A stretch of 64,000 nt of DNA from Ophioderma brevispina (taxonomy: Eukaryota > Echinodermata > Ophiuroidea > Amphilepidida > Ophiodermatidae). Below the pieces are notes generated by a model. That model was given only the letters and a program-made list of their open reading frames with translations, did not search any database and had not been told where the DNA came from. Made by a program: the position numbers and the translations under genes. Of the stretch, positions 1-64,000 are shown in pieces (within the stretch, counting starts at the first letter, position 1; the number at the start of each line of letters is the position of its first letter). The stretch covers positions 1 to 64,000 of the forward strand of contig JAMKCH010019712.1 of assembly GCA_023653785.1 (NCBI GenBank), in the 5' to 3' direction.

Positions 1-540
1 TACACGACTTGATCTCGAAAAATTTGAGAATATTTAGAAGTGTTATAGATATTTCTCAAAGTCGCTAAATCGGAGGAATTTTGGAAATGTGACCTTTGAC
101 TCTTAAGACTGACAGATCTCGAAAATAGTGTCAAGCATATTTAGAATGTCATAAGGCTATTTCAGTTTTCAAATTCAGCTCGATCAGGAGCATTTAGAAA
201 ATTGACTTTGACCTGTTAATGACCTTGACCTCGGAAAGGATTGCAAACCTGTTTAGAATGTCATAAAGATCATTTCTGTCAAATTTCAGCGTCAATCGGA
301 GCTTTTGAAAATTTGACACTTTGACCCTAGATGACCTTGACCTCGAAAGATACTAACATGTTTAGAATGCAGTAAAATTCAGCTTAATCGGAGCAGTTTA
401 TATTTGACCCGTGACCTTTGACCTTTAACCTCAAAATATTTTCAACAGTTTAGAATGTCATACGGATCATTTAGTAAAATTTCAGCTCACTATTTGACTT
501 TTAAAAATTTGGACCTTTGACCCCTGAATGACCTCCATTT
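1..540. repeat. Minisatellite of about 100-115 bp units with nuclear-receptor-type half-sites
   Basis: About five diverged units are aligned on the recurring string TTTAGAA(T)GTCAT, seen near 33, 139, 252, 359 and 451. Each unit also carries a TCGGAG-type stretch and one or more TGACCTTTGACC/TGACCTTGACCTC strings. At 412-424 the string TGACCTTTGACCT is the reverse complement of a perfect DR1 (AGGTCAAAGGTCA). The array probably continues left of the window. No coding potential is seen. Regulatory use of the half-sites is inference only; they may simply be part of the repeat. Confidence 0.75.
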
Positions 541-1800
541 ACTTGTATGGAATGTATAACATTACATCTGTTTGCAAAGTAGCATTCAATGTAGTACCTT
601 GCATATTGCAGATATGCTTTTTAAAGATATTTTAAATCGGGCCGGAAAGGCCCCTTAAATGACATGTTAATCGTCATTCATACGGTAAATTTTGGGAGGG
701 CTTTCAAAGGACACCCACACAGAGGAGTGTTCATACCTAGGTAATCGTAAAAGCAGGTAGCATTTTTAGTGAAATCAGGTTATTCACCCTTGTGACCCCA
801 AATGGACCGTTGATCAAATTCATTAAGTATTTGTGAGGGGGTGTCAAACTCCACCACATACATGGGTAACATGTCAACAAGGATATTGTAGGAGAAGTAG
901 GTTTGGACTTTGAAGGAAGAAGAAAGAAACAAAAGAAGGCGACGACTACAGTCGACTGTGTAATGACTGTTTTGTTGTTGTGACTGAGAGCTATCATAAC
1001 AGAAATGTGTACCCATTCGCGATATGGCGAAACTGATGTGCATGAATGCATTGCTAAGACGAGCAATATCCTTTTGTTCACGGCTTTGGTACACAATCTC
1101 TGTGAATTGGGGTATGGTCGGGCCAGATTAGTCAATAATCCCTTGCTGTAAGCAATTGAAAGGACGACTCAACAGCTCGAAGGAGTACAAGGGACGATCC
1201 GAATAATACGTAAACACCCTAAAAAGAAACACCGTAACATCTATTGATAAGTAAGGTTCCCCTTCCGGCAAAACTACATAAACCAATCCCTCACGGCTCT
1301 AAGAGAAGTTGCGCAAACAGATCTATATATCAATTGTGCTTCTTGACAAAAAGTTGATTTAATCTTTTTCGAAGTTAATGCGCGCTACTGTGGACATAGA
1401 AATCCTAGCTCTAACAGACCCAAGGCTACAGGATTTGGGTCAGGGTTAGGTAACCCATTGCAAGCACGAATACGATACCCCCCCCCTCTCAACCCTATTT
1501 TTTACAAATTGCCCCCTACCTCTGCTTAGATGACCCTTGATCCACTAACTGTGTACAAGCCATGTGGGGATAGATGTGGGGTCCTTGTGACGCAATCTGG
1601 CTTTTCTAGCTCTTGAATTGCAGGAGAAGTTGGGGGTGGGTGTTTTTTACGATTTTGGACAAAAAAATTAATATGTCTCTGACATGACTTGAACCCAAAA
1701 TCTGTGTACCTGCCATAGGGGCCCTGGTATAGGGGTTCTTTGACCAATTTTCGATCTCAATCGGACAAACCGTGCGGCACTAGAGCATTTTAAGCAATGA
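541..1800. other. Unassigned intergenic DNA
   Basis: No gene is recognised. Overlapping minus-strand open frames between 737 and 1135 have no recognisable domain and low-complexity composition. A stretch around 1545-1760, read on the minus strand, has a B-box-like GGGTTCAAGTC and could be a very degraded tRNA-derived SINE, but a convincing A box is lacking. Confidence 0.4.
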
Positions 1801-1805
1801 GTAAA

Positions 1806-1875
1806 ATGCACAAGAAGAAGAAGAAAGAAGAAAGAAGACAAGAAGAAGAAGAAGGAAGAAGAGAAGAGGGAACTG
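1806..1875. repeat. (AAG)n purine-rich microsatellite
   Basis: An interrupted run of AAG/GAA/GAGAAG units is visible directly. It is a simple repeat with no coding meaning. Confidence 0.9.
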
Positions 1876-2015
1876 GAAACGACAAGAGGTCATGCGCTGA
1901 TCCGCATGATATAATACAATAACCAGTACGCACAACGGTGGTTAATGATCACAACATTTTCCCTTCAAATAGGATGCAAATCCAGTAGTGCACATTTTGA
2001 TTATTATGTAAGATC

Positions 2016-2115
2016 TGTGTGTGTGTGTTGTCGTGTGTGCTTGTGTGTGTGGGGTCATCTGCTGTGTGTGTGTGGTGTGCTGTTGTGTTGTGTGGGTGTT
2101 GTGTGTGTTTTTCAT
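2016..2115. repeat. (GT)n-rich microsatellite
   Basis: TGTG-rich interrupted dinucleotide repeat. It creates false open frames on both strands (His/Thr-rich on minus, Val/Cys-rich on plus), which are left out. Confidence 0.9.
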
Positions 2116-2139
2116 TATCATTTTCACTTTCACCCAGAA

Positions 2140-3150
2140 AGTGACAGGTTTGTTCTATCAAATTCGCTCAGTTGATCGGATACACTTTAGCAGTCATACT
2201 CATGTTTTGCGGAATATTGCTGCACTGGATATACACGTTTAGACAACTGATCTATTACTTTACGAGAGAGTGTTCAAGGCCGTACTTCATGGCGACGTCC
2301 TTCCATTTGACAAATTGGTATTTGTTACACGGTTTTGCGAATCCTATTAAATGGATAAGAGATGGCCGATGGATGTTGCTGGTATCAGGGGGGACAAATG
2401 TAATATGGTCCATATTAGTTTCGTTAAGTTTTGGTATTGCTCAGTAAACTAGCACGATAAGCTGGTTTTCAGCTATTCGTTAGGTGGTAAAAACGTTGGC
2501 TCTTGAAAAAGCAGACGTGGATACCACTTATGAGCTACAGGAAGGAATTCTTTATGTTATGAAAGGGTGATCGTGTAGTAGCTAGTTTCTACACCTCTTA
2601 TTGGCAACTAATGTAAGTAACCAATTGTATGTAAACATGCCCCCAGGATAGTATCATGCTCATGTATGATTCCCCGAAAAAATTCGCCCTCTAAGCAGGG
2701 CTTTAATCTATGTAAAAGCAACCCCTTAAACCAGCATTTAGTGATTTTCTAGACATTCTGTTTTATTAATTTTCACTAGATATCTTTTGAGAAAAGCTAT
2801 TTCACAAATTTTTTAATTGGATCTTTGCGGTTGTGTGTTATGAGGCAGTCCTTTTCGGCAGCGTAACCACTAGGACACTGTTCTAATTTCTGTAAGTTTG
2901 CGGACAGAACAAATTAAAAAGTAACGATATTTCTTACGATACGACCGAATTGCAAGTTTTAAGATTAGGTACGCATGGATTACCAATGTTAACGGTTGTT
3001 GTGAGCAAGTAGGGAGGGGCGAGGTTGAGGATCAAGAAATGTCTTTTTTAAATAAGATATTTGGATTTGATTTTACTACCCTATCTATTCAATACTTAAC
3101 AACCATTCCGCGACTTCAAAATAAATTAAAACCAGCACCATCTGTTGACA
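2140..3150 (+). repeat. Dispersed block C (oldest copy), also at 28440-29514 and 37220-37890
   Basis: From the string TTACACTTTAGCAGT(A/C)AT onward this block aligns by eye with 28500-29120 and 37270-37890: the same ATGTTTTGCGGAATATT, CTGCTCAAGGC and GGTGATCGTGTAGTA landmarks occur in order. It contains the TTAA-flanked MITE 2726-3051 in the same position as the copy at 29120-29406. Beyond the MITE the flank continues with TTACTACCCTATCTATT and CAGCACCATCTGTTGACAAG in both places, so the block was duplicated with the MITE already inside. A weak open frame (2172-2447) does not match the other copies and is probably not a gene. Confidence 0.75.
2726..3051. mobile_element. TTAA-flanked MITE, copy 1 (degraded)
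   Basis: The element is bounded by TTAA at 2726-2729 and 3048-3051. Inside are a degraded 5' end (A-CCAGCATTTAGTGAT) and a 3' end GGATCAAGAAATGTC, which match the better-preserved inverted termini of the copy at 16091-16434. The shared internal landmarks TTCTGTTTTATT, CACTAGATAT and ACGACCGAATTTGCA occur in order. TTAA target duplication is typical of the piggyBac and Kolobok superfamilies; there is no transposase, so it is non-autonomous. Confidence 0.75.
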
Positions 3151-3604
3151 AGGTATGATGTCCCGTGGAGGGTCAAAGGTCAAAAGACCTTACAAACACA
3201 AATAAATGAGCCTTGTGGCCCAAATGATCGATTTTCATAAATAAAAACATATTTTAATGATTTTAATTGTTTTGGTACAAGAATTTGGTATACCACACCA
3301 ATATTACATATATTAAATTAATACTTAAGATTCGCTATTGTCCTGTGTGAAAGCGTTGCAGTTCACGATGATATGTCCTCAAAGGGAACTCCAAAGTGAC
3401 AGCGCATAAGTTCACCTAAATAATCCCATTGTATTTCCATGCGAATTCTCTGAGACTTAAGGTAATTTTGCCCAGTTCAGAGACGGGGCTTTTTCCCGCG
3501 CGACACTAATGTCCACAATATAAAATCCAGGTATTATACCACATCAGTCTGTCGCTATGTCCTCATGTAATGACCACAAACTGGATCTCTCATACTGAGA
3601 AGCT
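3150..3604 (+). repeat. Direct repeat A, left copy
   Basis: Aligns over about 455 bp with 12738-13210 (same orientation), from TGATGT-CGTGGAGGGTCAAAGGTCA through CTGTCGCTAATGTCCTC to CTGGAATCTCT, with many small indels. The two copies bracket the gypsy and LINE cluster 3605-12605. The block is absent from the equivalent junction at 29510. It could be an LTR-like repeat of an outer element or a dispersed repeat at both edges. No clear TG...CA ends or primer-binding site were seen, so LTR status is unproven. A DR1-like GGGTCAAAGGTCA lies at 3170-3182. Confidence 0.7.
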
Positions 3605-4560
3605 GTTTTCATTGTTCTTCCCATGCTCGCTGTAACACAAGAGAATCATCCACATAGCTTCCAATTTTCGTATGTCTTCACGACTCGTTCACTATCTCTG
3701 AAATGGAATGCAATAATTTTTTGAGACCAAAGTCATTGTTTTTGTATTGAATAGGCCATCGGGCGTACAAAGGCTGACATTTCATTGGCACCGTCAGTGA
3801 GGGGAACTTCCCATACCTTCACCAAATCAAATTTGCTAACAATTTGGCATTTCCGACTCTATCATGGCATCATCGATCCGTGGATCGGATAGAGTCCGGT
3901 TTTGGAACATATGTTTCTTCCGAAATCGGTGACAAACGAAATGTACAATCGGTTTGGGAACCAGAATCCATGGGGAGCTCCATTCACTATTGCTCTGTTC
4001 TACTATTACATTGTCTAACATTTTATCACCTCATTTTCTGAACATGTTGCACTTGATTGGAATTCATCCTATAAGGATGTTGCTTTATAGGTTTCGGTCA
4101 CCTACATCAATGTCTGGGTTAGTACTGTGTTCCTTGGTACATCCGGAAATATTTTTTTCCCACATCATGGTCTCGTGGCATTGGCACCTGGTGGACTTCT
4201 GGGAGGTGACCGATTTGGCTTGTCTAAATGGCAAGTATGTCAGAATTGGGCAATTTTGACACCATAACAGGGTGCGGGGTGCAGGGCGGGCCTGGGTGCA
4301 GGTACTGACGCTAGGATGTCATGTGCACACTCATCACTAACACTGAATGACACCACACACACGCGGGGGGCCGTACGTCATATCTCTTTCATTATACTCA
4401 TTTGTAGCATATTATGTGGCAATTGGCGACTTTTACGTCTACCTGGTGTTTTTGATCACAAGTCAAGGTCCCCCCTTTGTTCGTCATCTCCTATGGGTTC
4501 AGAATGCTTGGCTTTGCAAAGGATGCACTTATTGAAACAGTGCCAAAACTGTCACCCGGT
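3605..4560 (-). pseudogene. Gypsy pol, linker and reverse transcriptase (broken)
   Basis: Minus-strand reading gives, in order across several frames: an IKTPGRRKS-like motif near 4440 (integrase C-terminal region), PIKQHPYRMN near 4080, the open frame 4021-3836 with VEQSNSEWSSPWILVPKP, then VSKFDLVK and VPLTD at about 3840-3795, and YVDD at 3645-3656. These are the fingers and palm motifs of a Ty3/gypsy RT (SPW-S-LVPKPDG, FDL-KGYWQ-PL, YVDD). The catalytic YVDD is kept, but the frame is lost at several points and the thumb and RNase H are missing. It cannot make a working enzyme. Confidence 0.8.
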
Positions 4561-4739
4561 TTGAATACTGTTCCTGGCATCTTTGTCATACATTAATTTT
4601 TCATTTTTTTCCTGGCTCTGTTGAGATTTTGTTTGGCATTTATGTGGCTTCTTTGAGCCGTGTGGCTGAATTGGACAGACACATATCTAGCAATTCACAT
4701 CAGTATTTTCACACAACCATTTTTTTTGTTTGTTTACTT

Positions 4740-5798
4740 TTCTTTCAGTAGTTCCAATGGTCCCCTCACTTTGTGACCAAAACACCACTCAAATTGGACT
4801 AATCCAATAATGACTCTTGTACATCCTCCCTGGTAGCAAATACAGCTAGGAGATGAACTCCCTCAATCCCAATCCCCTCTCATTTCAAATCAATAGGTTT
4901 TGATCATTGTTTTTAATGGTTGTGGTACCTTCTAGGCCCCCTGGATCTGGGTGGTATGCTGCACACTGTAAACTGGGAAATTCCCAACTGTCATCACTTG
5001 TTGGACACACTGACATGAAACTTGATTCTTGAGTCATCTGATTGATTTTGAAGGCCTACTAGGGTGAAAAACTTGGTTATAGCTTTCACTATATTCTTGC
5101 CTAGTATTTCTCAAGGGAAGCTCATGAATCTTGTGGAAGGACACATGATGGTCAGTAACTACTGATTTCCTGACCTGGTCTTTGGAAGTGGTCCTAAGCA
5201 ATCTATTAACACCCTACTAAATGGCTCATCAAATGCTGGTATTGGTTGCAAGGGAGCAGTAGGAATTTTCTGGTTAGGCTTGCCCACCATTTGACATGTG
5301 TGACAAGTCTTACAATACTCAGACACATCTTTTTCTAAGTGTAGGCCACCAAAAATGACTCCTAATTCTGTCATGTGTTTTTCTCACACCTAAGTGTCCT
5401 GCCATGGGACTATCATGGGCTATGCCTATCACTTCCCTATGGTATACCTTTGGCACTACAATTTGATGCACAACCTTCCATTCTTTATCTACAAGTGCAC
5501 CGGGTGGCCGCCATTTTCTCATGAGGACACCATTTTGCTTGTAGAAACATACAGGAATTTGCTCGGCTTCCTGTTGCGTTAATGCCCTCTCACCTAATTT
5601 CCTAAGTGCTGGGTCATTGTGTTGCTCATTTGCCAGCTTGTCATGGCTTAGAGGGTCTCCTTTACAGTCCCTAACTCTATCATGCCCAGCGGCTGGATTT
5701 TCATTGTTTACCAGCTTTTCACCTTGTTTGTGCTCAGGGGCTGGATTTTCACTAACAGGGAATTTTAGTCTCCCCCGAAGAGGGAAGATGACCTCCAA
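4740..5798 (-). pseudogene. Gypsy integrase (broken)
   Basis: The frame 5798-5319 holds the zinc-binding H2C2 module: VYHREVIGIAHDSP, then GHLGVRKTHDRIRSHFWWP. A frame change leads to EYCKTCHTCQ with the Cys pair, then FSRVLIDCLGPLPKT, which holds the first catalytic Asp. Beyond the stop at 5159 the core continues in other frames: LTIMCPSTRF, a QSDD stretch near 5045, IPPRSRGPRRYH where the family has HPQSQGALERFH, and VRGPLELLKE near 4755. The glutamate of the D,D35E triad is not preserved. The N-terminal part from 5798 is charged and has no domain I can name. Confidence 0.85.
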
Positions 5799-5870
5799 AT
5801 TCCTCTAACTTTGAGAGAAAAGCATCCTCTATATTTGGGACCAAGTCATCCTCGACGCTCTTCTTGAAGC

Positions 5871-6195
5871 ACGTGTGGCGCAACGGATAAGCTCAGGACT
5901 CGTGATACAAAGTTCGTGAGTTCGAGCCCCGCTGAATTCAATGTGTTTGTATTCCTGGGCAAGATACTTAGTCTCAATTGCCTCGTTCACCCAATCGAAA
6001 TTGAAGCTGTTTTCTGGGGGATATCACATCTAATGCCTAATAGGCAGTGCGCTTATTGGCCGGGAGCACACCTAAATGAAGCGACACTGATTTGACGATT
6101 TCCTGATGGCAGTCGATCATAATGGCCTTGCCATTGGAGACAACATTTGTTGTGTTTGCGCTATGTAAATGGGTACTATATTATTATTATTATTC
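5871..6195 (+). mobile_element. tRNA-derived SINE with (ATT)n tail, inserted in the gypsy element
   Basis: The 5' end resembles a tRNA: A-box-like GTGGCGCAACGGATAAG (5875-5891) and B box GAGTTCGAGCC (5918-5928). It is followed by a tRNA-unrelated body with CTGGGCAAGATACTTAGTC and ends in an ATT-repeat tail at about 6179-6195. Its length of about 325 bp suits a SINE. It lies in the opposite orientation to the gypsy element and separates its protease remnant from integrase, so it is the younger insertion. I could not identify target-site duplications. Confidence 0.75.
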
Positions 6196-6199
6196 TATT

Positions 6200-7060
6200 C
6201 ATGTATGAGTATTTTGACTCACACCTTCTCACTGTTGTTTCCTGTGAGGCTTTTCTTGTCATTGACCTAGTTTCTGCACATGCTGGGAAAACGTCTATTT
6301 CCTCATCAATTCTCCACATGTAAACAGGGCACCTGGGAAACTATTGGATCTGGGAGCACTTTCTCCCCTGCCAAATCATTCCCTAACAACAGAACATGGA
6401 TAAAACCCCTTTTCTGGTGTTCTTGTCTAACACCATTGTGACAGTTCCAGAAACCAAGTCTGATTTCAAAATTCAGTTTGGGGGGGGTGAAGAGGGACAC
6501 TAATATCTCCTGAATCAATGCATTAGTTTCCGGTGAAACTCTCAATATCAATGGAAGTGCATCATTCCAATATCATAGATGTGCGCAGCAGATGTTGTCC
6601 CTCATGGTTCTAATGGGCTTTGGATTCTAAACTATCACCTGAAAGTGTAGACACAAATCCCTTCCAAAAGAAAAAGGCGTAAAGTCATTCCTTACTTTTA
6701 CTGTGTCAATGTAACTTTGTGGAGTTCTTGTTTTTGAACAGAAGAATGAACTTTTGACCTCAAAGTAACTGAACCTATGGTTTTGATCACTTTTGGCTCT
6801 CTCCAGTTTGGGTGGATAGCCAGTATCTCCCAACACAGTGACTTTGTATGTGCCGGGGCTTTTACAGTCGATGGCATGTGAATGTGATTTGGGATCCCAT
6901 TCCCATGCTTTGAGTAGCACCATTTTCTTTTGAACCCCTTTTTGGGAACCTGTCTGGGATTTCACCTCCTGAGTGCTACCATTTGTTAGAACCCGACTTA
7001 TTTGTAACCTAAGTAAATTCTTGGATAAGCCTTCTAGATACTCGTGTATGTGTAAATGCA
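6200..7060 (-). pseudogene. Gypsy gag C-terminal and protease-region remnant
   Basis: The minus-strand frame 6551-6306 ends with VLLLGNDLAGEKVLPDPIVS, which matches the stretch following the aspartic protease in gypsy elements of this type. Frame 7061-6627 contains KVTVLGDTGYPPK, probably a decayed form of the protease active-site region; the catalytic DTG tripeptide is retained, but its context is disturbed. No CCHC knuckle could be read. The stretch is frame-broken, and its 3' side is cut by the SINE. Confidence 0.6.
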
Positions 7061-8089
7061 TAGTCGTCGGCCTTTTCGGCTGCTTTACAGCGAACTGTCC
7101 ATTTTGTTTTCATCCAGATTGGGTTTTGCTATGTGGATGTAGACAATGTTTGAATCTCAAATAAACATCAACTCCCTAAGTGACCACAATGGCCCCCGAA
7201 TTCTTTTGAGAGAAGCCAGCGATTCAAAAAATTTGTTTCATTTACAAGGGCAAATTCAACATGGGGTTGGTCATCGTTTTTCTGACAAGAACTGAATTTT
7301 GGTCTATATGCCTCTGGCACAAATTCATATGCTTTAAGCATTGCCTTGCTTAACTCGTCATAATTAATCACTACATCTGTCTAATACATGGCCGAATATA
7401 TTTTCGGGCTTTTACCAATGAAACACTGACTGGGCAACCAGGTCCAAGACTCCTTGGGCCATTTTCAATCTATGGCAATTGTCCTCAAAGTGTAAGTAGT
7501 ATTTGTCTACTTCTGTTCGCCTGAATTTTGGAACCAGGCGAAAATTTTTCGCGCATCAAAACCAGAGGGGTTTTGAAGACTCTTATGAGGCTAGCCTGTT
7601 GTTTCATTTTTCTAATTCTAACTGAGCTTCAAGTTCTTTTTGTTTTTTTAATTTTGTATTATTTCTTTACAGTTTTTTATATTGTTCTTTTCTTTTTCAA
7701 TTTGCAATTCCATCTCTTTTTTGTGGCATTTGCATTTGCAATTTTTCTTTCCCATTCAATTTCCTTCTCTTTTTGCTTCTGTTCTATTTCCATTTTCTTC
7801 AATTCATATTTCTAATTCCTTTTGAAATTTCTAGCTCTTTTAGCTTGAATTCGTCACTTTCACCTTGTTTCCTGAACAGCCTGAATCCTTTCCAATAGGA
7901 TTCATGCCAAACATCTTCCTGGACTAGTTTAAAAGTGTTTAATGAGGTTGTTTTTTTATGACCTGTTTTCTCAGGCATGTTTTGCTTCAAGTCCCTAAAT
8001 CTTGGCAATTTCATCAACTCAGGCTGTTTCAGTTCATCAAACTTTTCCCAATTTATTTGCCCATTAAACTCTTTTGGATTAAACTCCAT
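7000..8089 (-). pseudogene. Gypsy gag with SCAN-related capsid segment (broken)
   Basis: The minus-strand ATG at 8089 starts a frame with KFDELKQPELMKLPRFRDLK, the usual gag N-terminus of this group. A Lys/Glu-rich coiled-coil stretch follows (about 7815-7600, frame-broken). Next comes a capsid part with LVPKFRRTEVDKYYLHFEDN, then a segment with LSKAMLKAYEFVPEAYRPKF at 7371-7168. The A-YE-VPEAYR-KF signature is shared with Gmr1-like gag and the vertebrate SCAN domain derived from it. Several frame changes make it a pseudogene. Confidence 0.8.
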
Positions 8090-8229
8090 TGTGATTGTAC
8101 TCTACAACACAAATAATATTGTGACTTGAACCAAAACTACAAGTAGTACATGTAATACGTTGGCGGTCCAACTCTGATATTGACAAAAAGATGCATGGAC
8201 AACTTTGTAGACGCAAAAAATCCTGCTTT

Positions 8230-9300
8230 CATCATTAGCCACATTTAATGTCCAGACACTTTCAACAACAGCCAAGGAAGAAGAACTTGTACATGAATCG
8301 CAGCTGTATGATATTGATGTCATTTGCATACCGCATTGTGCACAGTGAGCATCTATTACAGGAGAACATCCATGGATATGCACTTATTACAGCCTCTGCC
8401 TGGAAGAACAGGAATGCAGCTACAGAGGTGTGGGGTTCTTTATCAACAAGGCTTCAAGTCATGTGCCAACCTTGACAACTTTAATGAGCGCATCTTTGAA
8501 GCTTACACTGACGGCAATCCTGAAACAACCAGTCATGCTGGTACAGCCCAACACGACTATTCCGAAGAAACTCTCTCTCACTTTTACCATGAACTTTCCA
8601 CTGCCACCAGTACAGTTTTCCAGCCCGATAATTTTTTACACCCCTGGAGATTACAACGCTAAGCTATGGGGCCTGACGACGTCGCTGTTCCTAATTGCAG
8701 CAACGAGTCTAACAGAAATGGAATGTACATTAAGGACTTGATGGAACAATTTAACTGTTCCACTAATACCAATCCAAAATCATTTCAGGTATACTGTGGA
8801 CACACCGCGCTCGCCCAAATGGAGAACTTGTGCAACTGGACTATATTCTGGTCAAGAAGTGGCTTTAATCAGCATTAAAACTCAAGAGGGCCTACAACCC
8901 TTTTGAAGCTGTTAAGTCTGATCACACAGAATTGTCTCTTGCAGGAGGCCAGATAGTTATCGTCATAGTAACCCCCTCCCAGAGATCCATGAAAACAATT
9001 GACTGGAGGAAGGTTGTGGGGGATACAAAGCTTTATGAGCAGTATACTGTGGAGCATTGGCATAACAGGTTCAACACTACTTGTTGATGATGCTTAGAAG
9101 ACAGAGACTCCAGCGCAGGTGATATGATGTCCTCACTTCAGCCACAAGAAATGGCATGGAGTGCTACCCTAAAAAAGAAAGAAGACTACTGGTCCTTTGC
9201 CTCAAACGACAAGCAGCAAGCTAGAGAAAAACTGAAGTCTGCAGCCAGACAACAACCGTACTAATCCACACCAGAAGCCCAAGCAGAACTTTGATGCTGT
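8230..9300 (+). pseudogene. LINE endonuclease domain (broken)
   Basis: Spread over three frames are motifs of an apurinic-type endonuclease: GVLYQQGFKS and FINKASSHV (8420-8465), DGNPETT (8510-8530), GDYNAKL (8646-8666, the conserved GDFN-type catalytic motif), SNESNRNGMYIKDLMEQFN (8700-8750) and a VDTPRSPKWRT-like stretch near 8795 where the family has a THTYPNGQ-type motif. The following stretch to 9300 resembles the linker between endonuclease and RT. Many frameshifts. Confidence 0.7.
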
Positions 9301-10195
9301 CTAGGCGCACTTGATGATGCTTATAATGTGGTGCTTGAGGACATTGTTAAGTCCATTGTCTGAAGCACTTGACTCCCTACATCTTGAAAACAAGCATGGC
9401 TGCTGCCATGGGAGGCCTTGGAGGGAGCTGACGGATAAGAAGCTCCCACCTATAAGAATCAAAGGTGAACAACTGAAGAGCTTCCTTGACACATGTTTTC
9501 AGCACTTTAGTTCTCTACTTGGTAAACCAGTTCAGAATAACACTTAACCTTGATGACGCGCTTTCTCTTCAATCACAAGATAGCAGACACCCTTCCCATC
9601 CATTCTGGACTTTTCACTATAGAGGATCTTCAGATCTGCCTGAAGAAACTGAAGAACACCAAGACACCTGGTCCCGACAACATTCCTGCAGTAGTCTGGA
9701 AGAATCCACTATTCCATGATCAACTGTTAGAATTTTGTAACAACACCTACATGGGAAACAGACCAGCTGCCTTTTCAACATCATTCATCATTCCTCTACC
9801 AAAGAAAGGCGACCTCCAAAACCCCCAAAACTACAGAGGAATTACACTGTCACCACTGGCCTCTAAGATCTACAACTCCATGCTGCTCAAAAGAATCACT
9901 CCTCACATAGATCCCATTCTCAGACGGAACCAGAACGGTTTTCGCAAAGGCAGATCAACACTACCTCAGATACTTGCCCTCAGAAGGATCATCGAAGAGT
10001 TGAGAATTTCCAAGAGAAAAGCTTCAATTGTGTTTGTAGATTTTTCCAAGGCTTTTGACAGTGTAAACAGGGATGTAATGCTGCATATTCTCGCCAACTA
10101 CGGTGTCCCAGATGAGACTGTCAAGGCAATTGCCATCATGTATGATAACCCATATAGCTTGTGCAGACCATGGATCGGCCCACAAAGGAGTTCCT
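9300..10195 (+). pseudogene. LINE reverse transcriptase, N-terminal half
   Basis: The best preserved part is the open frame 9550-10197. It shows, in order: FTIEDLQICLKKLKNTKTPG (RT0-type motif with KTPGPD), IIPLPKKGDLQNPQNYRGIT (motif 1), NGFRKGRST (motif 2) and FVDFSKAFDSVNR (10033-10071; palm motif A with its catalytic Asp). The frame ends soon after MYDNPYS, where homology stops. The upstream stretch 9300-9540 is the same element in another frame (HGCCHGRPWRELTDKKLPP, SSLLGKP). Confidence 0.85.
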
Positions 10196-10199
10196 AACA

Positions 10200-11690
10200 A
10201 CTACTCATTACAACAAGTTGACGGACATCCTCCATAGAAACGGGAATGTTGAAAATGCACGCTCTACAGCACACAAAATTGGTATAGGGAAAATGCACGT
10301 AACTCGACTTTGTGAAGTCATTACTCCCAACAGAAGCCTATTTTGGATATAGTATCTTTATAGAATGTAAATTACATTTGTTATCTTTCTATTGATATCA
10401 AAATATTATACTTTTGTGAAAAATCCATACAGGTACCTGCAGCTTCCAAAATTCTTACTTTTGAACGTAATTTCCTACAGGCCTGCAGGTAGGGCCTATT
10501 TACTAGGCACTAGAATCTTCATTCACTAAGTATCTGCTCAGGTAGTTGCATTAGACCCTTTTGAACATTTGAGCCAAATTTCAAAACAATATGAACACTT
10601 TCACCATAGGTACCTATACAATATTCATAAAATATGCTAATAACCCAGCCGGTCCAGCGTAATCACCTCGTGCTTATGCACACACACTGCAGGGTTGCCA
10701 AAAAATATCAGCCCAATTCGAGGGCAGACGCGCGAAAAAAAAGTTGTCGAAAAAATAGAAAGCTCTCAAAATTGAAGTTAGGGAGCATTTAAACCATACT
10801 TTTTGCGTTAATTTTGGACTATTCAATTTCACTTGAACCAAATTCAAGATCAAATTAATTTCTCAAAATTGAGCACAGTGGGGGTTCGACCTTTCGCCGA
10901 GGATAGATTAGGAAGCATTCTTAAACCACGTAGACTAGCGAGGGATTTGTTGGCGATGTTTGGGATTTTATTCAATATAAGCCTTCCGGAATAAAGGCAA
11001 CGTCATGGATTTATTCCTGGTCGATCTATTCTGGACGATCTACGCTATTGTTCCTATTGTTCCCTTAATTTTCATTGTATCTTCAATCCATTCCTTACAC
11101 ACAATGGGCATATACAATACATACACGTAACATAGTACGATCAGCATCATGCAAGGATGATACTGTGATACATGAAAGTTGACTAAGAAAAATTTCGGCT
11201 TCATTAGTGCTCTACCTCTCTTTCTTTCTTTTATTGTTATCGCAACTGATTGACCAGCAGCCATTTGGGGGGCACCCGTCATACACGGCTGCACACTGAC
11301 CCTTGGCGGGGTTTTTTAATTGATTTCTATGCTTGTTTGTATCAAGTACATCATTGTGTGTTAAAGGACAACTTAAAACACTTTCAAACGTTATTTTACT
11401 TTTTTAACAATGTCGTCTATTGAAAGTGAAAAGTAGCCTAAAATTCGGGAATTCGCTTTGGGCCTTTCAGTTCGCGGATCGAGTAGCCAAAGTCGCCTCA
11501 TTTTGGGCTACCAAATCGTGGCTTTGGCAACATTGGTGATCATTGCACCGACTTGGCGTGGCGTATGTTTTATGCACTACTTCCTTATCGAGGGCAACGG
11601 CCCCCGGTAATTGGCTGAGAGAAATAGGTAAATAGACTATGTTGTGTGAATCTCCTAATAAGTTTGTCACTGCTCGCGTGGAAACTTGTT
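10200..11690. other. Non-LINE DNA interrupting the LINE
   Basis: No RT motifs are found here although they resume at about 11690. Short frames (for example 11040-11294 minus) have no recognised domain. The stretch is AT-rich with no clear terminal repeats. It may be a decayed insertion, or the product of a deletion-plus-insertion, since the RT segment between motif A and the palm B/C region is partly missing. Confidence 0.5.
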
Positions 11691-12575
11691 ATAATGAAAT
11701 CGCTCGCAAGGAGAGACTCTTTGTAGACGTGGTTGATACATCCTCAGACAGAGTCTTGACATCATGAACGACAACGGACTCACCATCAAACACCAAGCGG
11801 TTCAGACGTCACCAAAGTCAGCATCTCACAGACCCTTGACTATGCATATGATCTAGCTCTAACAGCTGATCTGATATCTGGTGCACAAGATCTACTACTA
11901 ACATCACTTGAGATGCTGCAGACAAAGTCGCCTACATCTAAATGGCCATGAAGACTGAATATATGACTGTCAATGAGGAAGATTATCATCCACCCTATCT
12001 GCACAGCAGATGTTAGCCAACTCAAAGAGGTCAAGGACTTCAAGTATCTAGGGTCCTATGTAGCCGACAGCAAGGAAAGACTTCTGTCACGCAAAGACAA
12101 GCTTGGAATGCTTGCAATAAACTACAACCACTTATGGCAATCTGTATCTCCAATTCAACCAAGATGAAATTCTTTTAGAGCCTGTGTAGAGCGTATGCTG
12201 TTATATGGATCTGAGACCGACTGAAGAAAGAGCTACAGGATAGACTGGATGGCACCTACACCAAGCTTCTTATGCGGGTACAAAAAAATACTGGCGTGAA
12301 GCACAAGACCAAGCCACAGATATATGGAGATAGTCCTCCAATTCTCATCTTCTGTTGCCAACGCCGTGCCGATTTTCCGGTCAATGTCATCGTGCGATTG
12401 ACCAGGTGGTCTCAGGCGTCACGTGTTGGAAGTTACCATGCCAAAACAGGGGTCGTCGCCCTTTAACGACATTGATGTGATTGCTCGAGACATACAGCAG
12501 GATCCATATGACATCCCCCAACCTAATGCAAACAGGGGACATTTGACGCTACATGGTGATAAAAGCCATGATCAA
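11690..12575 (+). pseudogene. LINE reverse transcriptase palm and C-terminal part (broken, catalytic Asp lost)
   Basis: Readable motifs: MNDNGLTIKHQ (about 11764), LDYAYDLAL around 11838-11860, where YAYD at 11841-11852 replaces the usual YADD, EVKDFKYLGSYV (about 12027-12062), LLYGSE (about 12200), and a CRADDQV-like end near 12395. The GAT to TAT change removes the first catalytic aspartate. Together with several frameshifts, it shows the copy is dead. Confidence 0.8.
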
Positions 12576-12582
12576 GCGCGGC

Positions 12583-12600
12583 CGTTAGATAGATAGATAG
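12583..12600. repeat. (GATA)n tail of the LINE
   Basis: Four GATA units follow GCGGCCGTTA at the 3' end of the LINE. It is probably the 3' tail of the element. Confidence 0.7.
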
Positions 12601-12737
12601 ACATTAATACACACACAATTTGTATGCCAAATAGCACAATGTTTACAATATTAAAACACTTTTTAGGGTGTAAATTCTGAACAATACGGCTCAAATATGT
12701 CTAAATTAAATTCCGAAGAAAAAAAGCCCCAATTATG

Positions 12738-13210
12738 TTATGATGTAGCGTGGAGGTCAAAGGTCAGAAATACCTAAAACACAAATAAATGAGCCGTGTG
12801 CACAAATGATCTGAATTTTATATAATAAAACAGCTTAGTGATTTCTAATTGGGTTTGGTTCAGAAATTTGGTATGTCCAAAAAAAAATATTACATATATT
12901 AAAATTCAATCCTTAAGCAGTTCTCTAGTGTACGTGTTGAAGCGTTGCAGTTAAGCGATGATATGTCCTCACAGCGAAGAATCCAAAATGACAGAGCATA
13001 AGTTCACATAAACATCCATGGGATATTCCATGCGAATCTTCTGAGACTTGAAGGTAATTTTGTCCAGCAGTTCAAGACGACGGGGCTTTCCCTCGACGAC
13101 ACTAATGTTCCACAATAATACAATCCAGGTATTATACCATTATCAGTCTGTCGCTAATGTCCTCATATAGGACCACAATCTGGAATCTCTTTTTGATTCC
13201 AAAACTGAAG
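12738..13210 (+). repeat. Direct repeat A, right copy
   Basis: Sister of 3150-3604. It contains a perfect AGGTCAAAGGTCA (12754-12766) and the same order of landmarks. It starts right after the LINE 3' region and closes the transposon cluster. Confidence 0.7.
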
Positions 13211-13789
13211 CTCTTCTGGTTTAAAAGACGACAGCAAACAGTTTTATAGCTTTTAAGCTCCGGCGGTCTCCAAAGTGTTATGAATCCTGACACTATGTAG
13301 AGCATAAATCTACCATTATTGTAGATTGAAACTAGCTATAACGTATACTGTATAGCTCCTGGTTACAACTGCTGGCGAATCAAAACTTTTGCAACTCTGC
13401 TTTATACCATCATTTCACAAAGTTCCAAAGTCTTAAAATATATATTACCACCGCATCATGCATAAACATAACCTAGCACTGTCAAATCAGATTTCACAAA
13501 AATGACATCATCTGAATTGCATCATTTCACATTTATAACTTCATGGGGAATTCCCAGATCATGTAACATGTTTTGATCTTAAAGCATAAACAACTTGACT
13601 CAGTTTCTAATTTAGATCTTGGGGAATCCGGATTCACCTCTTGTGCAATCTATCTAGTTATAAACAACACCTGGTCTGATCGCAACATAGCACTTGGGAA
13701 TCCCCTGCTTTTTTTTATCATAAACAAAGTAGCTTTTGAGAAAATCAAATTAATACTTTAATCACAAAAATGGAGGCTATATAACACAA
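13211..13789. other. Unassigned intergenic DNA
   Basis: No gene, RNA or recognisable transposon is seen. The open frame 13573-13761 has no known domain. Confidence 0.4.
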
Positions 13790-13790
13790 G

Positions 13791-14600
13791 AATTACACGG
13801 CTCTGTCGCCCTCAAACTGTATCGAAACTGGAGCACGCGCCAGTAATTGAAGGAGTTTTCGCTGTGCGTTGGCCACCATACACTATTTAAGTTGAGTGTC
13901 TCGTCCACTATCAAATAAAACTTTGGTCATGACTCGGCAACGGGGGACTCGGCGTTCACCCAAATGGGTTATTCATGGCTGAGTTACAATTATTCTCGCC
14001 CGGACGTCACTCCCATGTGTGAACACGTCTTTGGTACACTTTAATGTACGTGATCACCTCGAACAGTTATGTAGCATGCCTCCACAACGACTACTCACTA
14101 CAACTAACCTCACACTACGACTAAAACCAACTACACCCTACCCACACCGATGAACCTTTTTTTCTGGGCTCTTTGAACGCATACACACATCAATCTCTGT
14201 ATCGGCTGCAAATACTTTTCTTCTACCCTACATTGGCTGGTACCTCATGTATTTCATTAAAAATCACATCACCATAATCCCAAATAAGCTTTACACTCAA
14301 TTTATTTCATGATATTAAATAACTTCCCCCATTTATTTCATTAGGCAGTTGAAGAAGTACGCCAAGATGATTTCTTTGTGTCGGAATGGAAGAATTTGTT
14401 TAGTTAAAGAACCCTCCGGTTCACTGGTCGTGTTTCAGTATTTTTCTAACCAAATCCGATTAATTTTGCATAGCAAGTTGGCTGATTAAATTTTCCACCA
14501 TGAGGGTGCTTGAAATAGGTTAATTAGTTATCGTTGAACGGAGTGATGTCGATGTAAACTGGTTAGAGCCGGATGATTGTACAAACTCACAAGCAAAATA
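13791..14600 (+). repeat. Block D (paralogue at 29515-30302)
   Basis: Starts at CGGCTCTGTCGCCCTCA and is nearly identical to 29521 onward, including ACTCGGCGTTCACCCAAATG and GTGTCGGAATGGA. It marks the left boundary of the duplication unit: at 29510 it directly follows the CATCTGTTGACAAG flank of block C. No recognised domain is encoded. Confidence 0.8.
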
Positions 14601-16090
14601 CCTAGAGATCATCCCTGTTTTCCAGCCAAAAAAGCCTCCGACATTTGAACCATTTTAGGAGCAAAATTGTGATTTTTTTTAAACCCCGTCTGAATTGGCA
14701 GAGTTGTCCATGGGTATTTCATGATGGAAAAATAAGCACACATAAATTGTTTTGGCAACCGGGCTTTTCAAATCTGAAATCATAGCATGCAGTTGTGCTA
14801 AATGCCAGTTTTCTGTTTGTGTCAAGGTAGGGGTTAGGACACGATCTGCTCGATTTGGGCATTGGGGATTTCCATGCCAAAGAAAATTATGCTCCGTGGA
14901 CAAGTCTGTTTTGCTGACTTATTGTTCAGTGGACCATATCTTGAGAGCCACTCAAGCAAAATGAACACATTTTTTTCAGACAAGATGCTCAATTACCCAT
15001 TCTTTATGATAAAATAAAATCCACAGATATCAAATTTAAAAAAGTGGAAAAATATATATGCATTTGCACTTAAACCAATAACTTGTCGGGTGACTGATTT
15101 GTTCTAGAATCATTGCTAATGCTTCTAGAAACACTTGCTCATAAAACCAAAACGCAACGTCGGATTCAACGGAAATTTTAAGAATAAGCCTCACAACATT
15201 TTAGTGAACCATAAACAGAAAGCACAAGAATCATGAAATGTACCCATAAGACTAATGCTAAATATCAGTCACAGAACAATGCCTACACATTTCACAGGTG
15301 AGAGTTCAGTAAACACGGAGTTGTACTTTTTGTTGTTATCTCCTACTGTTATTATTATTATTCATGAAATAAGTCCAACGTGATTATCTTTATAGTTTAA
15401 CAAAGCATGTATACTCTATTCATAAAGATATTCAACAAATCAGGCGTACTGTCATGGTCTGCATATTCTTAATTGTTTTCCTTTCCTTTCAGGCAACATC
15501 CTGATATTGATATGGCTATCCATGAATAGCTGTCTTATGCTTTATTCCGTATTATAGTAGTATATCACGATATTGTCTTATTGGATTCAATATGTCTAAA
15601 ACACTGTCAGCACAACTGTCTTAAAGCTACTTGACAGTCTACACTAAAGTGTTAGTAAACGGTGGTACTATATCAATTACCAAATGTTCAAGGTATGTTT
15701 AATTACCAAATTTGGCTACCATTATACTTTGTTCCCAACTAATATAGTCCAGGAACTTTAGGTCTGTGTAGCCAGAAGGCATTAATAAATAGATACAAGC
15801 TGAATTTTACAGGATAGTTTCCTAATTTTGTGAAGAGCAACATATCAAATAGCACGCATGGGATTCTTGGGGACTTTTGATATGTTGCTCCTTACAGCAT
15901 CAGGAAACTATATTGAAAAATTCATCTTGTACATATTTATTTCCGGGTGTTTTTCTATATATCTTGGACTAATAGAGTACCATGTTTTGAATACGAATCA
16001 TGCAAATGTACAGTTTGGTACTAGTCTTTTTTGTAGCCAGGAAAGCCTCTTGGAGTTGAGCCTTAGCAAAAAAGACTACTTTATGGAAAA
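14601..16090. other. Non-coding part of duplication copy 1
   Basis: 15060-15400 has a counterpart in copy 2. About 15430-16090 has no visible counterpart there. No domains are recognised; the open frame 15858-16094 is AT-rich and unsupported. Confidence 0.4.
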
Positions 16091-16434
16091 TTAAAGGTGC
16101 ATTTCGTGATTCCAGCACCTTCTGTTTTATTCATGGTTCACTAGATATCCTTGAGAAAAGCTTATTTAAAAAATTGAGTTGATCCCGAGCTTGCGGTTTT
16201 GAGTTATGAGCAAATGCTTGTTTCCCACGGTCCCATAGGCCACTGTGCTGTAATTTCTGTCCATTTACGAACAGAAAATACAAAATTGCAAATTTCTTAC
16301 ATATACGACCGAATTTGCACGTAAGATTTGGAACACATGGATTACTAAGGCTAACGGTTCAGATGATATAAAAATCTCAACTTTTTCGAGGTAAATCGGG
16401 GGACGAGGTTATGGATCACGAAATGCCCCTTTAA
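16091..16434. mobile_element. TTAA-flanked MITE, best-preserved copy (344 bp)
   Basis: It starts TTAA then AGGTGCATTTCGTGAT (16095-16110) and ends ATCACGAAATGCCCCT then TTAA (16431-16434). The inner sequences are inverted repeats of each other with one mismatch over 16 bases, and TTAA is the target duplication. There is no coding sequence. The structure fits a piggyBac- or Kolobok-type non-autonomous element; superfamily choice needs the transposase. Confidence 0.85.
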
Positions 16435-17190
16435 ATTCGACTCACAATAAATGTTTATTTTATTTTATCTTTTGGGGGGTCTTTTTTCTTCTTTTTTTCT
16501 CTTTTATTTTTTCTGTTGGGGTTCAATTAATCGGTCATAAAAAAGTAAATTCTAGACAATCTATACTTCTTCTCTAAACATGGTCCTTGTTATAAGAAAA
16601 GCAGGACAGAGCAATTAGGAAAGGTAATACCAAAATAACCTATAGACCTATAGGAAATAAAACAAAGCAAACCCTCCATAAGGTAGCTTAAGGTTTGAGA
16701 AGCCTTGTGACGTGATGAAAATGTGACAATATGGGGAATTGAACACATGTTTTATGGAGCCGAAACTTGAACCATGAAGAAGGACTTTCAAGATCGCCTT
16801 GATAGTACCTTACCATGCGCTGGTGAGATTGCAAATCATCTCCTGGAACACAGAACATTCCTTCCATCTAATCCATTGTTTGCCAACGTCAAGCTCGCTT
16901 TGCTGGCTACTGGTTCCCTGCAAAGGATCAAATCATATCAGATATTGGTAGCTGGAGACTATCATGCCCAAATCGAGGTAGAAGATTCTTCAACTACATT
17001 TATATGATTACAAGATACACTCAGCAAGATTTAGAGTATCATATGGATACTTCCTTCGTTCCATCAATAAAAAGATCGTACGCAATGAAATATAATAATT
17101 ATATCAATGCGATTGATTCAATTATATATAGCTTTAACATGTGGAGTGCCGAGTATTTATCAAACTCACCTTTGATATAAATATTCAAAC
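16435..17190. other. Unassigned DNA with a pyrimidine-rich stretch
   Basis: 16460-16520 is T/C-rich. The short frame 16774-17007 has no recognisable domain. Nothing else is supported. Confidence 0.4.
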
Positions 17191-17514
17191 TTTTAAATAA
17201 CAGCCAGTACGGGGTCATGGATAGAAACTTTGCCTCATAGGCTCACGTTCAAATGTAAAAAAACAAATAGCCAATAGGTTAATCTTTCACAATAGAATCC
17301 TTATGACTACAAGAATAAAATGTATTTAATAAGCCAACATGATTACGCCACAGGAGGTATTTCCAACATCCACGTGTCTCAGTTTAACATAAATGACAAG
17401 TACGACCATGATATGTAGGGTACATGTACACATGTTAAATTAATGTTATTATTGTCAAGGTGCCTTTGAAAACTTTAGCCACGTATTAGAAACGAACAGA
17501 ACCAAGGTAATTGA

Positions 17515-17790
17515 ATGATATATCAGGAGAGCTCGATTATGCGACGGATGCAGTTCGCTTGGGTTGTTCGGAAAGACAGGTCTGGTCAACCTATTGGCAT
17601 CCTGTGCAAGAATCCTCTAGCTATAGCACGTGTATACCACCTGACAGTTTTTGCGGAAATGACTTCCTTGATTGCATTCTATTGCTATCTGGTTGTCTCA
17701 TCGTCTTGGGTGTTGACATTCAAGTCTTATCAACTGGACCCTTTTACAACATAGTTGCTGAACTCCTCTACTGGCGTGCTACTCAATCCA
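17515..17790 (+). pseudogene. LINE endonuclease fragment, copy 1
   Basis: Across two frames: ARVYHLTVFAE, then FLDCILLLSGCLIVLG, matching the paralogue at 31830-32115 where SGCLIVLSDFNVPID is readable. The pattern FLD-LL-SG-LIVLGDFN is typical of CR1/L2-type LINE endonucleases around the GDFN catalytic motif. Here the DFN part is lost to a deletion. Confidence 0.45.
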
Positions 17791-18146
17791 GCATCTGCAT
17801 CAATTTCTCCTTATAGTCGCGTGTTCTTTTTTTTTTCATCTCCGGACGCAGAAACAGAAAGATTCCAAGACCAAGTTATTTGTAACTGCCAACAATCACA
17901 ATGCGTCTTGCTAACATGTTCCTATGGACATGCATGAACTCAACCCAAGCCAATTAGACTACTGTGAATTACCAAGTACAAGATTTATGGCGAATTCGAG
18001 GCTTCATTGATAAAGAAGTATTTCGTTCTACAGGTCATGCCTTGGTGACTACACACTCTTTTATGGCATCACATCACAATTACAACATCTCCAGAATAAT
18101 GCTGCTAAGGTTATTTTTGCAGTTTAAGGTTATTTTTGCAGTTGGA

Positions 18147-18151
18147 CGCCG
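18147..18151. other. Left 5-bp target duplication CGCCG of the Transib-like element
   Basis: CGCCG precedes CACAGTG. The same five bases follow the right end (21089-21093), and the paralogue has a single CGCCG at 32327-32331. A 3-bp GCC duplication with a terminal G in the element is the only alternative reading. Confidence 0.8.
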
Positions 18152-18231
18152 CACAGTGGGCCAGAATTGAATCAAAGCTGGCCAAAAATATTTGTTGAAA
18201 TTAGAAGGTTGATTGGTCAATTTTGAGGTAT

Positions 18232-19290
18232 ATCAGGGGGTTTGTTGACCCGCTGAGTTCAATGGAAGTATTTTCATATTTGTATGACGTCATTAATATG
18301 CTGTTTTCTGATTGGCCAATTGAAAAATTAATTGTAATGTATTGAATGGACCATAAAACAATAATTTTTGACATATATGGGGTTCCGGGACATGAGAAAT
18401 TTGAAGGTAATGTTTAGAAATATATATATATGACGTCATCAAAATACTGTTTTCTGATTGGTCATTGATAATATGCATTGTAATCCATAAATTAACCCAT
18501 AAAACAATGACTATTTTAGCATTTGGGGGTTTGTTGATCCGCTGAGTTCAATGGAAGTATTTTCAAATTTGTATGACGTCATTAATATGCTGTTTTCTGA
18601 TTGGCTATTGATAATATGCATCGTAATCCATAAATTAACCCATAAAACAATGACTATTTTAGCATATGGGGGTTTGTTGACCCGCTGAGTTCAATGGAAG
18701 TACTTTCAAATTTGTATGACGTCATGAATATGCTGTTTTCTGATTGACCAATTGAAAAATTAATTGTACTGTATTGAATGGACCATAAAACAATAATTTT
18801 TGACATATATGGGGTTCCGGGACATGAGAAATTTGATGGTAATATTTAGAAATATATATGAGGTCATCAAGATACTGTTTTCTGATTGGTCATTGGTAAT
18901 ATACATTGTAATCTATAAAATAGCCCATAAAACAATGACTATTTTAGCATATAGGGGTTCTTGGACATGCGAAATTTGATGGTAATATCTAGAAATTTGT
19001 ATGACGTCATCAGAATACTGTTTTCTGATTGGTCTTTGATAATATGCATTGTAATCCATAAAAGGGCCCATAAAACAATGACTATTTTAGCATAAAGGGT
19101 TCTGGACATGAGAAATTTGATGGTAATATTTAGAAATATATATGACTTCATCCAAATACGGTCTTCTGATTGGTCATTGATAATATGCATTGCAATCCAT
19201 GAAAGGGCCCATAAAACAATGACTATTTTTAGCATTATAGGGGGTTCTTGGATATGAGAAATTTGAAGTATATGTGACGTCATTTAGAAG
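18232..19290. repeat. 143-bp minisatellite inside the Transib-like element (about 7 units)
   Basis: The string CTGTTTTCTGATTGG (or a close variant) recurs at 18301, 18447, 18590, 18733, 18875, 19018 and 19159, giving a period of 141-146. Most units carry a TGACGTCAT-like palindrome a few bases before it, and CCATAAAACAATGACTATTTT or a variant after it. Two unit types are mixed (CCAATTGAAAAATTAATTG versus TCATTGATAATATGCATTG). Minus-strand open frames here are by-products of the repeat. Confidence 0.9.
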
Positions 19291-19445
19291 TATAAATACA
19301 AAATACATTCAAAATGTTATTGTAACCTTTAAAAATAATATGACATTATCAAATTTCCTGTTACATACTTAAAAAGTCCATAAAACATTGACTATCGAAA
19401 CAGATAAAGAGTTTAAGGACATAAAACTGTAGTATTTTGAAATAT

Positions 19446-19620
19446 ACCCCTTAAATCCCAAAATGCTGTTTTTGCCACTTTTCAAAAATCACGGAGCGGA
19501 CCCTTGCCTTGTGTTTAGTAGTGGGAAATAGCTCTTAGATCTAACAAGATATATAACGCTACCTCCTTTTTTGCGGTGATGGTCAGGTTGGTAGTCATTT
19601 TCCTTTAGGGATGTAAGGGA
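19446..19620 (+). repeat. Module H, copy inside the Transib-like element
   Basis: Shares TTTTTGCCACTTTTCAAAAA, ATCTAACAAGA, ATAACGCTACCTC and GGTTGGTAGTCATTTTCC in order with 28228-28400 and 37025-37185, which lie outside any Transib ends. It may be a captured segment or an independent small repeat. Confidence 0.7.
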
Positions 19621-21088
19621 TATATGCCGTCATCAAAATAATGTTTTCTCACTCTGATCTGCACAAAATTGTTGTAAAATCATAGCAATGTTTACTAAAA
19701 CAAAAACACAGTGGTATGATCCCCTAAAATTTATTTTGAAAAGCTTTTAAATACCGTTTTCTAATGCTACTTGAAGAAAAGTAATACATAAAGCATAAGC
19801 CACTGATTATGTGAGACTTGGGATATTGTTTTCGCATCACAATTATTTTGATTGGGGGCGTTCGCTATTTTCGTCATTTTTCTTACGTACAAGTTGTACG
19901 TAACCTTTTGACCTCCTCGAGTTAAATAATTGCGGTATTTTGGATTTTCCCACTCTCACAAATCGACTTTTTTCATACGTATACTTTGATAAGTTTTACC
20001 CCTCCCTCGCATACGTTTTGTACCTATTAATATGGCGAAAATGGCGAACGACCCTTAACGTACATAGCATGATACAATATCTATTTAGCCCGTATTCATA
20101 AAAGAAGATTACTTATAATCCTACAATATGGATTTAGATTGCTTTTCTTGCTGAAAGTATTATGTTTTTTATTTACATTTTTAAGAACTTGAAAGGCAGA
20201 AAGAGCTGCAGAACTTTCTGTTTCGCGATTTTTTCCTTGGCATTTATTTTTAATGCTCTAGAAACAAGCATTACAAAGTTTTCCGCAAAGCCTCAATAAC
20301 TTGGATTCCATGATTCTTCTTAAGCTAAAGTTACACGGGTTCCTCTTTTATAAATGCTGGTCGTATAGGAATATTGTTTTCCACAGATATGCTGCATAAT
20401 TATATACTTCTAGAACTATCAGAATCTGTATCCTCTTCAATTGCTGGAATGTTCTTAACGAATATTGATTTTTAGACGGACTATAAATAGTGCATATCGC
20501 AGCGCGGTGCTGCGGCAAGTTGAATTGTTAAAAACTGCCTTTTAGCATAGATGCAGTGCATTTAAAATACCTCCAATATGAAGTGTGGCAAATTGTGGCA
20601 AAAAATTTAGTATTAATTAAAAGCATAGGCTTGGATTAAGATGTTGATATTAGCGGGAATCAACGGGAATCCTAACTTTATGCTATCTTTTTTGAAAAAA
20701 GTGAATTTCTAGCAGTTTTTTTGGTCAAAAAAGGGGATTTTCCCCCTTAATATTCTACACATTATTTGTTTCATTAGTATATTTCTAATTTGTGTATAAT
20801 CATGTGGTAGATAGAGACAATTAAAATATGGGTCCTTTATTCTTTCTCTCGTCACACGGAAGTTTTCATATTTGGTGGTATTATCATTTTAGACTTTTAG
20901 AGCAACAGCCACGCTTTTTTCATGTTTACGGACGTATATGACACCTTTAAATTCCTTTAAAAATAAATATTTAACATAATCGTGTTCTTTGGGAAGTTTT
21001 CTTTCCCTAACGACATAAAAAACATAAAAAAGTCACATTCGGCAATTTTGATTTTTGGCCAGCTTTGAGGTGATTCTCGCCCACTGTG

Positions 21089-21322
21089 CGCCGTGTGCAT
21101 GGCACGCCATTTATGCAGGACCTCCATTGGCCTCTTGTACAGCTTCATATCTGTATACATTCCAATAAGGACTGCACTAGGATCATCATCTGCCACAACC
21201 CGACTCACTTGATTTCGACCATCCAAACTGAAGATTGGTGACCGATCATTCCATCTTGCAGGATTTAATTTGTATAAGTGATATTGGTTAAAATCAGAAT
21301 TACCACTCTCTTCATGGTTCAT
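21089..21322 (-). pseudogene. Paralogue-conserved frame of unknown function (contains WNDRSPIFSLDG), copy 1
   Basis: The minus-strand frame reads NPARWNDRSPIFSLDGRNQ then SRVVADDDPSAVLIGMYTDM and KLYKRPMEVLHKWRAMHTA. Copy 2 (32616-32320) keeps the same words but has a stop and small deletion at the YTDM position; copy 3 (around 40250-40180) keeps ARWNDRSPIFSLDGR. In copy 1 the frame is cut on both sides: by the Transib-like element at 21088 and by the (ATT)n-tailed insertion at 21269. I do not recognise the family; it may be an old gene or transposon fragment. Confidence 0.35.
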
Positions 21323-21545
21323 TTGATATGGGCAAAGGAACCATGAAAGCTCTCACTTACCATTCGGTGTGTATTTGTGTTTGATTAGTTTGTTTGGATG
21401 TTGCAACATGGCGCTGATTAAGCTGCTGCCTTGAAGTTGCATTGTTTCTGTTTGATTAGTTTGTTGTATGTCTCTGGCAATTTAGCTTACCGGCTACGAT
21501 ACGAGATTAAATAAACCAGTTATTATTATTATTATTATTATTTAA
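21269..21545 (+). mobile_element. (ATT)n-tailed retroposon insertion (SINE-like), absent from copy 2
   Basis: Copy 2 reads GCAGGATCTAAGCTGTGG without interruption (about 32493-32510); copy 1 has about 277 extra bases between GGATTTAA and TTTAAGCTG. The insert ends in a (ATT)n tail (21520-21540). ATTTAA on both sides (21263-21268, 21540-21545) is the likely target duplication. No clear tRNA promoter boxes were found, so it may be a truncated LINE or a non-tRNA SINE. Confidence 0.7.
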
Positions 21546-22060
21546 GCTGTGGAATTGGATTCCTTCAGCATTCTTAGAAGCAACCCCTTAATTTTAAAGA
21601 GACAATATTGAGAGAAGTATACTGGTGGTGTATACGAATCAATATTTCAGTTTATCGAGATATCAAATAGGGAGGGGTGACACATTCCAGTTTCCAGGTG
21701 GAAAATTCCAGTTTTTAATTATTGCTGGTATTAAAGAGGAGATGGTTTATAAATTGTGATAAAATGCTGTGGTGGTTCATTTCGTTTTGTTGCAGTACAT
21801 TTTGGCATTACTTCATGACCCTACCTTGAATAGATATTAAAGGCGCCGCTGAACTATAAGCATTTTCCAAGCGGAACGTACATGGCGCCCACTCTAGGTC
21901 TCGATTTCGGTAAGCCCTGTAACTTCACCCAGTGGGTGCATTTCTTTCAAAATTTACTCAAAATTAATTAATTAAAATATTGGCAATCAATTATCAAATG
22001 ATATTGAACCACTGAGAATCATTCTAATTGATTATAACGTGTTGACGTGTTTTTTTTCAG

Positions 22061-22113
22061 TTTTTAGAAAAATTCTTTATCAAATATCAAAAGGATGTAG
22101 ATACCATTAACAG
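22061..22113 (+). other. Candidate 53-nt exon-like segment, copy 1
   Basis: A T-rich tract and TTTTTTTCAG end at 22060; CAG/GTAAGTATT follows at 22111-22119. The 53 nt between are open (FLEKFFIKYQKDVDTIN) and end in phase 2. The paralogue at 33014-33065 keeps both splice-like borders but is 52 nt and frameshifted. No neighbouring exons were found, so it may be an exon of a lost gene or chance. Confidence 0.25.
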
Positions 22114-22339
22114 GTAAGTATTTTCTACAGCTTCGGTGCCCGCTACAAGGCGATTTTATTGTGTTGAATAATTCACCCCGATATCGCATTGACATGAGAG
22201 CCTGACAGGACATAGACTATTTTCTTACAACGTTGTCAACCTTTTTGTTTTATTTATTTGGCAATGTTTTTGTCATCTAAACGTTCTTTGGTGATTTAAT
22301 TTCACTATGAACGATGAAAGCATAGAGTGCATCCGTTTT

Positions 22340-22432
22340 GATGTTTTCTCTCTCTCTTCTTCTCCCTGCTTTTGTTTGCCCTGCCTTTTCCACAGGCTCT
22401 CTTTGCCTCTATCTCTGTCTCTCTCGATCTGT
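22340..22432. repeat. CT-rich microsatellite
   Basis: Interrupted TCTCTCTC tract, with counterparts in copy 2 (33300-33385) and greatly expanded in copy 3 (40800-40925). Confidence 0.7.
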
Positions 22433-23493
22433 GAATTGAATTGAAAGTCGTTATATAATTAATATAATCGACACAATTATATAATTAATATAGTTGTGTC
22501 AATCATGCTTATTTCTGTGCAATGCGATTTCGATCTTTGATCTTTAATTTCTAAAAATAATTTAAACATGTAAGTAAACAAAATAAATTGTGATGATCTG
22601 TTAAAGTGTACTATGCCGAACTGACATTAAACCACATAGCCTCAGCACACCTTTTAGATTTTCGCTGGTCACAAGGGCCCAGTTAAACAATAAACCATTC
22701 CTGGGAAGCATGCGGGACGCAGCTCTAAAAGGCCGCAGAACCCTAATCAACTTACAATGACCACCACAATTCGCAAATACCAGCTCCGCAATCCGCCAAT
22801 TACACTAAAAAAAATATATGTACTGTATCTACTCAATAAAATTAAGTGTAACGGGGTTTTGCATTTCATTTTCATTGATTAATTTCAATGAGCAATCTTT
22901 TAAGGTTACTCGTGTATTTTAATTGCGATAGCTCAAAATGTATGAATCTGTAAAAATCATAATAATTTTTCTGCATTGTACTCAAAATCACACTACTGTA
23001 CTTTACTGCGCTTATTTTGAAAGCACACAAAGAAATTATCAAGTTAGTCAAGTTTCTGGAACTCAAATTAATGTTGTAGGTATGTGGGGAAATAGGGAAA
23101 AGAAAAGAGGGAAAACGAGAGAAAATGTTTGAGGTACTATGTGCCTTGTTTTACATTGTATTATTCATATTATTAATTTATATATATTATCTTTCTTTCA
23201 AAATAATAAAGTGCGAATTAAAATGAGCAAATACCATTCAAAAACATGAAGGACTACTATATACTTTATATTTTCACTTCAAAAAATTAAAGCGCAAATA
23301 ATACGTTAAATTACTGCTTGTTAGTGTCCTTTTTGCTTTTACAAATTGTCTTGTTTTTATAACTTTTATTACCTTAACTGATTTTAGTCTGGTTTAAATA
23401 AAAGTATCAAACATTACAACAAACAATTAAGATTCAGCTAGTGTAAAATGAGTAATTGTTACTATTTTTGGCACAATTTACCGTAACTTCGTA

Positions 23494-23665
23494 CACTGTA
23501 AAAAATATGGAGTAAAAAAGGGGATTGCTCTCTAAAAAAAGAGTAAACTTTTACTCGAAATGGAGTAAATTTCATTCAAAAGGGAGTGCAATTTACCCCA
23601 TTTCGAGTAAAAGTTTACTCTTTTTTAGAGAGCAATCCCCCCATTTACTCCATATTTTTACAGTG
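23494..23665. mobile_element. Foldback MITE with TA target duplication (172 bp)
   Basis: Starts CACTGTAAAAAATATGGAGT and ends with its inverse, TATTTTTACAGTG. Almost the whole element is a near-perfect hairpin, with arms meeting near 23580. It is flanked by TA on both sides. Copy 2 (about 34455-34470, CTTCGTATATATG) lacks it, so it inserted after the duplication or was removed there. The structure fits a Tc1/mariner-type non-autonomous element. Confidence 0.8.
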
Positions 23666-24014
23666 TATGTATGTTTGAATTGTTAAACTTTTCTCAAATT
23701 AAATAAGTTATGAGCATTTGGGACAATTTTATGCTCTTACTATTTACATAGTTTGAGTATTGAATGAAGTATTTATGATTAATCATTTGACTCACAATTA
23801 CTAAGCACACGGATATTTTTAGTGTATGCACTCGGTCTCGAGTCCAGGCAATATATGGTATTATAAGAACCCAAGTCCAAGGCCTTGCCGACTGAGCTGA
23901 TCAATTTCTATATAAATAAAATAATGTTTTCATGTTTAGAAAACCTTCTGTACAAACATTTTACCTTTTGGGTTTTTATTTCAGTGCACTATCAATGTTA
24001 AAACATGATTTAAA

Positions 24015-24585
24015 TTCATAACATTAGATTAGAATTTCTTTAAAGGTTCAGCACTCCTCTCAATTTCATAGACTGGAGTAATATAGCTCACTAAACGACC
24101 TTTACATAGCAACTTTGTGCTGTATGTTAACAATCGATCAATTATTTTGAACTTGATTAACATGGCTTTGATGAATAGAGAACCTTAGACGGCATTATTA
24201 AGTACGCGTCAAGGTCCAGCTTTTCAATCAAGACGCCTAATAAAGACTTAATGTCATCTGTCGGAATAGCACTTAACCAAAGAGTGATATAAGGAGCTAT
24301 TTCTGAATGCCCGGCACAACAACAACAAAACTTCTCACTTACAATTTATAAGGGAAACTGCTGTTGGGTACAAGTTGTAAAATTAAAGTAAGCTTCATAC
24401 AAAAAGACTTTCTAGTTGAGTAATTTTATAGAGTTGTATGCACCAATTGCCTTGCCTTCCTTCATATTTCCTTCATGTGTTATGACCTTGTGGGCTGACA
24501 ATGTTCTTCGTTTTGTCATCTTTGTAGTTCCAAGTTCCGGCACATTCCCTGGTTCGTAATTAGGACTGAAACACCTACAGAGGAT
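24015..24585. other. Segment present in copy 1, missing in copy 2, part shared with copy 3
   Basis: Copy 2 jumps from AATGTTAAAATATGATTTA to ATATGTGTTAATATTC (about 34800-34840). Within the extra DNA, 24180-24440 (GACGGCATTATTAAGTA through CCCGGCACAACAACAAC) matches 41790-42080. It was therefore probably deleted from copy 2 rather than inserted in copy 1. No gene is seen. Confidence 0.55.
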
Positions 24586-24683
24586 ATATGTGTTAATATT
24601 CTAGGAAAGGAGAGCCGTGTGATAGGAGATAAGGTCCTCCTACAGTCCACCTACAACGGTGAAGAATAGGACACTCAATTCAA

Positions 24684-24893
24684 TTGACTCTCAATTCACA
24701 CAACATTAGTTTGACGCTTTATTCCATGGTCGTCTATGGAGTCCGGACTAAGGCTCCGGGCGGACTATATCTCCTTTCACAACGGTTTGAAGGCGGTTTC
24801 CGTTTAAACAAGACCACACTCACAGATGGGACCATATGCGATATATCCAAGCCAAATGAGTCATTTTGCGCTTATATTTATTTTGTGATTTAG
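24684..24893 (+). CDS. Hypothetical short frame conserved between tandem copies (copy 1)
   Basis: The 69-codon frame runs from TLNSHNISLTLYS to CAYIYFVI. Copy 2 (34906-35142) has the same frame with about a dozen amino-acid changes and no indel across about 210 bases, while nearby DNA has frequent indels. Most differences are non-synonymous by eye. No domain, signal peptide or splice sites were recognised. It could be a coding exon, a transposon-derived fragment or a chance frame. Confidence 0.3.
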   Translation: MTLNSHNISLTLYSMVVYGVRTKAPGGLYLLSQRFEGGFRLNKTTLTDGTICDISKPNESFCAYIYFVI

Positions 24894-25799
24894 CCCAATT
24901 ATAGCATTCAACTTAGTACTTTTATTTCATTGTTCTGAACAACACTAAAATGACCTTATCTCAGGAACCGCGAGTCTAATTCTGATGGGGCTATCAGCAA
25001 CATGCACGAAGCGCAGTTTAAAACTTATCTTTTTATTTATCCCGACAAATGACTCATTTTACTTGATCGCATCACAATGCTATCCTCATTTAGTATCCAT
25101 ATATCAAAGCAAATTTTATAAAAAATATTGATTTGAAATCACGAGGGCAAAATCGACTTAGAAAATAGTGTATAGCCCTAGCACGCTATGCTTACATATT
25201 TGTAACACATTTAAAAAAAAATATGTGGTGACACGAATAATTTGACACCATTTTTAAAGCCATAAGACTATGGTAAAAGTTTACCCCAGTATGACCTTCA
25301 ACATAATTCACGATGTACCTACTGAAGTATACTTTGTAGCTGGGGAATATATATATTTCTTAAATCCTTGAGTCATGACAAAATTATTGACAAGGATATA
25401 CATTCTAACACAATCTGAGCACTTTTAAGTAGAGACTCCTGTACAAAACTACCCCTTGTATTTTGTTCAAACCTCATACTTGAGTCGCCAAACTTTTTAA
25501 TTTGATAATAGCTCTCTTGAAACTAACAATCACGGCCCACCATTATCAGATGGTTTTTCCCTTGGAACATTGTATCGCAGGAGGTGAACAATCACCAGTA
25601 TTATCGTTTCCATTTAAGCAAGTCTCTGTTAAACATTTTGTTGGCGTTTTCATCAATGAGGTATCAGAAATGATGGTAGCTTTATTTCTCAGGAAATAGG
25701 CATTCCACAACAGAAATACTAGATAGTCTTTGTATTGGTAGTATATATGTGTTGATGTCCACAATATCTCACGCCATCGCTGTCCACCTGGTTTATTAG

Positions 25800-26510
25800 C
25801 GCAGCGGCCCCGATCTTGAAAATGTCTCTAGTTTTCGAGTTACCCTCCCCACCGTATCAAAACGAAAAAAACACAACCCCCTTTATTTTTGAAGAGGATA
25901 AATATATAAGATTTAAGAAAATTGATGGTTCGTGTTGAACTATTTGGTGGCGTGGATGATTTCCTATGCCGAAAAATGGAAATTTGGGCTGCAATTACGA
26001 ATTATATTATTTTTTTTTTTTATTTTTTTAAGGTAAAATAGTACAATCTTAATTTTTATGGTATCCTTTTTGTTATTGAGATGGTTTTTCTTGCATAAAG
26101 GGTTTCAGTAATCTCGCTGTGGGGTTTCACGTGATAACAAGGAGGCTTTTTTTAGGAAAAAGGTGATTTTTGGGCTACAACTAATAGACCCTTTATAATA
26201 TTGTATAAAACAAGAAATCTAAATAATAACTGTCAGAGATTGTATATTCATTGCATGATGAATGAAAATTTGTTTTGCTAAAAAATTAATAATCTTGATA
26301 TTCTTAAGTTTTTAGCTCAAAAACGTGATTTTTTGACGTCCAAAAAACACCCCCTGCCACCAAAGTTTTTGACCACCAACCACTCATTTTTTAAAATTAT
26401 TTATTACTATCGTTTGAATAGAAGTTGTTTGCGTTTTTGTGTACGGATGGGAGGGTTGTCGACAATTTTGAAGTACAACCGTCCACTATTAATAATTTTC
26501 CAAGTCTGTT
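25800..26510. repeat. Repeat E, also at 44190-44560
   Basis: Shares TTTTCGAGT(T)A(A)CCC(T)CCCC, AAAACACAACC(C/A)C, a GATTTA(A)GAAA(A/C)TGATGGTT stretch and TTTGGTGGC in order with 44215-44320. It is absent from copy 2 (about 35400-35440), which marks it as a separate inserted or deleted unit. No termini are clear. Confidence 0.5.
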
Positions 26511-26664
26511 TTATATTTAAATGGTCATTGTACAATAGTTTGTCTGGCTAAGTCTGTCATTCACCACTTGTTTTTCCACGACATCGCCAGCGTTTCCCGT
26601 CATTGGAAAGCTGTACTTGACACTGTAATGACGTGGCTATTTTGGATAAAGATAGCTATATAAA

Positions 26665-26718
26665 CAACTAACAACTAACTACCTAACTAACTAACTAACT
26701 AACTAAATAAATAAATAT
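26665..26718. repeat. (AACT)n/(AAAT)n microsatellite
   Basis: A run of AACTAACTAACT passes into AAATAAATAAAT. The copy 2 counterpart (35580-35612) is AAAT-type only. Confidence 0.85.
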
Positions 26719-26719
26719 A

Positions 26720-28227
26720 CATTTATTGTAATTATCAGCTGTTCTTTGGTATTTGATCATACCGAATATTACAGACATCTTCTGCTCTAAACGTCGTGTC
26801 ATTTTTATGAGCACTTCATACCATTTTTTTTAAACTGCAGAAGACCAAAACTGGGCACTTGAACAAAATTGCCAGATTTTGTTAGCATATATTTTGTGAA
26901 AAGTAACGATTTAGAGTAAAGGTAGGTCGGATTAGCCATGCAACATTTTTTTTGGTAAGCAACGTTACCAATAATTAGATATTTTTGGAATAACATCAAA
27001 AGGTAGTTTATCCGAACACAAATGAAAGTATTTGCTTGTTCGTTTCGCATACTTTTTAAAAAAATATTTCTAAATAATGGGTTGGTACCGAAAGACTATT
27101 AAATCCTTATAAGTTTCCCGTCTTCATGCATAAAATCGACCACAGTCATGTTAACAGGATCGTATGTCTGTCTGAACAACTACGCGTTTTTGCGCATTTG
27201 CAAATGAGTAAATGATTATTAACATCCATGAAATAAATCTATGGATATAGAGAGTGCTATTCTTATCCTAGTAATGGGTTGTTTTTAGGGGCGCGGGAAG
27301 TGATGACAAGATTTGGCCGATTTTATTGTGGAGGTGTTGTTTGCAACTAATATATATGCATTCATCCAGTTGTTGAGAATTCTGTACAGCTCCGCGAATT
27401 TACAGGGTAAAAATCAACATATGACAAAACCACAATAAGTAAATCATAAAACCATGGAGTTATTAGATGAATCCAAATATCAACCAGCACTCTGCCAACT
27501 ACGGGACATGACCATGTTGTGTAAGGGTACATATCAGAAATCTCATTTGGTTGAAAAATGGCCTGTCTGCTGCATTGGAATAATACTGATGATAAAAAGC
27601 ATCAGGTTTGATTGGAAAATTATAAATCAAATTATACATCTCAAATGTGCCGAGCAATCTAGGTCAACTCTACGAATACACCGATCCTTGTAAACACCCT
27701 TAACAACAGTTGTACTCAAAAGAAAACTTGTCTGTGATCTTCCAAACTTGAGTTTCACGAGCCGTGCAAAAAATAAACAACATAGGGTTTGGGTAGTATT
27801 TCGCAGTTATAGCTTAAGTCGTATTCATATTGTAAGAAGAAATGACCTACTTAAAAAAACCTTATTTTTGCGCTGTGATTTTATTCATACATAAAGTTAC
27901 ATGACAGATACTAGGGGACAAATAGTTTAGGATTGAATATTTTCTACCTACCTTGTCGTGTCTGTTTATCCAGACCTGTATCCAGGATAGATATTTTGAG
28001 ACGAGGACCCCATAAGTAGACCTTTTGACGTAAATCCCGTTTTTTGGTCCATTTTGTAGCAAACAGTGGGGGTTTCGGGGCAACACGGGCCTGTATTTAA
28101 GCTCCTATGTGGAAATGGGCGCCTGGGCGCCATTTCCAAAACTACCTTTGTGCAAAATCACATTTCTCATCAGATCTGCAACAAAAAGTCATAGTACGCG
28201 TTCTGATATGATATATATCCCTAACGA
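26720..28227. other. Non-coding part of duplication copy 1
   Basis: Aligns with 35610-37020 of copy 2. Short frames such as 27454-27693 are not conserved in copy 2. No gene is recognised. Confidence 0.45.
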
Positions 28228-28400
28228 CGCCCCTTAATACCATTTTTGCCACTTTTCAAAAAAATCACGGAGTAGACCCCTGTCTTGTTTTAGGGGAAAT
28301 TGCCCATAGATCTAACAAGAAAAATAACGCTACCTCGTTTTTTGCGGTGATCGCCAGGTTGGTAGTCATTTTCCGAAAAGGACGTTAAGGATATGGGACG
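28228..28400 (+). repeat. Module H, copy in duplication unit 1
   Basis: See 19446-19620 and 37025-37185: the same landmarks in the same order, ending GGTTGGTAGTCATTTTCCGA then ACGTTAAGGATATGGGACG. Confidence 0.7.
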
Positions 28401-29119
28401 TATATATTGAAACTGCTTAGTAATACCACTCATAGCTTTTTGATATCGGTTTCATTTTGAGACCCACCGAACAAACATAGTGTTTTCCATATCAAATTTC
28501 GCAGTGCAAAGGTTACACTTTAGCAGTAATAATCATGTTTTGCGGAATATTCATGCACTGGACATTACATACTTATTACAACTTGATATATCGTTTACAA
28601 AGAGAGCTGCTCAAGGCATACTCCACTGGCGACGTCTTCAATTTGACAAATTGAGTATTTGTTTACACGGTGCGAATTCCTAATAAAAATGGATAAGAGA
28701 TGGCCGATCGATTTGCTTGTCTCAGGGGACAAATTGTAATATGGTCCATATTAGTTTTCATAAGTTTTGGTTGCTCAGTAAACTATCACGATAGCCGGTT
28801 CAAGCTGCTTTAGGTAAAATACGCCCGAAAATACGTTGGTTAATAATGTCTGCTCTTGTATTTGTTAAGAACAATGACTAAATATACGACTTACACTTAA
28901 TACGAAGCGGGAAGGAAAAGGAATTTTTAAATTGGAAAAGTAAACAACTCAATATGCCAGAAGGAATTTCTTTATGTTATTAAAGGGTGATCGTGTAGTA
29001 TCTAGTTTCGTTAACCAAGGGGCCACTTGTATTCTAACATGTCCAAGGGTATATCATACTCATGTATGACTTCCCGAAATTTGCCCTAAGCAGATTTTTA
29101 ACATGTTACAAACAACACC

Positions 29120-29406
29120 TTAAAGGTGCATTTCGTGATTCTAGCACCTTCTGTTTTATTCATTTTTTCACTAGATATCTTTTAGAAATTTTTTTTTCAC
29201 AAAATTTTAGTCAATTGCGACCTTGCGGTTTTGTGTAACGGACAGAAAATACAAAAGTGCGAATTTCTTACAGATGCGACCGAATTTGCACGTAAGATTA
29301 GGTACGCATGGATTACTAAGGCTAACGGTTCAGATGATGTAAAAATCTCAAGTGTATTGAGCTACGTCGGAGGGGCGAGATTGTGGATCACAAAATGTTC
29401 CTTTAA
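29120..29406. mobile_element. TTAA-flanked MITE, copy 3 (internally deleted)
   Basis: TTAA at 29120-29123 followed by AGGTGCATTTCGTGAT; right end ATCACAAAATGTTCCT with TTAA at 29403-29406. It lacks about 60 bp of the interior found in 16091-16434 (around CCCACGGTCCCATAGG). It sits at the same place in block C as copy 1. Confidence 0.8.
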
Positions 29407-30640
29407 ATAAGTATATTTGGATTGATTTTACTACCCTATCTATTTTTAGTATACTTAACGACATCCCTCGACTTTAAATTTAATTTAAAAACAGCACCAT
29501 CTGTTGACAAGAAGTACAACGGCTCTGTCGCCCTCACACTGTATCGAAACTGGAGCACGCGCCAGTAATTGAAGGAGTTTTCGCTGTGCGTTGGCCGCCA
29601 TACACTATTATAAGTTGAGTGTCTCGTCAACTATCAAATAAATCTTTGTGGTAATGACTCGGCAACGGGGACTCGGCGTTCACCCAAATGGGTTATTCAT
29701 GGCCGAGTTATAATTATTCTCGCCCGGACGTCACTCCCATGTGTGAACACGTCTTTGGTACATTTTAATGTAAGTGATCACCTCGATCAGTTATGTAGCA
29801 TGTCTCCACAACGACTACAACTAACCTCACACTACGACTACAACCAACCACACCCTACCCGCACCGATGACCTATTTCTGGGCTCTTTGAACGCATACAC
29901 ACATCAATCTCTGTATCGACTGAAAATACTTTTCTACCCTACATTAGCTGGTACCTCATTATTTCATTAAAAATCACATCACCATAATCCCAAATAAGCT
30001 TTACACTCAATTTATCTTACCCCATTATTTCATTAGGCAGTTCAAGAAGTACGCCAAGATGATTTCTTTGTGTCGGAATGGAGGAATTTGTTTAGTAAAG
30101 GAACCCTCCGGTTCACTGGTCGTGTTTCAGTATTTTTCTAACCAAATCCGATTAATTTTGCATAGCAAGTTGGCTGATTAAATTTTCCACCATGTGGGTG
30201 CTTGAAATAGGTTAATTAGTTATCGTTGAACGGAGTGATGTCGATGTAAACTGGTTAGAGCCGGATGATTGCAGAAACTCACAAGCAAAATATCTAGAGA
30301 TCAAAATCATTTTAGACCAAAACTGACCTGTCAATTTTTCAAAACCCCGTCTGAAGGAATCGGTGAACACGAGGGTTGTCTTATTCCGCTAAAATAGTGT
30401 CCACACGTACCGAGCGATGCGCGCTTTGACAGTTACCCCAACTATATATATAGACATTTGCAGTTAAACCAGTGACTTGTCGGGTTGACTGATTGTTTCT
30501 AGTTGTTCTGGAACTCATTGCTTTGATTTTTTGCGCCCGTCTCTGCAAGAAATCAGAAACTCCTATTGGTATAAGACACTTCAATATCAAACACTCAAGG
30601 TCAGGTTCAACTGAAATTTTAGAATAAGCTTCGCTTTCTA

Positions 30641-30992
30641 GCGTGGTTCACTGGTAGGATTCGCTTTGGTCCCAGGTTCGAACCCCGGTAGGGTCACTAC
30701 TGGGGATTTAATCGCGGGTACTAAAGGTCTGGATTTGATTTGTATAAAACATGAATAAACCAGAATTCCCCTCCCGGTGGCTTCATTTGGGTTGGGCAAA
30801 TAAACACGAGATTCCGTCCTTCGGTCATGTACAGAGGGGAGATCGTAACCTGTATGTGTTATATCCCAGTCAGGTGTCGATGAAGAGTAGGATGGATACC
30901 CCTAGTAGAGTGGTTACCCACTGTTTTGGGATATTCTGAGGGCTCGGTCTCTAAATTCTTATGAAATAAAATAAATCAATAAATAAATCTAG
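30641..30992 (+). mobile_element. tRNA-derived SINE, present only in copy 2
   Basis: A-box-like GCGTGGTTCACTGGTAGG (30641-30658) and perfect B box GGTTCGAACCC (30675-30685), a body of about 280 bp, and an AAATAAAT tail. The flanks share TCTAG (30637-30641 and 30988-30992), the likely target duplication. Copy 1 (about 15181-15230) has no such insert. It differs from the SINE at 5871. Confidence 0.75.
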
Positions 30993-31799
30993 GAACAAAA
31001 AACAAAAGAAACGCAAGAATCATGATTAATGCTTAAAATATCAACTCACAGAAACAATGGACACAAATTTCCACAAGGGTGAGAGTTCAGTACGCCGGAG
31101 TTTACTCTTTTGTTCTTCTCCAAACTGTTATTATTTTTATTATTTTATTTTTGTTCTCGAAATTAGTCCAACTGATTTTCTTCATAGTTTAATAAAAAGG
31201 TGCAGTCCGATCGTCATTGATATTAGATCGAAAAGCTGATTTTCTCATTGGTCTTGGCAATTTGAGCCCCCACATTCATTCATTCCCAAGATATAAACAA
31301 AAAAATACCACCGTTTTAGTGTTAACCATCAATATAGCACTGTATGAATAGGGCTTTGCCACATCCAGTATTGCGTCTCCCATCAAAACTGCAAGTTTGT
31401 TCACCACGGTACTTGATGGGGTGTATGTGCAAGTGCCCAGGCTCTCATATCATATGTGCGTATGTGGATAGACTCGTTGCCTCGTAGGCTCACGTTCTAA
31501 GTAAAACAATAGCATATAGGTTATCTTTTCGAGAATCGAATCCTTACGACTACGAAGAGATAAAAATGTTATTATACAGCCAACATGATTACCGGCCACA
31601 GGGATAGTCCGATTATGACCTAGTCTAACGTCTCTAGTAGGTTTTTCCAACATCCACGTGTCTCAGTTTAACATAATGGACAACGTACGATAGATAAGGT
31701 ACATGTCACAATGTTAAATTAATGTTAGTATTTCAAGGGGTGCCTTTGAAACTTTAGCCCATATAGAACGATTTCAAGATCAGAACCAGATTAGTGATG

Positions 31800-32115
31800 A
31801 TATATCAGGAGAGCTCGAGTATGTGGACGGATGCGTTCGCTTGGGTGTTCGGGAGGACAGGTCTGGTCAGCTAACCTATTGGCATCCTGTGCAAGAATCC
31901 TCAGCTATAGTACGGGTATACCATCTGGCACTTTTTGCTGAAATGTGATGACTTCCTTGATTACATTATATTGCTATCTGGTTGTCTCATCGTCTTGAGT
32001 GATTTCAACGTGCCCATTGACATTGCCCAAAAGTATGACTCTAAGCATCAACTAACCAGCAAATCATCGGCTGGAGTCCACACACGGTCCAACAAGTCTT
32101 ATCATCAACTGGACC
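31800..32115 (+). pseudogene. LINE endonuclease fragment, copy 2
   Basis: Frame 31935-32159 reads FLDYIILLSGCLIVLSDFNV then PIDIA, matching the core of CR1/L2-like endonucleases (LIVLGDFN). The upstream stretch in another frame has VYHLALFAE. It is better preserved than copy 1 but not functional. Confidence 0.5.
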
Positions 32116-32319
32116 CGCTACTCGTGTACTACTCAGTCCAGCATCTGCATCGATTTTGATTACAATCGGGTGTTCTTTTTTCATCTTCGGAAGCAGAAAC
32201 AGAAAGATTCCAAGAGCAAGTTATTTGTAACTGCCAACAATCACAGTGCGTCTTGCTAACATATTTGTATGGATATACCTGAACACAACTCAAGCCAATT
32301 AAGCTAAGGTTATTTTTGC

Positions 32320-32616
32320 AGTTGGACGCCGTGTGCATGGCACGCCATTTATGCAGGACCTCCATTGGCCTCTTATACAGCTTCATATCTACATTCCAAG
32401 AAGGACTGCACTGGGATCATAATATGCCACAACCCGACTCACTTGATTTCGACCATCCAAACTGAAGATTGGTGACCGATCATTCCATCTTGCAGGATCT
32501 AAGCTGTGGAATTGGATTCCTTCAGCATTCTTAGAAGTAACCCCTAATTTGAAAAACATATTGCGAATATACTGGTGGTGTATACAAATCAATATTTCAG
32601 TTAATCGAGATATCAA
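32320..32616 (-). pseudogene. Paralogue-conserved WNDRSPIFSLDG frame, copy 2
   Basis: The minus-strand frame reads FFKLGVTSKNAEGIQFHSLD then PARWNDRSPIFSLDGRNQ, followed by SRVVAYYDPSAVLLGM and a stop. MKLYKRPMEVLHKWRAMHTA continues in another frame. CAA/GTGAGT right after GRNQ could be a splice donor. Function unknown; see 21089-21322. Confidence 0.35.
32327..32331. other. Unoccupied target site (CGCCG) matching the Transib-like insertion
   Basis: Copy 2 reads GCAGTTGGACGCCGTGTGCA without interruption. Copy 1 has the same bases on both sides of 18152-21088 with CGCCG doubled. This gives the exact ends of that element. Confidence 0.85.
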
Positions 32617-34905
32617 ATAGGGAGGGGTGACAAATTCCAGTTTCCAGGTGGAAAATTCCAGTTTTTAATTAAAGAGGTATTAAAGAGGAGAGAGTTTATA
32701 AATTGTGTTAAAATGCTGTGGTGGTTCATTTCGTTTGTTGCAGTACATTTCGGCATTACTTCATGACCCTACCTTGAATAGAGATTAAAGGGCGCCCGCT
32801 GAACTATTAGCATTTTCTAAGCGAAACGTACATGGCGCCCACTTTAGGTCTCGATTTCGGTAAGCCCTGTAACTTCACCCAGTGGGTGCATTTCTTTCAA
32901 AATTTGCTCAAAATTAATAAATTAAAATATTGGCAATCAATTATCAAATGATATTGAACCACTGAGAATCGTTCTAATTGATTATAACGTGTTGACGTGT
33001 TTTTTTTGTTCAGTTTGTAGAAAAAATCTTTACAAATATCAAAAGGATGTAGATACCATTAAGAGGTAAGTATTTTCTACTGCTTCGGTGCCCGCTACAA
33101 GGCGATTTTATTGTGTTGAATAATTCACCCCGACATCGCATTGACATGAGAGCCTGACAGGACAAAGACTATTTTCTTACAACGTTGTCAACCTTATTGT
33201 TTTATTTATTTGGCCTCAAGACCAATGTTTTTCTCATCTAAACGTTCTTCGGTGATTTAATTTCACTATGAAAGCATAGTGCATCCGTTTTGATTTTTTT
33301 ATCTTTCGCTCTCTCATTCTCTCCCTGCCTTTCTGTTTGCCGTGCCTTTTCCACACGCCTCTTGACTCTCTCTCTCTCTCTCTGTGAATTGAATTGAAAG
33401 TCGTTATATAATTAATAATTATAATTAATACAATTATAAATTTAATATAATTGTGTCAATCATGCTTATTTCTGTGCAATGCGATTACGATCTTTGATCT
33501 CTAATATCTAAAATAATTGAAACATATAAGTAAACACATTAAATTGCGATGATCTGTTATAGTGTACTATGCCAACTAACATTAAACCACATAGCCTCAG
33601 CACACCTTATAGATTTTCGCTGGTCACAAGGGCCCAGATAAACAAAAAACATTCCTGGGAAGCATGCGGGGACGCAGCTCTAAAAGGCCGCAGAAACCTA
33701 ATCAACCTACAATGTACCAGCTCCTCCATAACCCTTGGATGATGGATCGAGGGGACAAGTACCGCCAATTACACTAAAAAATAATGTACTGTATGTACTC
33801 AATAAAATTAAGTGTAACAGGGTTGCATTTCATTTTATTGATTAATTTCAATGAGCAATATTTTAAGGTTACTCATGTATTTTAATTGCGATAGCTCAAA
33901 ATGTATGAATCGGTACAAATCATAATAATTTTTCTGCATTGTACTCAAAATCACACTACTGTACTTTACTGCGCTTATTTTGAAAGTACACAAAGAAATT
34001 ATCAAGTTAGTCCAATTATTAATCAAGTTTCTGGAACTCAATGTTGTAGTTATGTGGGGAAATAGGGAAAAGAAAAGAGGGAAAACGAGGGAAAATGTTT
34101 GAGGTACTATGTGCCTTTTTTTACATTGTATTATCATATATTAATTTATATACATTATCTTTCTTTCAAAATAATAAAGTGCGAATTAAAATGAGCAAAT
34201 ACCATTCAAAACATGAAGGACTACTATATACTTTATATTTTCACTTCAAAAATTTAAAGTGCAAATACGCCACTAAATTACGTGTTTGTGCTCTGTTTGG
34301 TTTTACAAATTGTCTTGTTTTTATAACTTTTATTAACTTAACTGATTTTAGTCTGGTTTAGTTAAACGTATCAACCATTACAACAATCAATTACGATTCA
34401 TCTAGTGTAAAATGAGTAATTGTTACTATTTTTGGCACAATTTACCGTAACTTCGTATATATGTGTATGTTTGAATTGTTAAACTTTTCTCAAATTAAAT
34501 AAGTTAAGAGCATTTGGGACAATTTTATGCTCTTACTATTTACATATTTTGAGTATTGAATGAAGTATGAGTAATCATTTTGAGTCACAATTACTAAGCA
34601 CACGGATATTTTTAGTGTATGCACTCGGTCTCGAGTCCAGGCAATATATGGTATTATAAGAACCCAAGTCCAAGGCCTTGCCGACTGAGCTGATCAATTT
34701 CTATATATGTAGCAAAATCGCAGACTATAGATGTTTTCATGTTTAGAAAACCTTCTGTACAAACATTTTAACTTTTGGGTTTTTATTTCAGTGCATTATC
34801 AATGTTAAAATATGATTTATGAATATAAATATGTGTTAATATTCTAGGAAAGGAGGCCGGTGTGGCATGAGATAATTCCTCTGGACTCATAGTGCACCTA
34901 CAACG

Positions 34906-35142
34906 GTGAGAAGAATAGGGCACTTGAATCAGTTGACTCTCAACTCACACAACATTAGTTTCACGCTTTATTCCGTGGTCGTCTATGGAGTCCGGACTAT
35001 GGCTCCGGGCGGACTATATCTCTTTTCACAACGGTATGAAGGCGGTTTCCTTTTAAACAAGACCGCACTCACAGATGGGACCATATGCGATGTGACCAAG
35101 CCAAATGGGTCATTTGTCGCTTATATTTATTTTGTGATTTAA
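34906..35142 (+). CDS. Hypothetical short frame conserved between tandem copies (copy 2)
   Basis: Sister of 24684-24893: TLNSHNISFTLYSVVVYGVR to FVAYIYFVI with no indel relative to copy 1. The start shown (MRRIGHLNQL) is specific to this copy; in copy 1 the matching ATG is internal. Unknown function. Confidence 0.3.
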   Translation: MRRIGHLNQLTLNSHNISFTLYSVVVYGVRTMAPGGLYLFSQRYEGGFLLNKTALTDGTICDVTKPNGSFVAYIYFVI

Positions 35143-37024
35143 TCCAATATAGCATTCAACTTAATACTTGTATTTCATTATTTTGAGCAACACTAAAAGG
35201 ATCGTTAACTCTAATTCTGATGGGGATCTCAGAAATGTATGCATGAAGGGCAGTTTAAAACTGATTTTTTTAATTTGTTTCCCGATGGTAGCTTTATGTC
35301 TCAGGGAATAGGCATTCCACAACAGAATGCTTAGATAGTTTATATTGGTAGTTATTGTTGGTGATGCCACAAGATACCTCACGCCATCGCTGTCCACCTG
35401 GTTTATATGAGGTATTGTAAGTCTGTTTATAAATTTAAATGGCAATTGTACAATGATGTTTGTCTGGCTAAGTCTTTCACCACTTGTTTTTCCACATCGC
35501 CAGCGTTCCCGTCATTGGAAAGCTGTACTTGACACTGTAATGAACGTGGCTATTTTGGATAAAGATAGTTCAGATAACTAAATGAATGAATAATAAATAA
35601 ATAAATAAATAAACGTTTATTTTTAAGTGTCTCATTCTTTGGTATTTGAGGCATACCGAAGAGGGCATCTTCTGCTCTTAACGTCGGTGTTATTTTTATG
35701 AGCATATCATTGTTTATAAAGGATAACTGCAGAGACCAAAACTGGGCACTTGAACACATATTCCAAAATTGGCACAGAGTTTGTAACGTTAACAACAACA
35801 GAATATTTTTGAATAACATCAATAGGTAGATATTATCCAAAAAACAACCTGAGAGTATTGCTTGTTGTTGCCATAATTTTTAAAGAGATATTTCCTAAAA
35901 AAATAGAGTGGTACCGAAATGTACTATTAAATCCTAAATTATAATTTACCTCGTATTCATACATAAAATTGACCATAGATCATTTTAACAGGATCGTATG
36001 TCTGTCTGAACAAATACGCGTCTTTTTTTCACATGAGTAAGTAATATACATCCATGAATATAGAGAGTGCTATTCTTATCCTAGTAATGGCGGTGTTTTC
36101 AGGAGTGCGAAGTGATGACAAGTTGGATGAATTTTATTGTGGAGGTTGTTGCAACTAATATGCATTCATCCACTGTTGTTGAGAATTCATGTTACAGCTC
36201 CGCGATATTTTACAAGGTAAAAAATCCACATCTGACTAACCACAATAAGTAAATTATAAACCAGAGAGTCCTATTACATGAAATCAATATCAACCAGCAC
36301 TCTCAACTACGGGACATGACCATGTTGTGTAAGTGTACATATCATGAAATCTTATTTGGTTGAAAAATGGCCTGTCTGCTGCACTGGAATACATACGGAT
36401 GATAAAAGGCATCAGGTTCGATTGAAAATTGGTAAATCAAATTATACATCTCAAATGTGCCGAGCAATCTAGGTCAACTCTACGAATACACCGATCCTTG
36501 TAAACACCTTAAGCAAACAGTTGTATCTGCAAAGAAACTGTCTGTGATATTTCCAACTTGAGTTTCACGAGCCGTGCAAATAAATAAAACAATAGAGGTC
36601 TGGGTATTATTTCGCAGGTACAACTTAAATCGTATTCATATTGTAAGAAGAAATGGCCTACTTAAACAAACCTGATTTTTGCGCTGTGATTTTATCCATA
36701 CATAAAGTGACATGACACTAGCTGACAAATAGTTTAGGATTGAATATTTTCTACCTAGCTTGTCTTTGTGTCTGTCTATCCAGACCTGCATCCAGGATAG
36801 GTATTTTTTGGGAGGAGGACTGGACTGTTGGACGTAACCCCTTACAAAATCCCATCTTTGGACCCATTTCGTGGCAAAACGTGGAAGATTTGGGGTTATG
36901 TAAGCTCCTATGTGGAAATGGACGCATGGATGCCATTTTTAAAACCTCAAAAAATTACATTTATTATCAGAGCTTTTTGTAACAAAAAATTTAATGCATA
37001 ATAAGCATTCTGATATAATATATC

Positions 37025-37185
37025 CCTAACGACCTTTAATGCATTTTTGCCACTTTTCAAAAATCACGGAGTGGGCCCCTGCATTGCCTCTAGATCTATC
37101 AAGAAAAATAACGCTACCTCCTGTTTTGCGGTGATCGCCAGGTTGGTAGTCATTTTCCGAAATGACGTTAAGGATATGGGACGTA
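37025..37185 (+). repeat. Module H, copy in duplication unit 2
   Basis: Counterpart of 28228-28400 with the same landmarks and a short deletion after the GCCCCTGCATTGCC stretch. Confidence 0.65.
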
Positions 37186-37892
37186 TAGACTGCTAAGTAA
37201 TACAAATCGTAGCTTTTGATATCGGTTTCATTTTGAGACCCACAGAACAAATATAGTGTTTTCTATATCAAATTCCGCAGTGGAAAGGTTACACTTTAAC
37301 AGTAATAATCATGTTTTGCGGAATATTCATGTACTGGATATTACACACTTATTACAACTTGATATACATATCGTTTACGGGAGAGCTGCTCAAGGCGTAC
37401 TCCACTGGCGGCGTCTTCAATTTGACAAATTGAGTATTTGTTTACACGGTGCGAATTCCTAATAAAATGGATAAGCGATGGCCAATGGATTTGCTTGTCT
37501 CAGGGGACAAATTGTAATACGGTCCATATTAGTTTTCATAAGTTTTGGTTGCTCAACTAACTATCACGATAGCATGTTAGAGCTGCTTAATATTACGCTG
37601 GTTAATAACGTTAATGCTCTTGTACTTGAAAATAATGCTAGAAACACTGACCTTACCACTTACACTTAATACGAAGCGGGAAGGAAAAGGAATCTTTAAA
37701 TTGGAAAAACAAACAACCCAATATTCCAAAAGCAGTCAAAGAGGCGACTGCTGAGAAAAGAGCAGAACTGAATACTCTATGAGCTACAGAAGGAATTTAT
37801 TTATGTTATTAAAGGGTGATCGTGTAGTATCTAGTTTCTACACCCTCATTTGAAACTCTATTTAAGTTAACCAAGGGGCCACTTGTATTCTA

Positions 37893-38818
37893 CAAGATAC
37901 AAGATTCAATATTTTATTTCCATAAAAAGCATACAGATTAGACATAATACAAAATGATATAAGAAACATTTTATGGAGGAAAAGGCTGGGAGGCCAGGGA
38001 GACCCGTAAAGTAGCCTTTCGATTACATGGATCATAATGGAATAAATTAAAAGTAGTAGAACATAAAACTACAAGACAGGACAAAGTGACGAAGGACCGT
38101 GTACAATTTTTAAAGTTAATTATGTTTAGAAATAATATTTTGCTTGAGCTTTTTGCGGAAGCATTTGACGGAAGTAGATTTTTGTAAGATCATTTCCAAG
38201 AGCACTCCGAAGAATGGGGCCCTTGGTTCGTACAGACAGGGTTAGAGAACGATTTCTTATTCTTAGTTAAATTAACATCATTAACATGTCTGTTCTTGTA
38301 GCTATGAACATCAGAACGTTTTGTGAAATATGTATTAAAGGCGATGGGCAAATCATTTACTGAATACTTGTATACACGAAAGCACCTAATTCAAATATAT
38401 AGATACCATTAACAGTTAATACATTATATTTTTGAAAAAGAGGACCAGTATGAGCTCTGGAGTGACTTTTTGGTATTGTTCGTATTGCCCATTTTTTGAA
38501 GTTTTATTAATTTTGTCTAGACAGGAAATTCCCCATATAAATATACCAAAGTTGGCAAATCATTTACTGAATACTTGTATACACGAAAGCACCTAGTTCA
38601 AATATATAGATTCATTACCAATGAATACATATCTATTTTTGTTATAAAACAGTATCAGTATGAGCTCTGTAGTGACTGTTTGATATTGTTCGTATTGCCC
38701 ATTTTGAAGTTAAGCTTCTCTAGACAGGAATTTCCCCATATCAATATACCAAAGTTAAGGTAGGGTAAAATTAAAGTGTAATATAGAGTTTAATATACTT
38801 CTGGCAAGAACATTTTAA
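37893..38818 (-). mobile_element. CR1/L2-like LINE 3' end, 5'-truncated, inserted in copy 2
   Basis: Flanked by ATTCTA on both sides (37887-37892, 38819-38824). Copy 1 has the single site CTTGTATTCTAACATG at about 29052-29067. On the minus strand it encodes the C-terminal end of ORF2 and then a 3' UTR with TTTATGGAAATAAAATATTG near the end. 5' truncation is normal for LINE insertion. Confidence 0.85.
38116..38770 (-). pseudogene. LINE ORF2 C-terminal fragment with internal 205-bp duplication
   Basis: Readable on the minus strand across frames: VYKYSVNDLPIAFNTYFTKR, DVHSYK, NDVNLTKNKKSFSNP, and the end VKCFRKKLKQNIISKHN with its stop at 38118-38116. These are typical of the end of CR1/L2-type ORF2 (HSY-TR and the FKK-LK tail). 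The segment 38351-38554 is tandemly repeated at 38557-38755. Confidence 0.8.
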
Positions 38819-38843
38819 ATTCTAACATGCCCAAGGGTATACC

Positions 38844-39563
38844 ATTCTCATGTATGACCACCCGAAATTATAAATATAAGTATTTGTATTTGAGAGAGAG
38901 AGAAAGAGACGCTGCAGTTGCGCAATATCCAATATCGGCGATTCTTCAAATACAAAAAATGATGTCAATCACTCGGGGAACTATCATACTAAATCAGGAC
39001 AAAATTACGCTATAAACAATACCTGCATGATGTCGAATACAATACTCATGTTGTTTGACACTGATCACTAAAGTATAGTTTGTGGCGATACGGATATTGA
39101 ACAACAAAGATAACTTAATTGTCAGTAAATGATTTGTTTTCCGATCGGACACCATGCTCATGTATGACCTCCACAAATTATAAGTATTTGGTATTTGTGT
39201 ATCTGATTACAAATGTACCCTAAACAAGTATTTCATTGTGATTTTGATACCTAAGCAAGTAATTTTATGAAAGCTGTGTTGGAGGCGATAAGAATGACAA
39301 CAGAGAGAGAGAGAGAGAGAGAGAGATTGCTGTTGCGCAATATCGGCGATTCGTCGAATACAGAAAATGATGTCAATCACTCGGGGAACTATCATACAAA
39401 ATCAGGACAAAATTACGCTATAAACAATATCTGCATGATGTCGTATACAATACTCATGTTGTTTGACACTGATCACTAAAGTATAGTTTGTGGCTATATG
39501 GATAGTAAACAACAAAGATAACTTAGTTGCCAGTAAATGATTTATTTGCCGATCGGACACATC
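38844..39563 (+). repeat. Local tandem duplication containing a (GA)n microsatellite
   Basis: Two units end in GCCGATCGGACAC or CCGATCGGACAC (about 39152 and 39563). Both contain GAGAGAGA, TTGCGCAATATCGGCGATTC-like, TCACTCGGGGAACTATCATA and TTGTTTGACACTGATCACTA strings. The second unit has about 110 extra bases and a longer GA run (39301-39326). Confidence 0.85.
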
Positions 39564-39739
39564 TCGGAAGAGTTTAGCAAACAACAGATATAGGTAAAAT
39601 TGACTATGTACATAAAATATTATTTTGAAATCAAAATATTTTAAGACCGAGTGATTGTAGCTGCCAATAGGCAATGTTTTTAACTTGCTAACATGCAGCT
39701 GCACCATCATGATATCAAGATATCACAGTGCTTCAATCA

Positions 39740-40819
39740 GCTTCGGAGTAGTGTTTGATATTTCAGTGGACATGCATGAACACATCTCAAGCCATCAATC
39801 AATGTGAATTATCAGCTTCAAAATTTGTGGTGCATTCGACGGTTCATTGATAAAGAGGCATTTCATTCTTTTATTCGTGCCTTGGTCACTAGTTGACCTG
39901 AAAATTGAAACGCACTCCTTTATGGCATTAGGTCACAAGAGCTTTTAGGATTACAGCCCGGAACAAGGCTGCTAAATTATTTTTGTAGTTGGACAGGACA
40001 CCCGAGTACGTGTGTGCATGTCACGACATTCATGGCTTTCTGTACAGCAACATATTAACTTCAAGCTTCTGGTTCACCTTTGCTAACTAGTGTCTTCATG
40101 ATCAATGACCAGGGTATCTCACTGCCGATCTTCATATCTACACGTCAAGAAGGCTTGGACTATGATCATTAATAGCCACAACCAGATTCAATAGACTTCG
40201 ACCATCCAAACTGAAGATTGGTGAGCGATCATTCCATCTAGCATGTCTAGCAGGACCTTAGCTGTGGAATTCTATTCCTTCAGTAATCCTATCACAATTG
40301 TAAGAGACAATATTGAGAGAAGCACACTAGTGGTGTACACGAGTCAATATTCCGGTAAAACGGGATAGTTATGGAGAGGTGATAAATTTGAAAATCTCAG
40401 TTTTCTTTAATTTTCTCTGGTCTTAAAATACGGAGGAGTCAATATTATGGAACTGGTTTCTAGTGACCCCATACATATAGAGCCTATGGAAAATGGAAAA
40501 AAACGTGACATTTTTTTTGCTTAGATTTTATTCAGTTATTAGAAAAATACTTATATTATTTTCTAAATTTCTTTATCAAAAGGATGATGAAATAATAATA
40601 CAAAAGCGATTTTATTGTGCTTAATAATTCACCTCGTCATTGCATTGTGACAGCCTGATAGGAGCTTGAGTATTTTCTTACAACGTTGTCTGCCTATTGT
40701 GTTATTCATTTCGCACCAAGAGCAATGTTTTTGTAATCCAAATGCTCTCTGATGATTCAATTTCACTATGAAAGCATGGTGCATCCGTTTTTATTCTAGT
40801 TTCTCTCACTCTCTCTCTC

Positions 40820-40861
<42 letters not shown>

Positions 40862-42100
40862 TCTCCCTGTCGTTCTGTTTGCCCTGTCTTTCCTCGGGCT
40901 CTCTTTGACTCTCTCTCTCTCTCTTGAATTGAATTGTAATTGTGTAAATTATGCTTTCTTATGTACAATGCGATTTCAATCGTTCTATTATAGTGCACTA
41001 TGCCACACTGACATTAAACCATACTGCTTCTGCACACTCACAGATGTTCCTGGGAAGCATGCGGGGACGCAGCTCTAAAATGCCGCAGAATCCTAATCAA
41101 CCTACAATAACCATCGCAACCAATAAGTACTAGCTCAGGCTCCTCAATAGCCCCTGGGTCGAGAGGACAAGTACCGTCAATTGCGTACACGGTCGCACGG
41201 ATGTTTGAGTCCATGCGATTTAATCGTACTACAAAGACTCCAAGTCCAAGGCCTTGCCGATTGAACTAATCAATTATTTGTATGTGATATAAATGTAGCA
41301 AAAATCGTTTTCATAACTTCTCAGACTATTGGTGTATTTTCAAAAATGTTGGAAAACAATGGCATGTACTGTACATACAAATTTTACTCCTTTTTTTTTA
41401 CATGTTTTAACGCTAAATTATTTTTGCCCAAGATTTTATGAAATTGCCAAAACATCACTTGCACATATTTTGGTGAAAAAAAATCAAATCGGCCATGGCG
41501 TTCTTATACTAATTAGCATAAATAAGCATTTCAAATTTGTTTTGCCCCTTAGATCGTACTGGGGTAACTTATTTTTTATTTCAGTAATGTAATTGTCCTA
41601 ATATTATGAGCCTTATTATATAGATTTTTTTTTAAATCCGTATAAGCGATTTTTATTTTTTCTCTGTCATGTGGTCTTGCTTGTGTACCTCATCAATGAC
41701 CAGTTTGGGTAAAAATTTCAATGGCAAAGTGGTTTTCAGAGGGGGTCCACACCTTATGTGCGGAAGACCTCTTGCACTTAAGTGTTAATAGACGGCATTA
41801 TTAAGTAAACGTCAAGGTCCAGCTTTTCAATCAAGACGCCTAATAAAGACTATCTGTCTGAATAGCACTTAACCAAAGAGTGATGTAAGGAGCTATTTCT
41901 GAATTCCCGGCACAACAACAACAACAACAACAAACTTCTCGTCTACGTTTCAAATTTGAAGAACAAGTTATAAAGGAAACTGCTGTTGTGTATATGTTTG
42001 GAAATAATTAAAGTCAGCTTTATAAAGAAAGACTTTCTATGTTATGTAGCATTAATATTTTTGTAAAGTTTTATGCACCAATTGCCTGTCTTTTCCTTCA
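39740..42100 (+). repeat. Decayed partial third copy of the tandem duplication
   Basis: Segments match copy 1 in order: 39760-39900 with 17925-18060, 40190-40330 with 21180-21640, 40500-40600 with 22040-22110, 40700-40990 with 22260-22520, 41000-41160 with 22610-22800, 41200-41275 with 23825-23905, and 41790-42080 with 24180-24440. It is more diverged than copies 1 and 2. It contains no Transib-like insertion (GTTGGACAGGACACC near 39985). Confidence 0.65.
40800..40925. repeat. (CT)n microsatellite
   Basis: Long CTCTCT tracts at 40806-40860 and 40908-40924. Minus-strand Arg/Glu-rich frames here are artefacts. Confidence 0.9.
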
Positions 42101-44190
42101 TATTTAACAAAGCTTTTAGCTTCTGCACAGTCTTATGGATTTCACCACGTTCGAATTTTCAGATTAGATGTTAATGGACATCATTTTGTCAAGATTTGCA
42201 GAACCTTCCTGACCTAAACCTAAATGGCTGTATTTTCCTTAATTAAAAAGTAACAATAAATAAATAAATAATGTGACATTTGTTTATGTTTGTGGTGCCC
42301 CCTGTTGTTGTAAGAGAGAAAGCCTGAAAAACTGTCAGGCAATATCCCCTATACTGGGGAAATTTGTTTTTGTATTTGGTTTGTTTGTTTGTTTGTTTGT
42401 TTTTTGCTGTAATTTTGGTTTCAAGTTAAATAATACCAAAAGGTTCTGCAAGTAAATTATGACCAGATTTTATGTGGTCTGTCATAGAAACTACTGCAAT
42501 ATTTTGCCTGTCAGAAAACAAGAGAGGGCGTCCTGAATGTCAACATGTGACATCATAGGTCACATCATCTATACTACAGGGATTATAATCTGTGCTATAC
42601 ACCACGGTTATTGCTATGTACAATCATTGTGTTGGCTATTTTATTACCTAGAATGTAGCAGGAATATCACTAGTATTTTAAGTAGAATCTAAATTCGTCT
42701 ATATCGGGATTCGGGTAATTTGTTAGGTTAATATTATTCTTAACACAATTTTTCTATTTCAATTCATTGAATGGTATTTCATGCAAAATAATGACTTACA
42801 ACATAAATGTTTGTAAGCTATTTTTCATGGCTAAAACTATGTAAATGTGCACGTTGCTACTGTTAATTAGGATTATTTCCATATTAGGATTTAACAGATC
42901 AGATATTGCTGATACACTGTTGTGAATGTATATCAACTCCAAAAGTATCCTTTTTTTAAAGTTAATGAAAAACACATTGATCTCAATTGATAGTTCTTGG
43001 TCGTGAGAAGGTGGTCTGTATTGTAGCCTATACTCTGTCCTCAAAATCAAGTGACAGGAGGAGATTTTTTGAGGATACAAATTTCTCTCAAATTGCACTT
43101 GATCGGTTGTAGACCGATCTAATACATTGGTAAGCATTCCAAATATGCAAAAAACCTGGGTTCGAAAAAAATTGAGGGCACTTCTCTCTGGAAATGTCCT
43201 CGTGTCTCTTTAAAATGTTTCAAACCTGGTACCTGAGATCCATGCATGATGCTAGATACTAGAACGATCAATTAAAAAAGATGCACACAGTGTTGAATTA
43301 AGAAGAGTCTAGAAAGTAGTGAACATTGTTCAACATTTAAAGTATAAGAAAAGAAATCTCGCATTATCTCTATATATGAGTTGCATTCAAGTCAAACAAA
43401 ATGGCAATTATTTTAAAATTGGAAGCTGCGCTACCATTAGTATGATGAGTTTGGGTCTCCCTCCCACACACACTGGTGTTGATTGCGTAGCCTGGGGAGG
43501 TTCAAATCATAGTCTGTGCATAAAGTGTCAAGTTAAGACACCTAATTAATTCGCTACCCACTTCCAAAAAGGAAATCATTCATAACAGGAAAAATACACT
43601 TTCTTAGCATACGTTTGTTTTGTCAAGATTTCGAACTAGAAGTGGTCAAAAGTTCGATTAAATCGGCTCCGCTCGCGACTCCCTCTTCTCGAAACCAAGT
43701 GTCGTGCAGTTACTAATATATCAGTGCATTGGAAAATCTTTTATAATTGCCGCGGGAAATTTTTAACCTAGAAATTGCGAATTCGATTAATAAACTTTAA
43801 AAATCGTCTGCTTTATTTTACTGTTTGAACGAAAGCCGTGGGTGTAGGACAGATGAGAATCATTTCAGGAAAGCCAACAAGTGGGTGTTTTTTTTTATTA
43901 GCGTATTTTTTTGCGCGCGCGGAGGGACTTACAAAATAATGTTCTCCCGGTGACATATATTTCTTGAAAAATATGAAATGGAGTAAATACAGTAAAGCGG
44001 CAATAAAATTATCCAGCTTGAACGGATTGATTCCGACTTAAGTGAACTTGAACGGTGGCATTCAAAACAAAACTTAAAATATGACTAAAGCCGCTGTTTT
44101 CTAAGTATTTACGTGAACGGCTCGCAGCCCGTAGCCAGGATTGATTTTAGTGGTAAGGATTTTCCCAAATGTGGATCTGAACCTAGGCGA
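42101..44190. other. Unassigned intergenic DNA with (AAAT)n and (GTTT)n microsatellites
   Basis: 42249-42270 is (AAAT)n; 42378-42402 is (GTTT)n. Short frames such as 42796-43137 (minus) and 43319-43549 have no recognisable domain. Confidence 0.45.
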
Positions 44191-44560
44191 GCGGTCAAGT
44201 TTCAAAAAGTGCTTTATTTTTCGAGTAACCCCTCCCCTCGGTACAACAAAACACAACCACTTTTATTCAAAGGCCAATTATATAGGATTTATGAAACTGA
44301 TGGTTGTGGTAAAAAATTTGGTGGCAGGGGTGTTTTGGCCAAAAAACCCTATTTTGGGGCTAAAAATAAAGAATTTTAAATTTAATTTAATTTTAAATCC
44401 AAACGCACAACATTCTGATACATAAGTACCTTTTTGTTTTAGATCTACATTTTAAACATTGCATAAAAAGGCCAGATTATATTTTTGCTGCACAAAATGC
44501 AGTAGAAGGAGTTATTTTGGGGTAGAAAGGTAAACTTTTGGCTAAAAATCAACAAAAATA
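44190..44560. repeat. Repeat E, second copy
   Basis: Counterpart of 25800-26180; shares TTTTCGAGTAACCCCTCCCC, AACACAACCAC and GATTTATGAAACTGATGGTT-type strings. The Lys/Gly-rich plus-strand frames here come from the repeat. Confidence 0.5.
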
Positions 44561-45055
44561 ATAATTTTTTTCCTTAAAAAATGGACAAATACACCACAAT
44601 TGTTTGTAGTAACATCATGATTTTTATAGATTATATTCTGTATATTGTGTGCAGTCTCCATACAGACTTTGGCAGCTATATTTAATACTAACAATTGGCT
44701 AGAATGTGTTTTTTGCCATAAAAATGCCATTTTGGTGAACAATTGAGAAAATGATAATAAATTTAAAAAAATATATTTTCTGCCAAATAACTGAAAGATT
44801 AAACACTTATTGTTACTTTTTTGGTAGCCTTATGTTGTAATTGATTCCAAAAATAAGTCTTGCTCAACAAATTGGTTGAAATGGGAATTTAGTTAAGAGC
44901 CATTGGTGCCTAAAACAGCAAAACTGAAAAAAATTGCATTTTTGGCAAACGTTTCATATCTATACAATAATTACTGTTTTTCTGCAAACAGCTACAAAAT
45001 TTACATTCAGCGGCTTTCACTTTTACAATCCTGCAAATTGTTGACAGTTACTAAT

Positions 45056-45167
45056 AGTGCCAGGGCCCGTTCCCCAAATTCTCCAACTTCGGACAATTGT
45101 CCACTCAGGCGATACAACATTGCATTAGATTTACGACTGAGTTTTTGAGAACGGGTCCCTGGGCACT
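45056..45167. mobile_element. Small inverted-repeat element (112 bp)
   Basis: Left end AGTGCCAGGGCCCGTTCCCC; right end, inverted, AGTGCCCAGGGACCCGTTCT. The arms of about 28 bp match with one gap. It is a non-coding MITE-like unit; target duplication is unclear. Confidence 0.6.
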
Positions 45168-45315
45168 TACTTTCGTGGTTTATGATTTTCTTGGACATCT
45201 GCACACACGTAGTTCGCCTATTGCAATCTGATTAGTGGGCACACCTTTTGCGGGGATGTGCTCATTATTTCCAATAAATAAGATGTCTATCCAAACAGCT
45301 ACACCGATTTCATAG

Positions 45316-45456
45316 ACGTTTCATAAAGTCCCATTGATGCAAAAGAGGTATTAAAATTGATTCCGTCCATGCGCTTTATAACGTTGTGCAGGAGTGCTTG
45401 ACGGAATGAATGGCAAATACTCAATTTTCATCATGGGACTTCTATATAAAACGTCC
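45316..45456. mobile_element. Small foldback element (about 140 bp)
   Basis: The left arm ACGTTTCATAAAGTCCCAT is mirrored on the right by ATGGGACTTCTATATAAAACGT, followed inward by GATG/CATC and TTGA/TCAA on both sides. No coding content. Family unknown. Confidence 0.5.
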
Positions 45457-47359
45457 TACCTAATGGATCAGAAATAAGAGAAGGGCACCATTCATGCGTG
45501 ACTGCCTTGCATACGGTACACGTACCCAGGCAGGAATGCCTGACGGGTCTCTTCTCTTATATCCTTCTCGCGGAAAGCCAAATTTCATGAGCCAGAGTGA
45601 AGTAATTTACACATAAAGGGAAGCAGAAATGTAATACCACCTTACAAAACATAATGAATAGTGTGATGATAAGGACCTATTTTAGTGTTGATAAATATTC
45701 TCAGAATATGTTGTAAATTTCAAACCCTCCCTTGCTTGGAAATGCCTGTTTTTCAACTGAAATTTGATGTATATATATGGGAACAAAGGAATAAGAGTGT
45801 ACATAAGCACTGCGCAGTTGACTCAATTACCGTGTTAGTTTTTTTTTTTCAAACTCTTGTGCCATGGTCGGTACTTCTATACCTCGCCCTCTCCAGTTGT
45901 TAGTGCTTGCATATTGGTTTTGTAGATTGAACGAGGATGTGAACACAGCAGATTTGTCGACATTCTGATATTCCTGATTTGCAAAATGTTTAGTCTTCAC
46001 ACAATATTGTTTTTGGGCTGGGATCTTAAACAGTTGGGGGGGCCATACAGGTATGTAAACATATTTTTGGCATTATGGGGAAGAGGGGTGTCACCAATCT
46101 TCTTTTTAAGAATGAATCTATATTATCTGTATATCTAGACAACAATCTCTAGGATTTGGGTTATAAAATTTATACTGCGACCCCCACCATTTCGTCGGCG
46201 CGTTGAATGTGGGCCAGTGGTGGGTATCCACCATAAACATGTGGAAAACTCATGGCCATATACTATCCCGTCCTCGGCCTTTATTCTTGCATTTAAAATT
46301 TTCAGAAATAACCCTTGCATTGGAGTTGATTCTCGACTCCGACGGTTTTAGAAAAGCACAGTATTACTTAACGCAATAGTAGCACGGTTTTTGAGAGCGC
46401 CCCAATTTTTCAAAAAATTGAGATTGTTACAAGTTGCATGGCCTAACTGGCTAGTAAACTACCTGTTAATGATTAAGCTCTACATGTCCTATGTTCGCAA
46501 ACGAAGGAGTTTTGTACCTAGATAATATTAATCGGGGAACTCCCCGATAATAATCACGGCTGCTGAACGGCCTTCTATATGAAATCGCCGGGTACATACG
46601 TCAGTACGATCTCGCTCCATCATTAGTTGTTTTTGTTCATGCAGTAATGAGGTCATTTTCTTGAGGTGGCACATTTCTCATGGACGGACATAAATTAAGC
46701 ATTTCCAGCTCTGCCGTAAGTACACTCTGGGATCCCACTTCTAATTACACAAATCGCTCAATTTTATTATAAATACGCAATTTTTTGAGTCATTCTCGTT
46801 GCAGGTGTAGGTTTTTTCTAGACATTACCAACATAGCTTTTGCACAGTGCGTAAGCCAGGTGGGCAAGGGGGCATATTGCCCCCTCTGACAACTTTTTGA
46901 GGGGAAATCGGGAATAACCCTGATGTTTATGTTAAATCAGCCCTCTTTTTGGATTCTTTGCCCTGCGACTGGGAATTTTTGCTTGTGATCGTGGAAATTG
47001 TTGCCCCCCGGGATTGCCCCCATCAGAACACCCGGGGGGGCTACTCGCCTGGCTTTTGAAATTATAAAATATAATTTTGAAATTGGGGGCGCTCTTCGAA
47101 ATTGCTAATAGTGCTTTAATAACTAACATTATCAAATATTTCGTCGAGATTTTGGGTTTACGTGTTAACCAATATGAACAACGTCGAAATGGAGGATTTC
47201 GGGACAACCACGCCTGATATCAACCGCCTTACTTCACCGCCCTCTCTAATTTGGATACGCGTCCGTAAAGTGTGGAGTCTGTGTCACAGACTGCGAAAGA
47301 TATTCATCTACATTATACTGCTCGAAGATTAACGTTTCATTCCCGTCAGGCGATGCATG
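45457..47359. other. Unassigned intergenic DNA
   Basis: No gene is recognised. The stretch 46850-47060 is G/C-run-rich and is bounded by AAGCCAGG-type inverted strings, so it may be another decayed inverted-repeat element. Confidence 0.4.
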
Positions 47360-47525
47360 CAAAATGAACTAATCTCAAATATCTCCGGAAAACGAAGGGT
47401 TCCATGGAGATTTTTGCATCATGGTTCCTTTACTTATGTTTACGTATCGTAATTGGTCTGAACCTATAGAACCTATCGAAAAGGGCACGTTTTTTGTCGG
47501 GTCTTCGGGCTCGCCACACGGAAAG
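47360..47525 (+). repeat. Repeat G, plus-strand copy
   Basis: TCTCAAATATCTCCGGAAA, TTTTTGCATCA, ACGTATCGTAA, CTGAACCTATAGAACC and TTTTTGTCGGGT recur, inverted, at 59930-60085. Confidence 0.65.
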
Positions 47526-48039
47526 TTCTCACGTTCATATTTTCATATTTTTATTTTGTCACTTCACAAACATGTATAACAAATGATAAACCTTACTAAT
47601 ACGGATAACCATAGGTTATGTACAAGGAGCTTCTATTTGTGTAATACAGAAGATCAAGTAAATACTTAACTATGGTTAAATGAGAGCTTACTTTGCAAAT
47701 TAACCTATATATTGTGTCAATTACAGGAGACCCAATACCAAGCAGTATTTTGAATGCATACAGTGAAGGACGAGGAAACTGCTAAACGCAATGCGTGAAG
47801 TCGCAGTTGCCCTCTGCAAAAGGTAACAAAAAGTCCCACTTAAATCCCAAAACTAGCACCAAGGGGGTGTGGCAGACGAGACATATGTACATACGACCAA
47901 CTATGTACAACCATGGGTTCTGAACTTATGTGTAGAAATGAATGACAAGTTTTAGAGGAGTCAAAACGATATAAGTGTTAATGGGATATGAATATATAGC
48001 AGAAATACAAAGAAGAGAAAAAAAAAAGACAATCTACTT

Positions 48040-50100
48040 AGAAGGAATGTCTCATACACTTGCATGAGACGTTTAAACTATTTTGAAAAGGATGATAGGG
48101 GGGGGAATTCTGGAGTTCAGAGGGCAGTTGCATCCATACTTAGGACTTGGGATTTTGGAGGTATTCTGCAAAACAGTGTTGTGGGTGAAGGGGTCATTAG
48201 CGTGCCTGGTATCATAGTTGTGGAAAGGAGTGTCAACGTTAAAAGAAGTCTTCAGAAATAAGATCCAATGAAGAAATGGTGTTGATCCTGGTACCTAAAA
48301 GAGGCAAGTTGAGTTCGGTAGATTCGCGCACGGTAAAGTAAAAAAGAGATAAAAAGGGGAGCTATGTGCGAGCCAGAAGAATTGTTACGGTACGGATCGG
48401 TCAGTTGTTTGAAGAAGGAAAGACATATTTCAAGAATGGAGTTGTTAGGATCAGCCCAGATCATTCGCACATATGACCATATGGAAGAAGGAAGAATTGG
48501 TAAAGAGTCTTAGTTAAATGCTGGGAAGATAAGGACTACCTTACAATCACAATACAATGTATTTGGAACTATTTTGATACATGCTGTGTTTTGGAATTCC
48601 AGGAAATATTAGGGTCAATTATTAGGCCAATGAATTTTGGTTGAGTCAAAACCTGAAGATTGGAGTATCAATCAATTTGAATATTAAATCACTTTTAAGG
48701 TTTAAGTATCTATGCTTTATTTAAAATCATATAATTAGTTCTTTTTTATATTTAGAGAAATTTATTTAGCTTTAAACCAGTTGATATTTTTTAAGTTCAG
48801 TGTTAATTTTGCTCCAGTTTAGCGGTCTGAGTGGGAAATTAAAATATTCGTGTCATCAGCAAAATAAAATCACTGTGGATTTTAGAACTGAGGGGTAATC
48901 AATTTTGTCAAGTATGAATAAGAGAGGGCCCAGTATAGAGCCCTGCGAACCCCGCAGTGATGCGACGAGTCAGAGGTAATGTTGTTGTAGACACTCGTTG
49001 ATATCCAGTCAGTGCTTCTCATCCAATCGTGGCAAAGGGCGCGTCGGATACCATAATCATAAAGTTTGATAGAAGAATTCATCATGGTTGAATGGTATCA
49101 GGCCTGGCTTAGGATCAAGAAAATCCATTTATTAACTTTTGTCTAATTTTGTGCAATAGTAAAGTACAGATTGTTGATGCCATGGAAGTAGATCTCTTAG
49201 GCCTAAACCAAATTGTTGAGAGTCATGATGTTATTCTTTGTGATAAGTTTAATAAACGCATATACAACTTTTTCGAGAAGTTCTACTCACGTTGGCAAAA
49301 TGGATATAGGCCTATAGTTTGAGAAAATCATGTTTATCACCCGCTTTAAATAGGGGTCACATTGGTTTATTTTTTAATTGGGTGGTACGTACCAGTGTGT
49401 TATTGATACGTTAAAATATGGCATACCTGACTTATTGATGTAACAATTTGTTTTAGTAGCGTGCTGCTATAACCGTCCTCCACTACTTAAAAGGCTTTAA
49501 GTTTAGAGGTTATTTAAAATCTCCTCAGGGAAGTAGGTGACATAAATAAACGATTAGAGTTAATGCAAGATGGTGGTTTGAAGGTTGTGGGAGTATTAGA
49601 ATTTTTTCCAGCAGTGTTTTACCAATGTTGGCAAAAAATGTCTTAAAATTTTCACATTTTCAGTATTAGTGGAAGTCTTTTATCCTGCTTTAAGTAAGGG
49701 AAAAATCGGGATGTTTAGTTTTGTTTTATTACGTCCTAATAATTGTTCAAGTTTTCCACAATATTGATTATTTTGTTGTCTTCAATTTTAGATGAGATGA
49801 AGGATTTTTTTGCTGATGCCGAGGAGTGAGTTTAGTGGGTAACGGTACTTTGTAATAGTTTAAAAACTTTATTATCGGTAAGTGTTTAACAGTAAAGTTT
49901 ATAGAGTTTATCTGTCTTTCAATAATTTGATTAAACCTTTGGTAACCCAGGGCTTTTTTAGTATATGTGTATTACGTTGAAATTCTTTTATTGATAATAG
50001 GACAGTGGCTGTCAACCTTTTTGAACTTTATTCTCCAATATACTGTAAGGCCTTCTCAGGGTCCTGTGGCAATTACTTCATGCCACTCAGCAGTGGAACG
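48040..50100 (-). pseudogene. LINE linker, reverse transcriptase and C-terminal region (broken)
   Basis: Linker: YTKKPWVTKGLIK near 49945. RT motifs: VTPIFKAGDKHDFL (49355), RPISILPT, LEKVVYAFIKLITKNNIMTL (49270), a FLDLSKAFDTI-type motif with frame changes near 49110, CGVRR/GSQGSILGPLLFIL (48930-48960), and FADDTN with FADD at 48852-48863. C-terminal: NNSSGSHIAPLFIS (48400), IYRTQLASFRYQ (48300), and a HNYDTRHANDPFTHN-type stretch near 48200. This is the classic CR1/L2 order. Confidence 0.85.
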
Positions 50101-50830
50101 AGCATGGTTTAGGCTCTGAATCTTAATGGCTTAAGTTGGCGTGAACGGACTGAGTGGGATTTCGGCGATGGAGTGTATAATTCTGATAAATTTTTGATTT
50201 AGTGCTCAAGATTGGAAAAAGAATCCGAGAGTCAGTAATCATAATAACTGAATTGATGTTAAGCGAATCACGATGTCGTTGGTGAAGATGTTGTCGATTT
50301 AAACTGACCACTTATGTGCCCGATGTTTATTTGGTCCTTATTCGAGTGGACGATCAATCAGGGAATAAAATCATGGGAATAAATTAAATTAATTCCTTCA
50401 CTTGGACGCCGATTGATGAGCCCAAAAATTGATTTGAAATCAACATTGAGGTGAACAGATCGTCTGTTTCATTGGAATGGTGCTAAGGGTCGTTGTGAGG
50501 TTCTTAATGAATCGAAAAAAACGACATAATCGGGTTTGTAGACTACACCAACAAGAACTTAGAGGAATTGGTAGAAACTTCAATACAAGAGAATCACAGT
50601 CACGACAATTCCTGTGAATGTCAGGTCTATTTACATAGCTAAGCTCATGGGAAACAAAAAGACAACACCTCCTCCACGACTACCTGATTCGAATTGATTT
50701 TCGACAGGTATTACCAGGTCATGAGGACTCTTCTCTTCGGAGTTGAAATCAATTTTCGAGAACCTAGATAATCAATGGTTGCGGGAAGGAACAATTATTT
50801 AACCGGTCCTCTGCGTTCTTACTTAGGGCT
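50101..50830 (-). pseudogene. LINE endonuclease (broken)
   Basis: Minus-strand motifs: SGSRGGGV with a following VSHELSYVNRPD-like stretch near 50690-50640, VLVGVVYKPD near 50550, and INSVIMITD with a SD-FPILST-like stretch near 50230-50200 (the SDHLPI motif position). These are characteristic of the APE-type endonuclease of CR1/L2-like elements. The catalytic GDFN region is not readable. Confidence 0.65.
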
Positions 50831-53365
50831 ACATGCATGAATGAAAAGAAGAGAGACGTAGAATTATAGCTGCTGGCTAGGGGTATGAGCTTTCTCAGAA
50901 GGTAGTACTCTGGCTAGAGATATGATCAGTCTCGGTTACGTCATTGCTGTCGGAAATAGGAGGAGGTGTTGAAGGATTCCAAAAAAAAAGGTTGTAGTAT
51001 GCGAGAGAACGGTTCAGACATCAATTGTACAGGTGTTACACATGGGTCAACAAGAGAAAAAAAATCTTAGAGAAAAATACAATGAAATTCATTCGGGAAT
51101 GGGAGGAAAAAACAAAAATGGGGAATTGGTGACCAAAAGAGGCATTTCTACCGCAAAGTGTATAAACAGAACTTAAGTGAGTACAATGGGATATTACAAA
51201 AAAATTAGCCCACTGCTGGAGTTGGATAATGTGTGAATGATAGGGGGGGGGGGGTGATGGACAAGGGTTACGTACACAAAGAGGCGGGGAACCTGCCCAA
51301 TTTATGTCTCCCTATTCACATGCGACACTAATAACATACCAAAAAAATAATTAATAAACACTATTAAGGCGATATACGGATACATAATATCAATCGAATC
51401 TGAACAAATATTTGCGAAAGGTCTGCTTGCAAGAAGCACTGTTGTGAGAAGTTACATGCTACATGCATAATAGTATAAGTTAAATATAAAGGCAGTGTAT
51501 ATAATACATATCACATTTACCAAACAGAGCTCATTCCACTCGGTGAAGGATAACCATAGAAATAACTAGAAACCCGACATGTAGTAGCAGACTGATGAGG
51601 GGAGTTGCGGTATAAGGCGCAAGAGCATTAAGAAACAGGCGCATGCAGAAAACATTAAAAAGCGAACAGGAAACTGCCGCCTATTCTCACAACCCAACGT
51701 AACGTATGTAATGGTTAGTGGTTGGATACGACTGGAAATTAACACCATCCGACACTAAAGAATGACTTTTAGTCAATCTTACACACACAAAAAATAGATG
51801 TATAACTCAAAAAAGTCATATAGATCCCGAACCGTTTTACCGTGAAACAAAGGAATGTAGAATAGTATGGGGGAGGAGGGGATTGTTCACATGACCTGCA
51901 TCCTGTGCCTCTGAATAGTGCATTATTTATACCTAACAAAAACTAATAAAGTAGGAGAGGGAAGTGCATTGACCATCAAGTACATATAATCATAATCTAC
52001 AATGTTAATATAGTTAAGCTCTAGTGTTGATGGATAGCAAGTTTTAGTAGGCCTTGACTCGAAGGCACATTGATAATGCCACTGGGAGAGCACAACAAAC
52101 GCCGCAAAAGGATAGATGGAGAAAAAACGGGAAAACGCAAACAGGCTTAAAAAATGCAAGAAGCATGCCAAGTAGGTATTACGTCTCTCCGAGTCCCCAC
52201 ATGCGAAGCACAATAATAAATACAAAAATCATATTAATAAACACTGAATTAAGAATTAATGAAAAACTTGCCAGTTGTTCATCAAAACTAATCAAGGCGA
52301 TGTAAAGATCCAAATATCAGTCAAACTGAATAAAATATTCACTCCTCGCACAGAGTTGGGACAGCTTATTTATGGTTATCTTTGCATTTTTTTTCACGCC
52401 AGATTTATCTTGCGCTTCGCGCAACAACATGCGAAAATAACAGCACCCAAATTCATACGTAGTGTATAAGTAACTTGGAAAGGAAACGATGGAAGCTTAA
52501 ATCAAAATACACAAGATTTAAAGAACGACAAATTGCGAAATATTACTTACTCTCGCCGAAAATTGGTACTTAATACGAATAGACTAGTAAATGTCCTACA
52601 AAATTGTAACCCTTTGGAAAGTTATCCCACAATCGGATTTCTCACCTTAAAAATAGAAACAAGATACCAAACAATACTTATCACATAACGCTTACTCTCT
52701 TAGATTTAGATTTTATCTTCTTTAAAAGTTGGACCACTTTCATCAGGCCCCCCTCATCAGTCCACAATATTTGAATACTGCCCTCAATCACGTTGGGATA
52801 GCAGGAACCGAGGCCAATCAAATGAGTGAAATTTGCTCATTTTCTGGACTCTCTGGTTTTGTACATAATGCGGAAACATTTCCATTGCTTCACCAAGCTT
52901 CCCTACCACCACTGGCGAGTGGCCAAATTGTGCAAAACGTTTTTCTGTGGAGTGTGACCTGCGCACTATGATGAGATTGCGATTCATTCCGTATTGAAAT
53001 ACGTGTTTACACAATTTGGCACTCGACGACGCTCTTAGTATATCCTTGTCTCCCGTGGTCGTTTTTGTGTTGTCTTGTCCTCCTCGATATGAATGAATAA
53101 ACATTGTGTAGCCCAGCGCTGATGCTCTGGGACCTATTTATTTGTCTGTTTACACATTGGACCATGACTCGGGGTAAAAATAAATTTTTGTTAAAGTTTT
53201 TCAACATGAAAGAAAAATAAATATCTGTGTAAATGTTCCGGGTAAATGTTATATCGCGTTGTTAAAGAAAGCAAGTCCGTATAAATGTCAATGATTAAAA
53301 AAGCTCAAGCCTAATGGATACCCCCCATCTTGTGGGTGTTTTCCACCCACATAAGTTTTTTTTTT
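50831..53365. other. Unassigned DNA, partly duplicated locally
   Basis: 51290-51420 and 52170-52340 share AGTATTACGTCTC/ATGTCTCCC, ACATGCGA, TTAATAAACACT and AAGGCGATGTA/AAGGCGATATA in order, suggesting an old local duplication. A G-run lies at 51245-51256. 52720-53105 carries an AATAAA (53097) but no recognised gene. Nothing else is supported. Confidence 0.35.
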
Positions 53366-53382
53366 AGGGGGGGGGGGGGGTG
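53366..53382. repeat. Poly-G run
   Basis: An uninterrupted run of about 16 G after a T-run. Prone to sequencing error. Confidence 0.8.
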
Positions 53383-55919
53383 ATAACGTACACTCCAATT
53401 ACCTTGTCAATCGACGTCTGGTTTTGTTCCGCCTGATCACACAATTACACAACTATAGGAAAAGGTTAATTCATAAATTGCCAACTCCATATATTTTTGT
53501 CTTATACGGGACAATTTAATGCAATTTTAATAAATCCTTATTTTATGGATCGAAGTTATATCGAAACACACCAAATGTAACCATTTCACCGAAGATCCCG
53601 CTTTAACTTTGTATCATCGGGTACGCTGTCACGCTCCTAGTTTTAACACTTCCAGTTCGGATCCTATGCATGTCAGCAGTAGACTATCCCTCCGTCTCAG
53701 CTCTGTCTTCGGATTCAGCGCACAGATGTTCAAAGACAAAAATCAAATCCCTTAGAAAAATCTTTGAGGTAAGTTTACTATTGCCTGTTCAATTAACTTA
53801 GAATGTTCAGGTTTTAATTATTATTTACAAAAATATAGCTTTCGAAAAAAATCACGACAAGCAAAGTTGTTATTCATCATAGGACCCACCAGACCCTTTG
53901 GTTACAACTTGAAATATATTTCTTCTTTGGATTTTTATTCATTTACCTGATTTTTATTGGAAAACGACAATAAACTGGGTCCCGGTGAATGTTGGAGCTT
54001 TTGACTCTGAAAGTTTGATGGCAGACCCATTCATGATAGGGCGCTTCAAAAGTATGTTATACGAACAATTATTGTTTCATGGACATTGCTTGGATTTCAG
54101 GTGTTTGCGCGTGCATTCATGCATGGGTAATAATAATGATCGTTGAAATACCGAACTTTTAACAGAGGTCCTGTCCCTTTTTTTCATTTGTATGACAAAA
54201 GGGAGAGATAAATTAGGGGATTAGGGGGATGCAAGAGAAAAGGAAGATTAGACATACAGCTCTCCCAGTAGAAAAGACGTCATGTCAATTAATGCCGTTC
54301 GACGCATTCATATCATCCGTTTGTATTGCAAAAATTCAGTGCAATTAACAACGGTTGGATTTTATCTTGTTGAACACAGTTGGCAATTGGCGACAATATT
54401 GATCGTGAATCATATCCTCCGACGACAACCTTTACTATCTACAAAGTGGAGTCATGGAACTTCCACCCAAACTTCAGTACTAATGGGTACCAAACTTTAT
54501 TCCGCTCCTTTTCAAAACGAGGGTGAAATACTCATATTTCATAGAATTTGAAAGGTTTAAATTGTTCCATCCTTTTGTAATGTAAAACCCGTCTTAGGTC
54601 CAAAAGAGTCCCACAACTTTCTTTTCGTGATTTATTCGAACGGTGGGTATTTTTTGAAAATTAATAAAACAGACATCTAAGTTAATTGAACAACATTAGT
54701 TAGGAATCGATGTAGAATGTTATTTTTAGGTAAGTAATACCGCATACGTTGTTCCACACACCGCTCTGGCAGACAGCTTTGAAGAAAATATTTGGTTTTC
54801 AACAAAACGGTAAAATACTTTGTTGATATGTTATTTTACACTTCGAGTTAAGATCAAAATCGACATTATCATATTTTTAAAGTAATGGTAGGGTCCTTAT
54901 ATACCCGGTGGGTTTTGAGGGCAATAACGACAAAATAATCCCAAGGTTAATTATGAAATAGTTCATCAAGAGAACTTGAACTTATAATTGAAGAAATCTC
55001 ATATATCAAGGATTACGGAAGCGAAGGTAGAAACGAAATACTTTGCGAACAACATTTTGAATTCGGTTAAATCTACCCCGTGTGTAAATAAAGACGGTCC
55101 CTAAATGATTAATTGAGGCATTAGCTTGTTTTCAGTTTCTGCAATTTGCGTATTGGCGTAAGAACGGGTTATTCAGAATCCTATAAACCTTTGAAACCGA
55201 TATTTAAACTCTAATAATTTCCTCGAAGTGAATTTACAACCATTTTTTCATTAGCAATTCAAAATTAATGGTCTTACTGCGTTGTCCTTCTTTTTAACGG
55301 AATTCCATTATTGTCTTAACTTCAGGGATATGGGCGATATAGACACCAAATTGACATGAAACAAAAAAAAAAAAACACCTTTTTCTTTTTGTTTGACCTG
55401 AAGAACTAACAATACTTATTTTTGAAACACTAGAAAGACCAGTACTTCAGTTTTCAACCAAAATGTAGAGGTTTCAGAAGTATTGCTTCTTTAAGCTGAG
55501 ACAATGTATCGCTTTATTAAACTACCTTGACCAAGACCTACAAAAATACAGAGCAATAAACTCCTCAAGGCGGCTAAACACGATTTTCGTTTTCAATTTT
55601 TGGGTATCAATAAATGTAACGTGATCTTCATAAAGAACCAGTCTTTAAACATTCGATCCACGTCCCTCACATTTTAAGATAAAATTCTGGTTTTGTTTCT
55701 AACTGATTTTTTACATGAATTACCATTTAATATTTGACAGTTGTCATAGACCTTTTATACTGATCTGTGTTTACATGTATACTAGATCCACTGCCTCTGG
55801 ACTGACTGTCTGTCAGTTATATAAAGAATTTGAAAAAGCAATATAGTGACTACCCAAGGCCTATGGTCAGTTCTGTTGTTTGTCTGGTACTTCATGTATT
55901 ACAATCGTATCTCTATAAA
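53383..55919. other. Unassigned DNA; possible 5' untranslated exon end
   Basis: A strong donor-like TTTGAG/GTAAGT occurs at 53763-53774, preceded by about 120 bases with more GC than the surroundings. It could be the 3' border of a non-coding first exon for the gene at 58420, but the intervening acceptor is unproven. The frame 54282-54551 has no recognised domain. Confidence 0.25.
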
Positions 55920-56106
55920 TATAGACCAGTTAACATCCTATGTCAACTTCTTTTTGTTCCTGCGAATCATTCCTGCGAATCGTTTATTGGCCTATAGTAA
56001 TTAAACTCTAACAGTACAATTGCCCAGTGTGTAAACAAGTCAGGCCGGCCTATTTCAAGATCCCAGGCCCTAACATTTACCAAACCATTGCTGTGAACTG
56101 TTTTTT
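55920..56106. repeat. Repeat F (MITE-like), copy 1
   Basis: Aligns with 63127-63306: ATAGACCAGTTAACATC at the start, CCTGCGAATC, ACAATTGCCCAGT, AGTCAGGCC, CCAGGCCCTAACAT, and CATTGCTG(T)GAACTG near the end. The ends in the second copy are inverted (ATAGACCAGTT / AACTGGTCTAT). Confidence 0.75.
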
Positions 56107-57060
56107 TAATGTTATTCTTTTTATAAGATAGAGAAGAAAATATATTTTGTCCATAAGGCAAAATCGCAACACCTAATTCGAAGTACTATGAATGTACTTT
56201 ATAGAATGATTGGTATACTTGTAGTAGGCGGACACTAACAATTAGTTTCCAGCTTTTTCAATTTAAAAAATTTAATATTGTATGTCCCCTGAATTGCCCA
56301 ATACACCAGTGTTAGCGTTCTGATTTCCCCACTTATTTCAATCTAATAGTCAATTTGCTCAAGCGTGAAGTTTACTTTTACAAAATAACGTTTTCACTAC
56401 ATGGCGTCTAGTTTGATTCAGAATCGTTGAACCTGATCAATAATCAATTGACATGGGGGGGGATTGGGGGATGGTTTCCTTTTTCGTAGACGGCACAAGT
56501 TGAATCTTTATACACATACATGTAAGGTACATCTGCACTAAAGGAGCGGGAATCGTGGGTAGTAAAGGTAATAATATGGTTTCGTATCATGTCATTTGAG
56601 CCGCGCATACTGTCTCATTTCTTAGTACTTAATTGGCTTGAAAACAGTAGTTTAAAGATTACATTAGTAGCGTATTAGTGTTAAGTAAGATGGCAATAAC
56701 CTTGAAATCCTAATGACAAGGTAGTATAGTTAGACATGATTACCTGTACATACGGCTGTCGTTGAATGGGGGGGCCTATCCAAATTAGTAATTACCCTTA
56801 TTTGACAAAATACCTTTATTTGTAGGTTTGCTCCTTGTGCTAATTGTGTATATAGGAAGAACTACGCAATAGAAATCCGAGCTGGGGAAAATTTACTTAA
56901 CTCATGTATTGCTACTATGCAGTATTATAGTAACAAGAACATAATCCCAATAGTGCTAGTAGACGTAGTAGTAATTTGAGGAGCATAACTATATGGCATT
57001 ACACGTTTGTATTGTTATATTTCTTGTTTCAATCATTAAATCATTATTTTTCATATGTGT
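56107..57060. other. Unassigned intergenic DNA
   Basis: AT-rich, with short G runs at 56454 and 56769. No gene or recognised repeat. Confidence 0.4.
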
Positions 57061-57061
57061 A

Positions 57062-57183
57062 ATTCTCTGTGTGGTTGGTGGTGGTTGGTGGTGTTGGTGT
57101 CGGTGGTGGTGTGGGTGTGTGTGGTTGTGGTTAAGGTGGTGGTTGTTAGGTGGTGGCGGCGCGGTGGTGGTGTTGGTGGTGGT
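57062..57183. repeat. (GGT)n-rich microsatellite
   Basis: Interrupted GGTGGT/TGTGGT tract. Frames on both strands (His/Pro-rich, Trp/Gly-rich) are artefacts. Confidence 0.9.
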
Positions 57184-58419
57184 GCCCTGTAATTCTGTAA
57201 TTCTACAAGCAAATACCCCAGACCGAACACACTTTGACACCTATTTTAATTCTTATAAGCAGTGTACAGGATGACCTTTGATAGAAATTAATTAGATATA
57301 CGCGTGTAACTAAAAGGTCGGAGCAAAGAACAAACTATACTTTTTTGATCCTGTTGATTCTCCATCTTTTGGTTATAAATAAATGTCGGATTAAATTCAA
57401 AACAACGCAGAAAAAAATCATTACCCTGAGCAACCGACGTTGCGTTGATACTATCACCCCTTCTTTCTTCATTTTCATCAGTATATGCTAACTCAATACT
57501 GAAGGCTCAAGCACTGGTGAGTGGGCTGTGTGCAGTCTAGTCAACCTGTATGGCCCTCTTTAAATGATTCTACTGAGGGACCCTGAACAGCAGACTGAGG
57601 AAGGATATTCCAATAAAAAATAAGACATTCCTGTGATAGTCCCTTAGAAGAATGTGGAATGTGAAACGCATATGAATTCTCACTCTGGTTGGTTTGTGAA
57701 TGGTTTCTCGGATACTAAGATAAGTTGAAGCATGAATGGCGACGGATGATTATAGAATTTTGTAAACATAGCAAGTCTGCCAGTCTACGCCTCTCAGCCA
57801 AGGTGTTCCACTCAAGCTCCTGTGGCATATTTATATGTATCATGAAAGGTGTTACATATTCCAATGGAGCACCCTTCAGTGGGTTGTGATATTGTGGATC
57901 TTGCTCTCAAGGTTAAATTTAAAGAGACGTCATCAAAACAAGATGTTGTAGGTGACGTCATTCTGCAAGGATTTTTTTATAGCAAAATACACTCACTGAA
58001 GGGGAATCCCCCAGCGTCGGTTGCTCCAAGTAAGTTGAATTTTTTCTGGTTGTTTTTGATTTATGGGTGGTACTGTATTTTAAACCCACCAGATGAATGA
58101 GAGTATACATGATAACAGACGTTGGTGGACCTTTTAACACATTTTACTCATGCTTACCCCTATTAATCATTGTCCGATTCCGTATGTTGTTCTAGGGACC
58201 TCATGGATATGTTTGTGGTAAAAGAATCGTTTGCGATTGGTTCCAGGTGAAGATTACTATCCCTGGGCTAATAGATGTAATGGTACACAACTCACGCATA
58301 GAAAGTATGCACAATGTACGGGAATTGAGGGTATAAGTGTTCGTGAAATCCACCGACAAATCATCTGGTGTCCTATTTAATTTACAGAGCAGTGGCTGAA
58401 CAGAAGAAATAAATCCACC
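57184..58419 (+). other. 5' flank of the immunoglobulin-domain gene
   Basis: No upstream coding exon is certain. A frame at 57849-58100 ends at a donor-like TCCAA/GTAAGT (58030) and is a weak exon candidate. An AATTTACAG at about 58390 just upstream of the start codon could be the acceptor of a 5'-UTR intron. No TATA box was clear. Confidence 0.3.
57926..57960. promoter_or_regulatory. CRE-type palindromes upstream of the Ig gene
   Basis: GACGTCA at 57926-57932 and a perfect TGACGTCA at 57953-57960, about 460 bases before the start codon. TGACGTCA is the CREB/ATF consensus. Function here is only inferred. Confidence 0.3.
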
Positions 58420-58486
58420 ATGCGATTTATTGAATCGCATCACCAGTTACTTTTTGTGTTTTACACGGTGTTTGCAGGAGATTTGG
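58420..58486 (+). CDS. Exon 1 (coding part) of an immunoglobulin-superfamily gene: signal peptide
   Basis: ATG at 58420 lies in the context CCACCATGC, close to an ideal Kozak site. It opens a 22-codon frame, MRFIESHHQLLFVFYTVFAG followed by DL, with a hydrophobic core LLFVFYTVFAG, as expected for a secretory signal peptide. The exon ends at 58486 before GTAAGT (58487-58492), leaving one base (phase 1). The next recognised exon, 60346-60621, begins in phase 1, so the two can join in frame. Signal peptide on its own exon with a phase-1 border is typical of Ig-superfamily genes. Extra exons in between cannot be excluded. Confidence 0.6.
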
Positions 58487-59089
58487 GTAAGTACATATTT
58501 TGACGCCACGGTTTATTGTAATTAGTAGATTATTCCAATACTGCCAGTGGATTATTCCTACTGTCCTATTACTTAACGTACAATTTTGCTTTGACCAATT
58601 CCATGTCTTCCAAAACACAACGAAAGAAATCTTCAGAACAATTTATAGAAACTCTATACATGCACCTTTGATCTTTGGAGTTAAGGAGGATAGCCCCCCC
58701 CCCGATGTTAATTCTACAAGTTTTTTCATCTTGATAGAAAGAATGGCCTTCACCCCAAAACCAATCTTAAAGTTTCGCGCAGATATTTCACTCCGTTTTT
58801 TGAGTGAGAGCTAAAAACATGATTTTGCAATCCCCATAGAGTACTGTTGTAAATCCATATTGGGCACAAAAAAGGGGAAATTTACGCTCATAACATCAAC
58901 CAAACACCCTTTAACCCTAAGATGTCACAGGGTAAAATGAGAAAAAAGTAGCTTTCTTCTGATAGAAAGCAAAATGTTTTGACCATTCCGGTTAAGTAAA
59001 TGGGACCCTTTGAACGAAGCTGTAGCGATCGTGCCTGGACCTTTAGTTCTTAGAAAGTGAGTTCGCCAACAATATGATTTAAATGCAGT

Positions 59090-59355
59090 TATTTGTGTGT
59101 GTCTGTGTGTGGGTGTGTTGTTTGTGGGTGTGTGGTGGTGTGTGTTTTTTTTAAAATTAGGTTAAAAACGCGTGTTTTTTTGTTTTTGAATTATTAAATA
59201 TGGTTTAATTTAGCTGACGGGTTGCTCACCTAATACATTTAATTAGCTTTGGAAAAAAACAGAAGGCTTTAAAACGTGTGTGTGGTGTGTGTTGTGTTTG
59301 GTGGGACGTGGGGGTGGTAGAGTGGGTGTTTGGGGGTGTGTGTTTGGGGGTGTGT
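59090..59355. repeat. GT-rich microsatellite stretches
   Basis: GTGTGTGTGG-type tracts at 59092-59145 and 59275-59355, separated by AT-rich sequence. Confidence 0.85.
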
Positions 59356-59374
59356 TTGAGATCGTTATGCTTAA

Positions 59375-59715
59375 TCGGTTAAAATTTCCGTAAATTAAGA
59401 AAACAACTTTTCCGTAATTTACGAAAATCTGTTTTGAGAAACAATAACAATAAAAAACAAAAACATAAAGAATGTTAATTCCGGAAATATGTCAAAAAAT
59501 TCTGGCAGCAATATTTCCGGACTTTTTTTTGGTTCCGTATTTTTCAATTCCGGAAAAATTCTGTTAAAATACTCATTTTTTCCGTAATATGAGACAAATT
59601 TCTGTAAAATTACTGTCAAGGTTCCGTTAATTGACAGCAATTTCTGTAAATTTACCCTAAAAATGTCTGGAAATACTGCTGCCAGAAATTTCCGTAAATT
59701 TACGGAAATTTTTTT
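59375..59715. repeat. Foldback repeat rich in TTTCCGTAAATTTACGGAAA
   Basis: TCTGGCAGCAATATTTCCGG (59500-59519) is inverted at 59665-59686 as TCTGGAAATACTGCTGCCAG. Palindromic TTTCCGTAAATTTACGGAAA sits at 59688-59708, and partial TTCCG units are scattered between. The right end TTTAACAGTG followed by TATG resembles the right end of the MITE at 23665. It is probably a decayed Tc1/mariner-type MITE. Confidence 0.55.
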
Positions 59716-59929
59716 AACAGTGTATGCACCTTGTGGGAACTCACATCCCTTTACGGCGGTCCGGTAAGAACGTAATCCTGTTTCTAAAATTTAAAAAAAG
59801 TTGGCGTAAATTGAATCCAGTGTTTGAAAATACTCAAGACTTAATTGAAAAATGTCGAAAGGCATTGTGTGAAAAATGGATGCGACCGTAGCGATTGCGT
59901 GTTCAATTTTCCGTGTCTGCGAGCACCGA

Positions 59930-60085
59930 AGTACCCGACAAAAACGTTCAATTTTCTCGCAAGGTTCTATAGGTTCAGATCCGTTTACGATACATATTCA
60001 AAACAAAACATGGTAACGGACCCTCTGATGCAAAAACTTCCATAGAACCCCTTCGTTTCCGGAGATATTTGAGATTTAGTTTCAT
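59930..60085 (-). repeat. Repeat G, minus-strand copy
   Basis: Inverse of 47360-47525; GGTTCTATAGGTTCAGATC and TTTCCGGAGATATTTGAGAT are the matching landmarks. It lies inside intron 1. Confidence 0.65.
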
Positions 60086-60345
60086 TTACACACATTCTCT
60101 ATGACGGACTGATATCGCTAGTCCCCACAAGCTAATCAATATTTATTATATCTTAAAAATTGCCCATCACCCTTATTTTAATAAATAAGTGCATCATACT
60201 TGTATGTTAGAAAGTGAGCAGATTTTAAAACACCACTTAAAAAATGAAGCCAAAACACAAAAAAGAGTAATGTTCTCCAAAAGCTTACACCCATTCTTCA
60301 TGAGATGAATCATATGAATTTTAGCATATTTATTCCTTCCCACAG

Positions 60346-60621
60346 TAATCAAGCCGATAGATCCTGTCATTTTTCCCGGCTCCGATTTGAACATAACGTG
60401 CACTTGTACTTCACCGGATTGTAAATCCAGTGATATAGTTTGGAAGAGACACTACCGAACTCCAGTAAAGGAGGGCGTCACAAGTGTAGATAAGAAGACA
60501 TCTCAGTATCGTAAGCAAAATGTGACGCTTGAGGAGTTCAGAAATTCTCCCGTCTACTCGTGCTGTTTAGGAGACCCACAAAATGACTGTTTTAAACCAG
60601 CAACAACCGTAACAGTTGCAA
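60346..60621 (+). CDS. Exon 2 of an immunoglobulin-superfamily gene: Ig-like domain
   Basis: The exon is 276 nt, with acceptor CCCACAG at 60345 and donor GTAAGT at 60622, phase 1 on both sides (a symmetric 1-1 exon, as usual for Ig domains). The frame starts IKPIDPVIFPGSDLNITCTC, with the B-strand cysteine in NITC. SDIVWKRHYR carries the core C-strand Trp. TSQYRKQNVTLEEF and NSPVYSCCLGD follow, with the F-strand Y-x-C pattern, and TTVTVA is the G strand. Extra cysteines (CTSPDC; CCLGD...DC) suggest added disulfides. NIT and NVT are possible N-glycosylation sites. It is probably secreted or cell-surface; ligand unknown. It joins exon 1 through a GTA (Val) codon. Confidence 0.75.
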
Positions 60622-60647
60622 GTAAGTATGGACGGTATGGTCATATA

Positions 60648-60666
60648 CCCCCCCCCCCCCCCCCCC
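60648..60666. repeat. Poly-C run (19 C) just inside intron 2
   Basis: Begins 26 bases after the donor. An uninterrupted C tract; length is likely to be uncertain in the assembly. Confidence 0.85.
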
Positions 60667-60772
60667 GATTATTTCTTAATTAAGCGACAAACATCATCTT
60701 CTTTGGTATCAGTGTGTAGCTACATATGTTCTTTCTTCAAATCAAGTACAAACATATCAGGTTTTAACAATA

Positions 60773-60791
60773 TGACGTCATAGTGACGTCA
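60773..60791. promoter_or_regulatory. Two perfect TGACGTCA sites 11 bp apart in intron 2
   Basis: TGACGTCA at 60773-60780 and 60784-60791. The 11-base start-to-start distance is about one helical turn. It matches the CREB/ATF consensus; use is inferred only. Confidence 0.35.
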
Positions 60792-60799
60792 TAACTGAG

Positions 60800-61837
60800 A
60801 GCTTATTTTTAAGCAAATTTGTAAGCAAATCGCCAAAATAAAGGGTTTTTTTCAAAATGGATCAGTTTTTTTTTTTGTGAAAATTGGTATTTATTTGGTA
60901 ATCATCGGTACCAAAGTAAGCATACACATGTTATTACTCTAAATAATAAGAAAAAATACAAATATTGTCAGTATTTGCTTACAGCAGCATCATACGTACA
61001 AAATTTTTTGGCATTTTACACAGTAAAGTATAGGAAGGTGGCAACCACCCCCTACCTTCCGACTTTGACGGGACACCCTGACCCCCCTGAAGGTGGTACC
61101 TCCAATTATTTTTTGCTAAAATGACTGCAAAGGATGAACTTACAATTACATAATTACAATTACAATTACAAAAAATCAAACAATAATATAAATAAAAAAC
61201 AAAACGAATTGTATGAGAATGAACAATTATTATTATTGTAAACCCATGGCTTTCATGCTCCAAACAACTGTCAAGATAAGGTTCTGGACAAAAGCAACAA
61301 CCACCTTCAACATGAACCCAATTGCAACCCGCAACTTACCAGACCTTCTCCTCCCCCACCCCGTTACTCCCCCCCAACCAGTCCTCAACAAGCCAGCAAA
61401 ACCCAAAACCTAGAAGCCGAGAACCGCGAATTCTAGTTTTTGTCTTTCTTTCTATATGGCGATGCATGTTAACAATCCTAAAGTGTTCCATTTCTATTAT
61501 ATTTTGGCTATCACCTTGTACTACGAACATTGTCCACGATTGTGCTTTAATTATCGCTCGTTAGCATTTCATAGCATACTTCCCCAATTGAAAGTTTTTC
61601 AGAAGAAAAAGAAAGGTTACAATAGTAGCTTGGTAATGTACGTCAGAAACGCCCTCCATTTTCTCATTCTTCTGCATGTAGTATTTCTCCTTTACCGCTG
61701 ATTGAGATACATAATCATGAAACCAAAAAAGTACCAATATTCAAATAGAAACAGTTACTTTACTTATAGTCCATGAGCCGAGCAAAGGGACAAAACTACC
61801 CTTATTCTGCTGCCACCATCATATCATAGCCTACAAA
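60800..61837. other. Unassigned DNA downstream of the Ig exon
   Basis: Contains an ATTACA-type simple repeat at 61136-61172. Overlapping short frames at 61213-61701 show no Ig pattern or other domain. Further exons of the gene were not recognised here. Confidence 0.4.
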
Positions 61838-62622
61838 AATGCATGGTAGCATTTCTGGAATGGTAGCTAGAGCCAAGTAGGGGGTACCAAGGTTTTACAC
61901 AGGGAAAATTTAAATTGCTTCAATCAGGTTGAAAGTATACCATAGTCTATCATAAGACTCAAAATAGAGATAAACTAGATTTGTACTAACTACAGCCTAA
62001 GTTTTGGAGTTATAGGCTAAAAACAGCAAAAATCAATAAAAGGGTCATTTTTCAGTTGAACAGGGGCAAATTTCAAAGTTGCTCTGATTTGGATAAAATA
62101 TAGTGCTATTAATTAGTGTGATCATTATAGGATAAGAAAAGGAATATGTTTTTGAAGTCCTATAATGCTTAGTTTACCAATGTAGGGGCACAAAAGGTCA
62201 CGTCCTTGTATTCAATGGTCTTGACTTGTTTTCTCCCTTCTTTGGTACAGCCCAACTATCCTTATTTTAATCCTATGACTCCATCAATCATTTGCACCAC
62301 TTTTTAACCAAAATTGGAGCAATTTAAAAAATGACCCCTGACAATGAATTAACCTTTTGACCTGCATTTGCGTGTTTTTAACTTAACTCCAAACTTTGGT
62401 TGTCATATAGTACAAACTATACCTTTTTGGAATCCTTTATGGTGGACACATTAATGATGGCATACTTTTCAACATGACGTCTCAAAAATTTTAATATTTT
62501 GACCCCTGTTTAATCATTTCCCCTACCTGGTTTTATATCTACCATGCCCAGAAATTCTGGTTATAGGTTCGCCATGGCGCAGAAATGCTGGTATAGCTAC
62601 CATGCCAGACATGCATCATGCA
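61838..62622. repeat. Possible inverted-repeat element with CATGGTAGC motifs
   Basis: The left side ATGCATGGTAGCATTTCTGG (61838-61857) reappears inverted on the right as CCAGAAATGC/TACCATGC strings repeated three times with a period of about 30 (62538-62615), ending CATGCAT. The interior has no gene. Boundaries are uncertain. Confidence 0.35.
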
Positions 62623-63126
62623 TTTTTGTGTATAGAGGATCTGTGTTGTACTGAGGCTGAATAATACGTATCGTTTTTCCCCCTTCAAGATACCAATTTG
62701 GCTATTTAAGCCCCTTTCCAAAGCCGCAATTGTGTGGTATATAGGGTGGCACAGGAATGTTTGTGATCTTTTTTCATCCTCACTTTTTTTCATTCATCCC
62801 TCCGGACCGGTTACAAAATTTATACTGGCAGCCTTAACATCGTAACTATTGGTGTCGATGGGAACAGGGACTGTACTAACCTTAAAGTGAATTATGTTTC
62901 TTAAATATAGGTAAGGTATCACCTAGTCATCAATTAAAGATCAATACTTATTTCATTTAAAGCGGTGCTCTAATATTTGTAGCTTGTGCGTTATATATTT
63001 TTATGTTAAGACGCCCCTCCATGTGCATATTTTATCTAATTTTGGGGATTTTTCTCGGATTTTCTGCTTAGTTTTTGGCCTTGTAATGCAGATTTGGAAA
63101 AGGTGCGATGAAAGGCTGGTATCAAT
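62623..63126. other. Unassigned DNA
   Basis: No gene, RNA or repeat is recognised between the inverted-repeat region and repeat F. Confidence 0.4.
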
Positions 63127-63306
63127 AGACCAGTTCACACCTAACGTCACTTCTTTTGCTGCCTGCGAATCCATTCCTGCCGAATCGTTATGGCCCCTAG
63201 TATTAAAACGCGCTAAGATACAATTGCCCAGTATAACAGTCAGGCCGACATATTTTCAAATTACCAGGCCCTAACATGTTTACAAACATTGCTGGTAACT
63301 GGTCTA
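63127..63306. mobile_element. Repeat F (MITE-like), copy 2 with inverted ends
   Basis: Starts ATAGACCAGTTCACACC and ends GGTAACTGGTCTAT, giving about 11-bp inverted ends; the body matches 55920-56106. Non-coding. Confidence 0.7.
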
Positions 63307-63639
63307 TATTTTTCAAAACCGCACTACTAGCGTGGTCATCGGAAGGTCAATTTTGTGACGCTCACATTACTTCACAAAGGTTCCATTACTTTGATGTGGA
63401 CACCATTTAAAATTCTTTTCACTAATATGCTGTGCGGGCCTCCCCTGTCTGTTTTGATTTCAATTCTTAAGTGGTAACTGAACGTGAAGGTGAATTTGCC
63501 AAGTTGACATCATGTATTGTCGTTCGCCAACATTAATGTATGGATGATTTAAAACTACTTTTGAATGAATGGATGATTCAACAAAACGCATACCGGAATT
63601 CTTCTTCTTATCATGACAAAGCACAGTGGTTCAATATGT

Positions 63640-63880
63640 TACGGCCAGAGATGGGTACCATGTCTGGCTGCTTCACTGAATTCTGCATTGTCTCTCCAAC
63701 AGTGGGCAGACCAAGAGATGCTCCATTGTCTGTGGTGCTGTTCCACTACCACAGGTAGTGTCCTGATTTGCTTCCAGGTAGCCCCACTTATGCAAGGAAA
63801 CCTTAGATCGGCCGATTCTAGTTCTCAATCTGTTGCAGCATCGCCATTCGGCCCACGAGGAGTCAGCTCCAGGTATAGAA
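63640..63880 (-). pseudogene. LINE C-terminal fragment at the right edge
   Basis: The minus strand reads RLRTRIGRSKVSLHKWGYLE, then ANQDTTCGSGTAPQTMEHLL and VCPLLE. This is the Cys/His-containing C-terminal segment common after the RT of several non-LTR families (pattern CxC...H...C). A stop follows soon after. The fragment is not connected to the LINE at 8230. Confidence 0.65.
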
Positions 63881-64000
63881 GATGCTCAACAAGTTCAATA
63901 CCGAGAACACTCAATCACTCAATCACACTGAGCAACCCTCGCAAATGGTCGTTTCAAGAACACCACACGCACAAACTGGGGAATAAGGCTCTGCTGGACA

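Follow-up and report, generated by a model that had tools for sequence, protein, structure and literature searches.

The insert at positions 18152-21088 of the window (the whole stretch of 64,000 nucleotides of Ophioderma brevispina DNA that was analysed) is almost certainly a non-autonomous Transib DNA transposon that enters mostly CGNCG targets and whose ends would be moved by the Transib transposase of a related copy. The original prediction had called it a Transib/RAG-type element; its reading as Transib is supported by the results presented here, while the RAG-like half of the name did not stand. Direct reading of the sequence gave an insert of 2937 bp that carries the heptamer CACAGTG at both ends, reading inward from 18152 (plus strand) and from 21088 (minus strand). 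The features of the insert and of its empty site are as follows.

18147-18151, no strand: left target duplication CGCCG, 5 bp, which occurs only once at the empty site (32327-32331)
18152-18189, plus strand: left terminal inverted repeat, 38 bp, 33/38 against the right end, with left-type ends elsewhere in the genome
18152-18158, plus strand: left heptamer CACAGTG, by direct reading
18182-18190, plus strand: left nonamer-like block CCAAAAATA, 23 bases past the heptamer, 6/9
18262-19266, plus strand: tandem array of about seven 143 bp units, which contain CRE-like TGACGTCA as well as CCAAT boxes
19469-19623, no strand: module that is also found at two sites of the window, 28243-28394 and 37017-37158
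20412-20457, minus strand: likely remnant of a transposase C-terminal tail, reading KNIPAIEEDTDSDSSRSI-stop, with homology to where the Transib gene on contig C4112 ends
21051-21088, minus strand: right terminal inverted repeat, 38 bp, 33/38 against the left end, found in genome copies
21050-21058, minus strand: right nonamer-like block CCAAAAATC, 7/9
21082-21088, minus strand: right heptamer CACAGTG, by sequence check
21089-21093, no strand: right target duplication CGCCG, by direct reading
32305-32502, plus strand: duplicated locus without the insert (empty site), with a single CGCCG at 32327-32331

The 38 bp ends form an inverted repeat in which 33 of the 38 positions match (binomial tail 1e-14), the mismatches being confined to position 11 and positions 17-20. 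The predicted layout of the ends was borne out: each begins with CACAGTG, the spacer is exactly 23 bases on the left and on the right, and the blocks that follow agree with the nonamer ACAAAAACC at 6 (left) and 7 (right) of 9 positions. CACAGTG occurs 13 times on the two strands of the window, and a nonamer match of at least 6/9 at +23 was found only at the two insert ends, with none at +12. When the spacer and nonamer columns of the repeat were shuffled, joint nonamer scores as high as the observed ones were obtained in 975 of 100,000 shuffles, so that the nonamer part alone amounts to evidence at only about the 1% level.

CGCCG stands on either side of the insert and, with CAC taken as the start of the element, the flanks repeat only at lengths 2 and 5, the shorter repeat being part of CGCCG. 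The predicted empty site was also found, since 192 of the 198 positions aligned between the joined flanks and the sister copy (approximately 32305-32502) are identical, the only gap being 4 bases long and located off the junction. Only 27 bases of the left flank enter this alignment because the sister copy differs further left; it is without a stretch that is found in copy 1 and in a third, more diverged copy (approximately 39767-40939). The insert, with its ends, repeats, duplication and empty site, is confirmed as real. No credible Pfam domain was detected in a six-frame scan of the insert (the top hit had E 0.01 and 15.7 bits, where the cut-off is 27), no match was obtained in an Rfam search at gathering thresholds, and the end-pattern scans of viral contig and genome contig collections gave no match.

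The element belongs to a family of copies. At least 77 stretches matching it were found in the genome of the window itself (2.51 Gb, 65,844 contigs), with 40 of 4115 candidates scored, and, with the tandem array left aside, identity to the window copy ranges from 79.0 to 92.1% among 31 other loci, which implies that the family is not very young. A 35-place end pattern, with up to two mismatches allowed, was present at 117 places (61 + 56, of which 100 were listed), and its reversed control at none (0 + 0); all 40 further ends that were read are followed by subterminal sequence of the window element, of either the left or the right type. The length of the tandem array varies from copy to copy. 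Three long copies of 5-6 kb (L052-L054), considered as autonomous elements, proved to be the window element with other insertions; no frame was recognised by eye in their ORF lists, and no transposase match was obtained at E 0.1.

The original prediction held that a Transib or RAG-like transposase must exist elsewhere in this genome. A degenerate pattern for a motif of the Transib transposase matched at exactly two places in the genome (contigs C4112 and C23848; control, 0), both of them inside broken Transib-like frames. Up to E 1, the frame piece from C4112 matched a single PDB chain, 6pqn, with an E value of 7.8e-14; this entry, labelled in the PDB table only as DNA-mediated transposase, is among several that we take to be the Hztransib transposase of Helicoverpa zea. 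A query joined from the transposase pieces of C4112 gave 161 protein matches, and the best named relatives were sea urchin proteins: LOC115927723 of S. purpuratus (68% over 62% of the query) and LOC129266800 of L. pictus (55% over 74%). Another relative, P0132 (53% over 85% of the joined query), matched 6pqn over residues 2-456 of 510 with an E value of 5e-97, against 0.0015 for the RAG1L chain 6b40. When P0132 was searched against the genome that the window comes from, 35 matches were returned, the best of them at C44753:99460-100686 (57%, one stop), and every match longer than 100 residues contained at least one stop. P0128 was also tried as a Transib query and set aside as merely a distant relative (28% over 221 residues).

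A related end was present at each of the three transposase loci whose flanks were fetched for this test (C4112, C23848 and C44753), which left out C7726, C62148 and C33632. On C4112, a left end at 11105 with flank CGGTG is identical over its first 29 bases (CACAGTGGGCCAGAATTGAATCAAAGCTG) and then diverges, so that the nonamer block is gone; it agrees at 26 of 34 fixed positions. The same contig carries collinear matches to positions 1-380, 1521-1632, 1647-1691, 1878-1902, 2036-2184 and 2261-2306 of the element, the last of which lies at the 3' terminus of the transposase gene, which runs antisense. The end on C44753 (CACAGTGGTCCAGAATGATGTCAAAGTGGTGCAAAAT, at about 98069, flank CCCCG) agrees at 28 of 34 fixed positions and lies 1.4 kb from the best transposase match, and that on C23848 (CACATTGGGCCAGAATGAATCAAGTGG, at about 4798, flank CCGGG), located upstream and not downstream of its transposase, agrees at 23 of 34 positions without gaps and at 15 of the outer 16. 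Unrelated best matches in these contig stretches reach 17-21 of 34. A fourth locus, C13823, where the end search and the transposase search met, has an end at 25110 (33/34 fixed positions, flank CGGTG, homology to positions 1-329 of the element) and, on the opposite strand, a broken transposase (26855-28224); it was fetched because of its end and is therefore not a blind test. Each transposase locus showed one end in the stretches read, and none showed both. By these comparisons, the loci whose ends are related carry a Transib transposase gene in decayed form, as the prediction of a transposase elsewhere in the genome anticipated; a partner of another transposase family, which the prediction had named as grounds for rejection, was not seen at the loci with related ends.

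The flanks of the copies point to the same superfamily. We examined 103 ends with at most 6 substitutions (40 left, 62 right, 1 unclassified), of which 95 start with CAC and have five flanking bases; in this set both ends of one copy are counted separately, the window copy is included, and L028 (which overlaps L052) and L029-L051 are excluded. CGNCG flanks 56 of the 95 ends, compared with 53 of 63,996 window positions, and the counts by position are C 80, G 76, any base, C 77 and G 87, with C one base further out at 50. Fourteen copies could be paired (CAC at both ends, 1.5-7.5 kb between them, one right end used twice, in L004), and eight of them, window included, have an exact 5 bp duplication: CGCCG twice, CGGGG, CGATG, CCACG, CGTCG, CGGCG and CGCCC. 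After the right flanks were shuffled, the mean was 1.0 exact pairs and the maximum 7 in 20,000 shuffles. Among the six other pairs, L053 matches at 4 bp, L002 at 2 bp and four at none; some of these six are nested or carry other insertions. No pair among the 14 matched at 3, 6, 7 or 8 bp with a CAC start. The predicted GC-rich 5 bp duplication was in this way found across the family, and duplications of other lengths, for example 3 or 8 bp, which had been named as evidence to the contrary, did not appear.

The register of the duplication bears on whether this could be a CACTA/Chapaev-type or hAT element with ends that only resemble an RSS, for example with a 3 bp duplication and ends starting GCACAGTG. 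This start, one base out and with a 3 bp duplication (GCC at this insert), fits the insertion site in the window equally well when that site is taken alone, and it fits seven of the eight exact pairs as well, because most targets begin with C and finish with G; in addition, the relevant passages of PMC12730594 describe the wider clade as having CA..TG ends with duplications of 2-5 bp, and hAT5 families as making duplications of 5 bp. However, L096 (CGCCC) is compatible only with a CAC start and 5 bp, and 8 of the 95 ends lack a G before CAC, which together with the Transib link speak for CAC as the start and 5 bp as the duplication. Moreover, the duplications are not those of 2-4 bp with a CAC start that mark CACTA/Chapaev elements, a hAT element with these ends is judged unlikely on the basis of the Transib linkage, CGNCG is a published Transib target, and the Transib transposase genes with related ends largely refute either assignment, which we consider scarcely credible. 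CGNCG appears in the Transib row of a table, for a lepidopteran Transib (table in PMC5704228), and both 5 bp duplications and CCANTGG are described for two Drosophila Transibs (passages of PMC3276498). The features by which the Transib superfamily is recognised are present here, namely repeats with CAC and an RSS-like heptamer, a 5 bp duplication, and a GC-rich CGNCG target. Transib elements are known relatives of the enzyme that rearranges human antibody genes.

To describe how the ends are conserved, we used 34 ends of L001-L027 (16 left, 18 right), found through whole-element similarity and also passing the 6-substitution filter, and a second set of 24 left and 43 right ends found by the pattern and selected on positions 1-35. 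In the whole-element set, conservation at the left end is 0.964 at positions 1-7, 0.979 at 8-16, 0.984 at 17-20, 0.994 at 21-30, 0.992 at 31-38, 0.956 at 39-48 and 0.946 at 49-78; at the right end the corresponding values are 0.937, 0.975, 0.917, 0.994, 0.986, 0.950 and 0.935. In the pattern-found ends, positions 21-30, 31-38 and 39-48 score 0.983, 0.922 and 0.808 on the left and 0.988, 0.933 and 0.886 on the right. According to these figures, the 38 bp repeat as a whole is better kept than the sequence that follows it, and its best block is 21-30, not the heptamer or the nonamer.

These values also bear on the idea that the ends are true bipartite signals of the 23-RSS kind, in which heptamer and nonamer are read and the spacer is free. 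The heptamer equals the consensus, the best nonamer match of either end falls at exactly spacer 23, and the nonamer block is conserved among copies found through whole-element similarity (99.2% left, 98.6% right), as the original prediction requires. Against this, positions 21-30 are the best conserved (99.4%) and the heptamer is lower (96.4 and 93.7%) in that set; in the pattern-found ends, the nonamer block drops to 92.2 and 93.3%, compared with 98.3 and 98.8% at 21-30; and positions 17-20, which differ between the left and right end types, are nevertheless 98-99% fixed in the left type. The relatives on C44753 and C23848 keep the outer 16 bp (15/16 each) while the inner part drifts, and the C4112 end is without the nonamer block. 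Furthermore, the spacers are 23 and 23, not the 12/23 pair of V(D)J recombination, and in a vertebrate 12-RSS assay CACAGTGGG scored 0.020 against 1.144 for CACAGTGAT (data from part of PMC9723617). We consequently regard the bipartite reading as unlikely. The claim that a transposase reads just two separate boxes is not supported: 21-30 is at least as conserved as the boxes, and one related end lacks the second. The 23-RSS likeness stands for heptamer and spacer, is weak at the nonamer, and is tempered by a conservation that extends beyond the boxes. By the tests made, the ends are not RSSs and work like a Transib end. The published view is that Transib end and RSS share ancestry (e.g., a passage of PMC4411706). 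Symmetric heptamer-spacer-nonamer Transib ends with spacers of 20-22 bp, and a few 12/23 pairs, are described in PMC8355894 (in part), and ends of the Hztransib kind show little or no nonamer similarity according to the passage in PMC8289069.

A short stretch of the element probably derives from a transposase gene. Positions 2261-2306 (window 20412-20457, minus strand) match the end of the C4112 gene over 46 bp of DNA (80%, E 3e-6), the element reading KNIPAIEEDTDSDSSRSI-stop where C4112 reads HKNIPAVEENTDYDTSDC-stop, and the C4112 tail is in frame with the motif SEEAQEARNK, with one stop between them. Across 31 copies of the tail, including that of the window and excluding L028 (a duplicate of L052), NIPAIEED is exact in 14 and changed or shifted in the rest, the frame shown being the best fit to the tail. 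The C-termini of four database relatives gave no significant tblastn match to the element, and neither the copies nor the window yielded any further transposase remnant. Since the match is short and tblastn gave none, it is likely, rather than proven, that the element retains the last codons of the transposase gene. With these codons seemingly kept, the element looks like an internal-deletion derivative, and the simplest account would be a deletion that stopped a little short of the gene's 3' end; nothing in the C4112 stretch read matches the right part of the element (approximately 2307-2937), which leaves part of this history missing.

The same genome contains RAG1-like genes, with matches to the RAG1 family (PF12940) at 27 places and two open frames of 1036 and 1001 residues. 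Three long RAG1-like frames were scanned and have RAG1 N-terminal domains, not Transib; for one RAG1-like protein of this genome, the best-scoring relative belongs to the brittle star Amphiura filiformis (59%). In the 3.4-3.5 kb downstream of two RAG1-like genes, these flanks being short, the antisense frames contained no kelch domain with an E value of 0.01 or below. A search for an exact 5 bp duplication with CAC ends around the two long RAG1-like genes returned one weak pair, AATTT, which was taken as chance. With such genes at hand, the insert might instead be a non-autonomous RAGL (RAG1L/RAG2L) element moved by one of the RAG1-like proteins, and RAGL elements do make 5 bp duplications and include published non-autonomous members (passages of PMC7204232). 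Nevertheless, the ends agree with the protostome RAGL consensus CACTWMCAAACKTYKBB at only 6/17 and 5/17 positions and with ProtoRAG TR1 at 5/7, no element-like end within 12 mismatches of 34 was detected in the 22 RAG1-like stretches L029-L050 (20 of them with about 1.5 kb of flank only), and the presence of related ends beside Transib genes counts against this origin, which we hold to be highly improbable; it is on these grounds that the RAG-like part of the original description falls.

A Transib with an exact heptamer and long open RAG1-like genes in one genome raise another idea, that a RAG1-like protein may also bind or cut Transib ends, which would then be targets of a perhaps domesticated RAG-like enzyme. 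We think this highly improbable; if true, it would be a modern counterpart of the transition by which Transib repeats became RSSs.

For the element as a non-autonomous Transib, the most likely origin is an autonomous Transib from which nearly all of the transposase gene would have been lost, leaving its final codons, the tandem array and both ends. It would move by cut and paste through a Transib transposase supplied in trans by a related copy; the enzyme would bind the ends of about 38 bp and nick at CAC. By analogy with Hztransib, whose cutting leaves a blunt signal end and a hairpin flank (described in part of PMC6941560), excision may be RAG-like, with a hairpin on the flank. The 5 bp duplication would then follow from insertion into CGNCG, with the two 3' ends joined to the target 5 bp apart.

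The family is a new one of an already known kind. As a transposon the element is ordinary, since Transib in echinoderms (passages of PMC7204232) and RSS-like Transib ends (passages of PMC8355894) have been published; its coexistence with RAG1-like genes raises its interest a little. This genome encodes RAG1-like proteins alongside a well-supported Transib family of many copies, whose 38 bp end is defined and whose CGNCG target is clear. The pair makes it possible to study, within a single organism, how the two kinds of enzyme, Transib and RAG-like, separate their targets and what portions of a 23-RSS-like end are required.

Among known systems, Hztransib of Helicoverpa zea shares with this family a homologous transposase and a 5 bp duplication (GCTCG in the passage of PMC1852546); in contrast, the window element has no transposase, mostly CGNCG targets and a heptamer that is exactly CACAGTG. 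The sea urchin proteins LOC115927723 and LOC129266800, named only as uncharacterized, are homologous to the joined transposase pieces. The fly and mosquito Transib families (Kapitonov and Jurka 2005, as described in part of PMC8355894) have the heptamer and an A-rich nonamer-like block, whereas the window element has a spacer of 23 at both ends. RAGL elements, ProtoRAG included, also start with CAC and make 5 bp duplications, but have another end consensus, and in the stretches scanned no RAG1-like gene was accompanied by the ends of the element. As for vertebrate RAG itself, CACAGTGGG is a poor RSS start and a spacer beginning with GG is among the worst in the assay (PMC9723617, in part). With the V(D)J RSS, the element has in common the heptamer CACAGTG and the 23-base distance to an A-rich block; it differs in having no 12/23 pair, a nonamer match of 6-7/9, a spacer that starts with GG, and conservation that extends beyond the two boxes.

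The locus that carries the insertion, a 2937-bp non-autonomous Transib element (18152–21088), is present in the window as three diverged copies (17000–22500, 31465–33457 and 39767–40939). In the first of these, a 19-bp tandem duplication (18106–18143) lies immediately to the left of the insertion, and the empty site does not have it.

The 143-bp tandem units of the element (18262–19266), as well as those of other copies of the element, contain TATGACGTCAT and an inverted CCAAT box. The exact TATGACGTCAT sequence occurs seven times in the window, with five of these occurrences inside the element. Units related to the 143-bp ones also adjoin the ends of the transposase-bearing relatives, the broken Transib genes with related ends. 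Additionally, a module of ~155 bp, found at 28243–28394 and 37017–37158, shows 75–83% identity to part of the element and may be an older mobile piece. Elsewhere in the window, we observed remnants of a reverse transcriptase (9541–10194) and of an integrase zinc-binding domain (5159–5804). A frame at 60318–60680 weakly resembles an Ig-like domain, with a match at E 0.0044 that falls short of the cut-off.

In the search of the organism's own genome with the Transib transposase relative P0132 (35 rows), the match was confined to residues 372–471 of the transposase, without a stop, in 10 rows (for example, those in contigs C32173, at 6484–6759, C95, C47097, C5751 and C63729). These open C-terminal-only stretches are possibly host exons derived from Transib.

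The same genome yielded 27 RAG1-family matches. Three RAG1-like genes include an importin-binding region, a RING and the RAG1 core:

L049:2364–5471 (contig C37194), open frame of 1036 residues
L050:2252–5254 (contig C10541), open frame of 1001 residues
L051:2867–4798 (contig C14342), open frame of 644 residues

The gene in L051 may be domesticated, since only about one quarter of the core model is covered (175–330 of 653), yet a zinc-knuckle-like C-terminal end is retained. The RAG1-like loci L034, L038/L043 and L048 share 84–96% DNA identity when compared with each other and are probably copies of a single RAG1-like/RAG2-like transposon.
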